Shown one piece after another: positions 1 through 64,000 of a stretch of DNA of 64,000 bases. The DNA comes from Antedon mediterranea (Eukaryota > Echinodermata > Crinoidea > Comatulida > Antedonidae). The notes under the pieces were generated by a model, which was given only the letters and a program-made list of their open reading frames with translations, did not search any database and had not been told where the DNA came from. Made by a program: the position numbers and the translations under genes. How positions within the stretch are numbered: the stretch's first letter is position 1; each line of letters opens with the position of its first letter. The stretch covers positions 2,009,001 through 2,073,000 of the forward strand of contig NC_092670.1 in NCBI RefSeq assembly GCF_964355755.1. Direction: 5' to 3'.

Positions 1-36
1 GTAGCGGTGTTTGTTATTTAAGAGCAATAATTAATA

Positions 37-352
37 AAGGTTAGATCCATCAATCCTGTCAACATTCTAGTACTAATGGTCTTTCCTGTTTTTAAATAAG
101 TGAACATTAGCACTAGCCTTCTCCGCAATGTTTCATGAAAAACAAATCCAGGCTAGCCAAGCGCCTTTCCATTTTGTGTCAGTTGGTTGTTGCACTAGTA
201 AAATATTAGCATAGTCGGGCCACAGTGATTTAACTAGGTGATATCTAATACAGTATATATAAGTGTGTGGTGGCTTTGTAGTGTAAATGTAGAGTCGAGG
301 GGGAAAATGGCAAAAGGCTTCCCTACTAGAATGTTGACAGGATTCTAACCTT
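37..352. mobile_element. short inverted-repeat element (MITE-like)
   Basis: The left end (about 37-73) and the right end (about 323-352) are inverted copies sharing the core AGAATGTTGACAGGAT, with a small insertion in the left arm. The interior has no coding potential. It lies in the SLC25A38 intron at the window edge. The family is not recognised and the target-site duplication is unclear. Confidence 0.45.
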
Positions 353-725
353 GTTCAAACCTGTTAGTGGCGGTGTTTATCGCTGTTGGTTTTGACTGAA
401 TAAAATAAAATAAAAAACTTTCTATTGAGTCTTATCAGATAATCTATATAGTTTTGACAACTCTGTAACATGACCACAGTGCTGATTTTGCCAGTTTCCC
501 CCTCTAACTGCAGTAAAGTTGGGCAAGTGATATGTTTGCTAAGTACTATATTAAACAAATCCCATTTCGTAAGGCTTTCTCTAAGGATAAATTATTCACG
601 TCTATTATTTTTAATATTTATTTGGTTAAAAAAAGGAAATAATTAATGTGTTTGGTGATGGGCAACGATACAAGGTGAAGCACTTTACTATGGTGACCCC
701 CCCTCCTCTCCCAAACACTTTACAG

Positions 726-3219
726 GTCTTACAAGTGGACTGTCTGCCACGCTGTTGAGAGATGCACCGTTCTCTGGTATCTATCTGATGTTTTACACTC
801 AAACCAAGAAACATATGCCAATTGGTAAGTGTTTGGATAAACTTGCATTTTATGTGACTATGGTGTACAGATTTTGATGTATAAATTCAATGTCTGTCAA
901 TTCACAGTCTCTAAAAGATAATTTAGCGTTTATTTACAAACATCACTTTTTATTCATAGATGAAAATGTTGCTGGTATAAAATAAGTGTTGTTTATCATT
1001 AATAAATTACCACTTGTCATTTTAATAATTAATGCTGAAAAAGAAACTAAATATCGGTCAATGCTGCCATTTAACATTCAAGTGTTGATTTTTTAGAACC
1101 TACTTTGAAAATCCTACAAAACTTAAATTTTAGATTACTTTTATTAGATAAGATTGAGCGTCAGTGCCTACCAACCATTAACTTTGCAAGTGGGATAATC
1201 GCTGGCGTCTTGGCATCCACCGTTACTCAACCAGCTGACGTTGTGAAGACGCGAATGCAGTTGTATCCAGAAAGATACAAGACCATCTTACAAACCGTTC
1301 GAAAGATTTTGGCCGAAGAAGGACCTAGAGCCATGTGTACCGGACTAGTGCCCAGATGCTTGCGGAGAACTATGATGGCAGCCATGGCCTGGACTGTCTA
1401 TGAACAAGTAAGTTGGTTCTCCACTGACAATTGTAAACTGGACCAGTTAAAGATGCCTTGGTTCCCACTAGGATCCAGGCCTTGAATTTTACCGCGGCCA
1501 GTGCCGTCGGTGCCCTCCCAGTTGGCCTCAATGCCCTCGAAAATGAATAGCACCCACGGCCACTACTGGCCTGCCCTTTTTTTTGCGTTGGCCGCGAGTG
1601 CCCTTCCCGAGTTTTACCACAATAAAAACCACTGAATTAGATAGAAAATAATGTCAAGAAGATTTGTTTACACGACTCGGACGAGACGCAAAACCATCGC
1701 CTGTCTTCGTTGCAAGGGGATTTCCCTAAACGCATTTATTAATACACAAACAGTAAACAAAACATCGAACATTGCAATAGGGTAACCAAAACAATATCAT
1801 CTCGGCCGCCGTGCGTGGTAAATCATGGTATAGATAGTACATTAAAATACAGGGGTGTAAACTTTTAATAATCAAGCTAAAAACGTTCCTCGATCGGAGG
1901 TTACTGAAAGTATTAAAGTCGCACAATAATCGAGCTAGCCACCTTCGATAAAAAAAATTACATGCACTCCTAGCTAGCCTAGCCTATCCTCCCGCCGCCG
2001 ATCCGGTCGAACACATGCAATTCAATGCATTGGGAAAACAATTCTATTTGACGCACACGCACCCTCTGATAAGAAATTTCACACACTACACACAACGTCT
2101 TGTGTGAGAGAGTACGCGCGAAGGATCGGATCGTTGGAAAAACAATTCCTTTTGACGTACACGCACCCTCTGAGAAGAAAATACCATGTGCGTTCCTGCA
2201 TGGTGTAGTCCATTATACGTGTAAAATTATGGGTGTTTACCTTTAGCACCAAAGTTAAACCTGCACCTCAACCCGAAGATCGTTGGAAGTATATCATATT
2301 TATATTTTATCGCACCCACCTCAATCCAGCAGACAGATCATCGAAAAATCTTGTTTAACAACGTCGTGCACTAAATTACCAAACGCGTTTTTACCGAATT
2401 CAAGGAAATGGTATAGTCCAGAATACACGTGCCGAAGGCTAAACAGAGAGAGAAAGGGGTCGGTGTCCGTTCGTGTTTTGAATTCTTATAAATATGGGTT
2501 ATACTAACAAAAAAGCTTCAGAAATCGAAACTCGGAAAATAACTATAATTTATATTCTACTACATAATGTCATTGGCTTGATTTTTACCGTGGTTAACAC
2601 TCTGTGTATGAATAGTTGTAGGTATAGGCCAACAAACAAATTGTTTTTGTATCATGTTTTCTCCGTCGGCTGCTAGCTAAGCAAGGCTGAGTAGCTTGCT
2701 GTTGTAAGGGTTTTTATACCTGTTCCGGGCCTTACTTGGTTGGCTTCACATGCCTTTTTATCGCATTATTTGAAACTAAACGAAACATTCAACACAGGAC
2801 GGTAAACTATAAACGCTGAACATCGTACCTATTTATTATTTATATGTATCGTAAATACACGTAATATTTATATGAAATACAAAATTTTGGCCTAGTTATT
2901 AAAATATTTTTTGATTTTGGCCTTGGTGCGCCTTTGATTTAAAACAAATGGCCTTGGTGGCCTTGGTGCCCTCCCATTTGGCCTTGGTGCCCCTAAAATC
3001 AATGAAAACCGGAGGCCAAATGGCCTTGCCCCTAAAATCCCCAAATTCGAGGCCTGAGGATCACAAGTAATTTGACTAGTCCTGACACAATAAATCATGA
3101 TCAATCGCTTTACTGCCTCTTATATTTAATCAAGTGATCAGGTTTTTCTTTAATTAAATATTTTTTAATAACAATTGTTTTCCTATTTGCAGGTTATGTC
3201 TAATTTTTCACAAAAATGA
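726..3219 (+). CDS. SLC25A38: mitochondrial glycine transporter, 3' part (SLC25A38-like)
   Basis: This is the 3' end of a mitochondrial carrier that brings glycine into the matrix for haem synthesis; the 5' exons lie before the window. The exons are 726-824, 1097-1407 and 3193-3219, joined in phases 1, 0 and stop. The first reads [20 protein letters not shown], the RDAPFSG signature of this subfamily. The second contains the third carrier repeat with the [10 protein letters not shown] form of the PX[DE]XX[KR] motif and ends [11 protein letters not shown]. The donor GTAAGT at 1408 joins a nine-codon last exon (VMSNFSQK, stop). The open frame running on to 1485 is intron read-through. The start of exon 1097 is the least certain boundary: the acceptor TTTTAG keeps frame but gives a longer loop than in vertebrates. 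The last intron (1408-3192) carries a transposon. Confidence 0.9.
1476..3056. mobile_element. non-autonomous DNA transposon in the last SLC25A38 intron
   Basis: The ends are inverted repeats: CAGGCCTTGAATTTT at 1476 and, on the other strand from 3056, CAGGCCTCGAATTT. They are flanked by a direct repeat AGGATC on each side (1470-1475 and 3057-3062), consistent with a 6-bp target-site duplication. Subterminal GTGCCCTCCCA-TTGGCCT motifs occur near both ends. An internal block of about 50 bp is repeated (about 2031-2076 and 2137-2183). There is no transposase frame. The CAG ends resemble hAT-type elements, though 8 bp is the usual hAT duplication, so the superfamily is left open. Confidence 0.65.
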
Positions 3220-3299
3220 ATATGGCAGATAATGATTACAAAATGAATATGGCAGATAATCATTACAAAATGAACATGGCAGATAATGATTACAAAATC
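3213..3299 (+). repeat. 27-bp tandem repeat overlapping the SLC25A38 stop codon
   Basis: About three copies of a unit containing ATGAATATGGCAGATAATGA run from the last codon of SLC25A38 into its 3' UTR. The stop codon TGA lies in the first unit. Confidence 0.75.
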
Positions 3300-3412
3300 T
3301 TCTGATTTGTTCTGCAACTTGATCTACAAAAAGAGCAGCTTTTGAATCACAAAAAAATGACATGATTTTAAAAATTTGCAACTTATGTGAATATATTTAA
3401 CACTGTTAAGTG

Positions 3413-3655
3413 TAAAATAAAATAGCAACACTACTGCAGAATAGCAACATTACTGCAAAATAGCAACACTACTGCAGAATAGCAACACTACTGCAGAATA
3501 GCAACGCAACTGCAGAATAGCAACGCAACTGCAGAATAGCAACACTACTGCAGAATAGCAACGCAACTGCAAAATAGCGACACTACTGCAAAATAGCGAC
3601 GCTACTGCAAAATAGCGACGCTACTGCAAAATAGCAACACTACTGCATAATTTCT
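3413..3655. repeat. 18-19-bp minisatellite, about 13 copies
   Basis: The tandem unit is approximately AATAGCAACACTACTGCAG. Variants (ACGCAACTGC, GCGACGCTACTGC) are grouped in adjacent copies, which indicates local expansion. It lies in the 3' flank of SLC25A38. Confidence 0.85.
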
Positions 3656-4478
3656 ACATTTGGAAGCTATTATTAAACCTTACTTGAACAACAAGTTGTC
3701 AATGATACTTAACACAGGATAACCATTTGCTTCAAAATGTTGTTAATGACTTTTATTGCGAATACTAAATATGATTGAAGGATCTGAATATATGTACAGC
3801 AGTATTATGAACAATGAACAATACAATCATTAGTATGTATACTGATAGTGACTGTGATGAACTAATGTACTATGATTGTTGTAACAAAAATAATAACAAT
3901 ATTGTAATTTATTGAATTAAATTTTTTATGAAGTGGTTTTTATGTTTAAGAAAGTCAATTACTGATGTTATTTTGGTATTTGAATGAATGAACTCTCTCC
4001 AGCACCCTTGGGTCATATCAAATTTATCCAAGAATAACTTAATTTAGTTCACTTTGTATCTTATTTTAAGAGTAGATTTTAAGATCGTCTATGGGCATTG
4101 TTATGTTTGCTATTAAACATCATCAGGGTTGTTGGAAGGACAATTTTAATTAATTTAAAAAGGTCCAAACATATTTATGTGTGTTATAAAATGTGTTCTT
4201 TGGTTCCAAGAGAGCATGATGAAACTGTGCCTGACATGCGTAGCTGACTCTAAAAGTTAGGATAGATGTGGTTATGTACATGTACAGTACATCAAGTAAA
4301 GGGTGGAAATTTACAGCAAGTATTATTTTTGTTCTATGAAATCAATGAGGCGTAAAGGTCCTTTAAGCTTCTTTTTTTCTGTTCATAGATCATTTCAGCT
4401 GTTTTTTTTAATGTATCCCATTCTTTCAAATTATTTAATTTTAACATTCTAATTTTGTATCATTCCTCCATTACATTG
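3656..4478. other. intergenic, no gene seen
   Basis: AT-rich sequence downstream of SLC25A38. No open frame, RNA gene or clear repeat is supported. Confidence 0.6.
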
Positions 4479-4925
4479 GCACATTTGGATGATGTCACTA
4501 ACTGTACACTATTATTAAATCTGTTATAATGCATGCAATACAATACAACAACATTTATTCAATATTCAATATTTTACAAAGTTTATGGGTTAAGATACAC
4601 AGAAGCCAAAGTGGCTTGTCTTTGCCACTTCACCATGTTGGCTATTAAAGGGCATCTAGAAAACTTAAAATATCTTTAGTTTATTAAATCTGTTATTAAT
4701 GCATGCCACTTCACCATGTTGGCACATTTGGATGATGTCACTACTGTACACTATTATTAAATCTGTTATTAATGCATGCCACTTCACCATGTTGGCTATT
4801 AAAGGGCATCTAGAAAACTTAAAATATCTTTAGTTTATTAAATCTGTTATTAATGCATGCCACTTCACCATGTTGGCTATTAAAGGGCATCTAGAAAACT
4901 TAAAATATCTTTAGTTTTCTAAATC
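4479..4925. repeat. nested tandem repeat
   Basis: A unit of about 80-85 bp (AAATCTGTTATTAATGCATG, then CACTTCACCATGTTGGCTAT, then AAGGGCATCTAGAAAACTT) occurs about three times. A second segment (ACATTTGGATGATGTCACTA plus ACTGTACACTATTATT) is present at 4479 and again at 4724 between copies, so the array has two repeat types. Confidence 0.8.
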
Positions 4926-5684
4926 TTTATTTTCTTTAGATGGTTAATACTGTTTGTGCAATTTATAAATTTAATTTTATCGATTTGTGTGTACAAATTG
5001 AATTTATAACTAAATAAATTTATTTTATTTCTGTATGAAAGAAGTTTGAACAAAAACTGATAATATATTGTGTAAATAGTGGATTTGCTACTACCTCAAT
5101 TATTGATTGGGTTTGATTATGTTGTAGCTTTGAATAAAGTTATACCATACTCAAGAACCAGGGTGCTTACAAATTAAGGTAAGCAATTGTCATGGTGGAC
5201 TAAATATTATATTGCACCATAATAATAAATGTACATACGGTCAGTTATATAACCATGTATAAATTCAATTTATGCATTAAAAAATTATGTTTGTTTATGG
5301 TTAATTTTTAAAATCTTCATACATATTCTCATATTTTGATATGTGCATGAAATATTTAGAATTGTTTTGTTTCAATTTTATTTCGTGATAGTTAAGTGTG
5401 TTTTTCAATAAATGTTATCTAACAAAACAACACTAACAGTTATTGACTCATTAGTTCTGTTGGTGATGTCGCGTGCGTGCACTGCAACTCTACAGTTCTA
5501 ACTATGTCGGTCGGTAAACACCAACTTGAGCACACGACTGCAGCCATGTATATGGCCTTGTTTCTATTTCATCACCACTTAACAGTGACACAAGTCGCCA
5601 ATAACATACTAAAGTTGAACAATTAAATCAATATGACGAATAAATGTTAAGGTAATAACTAATATCAAAAATGAAAAGAATTTG
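4926..5684. other. intergenic, no gene seen
   Basis: AT-rich sequence between the nested repeat and the first TTAA-type MITE. Nothing is supported here. Confidence 0.55.
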
Positions 5685-5688
5685 TTAA

Positions 5689-5790
5689 GCTCTGTCCACA
5701 CTATCAAATATGCCCAAATATGGTAGTGATATGACCTCATCATGTTCATATATGGGCACATCACAATTTTTTGTCGGCATAGACAGAGCT
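5689..5790. mobile_element. MITE family 1, copy 1 (TTAA target)
   Basis: Terminal inverted repeats of the form GCTCTGTCTACACTATCAAA, here with GTCC for GTCT, enclose a palindromic interior with AAATATGGTAGTGATATGA. The flanks are TTAA on both sides (5685-5688, 5791-5794). Other copies are at 15631-15775, 24244-24360 and 26240-26401. Confidence 0.8.
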
Positions 5791-5886
5791 TTAATATGGG
5801 GCGACTGAGTACATTACTTTGCATTTAGATGCACCGTGTTTCTCGGGCGGCTTCCCTCCGAGAGGAATCCTAATACATATATATTA

Positions 5887-6382
5887 GAGAGGTTTCGCAA
5901 TCTTACGAATACGATAACGAAAACGGACATTCGTTTTCGTAAGTCATAAAAAAATCTGTTTCGCATGGCAACGAAATATTGAGGCGCGTCCAAAATATGA
6001 CTGCGATAAATTTGAGCGAAGCGCAGGTACGTGTTGCTTGGTGGTGCTTGGCTGCCTAGGCCTAGCGTAACATCAAAGCGAGTGAGGACTTTAAAAACTG
6101 CTATTTATCAAAATTGACTTGGCATTTTAGTAAATTACTTTAGCAAATTACTTTCAATAAATCTATAATTATATTATAATCTAGAATCATTCCTGATTCA
6201 AATGCAAAATGTGCAAATAGATCAAAAACTATACTCGTTTTGTAGTTACGAATATGACTGTGGTAATATTCGTCAACACGAATACGCCTTACGAATATGA
6301 AATGGGGATCAGCTCAAAAGTTTCACAAATGTATGACGTATCTGTTTTCGTTAATCGTATTCGTAAGGTTGCGAAACCTCCC
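5887..6382. mobile_element. TIR element of about 496 bp with TA flanks
   Basis: The termini GAGGTTTCGCAATCTTACGA and, inverted, GAGGTTTCGCAACCTTACGA continue as matching inverted sequence (ATACGAT-AACGAAAAC) for about 37 bp. Both sides are flanked by TA (5885-5886 and 6383-6384), compatible with a Tc1/mariner-type MITE. No transposase is encoded. Confidence 0.75.
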
Positions 6383-6468
6383 TAAGCTTGTGTAATATAC
6401 TTGTTCAGACATTTATAATGTTTGCATGAAAATGAACAAAGCTGGGTCTTGTATATTTACATTCATAA

Positions 6469-6474
6469 TTTATT
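6469..6474 (-). terminator. candidate polyadenylation signal of CEP20
   Basis: AATAAA on the - strand, about 220 bp past the CEP20 stop codon. It is the first such hexamer that is well placed for a 3' end. Confidence 0.4.
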
Positions 6475-6691
6475 TACATATTTTCTATAAATGAATTTTA
6501 CAAGTACAGTAGTGGTTTTATTATTCGTAGTAGTAGTGTTGCACACGCTGGGGCGTCGACACCTACGCTTTGTATGGCGTGTTCACCTAGGTGTCTGTAT
6601 GTGTGTAAACGCTGGAGTTGACAATACTTTATTCATCATACGAAAAAAAGTTTGCAGTTTTGGGAGAGTCAATTGATCTTTGTATTCAAGC

Positions 6692-9232
6692 TCATGTTCT
6701 TTCTCCTTTTAACAAAACTGGCTCTTCTAATCTACTGTTAATGTCTTCAGAGGAGGCTGTCCTGGATGAGAAATGTTTAGACGTTGTTGACCTTTCACCT
6801 TTCAATGACTGTTTCCCAGCAGATGTGCCATGATGACTTGGTTTGCCATGTGTGAAGTGTGTCAAAACACTGTAAATCAACGGCCTGTAAAAGACACATA
6901 ATTTTTTTATGAAGAAGGTAAAGGTTAATACACATTTCTGGAGATACTGGTAGGCCAGATGTTATTGTAAATCAAATTTAGAAAGATTCAAAATATAGTA
7001 GTACAGTTGATGTGAATACCGGAGTTGAGTGAATGGATATCTGCTTGATTGTGATCTAGTTTGTATACTGTATGTATTAGGTCACCTTTGGGTCACATTT
7101 TTACCAGGGGTAGGGAAAAATGAGTGAGTGTCTACATCGGTTTTATCAAAGGCTTATTTGTTTATCTATATAGAGTGTGCCGATCATCACCATATATACT
7201 TGTGTAATAGTACCATTGTTCCTCAAATGGTGTTATCTCCGATTAACAGCCTTATATATCTTTATAAGAGATACCTCCTTTAGCCTTACAGATAGAATTC
7301 ATAAAACACAATGCATTATGAATTCATTTTTGATCAAAACACTTCTCTTATCATTCCTGTAGCTATTTTGATCACAGGATATAAACGTAAACAAACTCGT
7401 TTGACAGTTGTTATGCAACTGATCAAGTTATGAAAAGGGGTCAAAAGTTGAATAACATGTTAAGCATAGAAATAGTACAGCAGTATTACGAATATAAATA
7501 CCTACAGCTTTTACTCTTTATGAAAATCTCTATTCGCTATCAAACCATTCATACTACCAGGTCAAAAACAAGAACCATGGTTACCACTTCCCACCAATTA
7601 TTATGATAACACACCCTGTTCTCAACACCATTATAATAAGCCTCTCTATTGTTCAAGTTCCTCCAGAAAAACATTAACTTACAGTAGTACTGTATATAAA
7701 AATGTATCATCTCTACTTGGTACAAATCCGCCAATCATATGCTTTTTGAAGTACAAGATTTCAACTTACAGTGATTTTGAATCTTTGTCTTCAATCAAAT
7801 TCAACTCTTTGGTTAGAAACTGACGATCAAGTCTTGGTGTAGACTGTCCCGATTCTATAAAATAGTAACACAGCTTAATATTATAAGAGTACAGTAACCT
7901 TTTATAATTCAGTTAAAGGTACAGTACTTTTAATTATTTTAGTAAAAATTCCTACTGTTCTTCATCCACCATAATAAGCATAAAAACACTGTCTTTTTCT
8001 AGTAAGGCAGGTTTGCAGTACACCATGAAATTAAGTTGAGAATACAGTATCATTTCAATTAGGATATCTACAACGTGTCTTCTGGAGTAAAACATCAGCA
8101 TTGCTCATTTACATAAAGCATGCATAAAGTATACTGTTGCTTTACATAAAAGCTAACAACACTGTCAATTACACAATCGGCCTACACATAACAACATTGC
8201 ATATTTTTACATAATAAAAAGGACATATTGAATATTGAATATTACCAGCCATCAGGACTGATTCAGTGTATTTATAACGGTTGTATTCAAGGTACTCTAA
8301 AATCAGCTCATTGATAAGCATATTCTCGTTGCTCATAGGAGGGGGCACTTCATTTGGGTCATTGAGGGCATGGAAGACCTCTGCACGAACCCTAGCTTTC
8401 ACCTGATCTAGTGTGCCTCTGTTTGTCAGAGTCTCTTTCAAAACTGGAAAAAAAATAAAATTTGATAGAAAAATTATTATTGTATTATTTATATATAAAT
8501 AATAAATTATTCATTACATTTTTTCAGTCAGTTTGATCATGAGTATCTTTTTGTAGAGTAGAATTGGAATATACTTACTTAGCTTTGCTTCACCCACCAT
8601 GTATTACAAATACAACTAAGGTATTTTACTATCCACTCAATATATTTTTAGTTAATTAAAGCTTAGCTAGACTCGAGGCCAGGCAGACAGGAGAGTCAAC
8701 TACAGACAGGCCTAAGCTACACTGGCGATGGATTTCTGCTCAATTATTAATTGATTAAAAATACAGTAGTTATAATTATAAATCATCGATTTTTTAAAAT
8801 GTCATGCTTGCAGGATTTTGTTTGTTGAGAACCAGTGAGAGTATTTATCCATCGGTCAGTCAGTGGTTGGATGATTAAAATAAAGTATGAAAACAATTTT
8901 GAGTATTTATTTTTTATTTTAAGGGTTGCCGTCTGCACTGCATAGCTAGGCCTGGCCAATTTACACAGCCAAGCAAGCGTTTTTCGTAAGTGCAAAACCA
9001 TGTAGCTTGTTGTCCGACGTAGATTCTAATAGCTAGGCCTAGCTAGGCTAACTACGCTAGGCCTGCCTAGCTAGGCAGTCTAGTGACTAGCCTAGTATAG
9101 TAGAGAGTAGGCCTAGCTAGGCTAGTAGGCCTTGCCTGCCCTAGACTCTAGGCATAGGAAATTCTATTTAATAAGAGCAATAATTAGTTGGATTTTTTGC
9201 TCACCGGATTTAAGGTCTTGAATAGCTGCCAT
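6692..9232 (-). CDS. CEP20: centrosomal protein 20 / FOP N-terminal-like protein (complete)
   Basis: A small centriolar-satellite and basal-body protein needed for ciliogenesis; the family carries an N-terminal LisH/TOF dimerisation motif. Four exons on the - strand were joined by phase: 9232-9205 (MAAIQDLKS), 8443-8246, 7854-7770 and 6884-6692. The total is 504 nt, 167 aa, against 174 in human. The second exon reads VKARVRAEVFHAL, then NENMLINELILEYLEYNRYK (LisH core). The third reads ESGQSTPRLDRQFLTKELN and the fourth PLIYSVLTHFTHG, all co-linear with the vertebrate protein. The C-terminal 45 residues are Ser-rich and divergent, as in other species. All junctions have canonical GT/AG. Intron 1 (8444-9204) contains a CTAG-rich tract and a partial copy of the promoter-side inverted repeat. 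Confidence 0.94.
8722..8855. repeat. third, partial copy of the 9.2/10.4-kb repeat
   Basis: The segment CGATGGATTTCTG, then CTCAATTATTAATTGATTAA, then ATCGATTTTTTA and ATGCTTGC, follows the same order as 10456-10550. It is a direct-orientation, more diverged copy inside CEP20 intron 1. Confidence 0.6.
9025..9150. repeat. CTAGGCCTAG-rich tract
   Basis: A dense run of overlapping TAGGCCTAG/GCTAGGC palindromes. Similar tracts occur at about 24890-24970. It looks like low-complexity sequence typical of this genome, with no gene-like content. Confidence 0.6.
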
Positions 9233-9242
9233 AATATTCGTT

Positions 9243-10645
9243 CTTCGGCGCTAATGCAGTTTCGTACCCACCTCTTAAAATTACTCAAAATCTTCATCCA
9301 ACCTACTCACGAGTTGTCTACAACATTCTGCAATCATAAAATTGCAAAAAATCGATAATTTTTTATTTAAAACTATTTTTAATCAATTAATACTGAGCAC
9401 CCTTCGGAAATACATCGCCAGCTTAGCTGCTTCGCGAAAATCATCGCTAGGCCTGCCGATAAAAGTACGGAGGCCTCACAGGACATTAACTCTATAGAGT
9501 AAACAGTTGCGTTCTATAGAGGGCGTAGTTACTAACGTTTAAAGCACGAACCAAATAATTATAATTTTCATTATTTCCGACATGCGTTTCGTATTTTTAA
9601 TAAAGAAAATACTATACAACTGCTGTATTCATCATTGTGGGTATCATCATAATTATGTTATGTTTTTAATTTGTTCTTTCATTTTACTAGTAGAATTTCA
9701 CACAGAAAAGAAGATAAATATGGAACTGCTGACTCTTGAAGATAAAAGTACTACTGACCGATTTTCCTCTGTTTTAGTTTATTTTACATTATGGTTTGTA
9801 GGTCAAATAAATAAATGAAATGAATAAAAAGAATTACAGTACTTCATTCCTGAGTTACACAATAATCAAGCTATGACAAATTAATTGTTTTAGTATTTGT
9901 TATCACTAGCTATACTAGAAACGCTAATGGTTTCCCTGTTTTAAGATTTTATAGAAGTATATTATTTTTTATTCACCTATGAAAGACCTCTTCAAATACA
10001 TGGAAATAGGAAATGCAACAAAAACAGAAAGATATAATTTATTGAAATGTATTAATACAATAATTATAATAAAAATGTTTTCCATCAATTACTAGAATTT
10101 ATTTTACTTCTGCTGACACTGAATACATCATTTCATGTCTATTCATTAATTTATTTCAACAATATTTTATGAGGGTGGTCCATCCAGCCGAAGCTGATCA
10201 TTAGGGACCCTTACAAAAAATATAATTTGACAAGACAATAACACACAACATTCAAAATAAATAGAATTCAACATAATTAAACACAAAATATTTCTTTATG
10301 AAAAAAACTTAAAATCCGTTTCACGAGGAACATGTAAAAAATATTTTATTATCGCCATAATATGATCATAACAGCGTCCTCTATAGATCGATGCCCTATG
10401 AGGCCTCCGTACTTTCATCGGCAGGCCTAGCGATGATTTTCGCGAAGCTAAGCTGGCGATGGATTTCTGAAGGGTGCTCAATTATTAATTGATTAAAAAT
10501 AGTTATAAATAAGAAATTATCGATATTTTACCATTTTATGCTTGCTGAATGCTGTAGACAACTCGTGAGTAGGCTAGATGAAGTATTGAAATCATTTTGA
10601 GTAATTTTAAGGGGTGGGTACGAAACTGCATTAGCGCCCGTTCTT
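9243..10645. repeat. large inverted repeat around the CEP20 promoter side
   Basis: The left arm (about 9243-9505) and right arm (about 10370-10645) are inverted copies. They share, in reverse order, GGGTACGAAACTGCATTAGC, ACAACTCGTGAGTAG, CTCAATTATTAATTGATTAA, ATTTTCGCGAAG and AGTACGGAGGCCTCA. The left arm starts about 10 bp upstream of the CEP20 ATG, so it holds the CEP20 5' UTR/promoter. The right arm lies upstream of ADPRH. The 865-bp spacer has no supported gene. Confidence 0.85.
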
Positions 10646-11268
10646 CTTGGTATTTTGTTGTCACTTTTTAAGTTTTAAAACTTCCCGCGCCGTCTCTCTT
10701 GCTCTCTCGCGCGCGGGGCCGGCTGGGGCCGTCCAGTCTAGCTGTGTTCATACTGTACCTAAATATAGAATGACGTCATAGGAGAAAATACCACTATTTT
10801 TAATGCAATTTTGTTTTGTTGCACGACGATCGAGCAGGACTCACTCTCTCAGTGTGTCAGCAGTCTATTTGGCTGTTTATTAGTAGGATTTTAGGGTATG
10901 TCTTTGATTTTATTTTACGATTAATGTTAAGGAGAAATAAACGAAGATTATAAAGATTTCTGAATAAAAGATCAAGAGCTCTGCTAGTTAAACTCCCTTT
11001 CCACATAATACACTACTGTACTGGTGGTGGGGGTGGATGTGTGAGAGGTGAGGGCGCTAGAGCATTTATTTACTCTACTGCTGTATAATATCATAAATGT
11101 TTAGTACATCAACAGATATTTCTAAAGGTATAATATTATTTTTGAATATACGGTATATTCACATTAATATAAACACTGTTTTAATTAAGTTAAAATATTT
11201 TGTTATTGTTCCAATTAATGAGACCGTAAAAAAACGCATGCCATAAATGATAAAAGCCGTCTAGATTA
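10646..11268 (+). promoter_or_regulatory. upstream region of ADPRH with CRE palindrome
   Basis: A GC-rich stretch (about 10683-10735) is followed by TGACGTCA at 10771-10778, the full CRE/ATF palindrome. A GTATGT donor-like site at 10895 could close a non-coding first exon that splices to the acceptor just before 11343. Promoter use is inferred from position and composition only. Confidence 0.4.
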
Positions 11269-11299
11269 AATCATGGAGGTATAATATACCTCCATGATT
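11269..11299. repeat. 31-bp palindrome, CATGGAG family
   Basis: AATCATGGAGGTATA and its reverse complement are separated by one base. Related palindromes built on CCATGGAG lie at 17323-17354 and 19640-19672. Confidence 0.75.
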
Positions 11300-11356
11300 A
11301 AATGTTGTTTTTTATTTATTTTTTTAAATTTTTTTTTTTCAGATTTCAGTATAAAT

Positions 11357-14300
11357 ATGGCAGAAGTACCGAGCTTAAGTGAGCGTTACAAAGCTGCTAT
11401 GGTTCTGAGTGGCGTTGGAGATGCTGTTGGCTACAGGAGTGGTAGCTGGGAATTTAACTTTGTAGGAGCTGATATTTACAAAGAGTTAAAAGCGCTTGGT
11501 GGTTTGAAAAAGCTTAAAATTAACAGTAAGTATTAATTATAGCCTAAGTAATAATAATAATGATAATGTCTTGGGTTAATAATAATAATGATAATGTCTT
11601 GGGTAACTTTTGTATAGATATTTTGTACTTTTTTAATCTTCACGTTGTTTTTGATGTTGTAATTTTGTATTTTATTGTTGATTGATTTTGTTTTGCTGGA
11701 GACCCACTTGATAGTTTGATTTAGTTCACTTTTGGGAATCCTGTCTCTCTCTATGGTTTGTTATTTTTTTGTTATAATTATGTGAGACGAAATAAATGAA
11801 ATGAAATGAAATGAAATGAAAAGTACTTGTGCTTAAAGATGTATTGTCCCTTTGACTTATTCTAAAAAAATATATTAAAAAATATTTCAAAAAAAAGTGG
11901 GTCATTTTGAAGTATCATAATAGTTATTAACTTTCACCAAACATTAGTCGAAAAAAAATCATTTAATTGAAATACAGACATTTTTTTGTTCAAAAAATAA
12001 CTTTGACTTCCAGTCAAAGTTTTCGATCAAAACATATCCCATAATGAAACGCACTTGTTTGGCTACTATGCATAATAATAAAACTTACTCGCGATCTGTC
12101 TGAAAACACCTTCTCAACCGTGACGAGTTGTAAACAATCCTAATTAGCATCATGCATAATGCATACTCGTGGTTTGAAATCTTTGTTTACTTTCGCTTGC
12201 GATGATTTTCCAGACGAAATGTAATTAAATTAATTTACCTGTTAATTACGTAAATTTGTTGTTTTTGGATCGAATTTTCGACTTAAAGTGAATAACTTTA
12301 ATGTTACTTTGATATGGCCAATTTAAATTTAGAATATTTTGACCTTCATTTTTGTGTTTCAAGGACAATACATCTTTAATATAAGTCCTCTCAGATCTGG
12401 TATATGAACCTTTGTACAAGAATATATTTAGTGCAAATCAACGTGGTACCAATACATAGCCTACACCGACTACACATTCTATTTTTGCTTGATATTGGGC
12501 TGTAGAGTGTAAAAGTACTGTAGTATTAATTCAAGGCAAATAGGTATCTGTATATAAATTTGTTTTTTTGCTCATTTGAGAAATAATGAATTAAATACTT
12601 CACTTACTTTACTTCTTTCAACGTTCAGAAAATAAATATTGACAAACATTTTTGTTATCTAGAGAAAGATTGGCCAGTGAGTGATGATACTGTTCTCCAC
12701 CTTGCAACTGGTGAAGGTAAATTTTAAAACATTTAATAAAAAATAAAAATATTTTGTATCTTTTGAGGGTTTAGGCCAACAAGGACAAGGCCGTCAAAAG
12801 CCTTAGTTTCAATAATGGGTTCAATGCAGTAGTTCTAACCAGGTTAATTCTATAATCTTTATATAATATTAATTTCTTCATGTATACAGTTATTTCAGTC
12901 AAATATTGTTCTCACCTACTTTAGTAATTTTTATTTTATTAGTTTTGTAGACCTACCATTGTATTTCTATGGATATACGAAATAAAGAAAAATTAATGAA
13001 AACCATCCATTGATCTACGGTATGTCCCAGAAATGATAATTTTGTTTCAAATCTGTGTTCTTTCTTAGCTCTTGCAAGTGGATTGGAGGTTGGAGAAAAG
13101 TTATTTTTGGAAATAGCGTTTCATTATGTCAGAGGTATGAGAGACATGAGTGGTCGTGCACCAGGTATGCTTTCATAATAACTTTTGTTCTCTGTGAAAA
13201 ATATTTAATTTTTACTGAAATCGAAAATTTGATTAAATACTTTAAAAAACATTTAAAATGGTGAACATTTAGACTTGCCCCAAATCTCTAGTTTTTTAAT
13301 ATGTTGTTAATATTCTTTGTATTCCCAAGCTCAACCATACATATGACACGCCATGTGTGCCTAACTGAATTTCCATCTAGAACCAACATTAGCTAATGTG
13401 AATATCTATATCTTAAATAATTCTCAACAACAACATACACACATACTAAAAGTATTAGCATGGTGTAGACATTGATACAAGTTATTTTATTTGATTATAG
13501 GAGGTACAACACAACGCAGTGTTAGCATTCTAAGTACTAAGCAACCAAAGACTCACATAATTCCATTTAATAAAAGGTAAACAAAAGTTTTGAATGTCAC
13601 TAAAATAGATTTATCATTTTTTATAAAAGATCTGCTTTGTATAGAATAACATTTATACAATTTGCTTCTATTATTAGGGGAGGAGGATGTGGGGCAGCAA
13701 TGCGTGCCATGTGCATCGGGCTTCGGTACCCAGAACCTGACCAACTTTCTGAACTGATATCTGTTGCCGTCGAGAGTGGACGTATGACTCACAATGTACC
13801 TGTAGGCTATCTGGGCTCGGTTGCTTGTGCGTTGTTTACTTCATATGCCATCCAGGCAAAGCAGATTAATGAGTGGGGGTGTGGGTTGATGGCTGTTATA
13901 CCCAAGGTTTTGGAATATGTTGTTGAAGTTGGTCGTGATGTGAAACAAAATAAAGATCATTGGTGAGTTTCTTATTCTTATAATAATTAAAGTATTGCTG
14001 TAGTGTGTGTGATCTAGTGCAGGCTTAAGCATTAGTATGGTCTTACTATTAATGAGGTCTTGTAGTTTTAGTGTAGTCTTAAGTGAAACATTGAGAGCTT
14101 GCTTATATGCACTATATAAGAATGAACTATTATTATTATTAGTGTGGTCTTACTAAGTTTTAATGTTGTCTTAAGTATTACTGTAGTATGTGTGGTCTTA
14201 AGTACACTATTAATGTTGTCTTAAGTATTACTGTAGTATGTGTGGTCTTAAGTACACTATTAATGTTGTCTTAAGTATTACTGTAGTATGTGTGGTCTTA

Positions 14301-15060
14301 CTAAGTTTTAATGTTGTCTTAAGTATTACTGTAGTATGTGTGGTCTTAAGTACACTATTAATGTTGTCTTAAGTATTACTGTAGTATGTGTGGTCTTAAG
14401 TACACTATTAATGTTGTCTTAAGTATTACTGTAGTATGTGTGGGTCTTACTAAGTTTTAATGTTGTCTTAAGTATTACTGTAGTATGTGTGGTCTTAAGT
14501 AAACTATTAATGTTGTCTTAAGTATTACTGTAGTATGTGTGGTCTTAAGCAGGTATGAAAGAGTATATACAGTATGTTTTTATTTTTCAGGTGGGAACAT
14601 TTTTTTGTTGTTAATTTGTTTGTTCTATTGTTAATTCAGGTCCTATTTTGTGGATAAATGGAAGGGTTATCTAGAGACACGTGGTATAGCAGACGGAACA
14701 AGCCTTCCTGCATTCCCCAAAGAATTTGGATTTACAGAACGAGATCAATTTTACAAATCACTGAGTCATTCTGGATGGGGCGGATCAAGTGGGCATGATG
14801 CACCCATGATTGCCTATGATGCACTCCTTGGAGCAGGTGCATCGTGGGAAGAGCTTTGCCACCGAGGCATGATCCACGGTGGTGATAGTGATTCGACAGG
14901 TGTCATGGCTGCATGCTGGTGGGGCGCCATCTATGGGATGGATGATGTACCAGCAAATCTGTACGAGAAATTGGAATACAGAGAACGATTGGAGAAAGTA
15001 GCCAAACAGTTGTATGATCTGAGTCACACGAAAGAACAAAAAACCGTAGACAGTAAATAA
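11357..15060 (+). CDS. ADPRH: ADP-ribosylarginine hydrolase (complete)
   Basis: Removes ADP-ribose from arginine residues of proteins; an ADP-ribosylhydrolase-fold, Mg-dependent cytosolic enzyme. Six exons: 11357-11525, 12663-12716, 13069-13164, 13501-13576, 13678-13962 and 14640-15060. All junctions are GT/AG and phase-consistent, giving 1101 nt and 366 aa (human 357). Exon 1 reads [14 protein letters not shown]. Exon 2 holds the metal-binding [13 protein letters not shown]. Exon 5 holds [19 protein letters not shown] and [15 protein letters not shown]. The last exon has [20 protein letters not shown] and the second metal site HGGDSDST. The ligands of both metal ions are therefore present, so activity is expected. 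The GHDAP and ESGRMTH signatures favour ADPRH over ADPRS, and the intact metal sites argue against the inactive ADPRHL1. The intron before the last exon is an expanded tandem array. Confidence 0.96.
11837..12375. mobile_element. MITE family 2, copy A (TTAA target)
   Basis: The ends AGATGTATTGTCC and GGACAATACATCT are perfect inverted repeats flanked by TTAA on both sides (11833-11836, 12376-12379). It lies in ADPRH intron 1. Related copies are at about 20946-21297 and 56575-56901. Confidence 0.8.
14130..14552. repeat. 50-bp tandem array in the last ADPRH intron
   Basis: About eight copies of a unit containing TGTTGTCTTAAGTATTACTG, then TAGTATGTGTGGTCTTA, then AGTACACTATTAA. Two copies carry TACTAAGTTTTAA instead, so units alternate between two variants. 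Confidence 0.9.
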
Positions 15061-15630
15061 CGACAGCCCTCTTGGGTGTTGGCGTTCAACTGCACATTCT
15101 AACTGTTTCTACTAATAAGATGTTCCCTCTATCATGCAATATGTGTGGAGCATCTGGGACATTCAAATTCTGGATATTCAACTTAATTATATTAAGTTTT
15201 TTTTTTTTTAACCATATTGTGTATTTTTTATCACATCAATTTTTAATTATGATACATTTTTCGGCCATTTTTGAAAGTTGTATTATTATTTTATTGTAGT
15301 ACACAGATTCTAATATATTTTTGTAGTTTGTAGAATATGGTTTTATTTTTAAAAAGGGATATAATAGTATTACAGCCACTGAATGTATATGGTTTAAAAA
15401 ATGGAGAGATTTCTCAAAATGTACTGCGGTATGGTATAGTATAAAAGAGTATTAATGTATTACAAAAGGAAACAATATATGAAAACAATATGTTTTATTG
15501 ATCAGAAATACTACACATTCAAACTTCAAACATTGTTTTTACGCAAAATTTTAAAAATAGTTTTATTACTTTGGTGTGTCTTAAGTTTCCTTGGTTTGTT
15601 ATGATTTCTTTGGTTTTCTTTGTTTTTTAA
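15061..15630. other. ADPRH 3' flank
   Basis: AT-rich sequence after the ADPRH stop, probably 3' UTR. Short frames here have no homology I recognise. Confidence 0.5.
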
Positions 15631-15775
15631 GCTCTGTCTACACTTCACTATCAAACTTTATGTGACAACAAAATGTGATGTGCCCATATATGGACATCAT
15701 GATGTCATATCACTACCATATTTGGGCACATCACACTTTTTTGTCAAACTGGTTTGATAGTGTAGACAGAGACTT
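15631..15775. mobile_element. MITE family 1, copy 2
   Basis: The left end GCTCTGTCTACACTTCACTA follows TTAA at 15627-15630. The right end reads GTTTGATAGTGTAGACAGAG. The interior contains GATGTGCCCATATATGG and CACTACCATATTTGGGCACA. The right TTAA is decayed. Confidence 0.8.
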
Positions 15776-15836
15776 ATCCTAGAATTGTACATGATACCCT
15801 GCAATCCTTCTATTGTGTTTCCTTCGTCTAAGACAA

Positions 15837-17215
15837 TTACTTTGTTTTCTTGGACTGCTTCTCAATCATCATCTGATCCCATGCTTTCAGTACCCTTCCT
15901 CGTATTACGCAATCCTCTGCCCATCTACCTACAATAACAAACATATGCACTATTTATTAAAAGCTCTACGATTAGAATGCAACTCCTGGAGAGAAGTGAA
16001 AGGCAAAGACAAAAAGAGGATAAACAAAATAAAATGTGTATTTATAATTTATTTATACTGGGTGATTTCTTCAGTGAAAGACTGGTCTACCAGAGGACCC
16101 AGTTATGACCAGTGGCTGTGTGTATACTAGTACACTGGAGTAGCCCACTACCAGACTCAAAAGATATACTAGGCTCTTTAAAGTGCACATGAGCTAGATG
16201 TGTTTATAATCCATATCTGAGAAGACTCATTCTACCACCAGAACCATGGAGTGAGTGAGCCTCGAACCATATATTACTTACTATCCATATTTTTCTGAAC
16301 AGCAAACATTGGTGGAAATTCATTTTTTGATTTGTTATGAATATCCTGAGTGTAGGAATCCATGTTTAAACTGTTCACCTTGTTGTGCGGCACACCATTA
16401 AAGATGTCCTGCCGAAGTGCATTGCCGAGGGCGTCGTACATAGGGTCTCGTTCCGGTGCAGGTGATGATTTGCTTGACGATAATGTTGAATTTCCATCCA
16501 ATGTTAGTGAAGATTTCTCTGCCATGATTTCCAACTTTACCTTACTACAAAGTTCTTCACCGTAGGTGTGTTTAATGTTAGGCGGTATAGAGTTTGAGCT
16601 GGCATATGAACGAGCAGACGAACTTGATATCCCTCTATGTAATTGTAATCTACCAGTGTCTGAAATGCTAGAACTGTTGGATTTACCCTTATAAGTAAAC
16701 AAATTTCCTGTTGTCAACACATTCCCTGCTTGCTTGTAGCTTCCCTGTTTAATTCTAGGCCGACAACGCTCGTAGTTATAATCATACCGACTGTCCAGGC
16801 CAAGATGGTTGAACTCTGCAGCATAAGCAATGTCACCAGACTGATGCTTAACATCAGCTCTGTATGGTGAAAATGTTCCTTTTGGCTTGTTCGATTCTGG
16901 TTCAACTTCAGCAGCTGTAGATGAAAATCTAAGTGCATCCGTTTGGCGATTCTTCAAACGTCCCTCTGCAAATCTAACCTTCAAATCTTGACGTTCAATG
17001 GCCTCCTTCATAATCCGGAGTTTGTCTTCTGAAGATGGTGATCTAAAAGCTGCTGTTTTATCAACTTTTTCCTTTCGTTTATTCACTTTTTGTATTTCAT
17101 CCTCATTAATGTTTGATTCACCTTCGTTGATTTCAAACGCTGTTCCAAATAAACTTCTAGGAGCGACTGCTTCAGTTCTTTTGGATTTTAAATCTATATA
17201 TGATACGGCGGCCAT
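15837..17215 (-). CDS. unrecognised 341-aa protein, possibly ciliary
   Basis: Two coding exons: 17215-16282 and 15928-15837, joined at GATA|GTAAGT and TTGTAG|GTAG in phase 1. The total is 1026 nt, 341 aa. An in-frame TAG lies 21 nt upstream of the ATG, so the start is secure. The protein begins MAAVSYIDLKSK. It has a charged helix-prone stretch (about 35-100; SEDKLRIMKEAIERQDLKVR), a basic/aromatic middle (RYDYNYERCRPRIKQG), a Ser-rich segment (about 180-215) and a basic C-terminus (RGRVLKAWDQMMIEKQSKK). There is no signal peptide and no membrane segment. I do not recognise the family. A likely non-coding first exon ends at 17724 (CTTAAG|GTGAGT), and an RFX X-box lies about 80 bp beyond, which would suit a cilium-associated protein. 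The intron contains a SINE fragment that ends just before the donor. Confidence 0.8.
16046..16268 (-). mobile_element. SINE fragment, same family as 34088-34400
   Basis: It matches the SINE at 34.1 kb over TTTATACTGGGT, AAAGACTGGTCT, CTTTAAAGTGCACA, and GAACCATGGAG to GTGAGCCTCGAACC. The tRNA-like head is truncated at the B-box end. It lies in the intron of the unrecognised gene. Confidence 0.75.
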
Positions 17216-17322
17216 CTTATTAAATGACTGACACTACCTGTACCTTGTAAAAAAAAGAAGTAAAAAAAAGAAGTAAATGTCAAAGTAATAAAAAAAAATG
17301 TGTTCATAGTAATAATTGGTTA

Positions 17323-17354
17323 AACCATGGAGAAATAATTATTTCTCCATGGTT
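17323..17354. repeat. 32-bp perfect palindrome
   Basis: AACCATGGAGAAATAA is followed directly by its reverse complement. It lies between the candidate non-coding first exon and the coding start of the unrecognised gene. Confidence 0.85.
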
Positions 17355-17802
17355 AAACAACATACTCAATTATAAATATTAAAAACATAATTGCATAACC
17401 TGGCTGGCACTAATAATATATAAAGCAATATAAACTGAGTATAGTAAGCTGCATGCTCACAAACCAATTATGCGTTATTTAGCTTCCCTAACTCCAAACA
17501 TATAATTTCAGAATTTGTTGTTGAAGGCGGGATAAAAACATTGTTGATCTGTATGCATGCAATGTTTGTTGCAATCTAATACACTATATTATACTTTGGT
17601 TATGAAACTTAACATTTTAAGTTTGCGGTTCAGTTAAATGATTATTAAGTTATAAATCGAAGTAGAATATCTACGTTGTTTGATTTTTATTACCGTAATT
17701 AAGGTAATAAACTTACGACTCACCTTAAGTGTTTGATATACGCCGTCGGGGTTATTGTTGTTTTTAGTCGCACAGCCAGATCCAACGTGCTTGGCTCAAG
17801 CG

Positions 17803-17816
17803 GTCGCTAAGGAAAC
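17803..17816 (-). promoter_or_regulatory. consensus X-box (RFX site)
   Basis: On the - strand, GTTTCCTTAGCGAC fits RYYNYY-N2-RRNRAC exactly. It lies about 80 bp upstream of the predicted donor of the non-coding first exon of the unrecognised gene. X-boxes in proximal promoters are typical of ciliary genes. That it is functional is an inference. Confidence 0.5.
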
Positions 17817-18511
17817 AAAGTGTGCCATCTATCGATACAATACTTAACAAACATATGAAACGCCAATACTGACAGAAGAAGTTATTTTTTTTTGGTAGGT
17901 AAGATAAACGTAAACAATATACCGTATAAATGAAACTATTATTTGGTTTTTATTGAATATAATGATCTTTTTAGGCTTAAAAAAAATTAAATCATAAGAG
18001 CGACATTTTAATTAGTTCTTTGGTCCTTGTGTCATTGTTAAACAATATAAAAAACGTAAAGAATGTTTGAAAAGAAACATGCCTTGAAATAGCACATCTT
18101 ATGTGAATTTATGGGAATTTAGCCTAAATATTTGTTTTAAATAAAAAGTATATTTGATAGCTTTAGGCAGCTTAGATAGTCATCTCATCTGTCTCATTGG
18201 TCTATACATTTTAAATTTGATTAGGTACACTTAAAAGAACTTATTCAGCAACAAAAAAAGAAAACGGGGGAAAAGGCATAAACTCAGATTATTACAAACT
18301 GAACTATCTGAAAAGAATTTTGAAACCGTCCCTTATAATCGGAAATTACTTGGATGATATCCACTATCGTACGTGACGCGTCTTAATATTTTCCCGCCGC
18401 GCCTCCCACGATGAAGTGACGCCCAAATCCCCACAACGAAACAGCGCGCATAGATAAAATCAAGACCAATCAGATCGCGTAAGATCTCGTACTTAATTAC
18501 CAAACATTATT

Positions 18512-18519
18512 TGACGTCA
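18512..18519 (+). promoter_or_regulatory. CRE palindrome upstream of the LDLa gene
   Basis: TGACGTCA lies 228 bp before the ATG of the small LDLa gene. It is a full ATF/CREB palindrome; its use is inferred from position. Confidence 0.35.
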
Positions 18520-18746
18520 TCATTCGTAGAAATCGAAAAAACATGCATCGTTTCATATTTCAGACGATCTGGATATAACTTCCGATCAAATTGCAATAGG
18601 CTTAATATAAAATATTTAGCAAATTGAATAAGCCAAAGTTGGCAAAGAAAAGCAAGATCTCTGTAAGCGAGAATAAATTAGTTGCTTTAAAGCACCACAC
18701 AGCATTGAAAAGTTCTAACTATTTTTACTGGTTTTCTTGAGTAGCA

Positions 18747-20755
18747 ATGCCGCGGTGTCTCAGTAGTACATTGCTAGTATTATTTGTGTGCTACATAGTG
18801 CTAAGCTGTGAAGCAAAAGGACATAGGCGTCGCCAAAGTCTGGTAAGTTAGCATGAGATAAGCTGTATACAATCACCGTAGTATTATATAGCCTACCTCA
18901 CATCCATTTAACAACAAAAAACAAACTTCTGTCCTCGCGATAATATATTTGAATGATTTTTTATTAAGTTATTCGGATGGGGAATCAAATACAGCAACGT
19001 TTCCACCAAAAAGTGTGCTTTTTTTGCTTTTTTTACAATATTTAGCCCAAGATTTCTATATGATTTGTTTTAAAGATAATTAATATGTTCTTGTGGTTTC
19101 TTTCTAAGCATCAATAAAATTTAAGTATACAGCTCAGTAGTTAAGATCGTCTTAATAATAATTAATTCATTCAGATCATTCAATCATGCTATTCCATGTA
19201 GGTCAATGGCCCAAGTACAATAATAGATAATAATTTAAGTAGTATTAACAGCAAAACAATTAGTTCTCTTTATACTTTTTTTTTCGCGAAAAGGCAAATC
19301 TTACCAGGTTGTTGATTACTTTTTTTTCGTTTTGTTGTTCATTAGTAAAATAAACTGAGATACGTAATGACACGCGCGTGCGTAAGAAAACGCTAACCAA
19401 TCAAACCTTCAGAATTTTGTTGAATACTATTGTTGTTCAAAATAATTTTGTACTTAGTGTTTTGCAATTGCATTTTAAATCACAGTCTAGAAATTCCAAA
19501 AAGGACGGAGAAGTGTGCGACAAGTTCCAGTGCGCAGATGGTACGTGCATTGAGCGTAAGTACGTTTGTGATGGATGGAAGGATTGTGACAGCGACGAAC
19601 TAACGTGCACAGGTACAGAATCAGAATTATTTTTTTAGTGAACCATGGAGACATAAGTTATTTCTCCATGAGTGAACATAGTATAGTATTCTGTTATAAA
19701 AAAAAAACACAACTTGTGTCCTCACGCCGGCCAAATTGCATATGAGTTACAAACGATAGAAAAAACAAATCGAAACACAGAGAAACGTCAGGAGTTTATT
19801 GAGGTTTTTTTTTTTAAATTTCAATTTTAAAAACACGAACAATAGGCCGACAGCTGTGAAAAAAAGGTTCTCAAAATGTACCATTGTTCGAATAACAACA
19901 ATTATGAAGGAGGTTGATACAGTAATGACTTAATACAAACCGTACTGTATAGTAATAGGAGGGTGAGGGTTAAGAATTGAGGAGCTAAACATTTAAATAG
20001 TATGAATGTTTTTTAACACCACATATAGATTACCAGTGCAGAGGGTTAGATTTCTCCAAGTTAACCGGATTCAACTGCAATCCATTATTGAACGATGACA
20101 ACAGTAACGAAGAGGAGTGTATTCCCTATTATATGTTTTGTGATGGGAAAGAACAATGTAAAAATGGCAACGATGAACTATATTGTAAGTTGGTAAATGA
20201 TAAACGACAATATAGAGTTATTTAATGAGGACTGGAAACTTGTTAAACTTTTATTTTATAAGATTTTATTTTGATAAACCAAGGCGAAATTTATTGTCTT
20301 GGATTAATGAAGAAGTAAGAAGATATACATTTTACTTTTTATGTTTGCCTTTTGCTTTTGCCTTTTAAGTTTTGAAGAATTTTATTTATTTTGTTTTGCC
20401 TCATGTCACCGCTGTGTCGGTTTTGTTTTTCTTTTGCATATGTATACTGAATAAAAAAAAAAAATATTGTAAGTAGGATATAGGTTCAATATAAAATATA
20501 TTGAACTTGAATACATGAATACCTGGTTGTATGCAACCATTACGGTAGGTCTAACCACCAAAACAGAAACAAATAAAAACATTCTCTGAACTTTGTGCTA
20601 ATTTCCGTTACTTTTCATATAAAGTTTCTTTTTGTTTCGTTTTTGAAAATGTCAGCAATCGTATCGCACGACAATCTTGTAATACTGTATTATTATTTTT
20701 CTAAACAGGTGACTACTTTGGTGAAAATGAACTGTACGATATTCTAACCAATTGA
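18747..20755 (+). CDS. small secreted protein with two LDLa modules
   Basis: Four exons: 18747-18842, 19486-19612, 20029-20184 and 20709-20755, in phases 0, 1, 1 and stop. The total is 426 nt, 141 aa. Exon 1 encodes a signal peptide (STLLVLFVCYIVLSCEA) ending before a basic GHRRRQ. Exon 2 is a complete LDLa module, from CDKFQCADGTCIERKYVCDG to DSDELTC, with six cysteines and the acidic calcium-site residues. Exon 3 is a second LDLa with a long first loop (QCRGLDFSKLTGFNC) and the end GNDELYC, also with six cysteines. The tail DYFGENELYDILTN has no membrane anchor or GPI-like segment, so the product should be secreted. Partner and function are unknown. No orthologue of this two-LDLa layout is recognised, and it could be a fast-evolving lineage-specific ligand. 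Confidence 0.85.
19640..19672. repeat. imperfect CCATGGAG palindrome
   Basis: AACCATGGAGACATAA is followed by an imperfect inverted copy, GTTATTTCTCCATGAGT. It lies in intron 2 of the LDLa gene and belongs with the palindromes at 11269 and 17323. Confidence 0.6.
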
Positions 20756-20945
20756 AGACAATGCCAAACGATTACCTAGGGGCGGATCCAGAGAGGTCAG
20801 GGGAGGGAATTCTCCGGACGCCCTCTTTAAGTAAATCACGTATAGAACATTTAATTTGTGATTAGTTGATAATAATCTAATCTAGTTAATCTAGTTATAA
20901 TCCGTTTACATCATTTTGTATTTGTCACTCAAAACCAAAAATTAA

Positions 20946-21297
20946 AGATGTATTGGCCCTCAAAAACATGAAAAATGAAGATGAATTAAATCAGACTTTG
21001 AATAGGTTATTTTGTAGAAAAAACCCGAAAAAATAATGTTTTCACCTTTTTAAATGACAAAATAAATGGTTAAATTCAAACAAAAATCCATTGGCTGGCA
21101 GCCAATTTGACTATTTTTGCTTTGAACTACAGTTTTTTTCAGGTAAATACATTTTTTTCGATCAAATTTTTGGTCAAACTGGATAATTATTATGTGACAT
21201 CAACATGGCATATTAAAAATGTTTAATAATAATTTTTTCAGGGGATACTACATCATTTAAGAACTGCAAATTTGGAATTTAAAGGGTTAATTAGATT
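20946..21297. mobile_element. MITE family 2, copy B
   Basis: The left end AGATGTATTGGCC follows TTAA. The interior carries TTGGCTGGCAGCCAATTTGA and AAATAATGTTTTCACCTTTT, shared in inverted orientation with the copy at 56.6 kb. The right end is decayed. Confidence 0.7.
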
Positions 21298-21678
21298 GGA
21301 AGTCTATATGGTACATTTTACAAAATCAAATTAAAGACCACCAACTAGTTTCATCTGGCTTAGAAAATTTATTCTCTATATTTTGTGTATAACCTACAGT
21401 AGTCTCTGCATGCCATTAAAGCATCACAGATATACGTCATATTACGGTGATTTTTATTATTATTATTATTATTATTATCTTTATACTGCATAGCCTCTTT
21501 TGTCAAAGACAGTTCTCCCAGAGGGCCCAGTGTATAGCATGTGATGAGTTTGTGGCTGTGTTTGTACTAGTACACCAGGGTAACCCCTACTCCTATCGAA
21601 AGATGCCTTAGAGCTGTGGTCAGCTACAAAAATATACTTTTCAAAAATTCGAATACTGTATCAATAACCTACTGCCAC
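21298..21678. other. LDLa gene / CRYM intergenic, with SINE fragment
   Basis: A partial SINE of the 34-kb family lies at about 21478-21630 (GTCAAAGACAGTTCTCCCAG, ACTAGTACACCAGGGTAACC). It is preceded by an (ATT)n run at about 21457-21477. No gene is seen. Confidence 0.55.
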
Positions 21679-24526
<2,848 letters not shown>

Positions 24527-25315
24527 TTTGTTCCTAAGAAAATAGAGTGTTTGTGATTGGTTAACATCACTCTGTATAACAATAATAAAAAAAAAATCTA
24601 TAAAAAAAAAATATAGCACCAGCAGCTGTACAGTATTCAAATGTACTTCATAGCATGTCGCACATGGCACGCACCTCAAATCAACCTACATACGTACAAC
24701 TACAATAGTATAACACAGGAAAAACACGATCTGACACATTTCTATTTGTCTGTCAAATTAAACATTCCGAAATGTAAAAAAGACACCAAACAACATACCT
24801 TGGTTGTTGTGAAAATTGTGTTGATAAAGTAATTAATAATTGTTAGGTAAGTTAACACGGCCTTGGCTTAACTTTAAACGACTATACTACTACTAGGCCT
24901 AGCCTAGGCCTACTAGCCTAGGCCTAGGCCTACTACAACAAGCTAGCTATGGCCTAAGCTAGGCCCTTCCGCCTAGAGAGTCTGTTATTGTATGGTTCAC
25001 CACTGAAAGTCGTTATTCGTAAACAACTCGAATACCTAGCTGCTAACTGGGCTGAACCGGTACGATTTCAGGATCCTTTCGTCTTTTATGGGTAGGGAGT
25101 TAGGCTGGCTACTGCTGCTAGCTAGAGAGGATCCTACAGTCACCAAATTGTGGTGGGGGATAGCTGGGGGTGGGGTTTGAGAATCGCGTGTTTTTTTTTT
25201 AAACGAATGCAACGTGTGTGGAACAGAGTCATTACAAGCATATATCACGTACGTAAACACAGTATTCGCGCGGGAATGTTTAAATTGAGGTCTTGTTGTT
25301 TAAATAGCACGATAT
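24527..25315. other. CRYM-1 upstream region
   Basis: An acceptor-like TTTCTTAG lies 8 bp before the CRYM-1 ATG on the - strand, suggesting an upstream non-coding exon. A TAGGCCTAG-rich tract lies at about 24890-24970. No further coding sequence is seen. Confidence 0.45.
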
Positions 25316-25640
25316 AATAATCATCATCATCCGCTATTCGTCTTGGGTAGACATTGCGTACGCTAATCGTTTCCATGACTCTCTTTCGGTGGTCTGATGG
25401 TCTGTCATTAATTTTGCGATCGATGTATTTGCTTTTTTGAGTTCTTTATTTATGTTTCCTATCCAGGTAGTTTTTGGTCTGCCCACTGGTCTTTTAACTT
25501 TTCGAATGGATTCTGTCAACGCTAATTTGGCTGGAGTGTCCATCATCGGAAGCCTTATAGATAATGTCCGGTCCATTTGTATTTTCTTTTCCTTATTATG
25601 TTTGACCATATGCACAGGCTATATAGCAAAATTGGAAGCA
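25316..25640 (-). pseudogene. LINE 3' fragment
   Basis: A - strand frame at 25615-25334 ends KRPVGRPKTTWIGNINKELK then TERESWKRLAYAMSTQDE, the arrangement seen at the C-terminus of many LINE ORF2 proteins (GRP..W...R.WR.L). It is followed by a GATGATGATGATTATTA tail at about 25313-25330. There is no reverse transcriptase core, so it is a 5'-truncated copy. Confidence 0.65.
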
Positions 25641-25645
25641 ACATA

Positions 25646-25674
25646 CAGGGAGTTGTAAAATAAGCAACTCCCTG
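25646..25674. mobile_element. 29-bp hairpin with 6-bp flanking direct repeat
   Basis: CAGGGAGTTG and CAACTCCCTG enclose nine bases. The hairpin is flanked on both sides by AACATA (25640-25645 and 25675-25680). This looks like a minimal deletion derivative of a transposon with CAG ends. Confidence 0.45.
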
Positions 25675-25680
25675 AACATA

Positions 25681-26235
25681 CTTTATGAAAAATAAATCAC
25701 ATCACAAATCAAACCACAAACAAAAGAAAGTACATTGTCATTATGTTTATTTGCAAATCATCCAAATCATGGCATATTATATAATTTTCCTTGATTAAAG
25801 TACATTATAGTGTATATTATTTAAGTAGGCCTACATGATATTTATTTAATGCAAGTCATGTCTTTGACAATTATACATACATTATTTTTAATTAAACATA
25901 TAGGCCTAAATAAATTTATTTTTGTTAAACCCCCTATTGAATTCTTTATGGGACCAACCATAGGTAGATAGGCCTATGGTAGGCCTACAACTAGATTTAT
26001 AAATCAAATAGGCTATGTCAAATTTCTGCAAGCATATGTTTGGCTGAATGGTTATAGGAAATTCAGTATTATTATTGTTGAAGCCCCGAGTTCGACCCTT
26101 GCAGTGTCTTTTTTTTTATATTCACCATTATCTTCTCACCATTGCCTGTAGATTATGAGGGCTGGAGACTAAAGACTGTATTTAGCCACTTGTATTAAAT
26201 TGCAGTATAGACGTGTGACGTGCGTTCTTCCTTCC
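25681..26235. other. intergenic with a tRNA-like segment
   Basis: At about 26040-26120, + strand, TGGCTGAATGGTTA resembles a pol III A box and GAGTTCGACCC a B box. A T8 run follows. The spacing is tRNA-like but the stems do not pair convincingly, so a tRNA pseudogene or SINE head is more likely than a working tRNA. Nothing else is seen. Confidence 0.4.
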
Positions 26236-26239
26236 TTAA

Positions 26240-26401
26240 GCTCTGTCTACACTATCAAACTTTACGTAACCACAAAATGTGATAAGCCCATATATGGATA
26301 TGATGATGTCATTTCACTATTATATTTAAGCATATCACTACCATATATTTGGGCACATCACACTTTCTTTGGTCAAACTAATTTGATAGTGTAGACAGAG
26401 C
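26240..26401. mobile_element. MITE family 1, copy 4 (intact)
   Basis: Inverted termini GCTCTGTCTACACTATCAAA are flanked by TTAA on both sides (26236-26239, 26402-26405). It is the best-preserved copy. It ends 10 bp beyond the CRYM-2 stop codon, so it lies in the 3' UTR of that gene. Confidence 0.85.
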
Positions 26402-26414
26402 TTAAGCGACTGAT

Positions 26415-29400
26415 TTAAAATTGTAATTGCTCTGCTGTATAGGTTTCATAAATTAGCTTGGCTGCAGCAGCATCCATTGCAGCCATTCCTGTGTTTAAAA
26501 AAAAAGGTGTTTTTTTTTTCAAAATATCCTACATTATAGACCTATATAAAAATGGACTTTAGCGAAACTTCTCACATAATTTGGTCAAGAAAATCTAAAG
26601 AGTACAAAGTGGTCCGAACTCGTGTTTATAGTATAATATGGTTGTTTTGATGATGTTGGAAGCTACATGGTTTAAGGGGGAAAGAAAATAATGACATAGG
26701 CTACCTAATGACTTGAAAACTGTAGTCTGATCCCGCTTAACTGGCTTGGCCCTGTTGACTAAATCACCTATTTCTGCATATATTTTACACTGTAGAGACG
26801 AATACAATAGTTAGTAAATTGTAAATAAACTATTCCATGCAAATGCACTCAATATTTGTGTTACTATTATTATACTTATTCAACCAAAGCACTTAGGCTA
26901 TTTTTGATTAGTATAAATGACTGAATCAGCCTAACTACGTAATGTGTAAAGATTAGTAATATACTTTCAGTATAATGAAATAATTGCCGGGTATGTTGTG
27001 ACACTTTTTACTGAGTTAGTAATTAGTGTAGAAAATTCAGGCGTATCAATATATTGTATAAGTATAAATCCAAAGGCAAATTACTGAAAAAATGAAAATG
27101 CTGTGGGTATCAGTGGCTCGATCTCAATGTAGATAAAAAAAAAAGCGAAAGCTAAATCAAAACGATAAAGTAAAACAGCCAGAAAAATTAGCAGAGCTTT
27201 CGGGCAACAGTAGCCCTTCATAAGTGCAAGTCTATATATAAGTATATAATATAAAAATACAGTCATCTGTTTGAAAGTGTGTGCATGACGTTGTTCCTTC
27301 ATGGTGTGTGAGTAGGTAGACCTACCGTACCTTAGACAAGATGATATCACCTGACTCCTCCATCGCGCTCTCAATTGTGTCGGTGTAAACAATGGCATTT
27401 TGCATAAGTTTCGGGTCAAGCTCTTGCCAGGATGGCCTATTTCCACCTACACCTTCAAGTTAAGAATAACAAAAGAAAATCATTATATTGTGAAATTGAA
27501 ATAAACATTTTGTTCATAAAAATTATAAGTTCAAGTAGTTTTATAACGGCCTAAAATTTTTTTAATTTAATAACCTTTAACATGTATATACCGTACTCTG
27601 AAATTAATTTGTGCTAGTTAAGTGTCTCATAAGCCAGTTTATCTGGCCCTTATGTTGTCTTAAGGTGAGACAATAATAAATAAAAATACTACTACAACTA
27701 CTGAAGAACTATGCTCTAGCTTTTTAGATTTTCTCAGTTTTAATTATTTTTTTGTTTAAACAGACGTGCTATTGTATAAGAATACAACGTATTTACAGTT
27801 GATGTGAGCACCATTCGTAACCCATTCATACTTCAGAACAGGTGTATTAGATCCAGTGACAGTGGTTATAACATCTGCCCCTCTCACTGCCTCTTCTGCT
27901 GACTCACATGCCCTGCATCCAAGCTGCATGGCCAATGTCTCTGCTTTTAGATAATTTCTATTCCATATTCTCACCTAAAGACAGAAACTAATAGTCCTAA
28001 GTATGACCTCTGAATAAAAATAATCCACGCAATAAATTTGTGTCCCGTTTCTCAAATGGTATGAGAAGAAGTGTTCATGAGCTGCAGCATGCTGATGTGT
28101 TATTTACTTGATGATCTGTAAACGGGACATGGGTCACTGATTGGTCTTAAGTCATTGGAGTCTTTGATGTAGTCTCGAGCTAGTGGTGGAGTGTCTGGAG
28201 TAGGATTTAATTGGACCGACATAATTCAATTGTAACTTACCTCTTCAAATTCCGTTACAGATTGAAGAGCAAAATAATGGCTTTTGGCCTGTACTCCGGC
28301 ACCAAGAATAGCAAGAACTTTGGAGTTTGTTGGAGCAAGATACTAAACATACAAGTAAAGTAGGTAAAAATTATTATCATTTACTATTTATTTATAAACA
28401 TCAATGTTTATATGTCAGTCATTTGAGTATTGCAGTCTCGCTGTTTGGTGGTTGTCAGTAGAAAGAGTTCTGTCATATACAACCAGTTTGTCAGTCAAAA
28501 TCAGATTCAATATTTAATTACAATTACTAAGTAAATTATATACCTTTGTTGCAACAGCCGACATTGCTGCAGTCCTAGCAGCTGTAAGCAAGTTACTTTC
28601 CAAAAGCTAAAACATAAACACATTTTCAAAATTTGACGTTCAAACATAGTGACATTTGTAACAACATAGACAGTTAGTTTACAGTCAGCAATCTGTGTCA
28701 AAATGTTACCAATAGATTTGTTTACAGTTTTCAATAAGCATAATACGTAATAGAAAATGTATGATCTTACTGCTTTCATACTCCCTTCTTTTGCATCATG
28801 GACAGTTAAAACAGATTGAATTCTGGGATTGTTTTGTGGAAACTGAGTGATGAGCTTGGTGACAAGGACTCCATTATATGAACATGGCATTACGTAATAA
28901 TTTCTATAAAAAAATTATGAATGAGGCAATTAAAAATTGTGTCAACTGAACCATAACAATGGAGTTTTCTGTGAAGTTTTGTGGTGAACTTTGATGAAGC
29001 TTTTTTCCCATCCCCAAATCAGATACTACATCCTGCCTTGCATCAACCGGGGAAAATATAAAGTGTCCACAAATATAGTAGGTAATACTGTGCAATCCCA
29101 GTATAATTTCTACATGAACTGGGATGGCTGAACGCGCCAAATGCCTGTCATACAGTAGATTACTAGTTCCAAATTAAAAACAATTTACCCAGAGCTATTC
29201 TTCTCTGCAGGAAATTTAACTCTCACTGGTTGAGTAATTCCTCCATCACATTTTGAAAGTCGCTGAATGCTTTCTCAATTACAGGAACAAGTTTCTTGTA
29301 ACATAATACTTCTTTAACATTTTCTTCTGTTATGGTTACAAAGCTTTGGGTCTGTAAAGAAAATATCAATGCCAAGATTACGGTTTAATGCTTTACGTTG

Positions 29401-30415
29401 AGTATTTTTTTGGATGAGATATTTTCAACATGAAATTTGTTTTATATAGGCCTATAGAAGTCTTTGTTTTAAATGTGTATGGCTCGAATTGATGATGTCG
29501 TCGGATTTTCTATTTTATTGTAGTGTCATACACGTGGCCGTCCGCTGTAATTTGGGTTAGACCTACTATATTTTGCTTGTTAAAGTTAAAGGACGTACTT
29601 TGAAGGAAACATGGTAGTTATAATTCATCTGAGGTTTTCTTTTTCATGATATAATGCTCTTTCAAACGAGCCTCTTAGAGAAAAAAAAGGACTAAAGTAA
29701 CTTTCCTTTTATAGCCATTTTAGTAAGAATGATATACACAGATACTATAGTGAGTTTACGAAATACGACTGGGGATGAGGACTGTAGATGCTTGCTTTAC
29801 GCGACCTTCTGTAAATCAATGTATTGCATCGTTCTGTCCTGTTTTCGTAAACTCAATATTGTATTATAGGGAATACAGAAGAAAGATAATTACAACAGAA
29901 CCCCTATTAGAGGACATCTTCTGGGCCCTCTAAAGTGTCTTAATAGTAGTGGCGTTCCCTGAATAAGAGTTGGGCGTAGTGTTAAACATAATATGTCCTA
30001 GTCTTGTTCGTTTTACCAGGAATTGTCCCCTTAAGCTTGGTTATAGAACGTAACGCAAGGACGTAAACGCAACGCAAGCGTTTTAACCAATGACAAGCGA
30101 AGTTATAGACAGTTAGCAATCACAAGCGAATAAGCCATCGCTTGTGATTGGTCAATTCACTTGCGTTGCGTTACGTCCTTGCGTTGCGTCGCTAGTGGGA
30201 ACCACGCTTTACTAGGAGCGTGTCCCCCAATATTGATGTCCCAAGGAGGGGTTCCTTAAAACATTCAATTTAATATGTAATTATGATTGTACTGGTCATA
30301 TGAAGCGGCTGTTCTGAAATAATGGAAGATAATGAAATGTTCAACTTACGTTAAAAAAATGTCCAAATCGCTTTTTGATGCCATGGATCACGTTTCGTGG
30401 AATATGAAACTGCAT
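26415..30415 (-). CDS. CRYM: mu-crystallin / ketimine reductase-like, copy 2 (one-base frameshift)
   Basis: A tandem paralogue of the gene at 21.7 kb. Exons on the - strand: 30415-30350 (candidate start exon, MQFHIPRNVIHGIKKRFGHF), 29351-29189, 28903-28771, 28606-28544, 28342-28241, 27974-27797, 27452-27331, 26789-26705 and 26488-26415. The nucleotide-binding motif is ILGAGVQAKSH, as in vertebrate CRYM (copy 1 has GTGTQA). Exon 5-equivalent reads VRIWNRN and ADVITTVTGS. The C-terminus is GMAAMDAAAAKLIYE. The exon at 29351-29189 is 163 nt where frame needs 164: within GACTTTCAAAATG the frame of the upstream half ends at a stop soon after, and the conserved GGITQPVRVKFPAEKN lies in the other frame. 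All other exons are intact. It is either a recent null allele or an assembly error at a T run. Confidence 0.85.
30035..30210. mobile_element. MITE family 3, copy 1
   Basis: Inverted ends contain GTAACGCAAGGACGTAA and GCAACGCAAG, with a right terminus GCGTCGCTAGTGGGAACCA. The interior has inverted CAATCACAAGCGA / TCGCTTGTGATTG. A second copy is at 61369-61534. It lies in the first intron of CRYM-2 and is richer in CpG than its surroundings. Confidence 0.8.
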
Positions 30416-30614
30416 TCTATAATGTTATGTAATTTTGGGTGAAAAATGAACAAATACAAATTTACCTTTGTTTTCTATCACAGGACTCATTTAATATAGT
30501 TAATTTATAGAAGTTTTAAATCGTTGCTGTTTTAGATTGTCTGATACCGTTTGGGCTAAACGTTATAAATATGGTGCACTGCAATTTGTCATACATGGGT
30601 AGTGTCCAGGCAAA

Positions 30615-31040
30615 TACAGCTTTATAAAAGAAGCTATAGCAAAGAAATAAAGCACATATAAACCTAAAAAAAAATTAAAAAGTAGAATCAATGATTTATA
30701 TACAGTTAACCTCCGTGAGCGACCACCTCCGGATTCCGGCCGCTTACGGGAGGTGGCCGCTTACGGGAGGGGCCGCTTACGGGAGGGGCCGCTTACGGGA
30801 GGTGGTCGCTCGTCGGGAGGTGGCCGCTTACGGGAGGTGGTTGCTTACGGGAGGTGGCCGCTTACGGGAGGTGGCCGCTTACGGGAGGTGGCCGCTTACG
30901 GGAGGTGGTCGCTTACGGGAGGTGGTCCCTTACGGGAGGTGGTCGCTTACGGGGGTTAACTGTATATGAATCATTGATTCTACTTTTTAATTTTTGTTTT
31001 TAGGTTTATATCTGCTATAGCTTCTTTTTATAAAGCTGTA
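30615..31040. mobile_element. fold-back element with internal 17-18-bp minisatellite
   Basis: Inverted arms of about 95 bp lie at 30615-30712 and 30953-31040 (TACAGCTTTATAAAAGAAGC, TAGAATCAATGATT, ACAGTTAACC and their reverse complements). They enclose about 13 copies of CGCTTACGGGAGGTGGC. The + strand frames rich in TGGGRLREV are artefacts of this array. Confidence 0.85.
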
Positions 31041-34000
31041 TGAATCCGGAACGATTCGGCCCTAAGACGATTCGGCCCGGGATGTTTCTTCGGACGCGCC
31101 TTAACGGCTGCACTTTCAAAAGCCCGTTTGTTCTTCCTATCTAATTAGTGCGGCCACATTTTGTAGGCCTACTAACAATTATAATTGTTATGGTATTACG
31201 TATTCGTATTGACGTTTGACTACTATACTACAAAAATACAATTTTGATAATTAATGTGCTTTAGTATTAGATTTGATTGAATCATTTAATTATATTTAAT
31301 CATTCTTGCATATCTATTACTTAAATGTCAATACAGTACAAAATACTAATAGGCCTAGGCACCAACTTACAATCAGAACAAAAACAAAACAAAAAACAAA
31401 ATCAATACATGCAAACCACCATGCCCGAACAAATCATGTCGATTATGTGTGGAAAAAGAAATATAGGCCTACTAGCTAGTCACTTGTTATATTTTAATAT
31501 ACACATACGTATACTTACATTACTAGTGTCGCCATCAAAAGAAAAAATAAAGAGATGAACAATTGGATATACATAACATCCAACACGGGAAAAACTATGG
31601 AGTGGAAAATAAAAAACGGAGGCCTATATTGATTCACTGAATTGTCTGATATTCATTCACTAAATGAATGGATTAAAATGAATAGGAAACCAGACCATCT
31701 GGACCGTAACCATCAATTATTGACTATTAATAATAATAATTTATTGGCACTACACTTTGTTATCAGTGGCACTCTGTTACGAGAGGTGGTCGATTATGAG
31801 AAGCGGTCTCTAACAGAGATGGTTGCTTACGATGTGTGGTCGTTTTAGAAAGTTGGTTGCTTACGAGAGGTGGAAAGACTGATAGCTAAGTAAAGATCGA
31901 TGCATTTATTTGCACATGATTTAGACATTTTTGTAAAATATATAACATTTTCTACATTAGCTGGCGATAGTAACTACATAAGCTGGCAATTTTCGTTACT
32001 ACATAAGCTGTTGACCGTTTCTACATTCTGAGCTGGTGTTGATTTTGATTTCCTACATAATCTGTTGGTGTTTCTATATTAGCTGGAGGTTTTACTACAT
32101 TAGCGGTGGATTGACATTAACGGTTGTTTCGACATGAGCTGGCGTTTTCTACATTTCGGTTGTAACAGGGCTTCTAACCAAATGTCATGGATTCTAATAC
32201 CAACGTGTGTGCCAATTTCAGAGTGAGATATGATGTTTGACTTTATTCCCATTTTTTATTTAATTATTTAAACCAGTCTATATTTTTCTACTGTTTTGTA
32301 AGTTAAAATGTCAATACAGTACAAAATAGTAATAGGCCTGGAGTGTTTTGTTCTCGGGGTTATTTTTAACAATAAGCGACAAGAAGGCACCCCGCTGTGA
32401 AAATACAAAAGAAAATGGTTGTGACTTTTGTAATGATTTGTTATTTGTATTGATAGGCCGCGGTTTTAAAGGCATTTCCGTGAAAATTATTTTTAGAAGA
32501 TGAGAAAACTACACAGATTTTGACTGACCATTTTCATGCATAAAATCTGTTTGTTTGAAAATCATAAATAATACTATACCACCTGATCATAAACAATAAA
32601 ATACAATTAGTTGGAGAATTTAGAGGTCCACTGCGTTCAAGAACGCCGACAAATATCGTGCATAGCCATAATACGTAATTTTGGATCTCTATCCCGGTGA
32701 AAAGCGCCCACTTTTCGCTCCCAGTCCCGAGTGAACTGTAGTTTAATCTACAGAAACGTACGTAGTATGATGTGTATGTTTATTGAAAAATTGTTATAGT
32801 TTTCTAAATTACTTTTACAAGTTGCGATGAGAAAAATTGTTATTTGATCGTTAGTTGACGTGTACATAAAGTAAAGCATAAATAAAATAATAAAAATCGT
32901 TAGTAAAATTTTTTAAAGAGTAAATATAGGCCTAATAAGGAAGCATTACAATTTGTTTTGTTTTTTTGGCCAATTTAATTTTAGTGCGTCGGGCTCTTAT
33001 CTGCTCCCTAACACAGTGGTGTTTAATGAACCATGTTGGGTCGTTCCACTTTACTAGGAGGTAACTTTCAGACAGTTAACAAAAGCTTTTAATAAAAGAA
33101 AACAAAACAATACAATAGGTACAAAAGAACAATGTTAGAGTGCTAAGAACTATTTATTAGGAGACTACTCCCATTAAAATAACTATGGTACATTAACAAT
33201 AAGTATTGTGTAGGAAAAAAAAGCCCAAAAGAGCGGAGGCTGATACAGAAGGTAATAATAGAATATCATACTGAACTACGCCCGATAGGTAATCTGTTCC
33301 ATAGGCATAGTGCGTACACTTAATCTGTTAAATATATTATATTTAAATTATTTCTATTTTTGTAGCAATCTTCAAATATTGCACAAACAAATAAAAGTAA
33401 TAATAATTTTAGTAGAACCAATGTTATACCAACTCCCTGTGTATACAATTCATTGAAAAATCACCAAAACAAATTTAAAGTGCAGTATAACGGTATGTAA
33501 ATGCTAACTAGTACAATATGAATATATTATATATTACATAGAGATACTAATAATATAATATTAATTTGACATTAGAAAACATAAATGGAAACCATATAGG
33601 TCAAATTCAACGTTTTGTGCTACAATCCTTTTCCTATTAGTAAAATGGACGAGTCCGCCAATACGGCAAAAGCACGCTGGTGGTTTTCAAATAAACCATG
33701 GAGTAAAGAATAAGTGTTTTAAAACTACTTATATAAAAAATTCTGTTGCCTTATCTTTTTACATATTACAAATAAGGGATAATAACTCTTAACTTTCGTG
33801 AAAAAATAAAGCGTTTTGGATAAGTAGTTTTTCAGCAACTGTAATTTTAGTTGTAACGTTAAGTTCTGACTGCTCAGGAAAGGTTGGACGACTTCGAACA
33901 TTTTCGCCTATCCTTTAACACTAGCCGGTCACTGACAAACCAAAACACTGCTTCAAAAAAGGGGCTGTGCCGACGAAGTATCTGAACCAATCACATTTTA

Positions 34001-34087
34001 CTTTAGGTCATTAGAAAGCTTGATTGATTAGCTTTTGCATGGTGGAACAGCCAATATCATTGGATAACTAGGTCAAACGTTGAATTG
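31041..34087. other. intergenic, diverged repeats only
   Basis: Contents: a dispersed repeat at about 31495-31722 (second copy at about 34850-35097); decayed units of the TTACGAGAGGTGG minisatellite at about 31765-31885; and degenerate short repeats of the TACATAAGCTG type at about 31955-32160. I see no exon or RNA gene. Short frames match nothing recognisable. Confidence 0.55.
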
Positions 34088-34400
34088 AAATTTATATTTA
34101 TATTTATACTGGGTAACCTCTTCAGTCAAAGACTGGTCTCCCAGAGGGCCCAGTTGGTGATCAGTGGCTGTGATGTACTAATACACCGGGGTAACCCCCT
34201 ACTCGTCTCGAAAGATGTACTAGGTTCTTTAAAGTGCACACGTGCTAGATGTGTACACTGGACCTACGGTTTATAGTCCTTATCCGAGAAGACTCGTTCT
34301 ACCACCAGAACCATGGAGCGAGTGAGCCTCGAACCCTTGCCGATGTTATGGCTACGTAATTACGGTTCCACTGTCTTAACCGCTCGGCCACTCACTCACT
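34088..34400 (-). mobile_element. tRNA-derived SINE
   Basis: Read on the - strand, the head has an A box TGGCCGAGCGGTTAAGAC (about 34390-34373) and a B box GGTTCGAGGCTC (34335-34324). These are typical of Leu/Ser-type tRNA and are followed by a body of about 240 bp. Partial copies at 16046-16268 and about 21478-21630 share only the body or B-box side. It is not a functional tRNA gene because the stems are not conserved. Confidence 0.8.
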
Positions 34401-34849
34401 CGTTATGAACGTTTTTGTAAAGATCTCAACAAATTGGCAAAACAAGCCTATTCTTTAACACAGGGCAATTTTCAAATCGTCTAACTTTAAAAATCAATAC
34501 CGACGACGTTTTAAGTTTTTTTAAATTAAAAATAACATGACATCGTAGGTACTTAATTAGGCATTACAATGTCGAAACAGCCATAAAAATCGGTCAATTA
34601 ATAACAAAGTTACATTGAAAAAACCTAAAAAAAAATAGCTGTTTTTCGGTGGTTTCGTGCCGTTTAGCGGAAATCGCCCGGATTTTTGGGTACATAAAAC
34701 AAATTGTAATGAGAAGCAAAGAGATTATGGAGCTGCTGTACCTGAATATACAACACAAGGTTAGAAGACTAAAATATGTAGGCGACCTTGTCAAATTTCA
34801 AGCGCCTTCAGCCTGCCACGTTTCGATATTCAATATTGACCTTGACCTA

Positions 34850-35097
34850 CACATACATACGTATACTTACATTACTAGTGTAATAACAGTGTCGCCAACA
34901 AAAGAAAAAAATAATTAAAAGGACAATTGGATATACATAACATCCAATAACCGTGAAAACGGAGGCCTATATTGAATCACTGAATGGTCTAATCAACAAC
35001 TCCCTGGTCTGATATTCATTAACAAAATGAATGGACTAAAATAAACAGGAAATCGAATCCAGACCAGCTGGACCGTAACCATCGATTGTTGTATGGC
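34850..35097. repeat. dispersed repeat, copy 2
   Basis: Direct copy of about 31495-31722. Shared segments include CGTATACTTACATTACTAGT, CAATTGGATATACATAACAT, CGGAGGCCTATATTGA and CTGGACCGTAACCATC. There are small indels between the copies. Confidence 0.75.
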
Positions 35098-35217
35098 AAG
35101 GCTAATCCACCAAAATTCCTCAATCCATATACTGTACCATTCAACAACAATGCATTCATATAAAAAATCAACGTAAACCTACACCATTTACCGTCTAGTC
35201 ACACCATTTGTTATCAT

Positions 35218-38200
35218 TTCATTCAATTCATTTATTTATTTGAACTTACACCTTTAAATCGGTGGCACTCAATCAATAACAATTGGTGCGTTCTTAAGTA
35301 AAAGTTACAAATTCACAAACTTAACTAAACAAATATGTAAAAAAAAATAAAAATTCATAACACTAACTAAAGTCTCCACCAAAATAACAATTTAAAACTT
35401 AAATAAACTGGTAATATTCAGTAATACAGGTCTTAATCTACTATAAAGATTGAACATGCTTAATTTCTGATCTTTTCTTCCAAGCTCTCTTGACATAAAG
35501 TTTACAAAATCTATCAAAAATCTGCTCTACTTCATTAGGTAGAGGAATAGCTGTTGATCCTAAAACATAATACAGTTTATTATTGATAGTTGAGTTTGAA
35601 AATTCATTCCAGATATTATTATAATTAATTAATGCATGTTCAAGCTTATCCAACTCTTCCAATCTTATGTTTGTAAGAGCAGGACAGATAAACAGGAAGT
35701 GTCTTATAGTTTCCTCTTGATTAATGTTACAAAGTGTACAAAAACCATTATTTTCTTCAGACCATCTAGAAACTCTGCTATCCAATGCTAATGTGTTCGA
35801 GCGAAGTTTAAATTTTAGGGATACTCCTTCAAAATCTACTTTATCTAATAAATATTCTTCTATTTTTATTGTGTCCTTAAATAGGACAAAATCTGTGAGA
35901 GATGTCTTACTAGCAACATTCTCTTTCCATTCATTATGAAATATTACTTTTATTTTATCAATTAGAGGATTAACCCAATATGCATTGTCACGATTTTTAA
36001 GCAAGTATTCTAGAAGGTCTTCAGATTCACATTTTGTAAAAACATCATATATACACTTAATAAATTTGAAGCGAAAATCATTAGGATCACCATCAAGAAG
36101 TTTAGTGTCATTGAAAAGTATATTTGGCCATCGATATGATTCCATTTTAATTAAACGACTAAAGTATTTAACTCGAGAAATGTCATGCATGATATGTATT
36201 GGTATCCAGCCAAGTTACCCATAAAATACAGATCGTGGTGTCCTTTAAAATATATCTAGCCATCTGTAATTGAAGTTTTTTCTATTTTATCTATATCTGA
36301 TTTATTTATGGTACATCATACATCTGAACCATAATTAATTGAAGGGAGGGCAATTGTCCTCCAAAGGATATCGCCAAAATATACCCTATTGAAATTATCA
36401 AAATTGTCAACAACAGACTTGATATAAGCAATCAATCTACTACCTTTCTTTACAACACTTTCAAATTGTTTGTGATCATTTAAATTTCTTGAAATAAGGA
36501 CACCTAGGTATTTATATGATTCGGCTTCACTAATATAGCCATCTCCTAATTTCCATTTTTCTCCTTATTTATACGTTTTCCAATAACTAATATATTCGAT
36601 TTCTCAAAATTAAAATTAAGCTTCCATTCTTTTGAAAATTTAGAGGCTAAATCCAGCATTTTGTTCATTTCAAATTCATTGTTTGCAAGCAGTGCGATAT
36701 CGTCTGCCCAGAATAAACCACCTAGCCAATTTCCATCAATCCTTACACTCAAATCATGTGAAACAAGTAATTTTTTAAATTCATTGATAAAAATACTAAA
36801 TAGAACTGGTGATAACACACAGCCTTGCTTAACCCCCTGATAGATTTCAAATGAATCTGTGTCAATTCTACCCATCTTTACACTACCTGTTACTTTTTCA
36901 TATAGTGTGTCTATCAACCTCCAAACTTTACCTCTAATGCCTGATTGCCAAACAGATTTCAATAGTCCATCTCTCCAAACACTATCGAATGCTTTACGGA
37001 AATCCAGGAAGGCAATATATGTTTGCTTTTTTTCTTTTAAGCGACAGGCTGCTACACCTTTTAAAGTAAATATGTGATCTTCACATCTGCGAAAAGCACG
37101 AAAACCTCCATGAGTTTCCGATAAAACATCCATACCTTCTATTTGATATGTGCTTAGTTAGTTGAAAATGTTGGACACGCAAGACGTTAAAGTAATACCT
37201 CTATAATTGTTTAAATCATTAGCATCCCCCTTTTTAAATATTTGTATAATTATACCATTGTTCCATTCTTGGGGTATTTGTTCTAGTTGGATGCATTTTT
37301 CAAATAAAGTAAGTAGCGATAATGTAATGGATTGCCCTCCATTTTTTAATAATTCGTTTGTTATTCCATCCAGGCCAGGGGCTTTATTGTTTTTAGCAAA
37401 ATTAACTGCTTTTTCAACAGTTTCAAAATTAAGCACAATATCGTATAGATAGTTTTGCTCTACATCATCAGGACAAGGCTGTTCTTTAGAGAGTTTATTT
37501 CTGATTTCTTCAACATAGTTATTTGTGAGATAGCTATTACAATCATTTAAAACCATATTATTTGTACCTAGGTTCTCCCAATACTCTTTAACTGTTAAAT
37601 TAATTTTATCTTTATCTGTAATAAATTAATCTGAACCTGGTATTTTAATGCATTCCATTTCTTTACCCTTTATATTTCCTCTTAATAATTCCCAAAAATC
37701 TTTACAAGATGTACCCCCTTTGTTTGCAATATCAACAGATTTTTGTACACGCTGCTGTTATATTCTTTCCTTAATCATTCTCTTAACATGATTACGTTTT
37801 TCCTGGTACGACCGCCAAAGGTCTTCACCGATATTATTGTTAGTGTCATTATTATTGGTATTAGTATTGTAATCATTAACATTATTCACTGTATCACTAT
37901 TATTATTATAATAATTAGTATTATTGTTAGCTTGTCCTACGCGTACATCATTATTCCTAGTTTTAACCCATTGTCGGTGAAGGCGCGAAGCCTTTTTTCT
38001 CTCTTTAATAGCAATATCAATATCTTTATTAAACCATGGTCTTTGTTTTTGCTTTATGGTTCTAACCCCAATTTCATCAGTAGGCCTAGCTGCATTAATC
38101 ACAATAGTTTCCATGAGTCTCACATTAAATCAACATCATTTAAATCATTTATATTCCAGTTTATAAATTGTTCTTGTAGATTTTCTTGATAAGCAGTATA

Positions 38201-38640
38201 ATCTTGACTATGTTTAATGTCCCATATGGGGGTTTGATTTACCCTTATTTACACATTGTTTATTTAAGTTTACATTAAGAGTCAACAATAAGAGGTTATG
38301 ATCACTTCCTAATCCAAATTTGTTTGTTAAGAGCAGAGAAAATAATCTATTGTACTCTGTTGATTTCCTCTACACCAAGTTATTTTTCCGTCACAAAAAA
38401 TTGTACAATTTATAATAGTTAGGTTTGCATTATTTTGAAACTCTAAAAGTCTTTCCCCATTAGAATTAATAGTGGAGTCACCATTAGGTATTATGTTGCC
38501 AATTCTTGCATTAAAATCACCCATAAGTAGTATACATGGGTCATTCTCATTATTCTCTATTCTGATTACTTCTGATAATAACTGATTATACAATTCATTG
38601 GTTAAATCCGGATTAACACCTTCTACTGGGTAAAACAATT
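35218..38640 (-). pseudogene. decayed non-LTR retrotransposon (LINE)
   Basis: On the - strand, in order: endonuclease remnant (38638-38327; LLMGDFNARIG, STIDYFLCS); a linker segment (38123-37758); reverse transcriptase fingers (37556-37158; NNKAPGLDGITNELLKN, FKKGDANDLNNYRGI); palm (37133-36546; FLDFRKAFDSVWRDGL, GVKQGCVLSPVLFS, LFWADDIALLA); and a C-terminal zinc-knuckle-like segment (36190-35441; FCTLC and HFLFICP). A 3' tail of AAAT/GAAT-type repeats lies at about 35218-35250. Frame breaks and stops between segments show that it is inactive. The APE endonuclease, RT and C-terminal CCHC order fits the CR1/Jockey/I-like group; the clade was not resolved. Confidence 0.88.
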
Positions 38641-39190
38641 CATTGTCAAGTAAAACAATTCATTGTCAAGCCATGCATTGTCACGTGAAATCATTCATTG
38701 CCAAACCAAACCATTAATCGGAAAGTCACATCGGTCGCCGTCAAGTCAAACGATTCATCGAAAAATCATTTATCGTGAAACCAGATGGGAACCAGATCGT
38801 TCATCGCGAAACCAAACCCTCACTATGAAGTCAAAGTGTTCATCGCCAGATAAATCACCGTAAAGCCAAACCAATCATCATGAAGCTATTTGTTTCATGA
38901 CCAAGCCAAACCGTTCGTCTTCAAGTCATTCATCGTTAAGTCGTTTGTCTTCAAGTCATTCATCGTTAAGTCGTTTGTGCTCAAGTCGTTCGTCCTAAAG
39001 TCTTTCGTCTCTAAGTTGTTCGTCTTCAAGTCGTTCATCATAAAGTCGTTCGTCTCTAAGTCGTTCTTCTTCCAAGTCATTTGTCTCTAAGTTATTCGTC
39101 CTCAAGTCATTCGTCTTCAAGTCGTTCATCTTTAAGTTGTTCATCATTAAGTCATTCATCATTAATTTGTTCGTCTTCAAGTTGTTCGGA
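38640..39190. repeat. 15-bp minisatellite
   Basis: Units of the type AAGTCGTTCGTCTTC run for more than 500 bp, more uniform on the right and decaying on the left into the LINE 5' boundary. Both strands give artefact frames, NDLKTNDL-like on the - strand and FVFKSFIVKS-like on the +. Confidence 0.85.
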
Positions 39191-39717
39191 GTGGCTTTCT
39201 AGTTTTCTACTGTGTTGCAAGTAAAAGCAGTTTCTATCTCCCAAAAAAACCTTGATGATTGGGCAACTTTTATGATTCTTGCCGATTTGTTCGGATAATA
39301 AAAATATGATACTATATTTGAACAAAATAAGAAGGTTTTAATTCAAAGAAACACATTTTATTAGTCTTCAAATCAATAATAAGAAAGGCATATGCCTAAC
39401 AGTGGTTGACGCACACGAATTGTCTTCAAGTATCAATAGGCCTACCAATTATGAAATAATAATCAACATTTAGTAAAAGCGTTGTGACACAGTGATAACA
39501 TCATAAACAACATAACAGATTTATTGAAACTGGTGTGTGTGGGCAAAACAATTCTTTTCTTTGATTTCAATCATTTTTTTTTTTTTTGCAGATTGAAATT
39601 TTAACAATTATTTTATTTCCCAACACCTACGTTTATTGTTGTTCGTAAGTCTTGTTTATATATCTTGTGCATGTTTGTAAGTTGAATGGTCTATTAGTTC
39701 CTCCTACACTGTCTTGC
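39191..39717. other. 3' flank of the large receptor-like gene
   Basis: AT-rich sequence. On the - strand, AATAAA occurs several times and could end the transcript. No coding sequence is seen. Confidence 0.4.
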
Positions 39718-42700
39718 TTATTGTTCTTTCCCTTTCCAGCCAAGCCAAGTCCATATCCAATGTTCTAAAAAGCAGAAAATAGGACAAATTAACCGCTTTG
39801 CCATGGTTATTGTATCGTCTTGTTAATAATTATGTAGACCTAATTTCTTAGGGCATATCATATGTATGAGCTCTGTTTAACTATTAAGATACAAGCTCTC
39901 AATGTTGCTTGTTCTTGTTTCTTCTCAAAGTAAGTGAAACACTTGAATCCGGACTGAAACAATATTTATGTAGCATATGTGGTTTACGCTTACACTAATT
40001 GACAACATCAAAGCCAGTAGAGATAGAATTCGTATATGCATACACCTAACAGCTTACACTAATTGACAACATCAAAACCAGTAGAGATAGAATCCAAATT
40101 GGATTTGGAAAAAAAACAACCTACTCTTTGGTTCCTGGTCACAGTCTTCCCCGTCTGAGCATTTACAGATAAAAGAGTTTGAAGACACACCAACAGGTCT
40201 TGGAAGACAAACAGCATTTTCAGAACACGTCCCACATTGGTTATCATATTCTAGAAAGAAAGAAAAAATGCAAAATACCAATAATAGAATGAGATGAAGA
40301 ATAACGACAACAACGCGCGTCATAATCATTCATTCAATTTAGGCCTAAACGATACGTGGTCTGTATTTGACAATAGATTTGAACTTTGACTTGAACAACA
40401 TAACCAGTGATGGATCTGAAAACGAATACTATTTTAAGGAAGCTGGGAACGGAAGGTGTGGTTAAATGTTTACTACGTAATACCAATAGGTTTATTAACT
40501 GTTGTAGAAGAGTAGTAGAAAGCTTACTCTGTTGTCTTATTGGATGTACAGCTGTAATGCCAGTCAACACTGCTGGTTGTTCTCCGATAGGGGCATTCAT
40601 TGAAGCAGACATCGTGGGATGCAGTTTGTTGACAGTTATCACACTATTATGACCCCAATCTGTCCAATAGAGTTGATCGCCAAAAATTGTCAATGAATAC
40701 GGATGACTAATTATAGGCGACTCTGACAGAAGAGTTACTAGATTCCCCCCATTAAAATCACTTGATTGAATCATGTCTTGTCCGGCGTCATTCCAGTAGA
40801 GAGTAAATGTCGGGAAATCAATTGTCAGTCCATTGGGCCAGGTAAGATTTTCAACAATGATATGTCGGTGCGAGCCGTCCATTCCAGCCTTTTCAACGAC
40901 TCCACTACCCCAATCCGTCCAGAAGATATATCTAATAAATTAAAGAACTAGAAAGATTAGTGAGATGTATGTAGTGCTGCAAATAGAAATTGGGTAGAAA
41001 GCTAAGTTAGAAGCTTCAATTCAATGCATCGATGGATAGATGATTAAATATGGAATGAAAGAAGGAAGCAACAAATATGGAATGAAAGAAGGAAGCAACA
41101 TGCTCAGGAGGTTTTCAAATATTAAACAGAGCAATGAAAACTGGCATATTTTGTTGTCTTCATGTATAAGGGGTGTTTGTATTACTAACCATCACAATGT
41201 ACATTTCTACTTATTTTTATCAATGTAAACAATTCCATAAAATGTATTTCTATTATCTGTAAACTTTAAGATTAGAATCAAGTTTGCACAAGGACAAACA
41301 CAATGAAATACTGTAGATGAATATCATTTTTGTTATAAGAAAAGTGATCTTTTGCATAAATGTAAACTAATAAATACCCAATTCCTGGATGAACAACAAT
41401 GTCTCGCGGCTTTTCTAAATTTTCGTACACCACTGAAACAACTTGTAGACTGTCAAGGTTCACAGCCTTGATAACCTGTCGTTTAGTTTCTGTATAGTAG
41501 AGATTGTTGTGAATCCAGTCGAGTGCAATGCCTTCGCAATCACTTGCATTTGTCAGCAAAGCCTCCGGTTCGGTGTCTTCTGATAGATCCAGTGGCAGGC
41601 TAGAATCAAACACAAACATGGTATGATATTAGATGTGTAGTATGTCGATTTGTATGGCCAAGCAGGCAGGGGCGCCGACGCAAACTGTATAGCAATATAA
41701 TAATCAGCAGAGGTTGAAAGCTCTCCCCGACCGTACTGTAGTACTGATTATTAAAAAAGTCTACTTGGATAAAGATTTAAAACTAGTGGTCCTGTCTTTA
41801 TATCTGTATCTTTCAAAGGAGTAGGTGGTTACCTCGGTGTACTGGTCCATCTCAGGCCTTGTTGTTCATTGCATGCGCTAGACTAAGATGAATATTACTG
41901 TAATACCATCTTCCAAATCGTTGGTTTCAGGTCCTTAGTAACAACAACTCATTCTCATCAGAATGATATTATTAGAGATAACCTACCGGAATATTGTTTC
42001 TTGTGTGACGTCACTCCAAAAGAGAAATCTGTTCTCCATATCATAGTCGATTGCCATCATAGTTCCATTAAATTCTTTTCGATTCTCTGCTACTCCAATA
42101 ATATCTTCTGTCCCATCAAAGATTGGATATGATGCTATGGATATGTGGTTCTCAATAACCAATAGTTTGGCGTTTAAATCACTGGTAGCAACGCAAGAAT
42201 GCATGTTTTTGGCCAAATGGTACCCAACAGAGCATGCGCACTCAACGACGCCTGACGAATCTTCACACCAATGACTGCAAAATTCACTAACAAGTTCTTC
42301 GCATGAGGTTATCTGAACGCATGATGTTCCATCTTCAGCTAACTTGTAGCCAAAAGAAGAACATTGACAGAGGGAATCGATGCAAAGATCCTCGCAACCA
42401 CCGTTGTTAACATAACACATAACTAAATAAAATCAGAATTTAAGACAAAATAAATATAAGTTTGCTTTAAATTGTAAAACACAGGGTGAATACAAGAAAT
42501 TGTGAGTTGAGAAAATGGATTTACTATGTAGTAATGTATTCTATTGTGCCATACATGTTCGAGACAGTGCAGTATATTTGATTGACTGAATGACACCAAC
42601 CTCTTTCAGAACATATCTCTTCAAATTCATCCGATCCATCACTGCAGTCATCATTGCCATCACACATTAAAGCAGCTGCAATACAGCTGCCAGTTTCGCA

Positions 42701-45264
42701 AGTGAACTCTGTCATTGAACATGTTGGCGGTACGCAATTGCTCTCATCTGACCCATCATCACAATCAGCGCTGCCATCACATTTTAGATCGTCTGAGATA
42801 CAGTTCCTATTGTTTGAACATTCAAATGATCCATCGGGGCATCTAGGGCATTCTCCATCATCCTTACATCGGCAAATAAATCGACCAACCGATAAGAAGT
42901 TCGGTCTCGGAAGACATACACTATTCTCGTCACATGTATTATCAAGACATACATTCTCAAAATCTGAAAGAAATGTTCATTTTAAAGTTATAAGGCACTT
43001 TTATCCGATATATGAGAAGAGTTGCGTATTAGAAAGGTTAACCTTATTTATGACACAGGAAGACTCGGGTTAAATTCTCGACAACTCCTCCCAGTCCACT
43101 CAGCTGTAAGTAGTAACTGGTTGAAATACTAGGAATGATACGGCGGTGTGGCAAGCCACCCTACCACATAATGCCAAGGCTTAGTGTACAATGAGCTAGC
43201 TCAACGATCATTCCCCTACATTCATTCTCATTTCAAATTCTATTGGAAAAAGTCTGGTTTATTTTTATAGCTTTATTTTGCCATGATTTCTGTAACCAAA
43301 TACTATATATCTGAAATTTATGCCTGTAAACATTGTTACTAATTAACTCACATGAGATTAAATTGGATGTTGTCAATCTGTATAAAGATAGATAATATTA
43401 ACACCATTTATTACCTGGCTGACGCAACGGGTGAACTATTTTCAAGTCCATTACCCTATTTAAATTTGTAATGAATTGTGTAGCCGTCGCTGAAGGATCT
43501 AACTTATCTGCAGTTACAACACTTTCCAATGTCCAATCAGTCCAGTACAAAATATTTCCAAAGATTGTGATCGCGAAAGGATGACTAATGAAATCTTGAG
43601 AGGAAAATATCGTCTGTACGTTGTCACCATCAAAATCGCTAACTTGTATAAACTTTAACTTGGCATCAATCCAATATAGAGTGGACGCGGGGAAGTCAAT
43701 GGTCAATCCGTTCGGCCAGGTCAGGTTGCTGGCAATTGTCTGTCTAAACGACCCATCAAGTCCAGCCTTTTCTATTTTACCATTTCCCCAGTCTGTCCAG
43801 AACATATATCTAGAGAGAGATTTTGAGTAAGTTGATGTTAATTATTGTATGCCATAATGATTAAGAATATTTAGATTGAAGAAATGCAATCTTTTTATTT
43901 ATATTATAGATAGTGTGTACGTAGTGTATTACTCATCATCACTCATTATAGTATTATATAGATAGTGTGGTACATAGTGTATTACTCATCATAGTCCGGT
44001 ACACAAGGCCATAGAGAACAGTCTTGACTAAAGAGGTCACCCAGTATAAAGAATAAAAAAATATAAAATTAAATACCCAATTTCTGGATGTAAAACGATT
44101 GCTCTGGGCTCAGACAATCCCTCGTCTATTAAGGTGACTTTGTTTAAACTATCAAGATCGACCACGCCGATGATGTCATTCTCCACATCTGTGTAATACA
44201 GATTATTGTGTATCCAATCAGTGGCAATACTGTCACATGTTCCTGTGTTACTTATTATTACTTCTGCCTCTGACTTGTCATCAAAGTCAAGTGATATTCT
44301 GTAGTAAAAAATTATAAATGATAATTGTTATATAACAAAATTGAATTTATAATTTTTCAATATGAAGTGAAAAAACGTCCAGCGCCCAGCAATAATGAAT
44401 TCTCAAAATAAGATCGTAACATTTGCGAAAATGCAAAATTTCTCCCACCACAAAAATGTTTCAGATGTGTAGGTGAACCGGCTTCTATTTAGTACTGTCA
44501 CAATTAATGTTATTGGGATTAGCCTAAGCTCTTAACCAACTTTATTTTCAGTTAAATCAAACTTAGCCTGGGGTTCGTCTTGAAAGATTAAATCAGTTTT
44601 GTAGGTGTGTATTTAAATTAGCTTGGACTAGAGTGGCTTTAAATTTACAATCATCAAAAGTGGGAAATGAATTTGCCTAAGTGTCTTTGTTTATTGTCTT
44701 GCTTTGTAGACATATCATACATTATTATTCAATGCAGCACTATGTTGCAGTGGATCCGAATTGAACAGATTTCTAGATTCTAGAAATTGAAGATACTGAA
44801 GTGAAGGTCTACCAAAACATACCTAAATATAGAATTACGTAAAATGTCTGACAAATACATATAATTCTGTCTGATGTCATAATCAATAGAGACAAGACCG
44901 GAAGCCTCAATCTGTTTGTTGTTAAGTGGAATATTTGTTGAATCACCATCGAAACCTAGATATTCTGATAACTTGGTTCTATCTGTAATAACTATCAACT
45001 TTGGCTGTACATCGCTGATAATGTCACAAGTTCGATTGTCATTTGCCAGAGTGTACCCTTCGGTGCAAACACACTTCACCACCCCCTCATCGTCATTGCA
45101 AAGTTGGCTACATTCATATCCATTGTCTACACATGCCGTTGCCAAAACACATGACCGTCCGTCTTCCGCGAGTGAAAAGCCAGGTGAACAACTACATGAT
45201 ACATGTTGATCCAGTGAACCGGTACAAATGTCATCACACCCTCCATTATCAATTGAACAGGGGC
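39718..45264 (-). CDS. C-terminal EGF / YWTD / LDLa part of the large gene
   Basis: Exons: 45264-44823, 44298-44077, 43809-43415, 42963-42601, 42422-41987, 41599-41378, 40931-40528, 40250-40125 and candidate last exon 39764-39718. Exons 1-3 hold two EGF modules ([22 protein letters not shown]) and the first YWTD beta-propeller ([34 protein letters not shown]). The fourth holds an EGF-like module and two LDLa ([29 protein letters not shown]). The next three repeat EGF x2 plus a propeller ([34 protein letters not shown]). The two EGF-propeller sets have matching exon sizes (442/436, 222/222, 395/404), so one is a duplicate of the other. The final EGF reads [14 protein letters not shown]. The stop-containing exon ([15 protein letters not shown]) is the weakest call: another frame of it stays open for 43 codons but does not match the donor phase. 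Confidence 0.82.
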
Positions 45265-48200
45265 CTGTAAAAAAAAATGAGTTCAGATGAAAAGCCATAA
45301 TCTTAAAGACGTGGTTGCAGCATCCCTTATACAAGAAATGCTCAATCATTACAATATTAAATATGGCTTTTCTGTGCGCATGTCATTTATATAATGATTA
45401 ATCTTAAGTTCTTAAATGTAGGTGGCATAGGCTACCTAAACTAAACTACTCAACTGAAGAATTTACTACAAAAGCGCTCAGAGCAACTGAACACATAACT
45501 GTCACCAAAGGATTGCTACCAAACTGACATAAGTTTATACGAAAACGTAAACATTTCCTACATAAATAGCAATTAGTAAATTATTTTCCACACATATGCA
45601 GAATATGAATAAATATCAAACAATTTAACATGCATAATTTGGAACAACTACATTTGCAATTGAATATTTTGCTACATTTTGCTAAACTTTACAAAAACAT
45701 GTGAAATGTAATGCTGCAAATAATCTTTTTACTGCAGTACAATATTTGGCGTTACACTTACAAGATGCTTCGTCTGATCTGTCATTACAATCATAGTTGT
45801 TGTTGCACAGGTAATATTTCGGAATACAGCGGTTAATATCGCACGCAAATTGATCTGAAAGGCATTGGGAATCGCAGTCGCTTTCATCTGATCCATCTAG
45901 ACAATCCTCGTCCCCATCACATTTCCAAGAATTATGTACACAGTCACCATTAGCACATGCAAACTCACGAGATGAACATGTTGATGTTATGTCACAATTG
46001 ATTTCATCGGTGCCATCTTGACAATCAGCGTCTCCATCACAAAGCCACGTGTTGGTAGTGCAGACGCCATCGCATAAGAAATCACTTGTATCGCATGTAA
46101 TTGGCGGGCAGTTGAACTCATCAGCACCATTGGAACAGTCATCATCAGAGTCACAAACCCACACTGTCGGTATGCACTCATCGTCAGTACATTCAAACTC
46201 ATCAGATTTGCAATTCGATTGAGTACAGCTTACTTCATCAGAGTTATCACCACAATCATCAAAACTATTGCATACAAATATGCTTAGCACACATTGGTCA
46301 TTACCGCATATAAACTCATCAGCTTTACATTTTGGAGTAGTACAGTCAACTTCATCGGAATTGTCTCCACAATCATCGGATCCATCACACCGCCACCCAT
46401 TTTGTATGCATTTATTGTTATCGCATTGGAACTCGCTTGTTGCACATGTTGGTGGAGGGCAGTCAACTTCATCAGAATTATCTCCACAATCATCGGCTCC
46501 ATCACACCGCCACCCATTTGGTATGCATTGATTGCTATTGCATTGGAACTTGCTTGTGGCACATGTTGATGGGGAGCAGTCAACTTCATCAGAATTATCT
46601 CCACAATCATCGGCTCCATCACACCGCCACCACTTTGGTATGCATTTATTGCTATTGCATTGGAACTTGCTTGTGGCACATGTTGATGGGGGGCAGTCAA
46701 CTTCATCAGAATTATCTCCACAATCATCGGCTCCATCACACCACCACCCATTTGGTATACATTGGTTGTTATTGCATTGGAACTTGCTTGTGGCACATGT
46801 TGATTGAGAGCAGTCAACTTCATCAGAATTATCTCCACAATCATCAGTTCCATCACATCTCCATCCACCGGGTATACATCTGCCGTCTGTTGTACATTGG
46901 AATTCCTGTGGGACGCATGTCTGAGAAGTACAGCCAGTCTCATCAGAGTTATCTTCACAGTTATTTGAGCCGTCACACCTCTGACTACTTGGAATACAAT
47001 TACCATTATCACACTGGAACTGAAATGGTGAACAGGTTTTCTGTGTGCAGTCAACTTCATCAGAATTATCTCCACAATCATCGGATCCATCACACCGCCA
47101 CCAATTTTGTATGCATTTATTGTTATTGCATTGGAAATCGCTTGTGGCACATGTTGGTGGAGCGCAGCCAACTAAGTCAGAATTATCTCCACAATCATCG
47201 GCTCCATCACATCTCCATCCACCGGGTATACATCTGCCGTCTGTTGTACATTTGAATTCCTGTGGGACGCATGGCTGAGAAGTACAGTCAGTCTCATCAG
47301 AGTTATCTTCACAGTTATTTGAGCCGTCACACCTCTGACTACTTGGAATACAATTACCATTATCACACTGGAACTGATATGGTGAACAGGTTTCCTGTGT
47401 GCAGGCAACTTCATCAGAATTGTCTCCACAATCATCGGATCCATCACACCGCCACCCATTTGGTATGCATTGATTGTTATTGCATTGGAACTGGCCCGTG
47501 GCACATGTTGGCGAAGAGCAGTCAACTTCATCAGAATTATCTCCACAATCATCGGCCCCATCACATCTCCATCCACCGGGTATACATCTGCCGTTTGTTG
47601 AACATTGAAATTCTTGTGAAAAACATGTCTGCGAAGTACAGTCAGTCTCATCAGAGTTATCTTCACAGTTATTTGAGCCGTCACACCTCTGACTACTTGG
47701 AATACAATGACCATTATCACACTGGAACTGATATGGTGAACAGGTTTCCTGTGTGCAGTCAACTTCATCTTTACCATCACTGCAATCATTTTCAAAATTG
47801 CATACAAGGCTGCAAAAAAAAAACATTTGAAAAAAAAAAAGTTTACAGCTGTATCTCAATATATTGTTCGTGACAGTTGGGAATAAGTAAAAAGTATATC
47901 AATTCATTCAATATCTATATTATAAGTGAGAGAGTTTGTCTGTCTGTTTGTTTGTTCGTTATACAAATTTTTGTTACTGCACGTAATCTTACATATGGGG
48001 TATCTAAATGACCGCAATTGTACCGGGAATGTTCTAAGCTATATTTCAACATCATCCGCCATCTGGGATCCAAGTTAGGGACCAAAATGTGGTCAAAACC
48101 CCCACTTTCGATGTTTGTTCGTTATACAAATTTCTGTTTCTGCACGTAACCATACGTATGGGGTATCAAAATGATGGCAATTGTACCCGGAAGGTTTTAA

Positions 48201-51200
48201 ACTACATTTAAAACAATTCCCCCGACTCCTGGGGTTTTTTGTGGGGGGGGGGGGGGGGTTGTGATGTCATTTTTTGCTAGGGCTGGGGGTTGTTGTAGGC
48301 TATCGAATTGTAAAATTACACCACAAAAGTTTTACAGTATTTGAATTATCCTCAGCAAGGCGTTTGGGGAAATATAGATATAGATATAGATATACATATT
48401 TTATTCATTAACCAATATGACACCTATTCAATTACACATTTAGCAAAGTATTTAACCATATCCAGCTATGTATCAGTCTCTTGGATTGTCTCATTACAGA
48501 CATCCATTTCCTGTGTGAACATACACACGTTCTTTACTGTTACTGTGTACAACTACACACCATGCCTCCAAGGAAAAAACGTCCATTGTGGGAGAGTGGG
48601 GTTTGGGAGTTGGGGTTCAGGGATAGTGGGGATTTTGCTTAGACCAGAATTGTGTTTGGAAATGTTAAAGTATTTAACTATCCCTGGGAAAGCGGCTGGG
48701 AGTTTGGGGTGGGGATGTAGGCCTATCACCATGACCGAAACTGTATTTGGAATGTTTTAAACTACATTTGAAAACTGCCACTGAGGGATTATGGGTTGGG
48801 AGTGATAATAACATAATTTGTACTGGAACCGTCTTCAACACATCACCCAGTGTGACGTAATGGCGTAATGAAGTAGCCTATATGCTTGGAATTGTACTAG
48901 GAAAAGTTACTATATTTGAACTGTCTAGGGGAAGAGTTAAGGTTTGTTGATTGTGGCTGGTGGTGAGAGGAGAAAGAAGGCTGGGGACCGCAGTATCTAA
49001 ATTAGATACATGACCGAAACTGGGAATGTTTAAAACTACATTTGAAAACTGCCACTGAGGGATTATGGGTTGGAAGTGATGGCTAACATAATTTGTACTG
49101 GTGAGAGGAGAAAGAAGGCCGGGGGAACCGCAGTATCAACATTATATATTTTAATTATCAGCCAATATGACACCTACTCATTTACACAGGTTACAACGTA
49201 CTTAAGCCATAGGCCTATCATACCTATGTATGCCCTCTCAATTTGAAGCTAACGTTTAATTGAATTTGTCCTTCACTGTAAAGAGTGTGGGGTGTTATTA
49301 AGGAGTGGAGGTTGGTGCGTATACGGAGATACTGGCGTCGGGTGTTATGTACTGAGAAGGCTTTAAACTCATTTTGAAACCCGCCCTGGGGCGGGTATAA
49401 TTGCTAGTAATTTATATATGCATGTGTATGATTTGCAGATGCACATGTCTTAAGTTCGCGCCTTTGCACAATATATATAAACTTTATTGTTTAATTCCAG
49501 AAATTATGTTCATTTCATTTATTTATTTGACTAACAAACCATACATTTGTCAGGGACTGCTAAAGTAAATAAGATTACTGTAACTATAACTACTATACCT
49601 ACAAAAGTCCCATTTCTTAACTAAAATAAGTTTATAATAAACACTATATTTAGACAATAAATTAAATCAAATACGCAAAAAAAACCAAAAAAAAAATCAA
49701 AAAAAGAATTAAAGAAGAAAGTGTCAATAAATGTTAAAATATGTTGGAACTTTTTAACCATAAAACAAGTTTGGTTGTAGATTTTCCGAGTTTTACCGTA
49801 ATAGAATGTTTAGTATTGAGAGTGTTTGTCTTCAACAGTAAACAAGGTTTGTAATTTTAAATAAAACTAACCTAAATGGTATACACGTTGTACCACCGTC
49901 GCATGTATATTCAGTCTCCTCACAGCCTTGATTTGTTGGGCAATCAACTTCATCAATGCCGCTTATACAGTTGACGGTGCCATCGCATCGCAAATATGTG
50001 GGTATGCAGCTGCCATCAGTACATGGAAACTCGCCAGGACAAGCTGCAACAATTTTTAAACATGAATATTTCCAGAAAAATACAACATTTTGTTACATTA
50101 GATTAGATTATTATTATAATATTACTATTGTTATTGTCATCGTCGTGATCATCATTATCTTTAGATGTTTTCAAATGTTATTTCTACTTTTATTCTGTTT
50201 CTATTACCGAGTTATAATATCAGGACTTTTTATAATCTTCTTAAGTTATGTAAAATGTAATACGGTGATTGATTTGAATTGGATACTTTTTTAATAATGC
50301 CGTTTACCGTCTATCAACCTACTACATATTTCACTACTAAAAGAAGAGGAGATAACAAAACACTATTTTAGTAGCATTCAAGTGATGACATCCCTAGGTC
50401 ATAAGGATTGCCATCGTTATCTGTCTTTAAGCTACCAACCATATCCATAGCGGATTGGTAACCCTTTTAAAACCAAGTCTTTTATAAGTTGCACTGTATT
50501 GAAGAAAAGTAACAGGATTGGAACCAAAGAGATTGGTAATCAGGCATACAAGTCACAGTGCCAATACATTTTACTGTTTTGTTAATTGCTGAACAGATGC
50601 TGAATCATGTTTAACTTACCACAGTTTTCTGATGCTGGTCCAACTTTATCATCACAGTATTCCCATCTTTCATTTGGATCTGTCGTGTAACACCAAGGGT
50701 GAAAACCTCCATCCGGGTTACGGCAGAAGTTGTGATCTCCCAAACCTCTATTTGGGTACACATATGGTTTTCTTGAATGTTCATGAGGCGTTTGTGATGT
50801 CCATTTTTGGCAAGTTTTTCCAGTATTTGTGGTACTAACTGAACCTCTATAATCAATACCGAATGTATTTTCATAACATTCTGAAGAAACAAGAGATAAA
50901 ATCCAGACAATAACAAAACATCGAAGGGCATATCAATGAATTTCATAAATACGTGTTTGTCATCATCAGTTCGTGAGCTGAGACCAGGCAGTCGGACGAT
51001 AAATAAATACAAGTGCAGGTTTCCGTGACAGCAACACAGTAAACAATTTAAGGCAACAAATGAAAATCTCTATTCCCTTCAAAATCTGATATAATGTTTA
51101 CTGTTACTTTTATAGAAAACCCAAATTCAAGCTTGCTTACCTAAGAGTTGGTGCCTCGTTTGTCATGGACCAAATTAAATTAAAATAAAATGTAAGCTTA

Positions 51201-54200
51201 GTGTATCCCGAAATAAGATTATATGAGAAACAAAGGTCATTATGCAATATCAAAACTCCTAGAATGATGTACATACAGAATATTCAAACTTGTTCTTACC
51301 TGGTATTGGCCGAGTCGGTACCTCCTGAGTCGGTACCTCCTGAGTCGGTACCTCCTGAGTCGGTACTTCCTTAGTTGTTACCTCTTGAGTAGTTGCTGGC
51401 TTAGTTATACCCGTTTCTGTAAAAAGCATTTATGTAATTTAATAATGTAAATTGGATATTTAATTTCCTTCTTTTCAAGATGTAATATAAAGACAAAGAA
51501 AGATATACCCTGGGGATGGAAAGAGCAGTAAAACGTATAAAATATAAACTGGCGTTGTTCGTTTTTAAGATTCTAAATGTCTTATCTGACGTTGTGGATA
51601 AATACATTTGACTGTTTGTTAATTGCTGAACAGATGATGAATCATATTTAACCTACCACAATTTTCTGATGCTGGTCCAACTGTATCATCACAGAATTCC
51701 CATCTTTCATTTGGATCTGTCGTGTAACACCAAGGGTGAATATCTTCATCAGGATTACGGCAGAAGTTGTGGTCTCCCAAACCTGTGTTTGGATACGCCT
51801 CTGGTGTTCTTGAATGTCCATGGGGTGATTGTGATGTCCATTGTTGGCAAGTGTGTCCACTATTGGTGGTACTAACTGAACCTCTATAATCAGCACCATT
51901 TTCACTTTCATAACATTCTGAAGAAACAAGAGATTAATAATTCCAGACAATAAAACACATCAAACATATTCTATTTCAAATCATTTTGCTTTCTGTCCGA
52001 GTTGTTGGTGATAAAACCGGCAATAAATTCTATTAAATTCATTATTCAATAAAAATTTGAATAACATGTATATGCTTATTATAAAACAAAGAAAGATTTT
52101 ATGTGAAACATGTTCAAATGGCAATGTATCACAAGCCGTTCAATGATGTACATATAGTATATTAAAACTTGTTCTTACCTGGTATTGGCTGAGTTGGTAC
52201 CTCCCGAGTAGCTTGCTCAGTTGTGCGAATTTCTGTAAAAAGCATTGTAATAAATGTAAATTGGATATTTCATTTCCTTCTTTTCAATATGTAATATAAA
52301 GACAAAGAAAGATAAACTCTAGGGATGGAAAGAGTAGTAAAAACCAATAATGAATCTAAAGGATGTGTGGATGACAGTGGTGATGCTGGTCTATCAGGAT
52401 GGTATCAACATCTGTCTGTGCCTCTGATGTGATAGTGCCCGTGAACAATATTATTTAATACAAATTATTTGTAAATTGTTTATTTAGCTGTTAGTCATGT
52501 TTGAAACTGTACATTACTTATTTGAACCTAACCAAATTCTTTAATAAAATAAGAGTTTTTCAATAGCAATACAGAATGGGAAACAACATAGCTTTCAAAA
52601 GCAATACAAGTATTTTATAAGCTTAGGCAGTGGCACTGTATTGGCCAATAGTAACATGAATTGAACCAAAGACTCTGGGATTGGTAATGAAGCATGTCAA
52701 CCTACACGCCACAATACCAATACATTTGACTGTTTTGTTAATTGCTGAACAGATGCTGAATCATGTTTAACCTACCACAGTTTTCTGATGCTGGTCCAAC
52801 TGTAGCATCACAGAATTCCCATCTTTCATTTGGATCTGTCGTGTAACACCAAGGGAGAATATCTTCATCAGGATTACGGCAGAAGTTGTGGTTTCCCAAA
52901 CCTGTGTTTGGATACGCCTCTGGTGTTCTTGAATGTCCATGGGGTGTTTGTGATGTCCATTTTTGACATGTGTGTCCACTATTTGTGGTACTAACTGAAC
53001 CTCTATAATCAGCACCATTTTCACTTTCATAACATTCTGAAGAAACAAGAGATTAATAATTCCAGACAATAAAACACATCAAACATATTCTATATCAAAT
53101 CATTTTGCTTTCTGTCCGAGTTGTTGTTTGGTGATAAAACCGGCAATAAATTCTATTAAATTCATTATTCAATAAAAATTTGAATAACATGTATATGCTT
53201 ATTATAAAACAAAGAAAGATTTTAAGTGAAACATGTTCAAATGCCAATGTATCACAAGCCGTTCAATGATGTACATATAGTATATTAAATGTTCTTACCT
53301 GGTATTGCTGGTTCCTCCCGAGTCGGTTCCGCCCGAGTTGTTTCCTCCCGAGTCGGTTCCGTCCGAGTCGGTTCCGTCTGAGTCGGTTCCGCCCGAGTCG
53401 GTTCAGCCTGAGTCGGTGCTTGCTCGGTTGTGCCAGTTCCTGTAAAAAGACCATTTACGTTGTAATGTAAATTTGGATGCTTAATTTCCTTCCCTTTAAC
53501 ATGTACTAAAAATGAAAGACAGAGAAGATCAGTACAAACTAATAATTACAAGCCGTACAGATGATGAGTATGATTATAGATACAGTAGCGCAAATTGGCT
53601 ACGTGGAACTACAAATGAGTAATGTTATGTTAAACAAATGACGCCAACCCACCTCTTTCATAACGGTCAAAACCATAATCCGTCTTTAATCCTCCAGACT
53701 GATTCCTATCTTTAGGGCTTAAAACACATTCGTGATTGTTTTTGTCATAATCAAAAGATATACAAGTAAATGATTGTACGTTGTTGCAACGTTTAGCGCA
53801 ATCTTCTGGTGATACATCGTAGTAATGAACTTTAAGTGTGCTGTAACGATTTACCGTAGACTCTGGATATCTTGTAAATTCTAATAAAGCTAAAGCTAAA
53901 TTTGAGTAAAGATTAACGTGAATATTAGCGTTATAATTAGTATAGTGGTAAGAAGAATAGAAGGCTACGTATCATAAACTATTCAACGACAAGTAAAGGC
54001 GAAACGTTTGGCCACTGATACATAAACTGTTGCGCACTTATCTACTAAGAGGACTGACATACGTAGTTGATGTAAATTGCTCTATTCTCCATCTAATAGG
54101 ATATTGCTATCATACTCTTGTTTAACATATTTTTTGCGCATGGTATCATATCTAAAAGAATCGAATACATGTCCTTGAAAATTGTATCAAGGTACTATAC

Positions 54201-57200
54201 AATACCCTCTATGTTGGACAGAAGTAAGATAGGATAGTAGACTTGACCACTGCGCTACTGCTGTTGGTCAGAAGTAGGATTAGTGTCAACTTGACCACTG
54301 CGCTACTGCTGTTGGTCAAAAGTAGGATAGGATAGTAGACTTGACCACTGCGCTACTGCTGTTGGACAGAAGTAGGATTAGTGTCAACTTGACCACTGCG
54401 CTACAAAATCAAATTCCACCTACCACATTCGCTTTCCATGGGAATATAACACAAATCCCATCTTGTGTTTTGATCTGTTGTATAACACCAAGCGAATCCA
54501 GAATAACCATCGGGATGACGACAGAAATTGTGATCTCCTAAACCGTTACCGGGACTCTTTTCGGGAGTGTCTGTGTGTTCATGAGGCGTCTGTGATGTCC
54601 ATTTTTGGCACGTTTTGCCAGACTTTGTGACGCTAACCGTGCCTCTATAATCAGCAGCATCTACTCTTTCGTAGCACTCTTAAAAATACACAATTACGTA
54701 CACAGTATGAGTACAAACATCTATTTTGGCCAATAAAAATCTTTTAACCTCTTTTGCAAGATACCATTTACAACATCATAATATAGAATATTGATATTTT
54801 GATTTAAACCAAGAATGATGAGAAAATATATTTTTTTAATATGTTATCTTTGAGTCTGACAAATGCAGCTTAAAGTTGTGTTAATGGATCTTATCTCCAT
54901 AATTGAGGCACACACATACTTACCAGAAGCTGGCTGAACTACTGTCGTTGTCTCTGTTGTGGTAAGAATGTCTGTAAAATAACATTTTAATAACAAAATG
55001 TGAATACAATATATGCAAATGTATGCATTTAAAAACAGTTAATTTTGGTTTTGTAGAGTTATGATACAGACGTAGTTGAGTTTCGGACTTTACGTGTGAT
55101 ACAGATGTAGATACCACTTAAGTTTATCGATTTGAATTCATATACCTAATTCATAATGATCAAAAGGATTTCCATAATAATCTGTCTTCAAGCCACCGAC
55201 CATATCCTTATTTTTATCGCTTAGATCACAGTCAAAATCTTCTTTGTAATAATCAAAAGATCGACAAACAAACGATGTTTCTTCAATACAGCGTCTGGCA
55301 CATTCCTCTGGGAAAACATTGTATAAGTGGCGGTTGTTATGACCTGATATGGCAGAATCTGGATACCTTGTAAATTTTGGCAAATCTATAAAAAAAGGAA
55401 AACAATTTAAATGTTAATATACATATTATATTGTACAGCACAATTTATAGTTATATTATTGTTAAAACTGTACATTTAATGTATTATCATTTATTATACT
55501 GCCCTTTAAACTTGCCAATTGAGTTGACATTTTAAAGCAAATGGTACCATAGGCACTTACCAGGTTCTATTTCGACTGGTTCGTTTGTTGTGATAGTACC
55601 TGTAAAAAACACATTTAAAACAGTGTGAAGCAAAGCAACCCGTTTTAACACTTTACAACATGGCATGCATTTAAATACATTATAATTGGGATTTCTTCAA
55701 TCAGACATAGTAAATAAAAATACCAAACTACCTCTGTCATAGTCATCATAATGAGCGCCAAAATAATCGGTTTTAATCCACCAACCATGTCTTTATCCTT
55801 GTTTACACCAAGACATTGTGTTTCTAGAACTCGCTGTATTGATTTATTACCAATGTACATATGTTCATTTTAATAATTTTAAATTTTACGTTTAGAAACA
55901 TTTTATATAATTCGTGTTGGATGTATTAAGAGTTAATTTATTATGCTTAAGCTACTTTGAAACTTTCAGTAACTCATCATTGACAATTTTAAATAAGGTA
56001 TTTAATCTTGGATGACAGAAACAAATATTTGTGTCGTCAGCAAATAAAATAAAATGTTGTAATTTAGAACTATTACGTATTTCATTAACAAAAATAAAAA
56101 ATAAATGGTGGTCCAAGAATCGATCCTTGGGGAACACCACAAGTTAAACGGGAATGGGAAGAGTTAAACTTATTTAGAGAAGTAAACTGAAAACGATTGG
56201 AAAGGTAGTTTTTAATAAGTTTTAAAGGAAGGCCTCTGATACCGTAATTTCTCATTTTTACTTTGTAATTTTTTCAAAGATATCTAAGGCAAAATCTGTT
56301 GAGTAATTTTTTCTGAAACCATATTGGCATTTAAATAAAAGTTTGTTTTTAGTTTAAAAAGAAAAAAATCTGTTATGTATGTATGTCAATTTTTTTTAAA
56401 TATTGTTTTTATGAAGATCAATTTTGTCACTGTATTATTCTTTTTGAGCAGTACGGAAGATTTTGGTAAGTACATTTTGATATTTAACATATTTATCTTT
56501 GTTCTTTTGTTTTTTAGATGTAAGAAATGTTGTATATAATTTGTGTTTTTATTTATCGATATATTTAGGCCTAAAGATGTATTGTCCCCTGTTTTTGTTG
56601 AATATGCCATTTTAATGTAACATAATAGTTATCCACTTTGACCAAAAAAAAATTGGATAAAAAAAATGTATCTTAACTGACAAAACTGTAATATAAAGCA
56701 AAAAATGGTCAAATTGGCTGCCAGCCAATTGGTTTTTGGTTGAATTTAACCATTTATTTTGTCATTTTATAAGTGAAAACATTATTTTTTCCAGGGTTTT
56801 TTCTATGGAAGTGATTAACTTTATTAAAACTACAAAATAACATATTCAAAGTCTAATTTAATTAATCTTCATTTTTTATGTTTTTGGGGGACAATACATC
56901 TTTAACTAGACCTTAGTTATCCAAGGATTTTTCTCTGGTGCTTAGTTGTGTTAATTGATCTTATCTCCATAATTGAGGCACACACATACTTACCAGAAGC
57001 TGGCTTAACTACTGTCGTTGTCTCTGTTGTGGTAGAAATGTCTGTAAAATAACATTTTTTATTACAAAATATGAATACAAGATATGCAAATGTATGCATT
57101 TCAAAACAGTTAATTTTGGTAGAGTTATGATACAGATGTACATTTTACATAGCTAAGTTTCGGACATTACGTATGATATACAGATGTAGATACCATTTAA

Positions 57201-60200
57201 GTTTATTGATTTGAATTCATTTACCTAATTCATAATAATCATACGGATTGCCATAAGTTGGCTTCAAGTGACCGACCATATCCTTATTTTTTTCGCTTAG
57301 ATAACACTTTAATGTGGTTTTGTCATAATCAAAAGATAGACAAACAAACGATGTTTCTTTAATACATATTTCAGCACATTCTTCTGGGTTAACATGTTCT
57401 AATTGGCGGTTGTTATGACCATCAATGGAAAAGTCTGGATACAATTTAAATTTTGACAAATCTACAACAAAAAATGGAAATTTTAATTTTAATTTTATAG
57501 GCCTATATACAGTACAATTTAAAATGTATTATTGTTAAAACTGGGCATCTGCGCATTTAATCATCTATCATACTGCCCTTTAAACTTGTCAATTAAGTAG
57601 TAGCTGGTAGGATATCGCTGCTGTCAAATGGTACCATAGGTATACTGCACAAATTCTAGTAAATTCATTAATCAATACAAATTTGAATAACATGTATATG
57701 CTTAGTATAAAACAAAAAAAGATTTTGTGAAACATGTTCAAATATCAATGTATCACAAGCCGTTCAATGATGTGCATATAGTATAATAACTTGTTTTTAC
57801 CTCGTATTGTCTGAGTTGGTTCCGCCCGAGTCGGTTCCGCCCGAGTCGGTTCCGCCCGAGTCGGTTCCGCTCGAGTCGGTTCCGCTCGAGTCGGTTCCGC
57901 CCGAGTCGGTTCCGCTCGAGTTGGTTCCGCTGGAGTCGGTTCCGCCCGAGTCGATGATTGATCGGTTGTGCCAGTTCCTGTAAAAAAAATTAATGTTCTA
58001 ATGTAAATTTGGATGCTTAATTTCCTTCCCTTTAGCATGTAATAAAAATGACATCAGTACAAACCAATAATTACAAGCTCTACAGATGAGTATTACAACC
58101 TTTTCCGTACGGGACAAATTATAGATACAACAGTAGCGCGAATTGGCTACGTGAGACTACAAATGTAATGTTATGTTAAACAAATTAATATTTCACCCAA
58201 ATTTTGACCTATTTCAAACCCTCTTTTACCCTTATTTATTTATTTGTTTGTTTGTCTTGTCTTTGTCTATACTTGGTCTCTTGCGTAGTGTATGTACCGT
58301 CTGTAACCCCTGTTTGTCTCTGTCTATGAACATTTGATCCAAATTTTTTTATACAACTTTTTTCCTGGTGGAACCTGTCGTAAAGCTCTTTGAGCTTATT
58401 TGTGTTTTCTCCAGATACAATGCATTTATATTAACTTGATTCATACTTTGTCAACATATTTTGAAATTTGCTTTGTATAAATAAATGAATGAATGAATGA
58501 ATGAAAATGACGCCAACCCACCTCTTTCATAACGGTCAAAACCATAATCCGTCTTTAATCCTCCAGACTGCTTCTTATCTTTAGGGCTTAAAACACATTC
58601 GTGATTGTTTTTGTCATAATCAAAAGATATACAAGTAAATGATTGTACGTTGTTGCAACGTTTAGCGCAATCTTCTGGTGATACATCGTAGTAATGAACT
58701 TTAAGTGTGCTGTAACGATTTACCGTAGACTCTGGATATCTTGTAAATTCTAATAAAGCTGAAGCTAAATTTGAGTAAAGATCAACGTGAATATTAGCGT
58801 TATAATTAGTATAGTGGTAAGAAGAATAGAAGGCTACGTAACATAAACTATTCAACGACACCAGTAAAGGCGAAACGTTTGGCCACTGATACATAAACTG
58901 TTGCGCACTTATCTACTAAGAAGACTGACATACGTAGTTGATGTAAATTGCTCTATTCTCCATCTAATAGGATATTGCTATCATACTCTTGTTTAACATA
59001 TTTTTTGCGCATGGTATCATATCTAAAAGAATCGAATACATGTCCTTGAAAATTGTATCAAGGTACTATACAATACCCTCTATGTTGGACAGAAGTAAGA
59101 TAGGATAGTAGACTTGACCACTGCGCTACTGCTGTTGGTCAGAAGTAGGATTAGTGTCAACTTGACCACTGCGCTACTGCTGTTGGTCAAAAGTAGGATA
59201 GGATAGTAGACTTGACCACTGCGCTACTGCTGTTGGACAGAAGTAGGATTAGTGTCAACTTGACCACTGCGCTACAAAATCAAATTCCACCTACCACATT
59301 CGCTTTCCATGGGAATATAACACAAATCCCATCTTGTGTTTTGATCTGTTGTATAACACCAAGCGAATCCAGAATAACCATCGGGATGACGACAGAAATT
59401 GTGATCTCCTAAACCGTTACCGGGACTCTTTTCGGGAGTGTCTGTGTGTTCATGAGGCGTCTGTGATGTCCATTTTTGGCACGTTTTGCCAGACTTTGTG
59501 ACGCTAACCGTGCCTCTATAATCAGCAGCATCTACTCTTTCGTAGCACTCTTAAAAATACACAATTACGTACACAGTATGAGTACAAACATCTATTTTGG
59601 CCAATAAAAATCTTTTAACCTCTTTTGCAAGATACCATTTACAACATCATAATATAGAATATTGATATTTTGATTTAAACCAAGAATGATGAGAAAATAT
59701 ACTTTTAGTATGTTATCTTTGAGTCTGACAAATGCAGCTTAAAGTTGTGTTAATGGATCTTATCTCCATAATTGAGGCACACACATACTTACCAGAAGCT
59801 GGCTGAACTACTGTCGTTGTCTCTGTTGTGGTAAGAATGTCTGTAAAATAACATTTTAATAACAAAATGTGAATACAATATATGCAAATGTATGCATTTA
59901 AAAACAGTTAATTTTGGTTTTGTAGAGTTATGATACAGATGTATTTAACATTTTACGTAATTGAGTTTCGGACTTTACGTATGATATAGATGTAGATACC
60001 ACTTAAGTTTATCGATTTGAATTCATATACCTAATTCATAATGATCAAAAGGATTTCCATAATAATCTGTCTTCAAGCCACCGACCATATCCTTATTTTT
60101 ATCGCTTAGATCACAGTCAAAATCTTCTTTGTAATAATCAAAAGATCGACAAATAAACGATGTTTCTTCAATACAGCGTCTGGCACATTCCTCTGGGAAA

Positions 60201-63200
60201 ACATTGTATAAGTGGCGGTTGTTATGACCTGATATGGCAGAGTCTGGATACCTTGTAAATTTTGGCAAATCTATAAAAAAAGGAAAACAATTTAAATGTT
60301 AATATACATATTATACTGTACAGCACAATTTATAGTTATATTATTGTTAAAACTGTACATTTAATGTATTATCATTTATTATACTGCCCTTTAAACTTGC
60401 CAATTGAGTTGACATTTTAAAGCAAATGGTACCATAGGAATACGGCACTTACCAAGTTCTATTTCAACTGGTTCGTTTGTTGTGATAGTACCTGTAAAAA
60501 ACACATTTAAAACAGTGTGAAGCAAAAATTACATTGTTAAAACTTATTTAAATAAACTATAATTGGGAGTTTTAGTCACAGATATAGTAAATATTAACCA
60601 TGTCAGAAAACTACAGGTGCATAATTAAATATACCATCGCTAAAAATAAATTGGCCTTCAAACAATCTCCTCAACGATTTCCTGGTTCACGTTCGTACGA
60701 TTTCCTGGTGCACGTTCGTACCATTTCTAACCGGATAGTTCATGTCGGAGACAGGTACCGTATTAGAACGTTCTATCTCATATCTAGGTACCTCCAGGAG
60801 TAAAGCTGTTTAATCACTTAAATTAATAACTCTTGTATAGTTATAATGTTATATTTAACACAAAATTCAAATGCAACGCTTATGTAGAATGTTGTTAAGT
60901 ATCGATATATTTCATTTTGTTTTTAATAAGAAAGTTGTACAATAGGCCTACATAGGCCTACATATTAAATAAACAATGATTTTCCTCACAACACACTTTT
61001 ATAATCGAATAAAGAAGTAGTACTGTGTGTAATTTTAGTTCAAATAAAAATACCCAACTACCTCTTTCATAGTGGTCGTAATGAGTGCCAAAATAATCTG
61101 TTTTTAAGCCACCGACCATGTCCTTATCCTTTTCACTTAAGTGACAATCACCCTCATCAACTTTATAATCAAAAGATCGACACACAAACGTTGCTTCTTG
61201 ATTACATCGTTCAGCACATTCCTCTGGTGAAACGTCATACAGATCTTTGTTGTTGTAACCATATATTGCAGCGTTTGGATATCTTGTGTAATCTAATAAG
61301 ATTGAATCTAAAAAAAGTGGAAAGTAACATTTGTAAATGTACTGTATATGTGTCTACAAACCTAATTGAGCGTGGTTCTCACTAGAGACGCAATGCAAGG
61401 ACGTACGCGCAACGCAAGCGAGTTGACCAATGATAAGCCACTGTTCGAATAATCCATCGCTTGTGATTGGTCAAATCACTTACGTTGCGTTACGTCCTTG
61501 CGTTGCGTTGCGTCGCTAGTGGGAACCAAGCTTTAGCGTGCAACGTATAAGTAAAATAAGGTCGTTATATATAAATTATACTTAATTCTGAACACAATAG
61601 AAATACTTCTGTATGGATCTCCTTCAAAGATAAACTATCTCAGCGCGATCGTTATCGTCCTATATGAACATGCCTCTGATGAGCATCTAATAACGATAAA
61701 TTAGCAAACCTAGTCATACAGTATTCTTTCGCTTGTGCAGTTCAAGTTGAAGAATGTTTTATTCAATTTCACTAATAATCTAATATTTACTTTTTATTTT
61801 AATAGATATACCGCACTACATCTAGAAAGAAGTTTATACTTGATAAACTGTATCAAGTGAAACCTTACCGGATTGTGTTGTTTCTGCTTCAGTCATGGTT
61901 GTACCTGCTGAAAAGATTGTAGAGAGGTATTTATAATGATTAATTGTTACACGTTCATAAAATGGTACTTTATTTAACAAAATATGGTTTTTATTTAGAC
62001 TTCAGATCGGTTATTGTTATTAATAATCAAATATGTTAAATGAAAATGACCCATAGAGAAATAAAGATTACCTGCAGTTGGTGCTTCCGTTGGGATGAAA
62101 ACTGTAAAAAAAGTATATAAATATAAATATAGTTAATACCCAGTGTCCATAAAAAATGTCATATTGGACTTTTGTTGCAAATACAGTACAAAATAAAATA
62201 TAAAAACATTACAAAAGTAAATCAATGAGGCAGGATCACCTAAAAGTTATAAATAAATATAACCGTCGAGAGGTCTCCACATAGAAATACTTACATGAAA
62301 TGAATAACATACATAAAAAAACTCATAGTAGGCTAATTATAAATATATTAAACCTACCTCTCTGATAATAATCGATCGGGATATTTTTAAAATAATTTAA
62401 CTCTAAACCACCACGAACCATATCCTTAGTTACTGAACTTAATTCACAGTTTCTATCTTCTCTGTAGTATTCAAAAGAGCGGCAAGTAAAAGACGTTTGC
62501 TCATTACACTTTTTGGCGCAGACGTCTATCGAAACACCCGTCAAATACATACTGTTCTGACCAGGTAAAGCGTGATCGGGATATACTCTGTAGTTTAATA
62601 AGGCTGAGTCTGAAATAAAAAAATTAAAAATGAGTATTAAATGCGAACATTGCAATGAAAGGAGATGTAATGACCCAAGTATATTACTTCAAAATGTGAA
62701 AATAATCAGCGTTGTTAATTACCCACTTTCTTACAAGAAGATTAAGGATACATAATCCCATATTTTACCGCAAGCCATACGCATTTTAAGCGGAAAAGGA
62801 TGAAATAACTAATATGCCCTATCTCAGTGCTACAAAGACGACGACGATAATGATTTTAAACAAAGAAACTTGACTCAAAGCAGGCTATTTTGTATTTTTC
62901 TTGAATTAAATACTTTGAATATACATACCTCTTTCATAATGGTCAATATGATCAACATTTGTCCTTAAGCCACCAACCGCCGTCTCCTTATCATATCTAC
63001 TTAATCTGCATTCATGATTGCTTACGTCATAATCAAATGATCGACAAATAAACGTATATGCTTCATTACATTGTTTAGCGCATTCTTCTGGTGAGACATT
63101 GTTCAGTTGTATGTTGTTGTAAGAATATATCTCAGAGTTTGGATATCTTGTGTAATCTAGTAAAGCTGAATCTAAAAGGTAGAAAGTAACATTTGTTATT

Positions 63201-63910
63201 GTACTGGGTATAACAATCTGACCAACTTTGCTTTGATGGTCAAACTTGGCTGGTTTGCAGAATTAAACCTGCCTAAATGTGGGTGTTCAGAGAAATGTTG
63301 TTGAACAAGCCAATTTGTTTTTGTTTTCTTTGTTAAAATGAATACCATACCACAATATCTTACCTCTTTCGTAATGATCAAACGGATTGCCAATATAATC
63401 TGTCTTTAAGCCATCGACCATATCCTTATTTTTATCGCTTAGGTCACACTCCCGATCTTCTTTGTAATAATCAAAAGATAGACAAATGAACGATGTTTCT
63501 TGATTACAGTGTTTAGCACATTCTTCTGCAGAAACATTGTTCAGGTGGATGTTGTTGTGACCATATATGGCAGAGTCTGGATATCTTAAATATTGTGGCA
63601 CAGCTACAGTAAATGAAGAAACGTGCAAAATAATGATTTAAAGAGAAGTCTATAACCCTAAAATAAAGGATGAATTAGTTCATAAACCTTTCGAAATGTC
63701 ATCATACTTTTACACTTGTTAAGATTGAGTTATATAACTTTAAAATCGGGCGGTGCCTGTGGCAGGTCGATGAAAGGTCTACTATCCATAAGCAACACTG
63801 TGGGCATGTGATGATGCGTATTTTCATTTTCTACTATAAAAAAAACAACATACACATTGCCATATACTTACAAGGTGCTGGTTTAACTGGTTCGTCTCTT
63901 GTGATATTAC
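39718..63910 (-). CDS. PAN-kringle-LDLa-EGF-YWTD giant receptor-like protein (5' partial)
   Basis: At least 37 exons can be joined on the - strand with GT/AG junctions and no phase conflict, about 9.17 kb of coding sequence (about 3050 residues); the N-terminus is beyond the window. The order is linker, PAN x3, two linkers, PAN, linker, PAN, linker, kringle, PAN, Thr/Pro linker, PAN, linker, [broken PAN], linker, PAN, linker, kringle, PAN, linker, kringle, linker, kringle, linker, kringle, then LDLa x19, EGF x2, YWTD propeller, EGF, LDLa x2, EGF x2, YWTD propeller, EGF, short tail. The C-terminal half is LDL-receptor-related in layout; the N-terminal half resembles plasminogen/HGF-type modules. 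No membrane segment is visible near the C-terminus, so it may be secreted, or the last exon may be wrong. It could instead be two genes if an unseen promoter lies near 50 kb. The in-phase kringle-to-LDLa junction argues for one gene. Ligand unknown. Confidence 0.72.
43036..43215. repeat. SINE-like remnant
   Basis: GGGTTAAATTCTCGAC (B-box-like) is followed by CCCAGTCCACTCAGCTGTAA and AACTGGTTGAAATACTAGG, an arrangement seen in several invertebrate SINEs. It lies in the intron between 42963 and 43415. The head is incomplete. Confidence 0.4.
45762..50043 (-). CDS. LDLa cluster: 19 modules in two exons
   Basis: Exon 50043-49872 (172 nt) holds one full LDLa ([20 protein letters not shown]) and the first part of a second ([17 protein letters not shown]). 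The 2048-nt exon 47809-45762 completes it ([19 protein letters not shown]) and adds 17 more in one uninterrupted frame. Nearly all keep six cysteines and the calcium cage [11 protein letters not shown]. Modules 2-10 repeat as three sets of three: [20 protein letters not shown]; then [15 protein letters not shown]; then CAT..FQCNNN.CI. The third type has then expanded to four consecutive modules. LDLa clusters bind basic ligands through acidic calcium sites. The intron (47810-49871) that splits module 2 contains a Helitron. Long frames on the + strand and in other - frames are shadows of the repeats. Confidence 0.93.
47914..49407 (+). mobile_element. non-autonomous Helitron
   Basis: The 5' end TCTATATTATAAGTGAGAGA directly follows A (47913). 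The 3' end has an 8-bp-stem hairpin ACCCGCCC-TG-GGGCGGGT (49379-49396), then seven bases and CTAG (49404-49407), followed by T. The A|TC...CTRR|T boundary and the subterminal hairpin are the Helitron hallmarks. At 1494 bp it has no Rep/helicase. Internally it has a G run (about 48241-48258) and two copies of a segment containing TTTGAAAACTGCCACTGAGG (about 48761 and 49038). Confidence 0.85.
50620..53439 (-). CDS. three kringle exons with Thr/Pro linkers
   Basis: Kringles: 53036-52776, 51917-51657 and 50880-50620, each 261 nt. They have [17 protein letters not shown] (or PHGHS), [19 protein letters not shown] and a C..ENC end; all six cysteines and the PWCYT core are present. Linkers: 53439-53299 ([10 protein letters not shown] repeats), 52232-52179, and 51416-51300 (QEVPT repeats). 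All are phase 1-1. The last kringle ends TGT-G and joins CT-TGT of the first LDLa exon in frame. Introns flanking the kringles at 51.6-52.2 and 52.7-53.3 kb are near identical, so these are recent tandem duplicates. The kringles have no attached protease, so binding roles are more likely than proteolysis. Confidence 0.9.
53653..55599 (-). CDS. duplicated block, copy B: linker, PAN, linker, kringle, PAN
   Basis: Exons: 55599-55561 (linker [12 protein letters not shown]), 55385-55146 (PAN), 54971-54924 (linker [13 protein letters not shown]), 54678-54424 (kringle; [39 protein letters not shown]) and 53895-53653 ([23 protein letters not shown]). Almost identical, introns included, to the block at 58.5-60.5 kb. 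PAN exons here keep four cysteines in [13 protein letters not shown] and [10 protein letters not shown]. Both kringles in the duplicated blocks replace the usual PWCYT by AWCYT. Confidence 0.9.
54215..54410. repeat. about 50-bp minisatellite (also at 59086-59281)
   Basis: Four units containing TTGACCACTGCGCTACTGCT and GTTGG(T/A)CAGAAGTAGGAT lie in the intron next to the kringle donor. The same four units in the same order are found in the other block copy at 59086-59281. Confidence 0.85.
55731..55812 (-). pseudogene. broken PAN exon
   Basis: The 3' part of a PAN exon remains (KDKDMVGGL, then the end with a GTAGTT donor), most like the exon at 61307-61062. A one-base loss shifts the frame before the conserved DYFGA.YD.Y end. 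The 5' two-thirds, with the cysteines, is missing. The break point at about 55810 is followed by a LINE fragment. Confidence 0.75.
55870..56480 (-). pseudogene. LINE reverse transcriptase fragment
   Basis: On the - strand, [17 protein letters not shown] and then, one frame off, [16 protein letters not shown] match RT blocks before and at the FADD active site. It is broken and truncated. It sits beside the broken PAN exon and the family 2 MITE. Confidence 0.8.
56575..56901. mobile_element. MITE family 2, copy C
   Basis: AGATGTATTGTCCCC and the inverted GGGGACAATACATCT end the element; TTAA follows on the right and CTAA precedes it. The internal ATTGGCTGCCAGCCAAT is a conserved palindrome shared with copy B. 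Confidence 0.85.
56994..57977 (-). CDS. linker, PAN and EPTRA-repeat linker exons
   Basis: Exons: 57977-57801 (177 nt; [20 protein letters not shown], then further EPTRA pentapeptides and QTIRG), 57461-57225 ([38 protein letters not shown]) and 57041-56994 (linker). All are phase 1-1. The EPTRA linker is a coding 15-bp minisatellite, likely an O-glycosylated stalk. It is longer and more uniform than its paralogue at 53439-53299. Confidence 0.88.
58186..58505 (+). mobile_element. retroposon insertion with GAAT tail
   Basis: About 320 bp present here are absent from the paralogous intron at 53638, where TTAAACAAAT runs directly into GACGCCAACCC. The insert ends in AAATGAATGAATGAATGAA, the tail type of CR1-like LINEs. 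It is a 5'-truncated LINE end or a SINE using one. Confidence 0.8.
58522..60491 (-). CDS. duplicated block, copy A: linker, PAN, linker, kringle, PAN
   Basis: Exons: 60491-60453, 60270-60031 ([21 protein letters not shown]), 59840-59793, 59549-59295 (kringle) and 58764-58522 (PAN). Sizes are identical to copy B (39, 240, 48, 255, 243). Few residues differ: for example ETSFICRS here against ETSFVCRS in copy B. All are phase 1-1 and keep frame, so both copies are probably used. Confidence 0.9.
60492..61061. other. intron, nothing further seen
   Basis: Intron between the linker ending at 60491 and the PAN exon at 61062. It is AT-rich, with a short AGGCCTACAT duplication at about 60950. No extra exon is supported. 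Confidence 0.5.
61062..63910 (-). CDS. N-terminal PAN repeats within the window
   Basis: Exons: 63910-63872 (linker [12 protein letters not shown]), 63603-63364 ([23 protein letters not shown]), 63171-62929 (PAN), 62609-62358 ([17 protein letters not shown]), 62101-62072 and 61908-61870 (short linkers), and 61307-61062 (PAN). Each PAN has four core cysteines in EECAKHC-, C.SFDYY- and C.LS- and ends DHYERG at the donor. All are phase 1-1. PAN/apple modules bind proteins or glycans. The preceding exons and the signal peptide must lie beyond position 64000. Confidence 0.88.
61369..61534. mobile_element. MITE family 3, copy 2
   Basis: The ends GGTTCTCACTAGAGACGCAA and GCGTCGCTAGTGGGAACCA are inverted. 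It shares TCGCTTGTGATTGGTCAA and CGTTACGTCCTTGCGTTGCG with 30035-30210. It lies in an intron of the large gene. Confidence 0.85.
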
Positions 63911-64000
63911 CTGTAAAAAATATTTGATAAAGTGTTTCGTTTTTACATGGTAGTACTCAATAAACATGTGTAATGCAACGACATTCATTTTAAATGTAAT

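Follow-up and report, generated by a model that had tools for sequence, protein, structure and literature searches.

A minus-strand gene of the crinoid Antedon mediterranea predicted to join kringle and PAN repeats to an LDL-receptor-related half

Does the minus strand of this locus encode one large protein that carries kringle and PAN modules together with the modules of an LDL-receptor-related protein (LRP), or do two neighbouring genes follow one another here? This question was addressed in a window of 64,000 nucleotides (the whole stretch of Antedon mediterranea DNA that was analysed, contig C1, 2009001-2073000) and in the adjoining sequence of the same contig, for which coordinates above 64000 are given as window-equivalent. 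The genome searched comprised 354 Mb in 18 contigs. It contains let-7, as expected of a bilaterian, whereas COX1 was absent from the assembly, mir-2 did not turn up in a low-power search, and glycosyl hydrolase 6, a tunicate marker, gave no match in a search that also lacked a positive control. The original prediction had proposed a single gene from 63910 to 39718, composed of 37 exons joining without phase conflict.

Exon chain and module order

Exons were delimited by open frames, splice-site scores and domain limits, and a 39-nt linker exon was added. The resulting minus-strand chain consists of 33 exons (9,660 nt) and encodes 3,219 aa in a single open frame with one start and one stop. This exon chain is real, and one frame indeed runs to the stop at 39718 as originally proposed. 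Instead of 37 exons, only 29 are supported in the window, and at least four further exons lie beyond its edge. Position 63910, which had been taken as the start of the gene, is the edge of the 39-nt linker exon; the start is predicted near window-equivalent 68,559, outside the window, and other exons also lie upstream of the linker. The features of the minus-strand chain are as follows.

68559-68472 (window-equivalent), minus: start and predicted signal-peptide exon, leader MMPKMSYLASTLLLLLALIYQCSARFVYY, before the first kringle
66750-66499 and 65202-64936 (window-equivalent), minus: kringle exons, outside the window
64462-64217 (window-equivalent), minus: PAN exon, outside the window
63872-63910, minus: 39-nt linker exon, class 1-1, first exon in the window, in frame with consensus splice sites
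63603-63364, 63171-62929, 62609-62358 and 61307-61062, minus: four PAN exons (Pfam PAN_1)
60270-60031, 59549-59295 and 58764-58522, minus: PAN, kringle and PAN exons (Pfam matches)
57977-57801, minus: AEPTR-repeat linker exon, within the block 56994-57977
57461-57225, minus: PAN exon, within the same block
57023-56994, minus: small linker exon, which may instead belong to an alternative first exon, 57099-56994
55385-55146, 54678-54424 and 53895-53653, minus: PAN, kringle and PAN exons (Pfam matches)
53505-53299, minus: AEPTR-like linker (exon model)
53036-52776, 51917-51657 and 50880-50620, minus: three tandem kringle exons (Pfam)
50044-50619, minus: junction intron, 576 bp, between the last kringle and the first LDLa module
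49872-50043, minus: LDLa exon of 1.5 modules that starts in phase 1 and ends in phase 2; the following exon supplies the rest of the second module
45762-47809, minus: LDLa array exon, 2,048 bp, about 17 modules
45264-44823, 44298-44077 and 43809-43415, minus: EGF-EGF-YWTD propeller 1 (Pfam, PDB matches)
42601-42963, minus: exon with one EGF and two LDLa modules (Pfam)
42422-41987, 41599-41378 and 40931-40528, minus: EGF-EGF-YWTD propeller 2 (Pfam)
40250-40125, minus: EGF exon (exon model)
39764-39718, minus: predicted last exon

A signal peptide, seven kringles, 10 PAN modules, 21 LDLa modules, six EGF-like modules and two YWTD propellers were counted from the sequence of the predicted 3,219-aa protein. 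The domain matches are above chance level, as seen from the Pfam E-values obtained with pieces of the protein (PAN, 2.5e-52; kringle, 4.6e-75; LDLa, 1.4e-27; YWTD, 3.4e-61). The modules are likely to be arranged in the order signal peptide, kringle/PAN repeats with threonine/proline-rich linkers, three kringles, 19 LDLa, EGF2-YWTD6-EGF-LDLa2-EGF2-YWTD6-EGF and a short tail, and the stretch in the window probably makes up most of a single gene whose product is a secreted modular protein of ca. 3,200 aa. Within the repeats, a 2.0-kb PAN-kringle-PAN stretch (53636-55634) is 97.9% identical to 58505-60526, and the kringle exons of the two stretches are identical over 255 nt; this copy may reflect a recent duplication or conversion, or possibly an assembly error.

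The chain might be divided near 57 kb, either by a second promoter or between two genes, giving an upstream kringle/PAN unit (68.5-57.2 kb) and a shorter PAN-kringle-LRP unit starting from 57099. Between 63.6 and 50.0 kb, a single phase-1 start exon resembling a signal peptide was found, and the division draws its support from it: exon 57099-56994, which begins with ATG, is hydrophobic and has a donor score of 10.9. One such candidate per 13 kb is, however, within chance at the overall scan rates, and the exon has no counterpart in the paralogue described below, whose leader matches the leader at 68.5 kb. A division at this point appears unlikely, and the join of the kringle/PAN modules to the LRP modules would hold even then.

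The junction between the last kringle and the first LDLa module

It had been proposed that the last kringle exon (50880-50620, ending in phase 1) joins the LDLa exon from 50043 (starting in phase 1) in frame, and this was confirmed. The acceptor and donor of the kringle exon scored 11.2 and 10.0, respectively, and its donor at the junction is the consensus GTAAGT; at 50043, the acceptor score is low (3.5). The agreement in phase is weak evidence for a single chain, since exons of class 1-1, to which almost every PAN, kringle and linker exon belongs, can be joined in any order. Although the phase argument of the original prediction thus carries little weight, a single chain with both halves is still the best-supported model, and its layout is repeated in the inverted paralogue.

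If two adjacent minus-strand genes were present instead, the third kringle would be the last module of the kringle/PAN gene, and an LRP-like gene would start just upstream of 50043. Erroneous fusion of neighbouring genes is common in gene prediction (PMC3927609), and the interval between the two exons contains polyadenylation-type hexamers in favour of such an arrangement, namely AATAAA and ATTAAA (50194 and 50295), of which about one is expected by chance at the local A+T content. Kringle and LRP genes are also separate elsewhere in the genome: when the genome-wide kringle matches (76) and the best 150 YWTD matches were compared by eye, the two co-occurred within about 200 kb only at the present locus, among the matches listed.

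The structure of the LDLa exons bears on this explanation. One LDLa module is split across exon 49872-50043 and the array exon 47809-45762 (phase 2), which makes it very probable that both are parts of the same gene; an LRP gene of its own would accordingly need a start upstream of 50043. In the 576-bp interval 50620-50043, a scan for ATG exons that encode a hydrophobic leader and have a donor score of at least 3 was negative in every phase, and the longest open stretch was 41 codons. The same scan recovered similar leaders (SYLASTLL...) at the 5' ends of both paralogues (68559-68472 and 82940-83018). The interval has an ordinary intron length (the median intron is 481 bp) and is partly filled by a decayed PAN exon on the right strand (50399-50446; 48 bp, 83% identity, E 4e-9), suggesting that the kringle/PAN repeat array formerly extended closer to the LDLa exon. 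The interval thus lacks a signal-peptide start exon and resembles an intron, the last kringle exon ends in a consensus donor, and the paralogue has the same order and likewise no start exon at its junction. All of these features argue against two adjacent genes, which we consider improbable. One large gene very probably joins the kringle and PAN modules to the LDL-receptor modules in a single chain, predicted to be secreted.

The inverted paralogue and the end of the protein

A plus-strand copy of 12 stop-free exons lies head-to-head with the kringle-LRP gene, from 82940 to about 98440, in the order SP-Kr-PAN-Kr-PAN-PAN-Kr-PAN-EGF2-YWTD-EGF-LDLa2. Its signal-peptide exon (82940-83018, leader MSTMASYLASTLLYLFICKCCASSFN) precedes the first kringle and is homologous to the 68559-68472 leader. 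The 19-module LDLa array is absent from this copy, and the last PAN exon directly precedes the EGF exon with a gap of 994 bp, in which a scan found no signal-peptide start exon. In the LRP exons shared by the two copies, protein identity was 76%, with dN of 0.14, dS of 0.38 and dN/dS of about 0.38 (NG86), indicating purifying selection. The presence of a paralogue with the same layout raises confidence in one gene. It is not independent proof, since two adjacent genes could be duplicated as a block. The paralogue frame hits a stop after the second LDLa module, which makes it the shorter copy. A further LDLa module follows in another frame (98380-98548, plus strand, window-equivalent), as though the protein had been cut short by a small indel.

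The LRP half contains LDLa repeats followed by an EGF pair, a six-bladed YWTD propeller and an EGF module, as in the LRP family (Pfam Ldl_recept_a, FXa_inhibition/cEGF and Ldl_recept_b), and its PDB matches were LRP2, LRP4, VLDLR and LDLR. For the propeller 1 segment, the top PDB score was that of LRP2 (1137 bits summed over 8 stretches); among single-propeller structures, LRP4 scored 256 bits and LRP6 about 183 bits. The closest matches to this half elsewhere in the genome were only about 40-50% identical per exon. The array exon 45762-47809 contains higher-order repeats of three modules exactly 354 bp apart, and the copy number may accordingly vary between individuals or be misassembled.

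The predicted last exon adds only 15 residues and the stop, and is followed by two AATAAA signals (39637 and 39617). From 40.1 to 29.5 kb, no exon was found in which a hydrophobic segment goes with a good acceptor, and none that was convincing after 98.5 kb in the paralogue; likewise, these two regions yielded no exon for the single transmembrane helix and cytoplasmic NPxY tail of an LRP. Since a transmembrane exon was detected in neither copy, the product is predicted to be secreted rather than to be a canonical LRP, and it does not qualify as an LRP-type receptor on these results. Predicted secretion is less certain than the rest of the model. The donor at 40125 is modest (5.1), the last exon is very short, and the nearest relatives of solved structure (LRP2, LRP4 and LDLR) all reside in membranes; these points would fit an LRP receptor that is anchored in the membrane, carries additional modules at its N-terminus and has transmembrane and cytoplasmic exons that escaped detection further downstream, perhaps past a LINE at 35.4-38.7 kb. 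We regard such a receptor as rather doubtful, because of the two scans described above and because the stop, with two AATAAA signals after it, is consistent with a 3' end.

Predicted role, related proteins and neighbouring sequence

In the PDB, one kringle matched plasminogen (K4) and apo(a) best, and the PAN modules showed weak similarity to plasminogen PAN. The lysine-binding site, which we take to comprise D55-x-D57, W62, R71, W72 and an aromatic residue at 74 in plasminogen K4 numbering, is kept in kringles 53036-52776 and 51917-51657 when aligned to plasminogen K4, and lysine binding is predicted for these two copies. Kringle 50880-50620 has lost the second Asp of D-x-D, and the other four kringles lack D-x-D. 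In the LDL receptor, the acidic motif of LDLa modules, which the LDLa repeats here also carry, binds calcium and grips ligand lysines. The predicted secreted protein would, in our proposal, act as a soluble multivalent ligand trap or as a matrix organiser or linker for lysine-exposing proteins. At least two kringles with K4 lysine-site residues would bind lysine-rich or C-terminal-lysine partners, the LDLa modules would contribute acidic calcium-binding motifs of the kind just mentioned, and both halves would thereby bind such partners jointly. The PAN domains would supply extra protein or glycan contacts, and the YWTD propellers would serve as rigid spacers or release modules.

Kremen is a kringle protein that partners LRP5/6 as a separate molecule, and the original prediction had drawn this analogy. 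A Kremen-LRP6-like role in Wnt signalling is not favoured, since the kringles resemble those of plasminogen and apo(a), and propeller 1 scores best with LRP2 and higher with LRP4 than with LRP6 (256 against about 183 bits). Kremen has the domains kringle-WSC-CUB (PMC3927609); in contrast, neither WSC nor CUB was among the Pfam matches of the gene pieces scanned, and the LRP half is not LRP5/6-like.

LRP2 (megalin) shares LDLa clusters and the order EGF-EGF-YWTD-EGF-LDLa with the present protein, which differs in having only two propellers and no detected transmembrane segment or cytoplasmic tail; LRP2, in turn, lacks a kringle/PAN N-terminus. Kringle and PAN modules are shared with the group of plasminogen, apolipoprotein(a) and HGF, which is also marked by a protease-like domain, but here no C-terminal trypsin-like domain was found among the Pfam matches of the gene pieces scanned, the PAN repeats are many, and the C-terminal half is LRP-like. 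In vertebrates, the kringle and LDLa folds are mostly found apart, on molecules that interact as ligand and receptor. Kringle, PAN and LDLa modules do occur in a single chain in lancelets, for which SRCR-Kringle-LDLRA-PAN-trypsin proteins have been tabulated; these contain SRCR and trypsin domains, and YWTD propellers are absent from the published table (PMC6337849). The claim of a new architecture thus has to be narrowed: the combination of kringle, PAN and LDLa is known, and the fusion of kringle/PAN modules to EGF/YWTD propellers looks new. No report of kringle and YWTD/Ldl_recept_b in one protein was found in the open-licence literature.

On balance, we lean towards a lineage-specific secreted pair in which a plasminogen-like lysine-binding kringle/PAN array is fused to megalin-like LDLa/YWTD modules, a new animal architecture that would combine two lysine-recognition systems and would have been built by exon shuffling continuing at this locus. 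If so, it would represent a new combination among shuffled extracellular proteins, in which a single chain holds YWTD propellers and two well-known folds that recognise lysine, the kringle and the LDLa module. It would not be a new kind of system, since invertebrates are rich in mosaic extracellular proteins. The locus displays stages of exon shuffling, namely exons duplicated in tandem, the dead PAN exon of the junction intron and the transfer of a PAN exon copy into an intron of a different LRP-type gene, and is a good test case.

The copied PAN exon lies on another contig (C9, 16779234-16779876, minus strand), where a ca. 640-bp copy of the PAN exon, together with intron sequence from both sides (81% identity to 54868-55526), lies in the sense direction between YWTD exons. 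It was rejected as a third case of fusion because it is a copied exon with an open frame whose acceptor AG has been destroyed. A dispersed repeat about 350 bp from this copy is common to an intron of the plus-strand paralogue, which suggests element-mediated exon shuffling.

Other sequence features were observed around the gene. Minus-strand LDLa exons at 71.1 and 70.6 kb were considered as its N-terminus and rejected, since a separate leader (MLGIVLLVTLTVTLSFNLATASG, 71455-71386) belongs to them and the kringle gene starts independently at 68.5 kb. The region 71455-70479 (window-equivalent, minus strand) appears to be a separate small gene or fragment with a signal peptide and LDLa, just upstream of the kringle gene, and its LDLa exon is partly tandemly duplicated. 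A LINE-like reverse-transcriptase element occupies 35444-38659 (minus strand), just downstream of the predicted gene end. LDLa-containing open frames at 19354-20222 on the plus strand probably belong to another gene.
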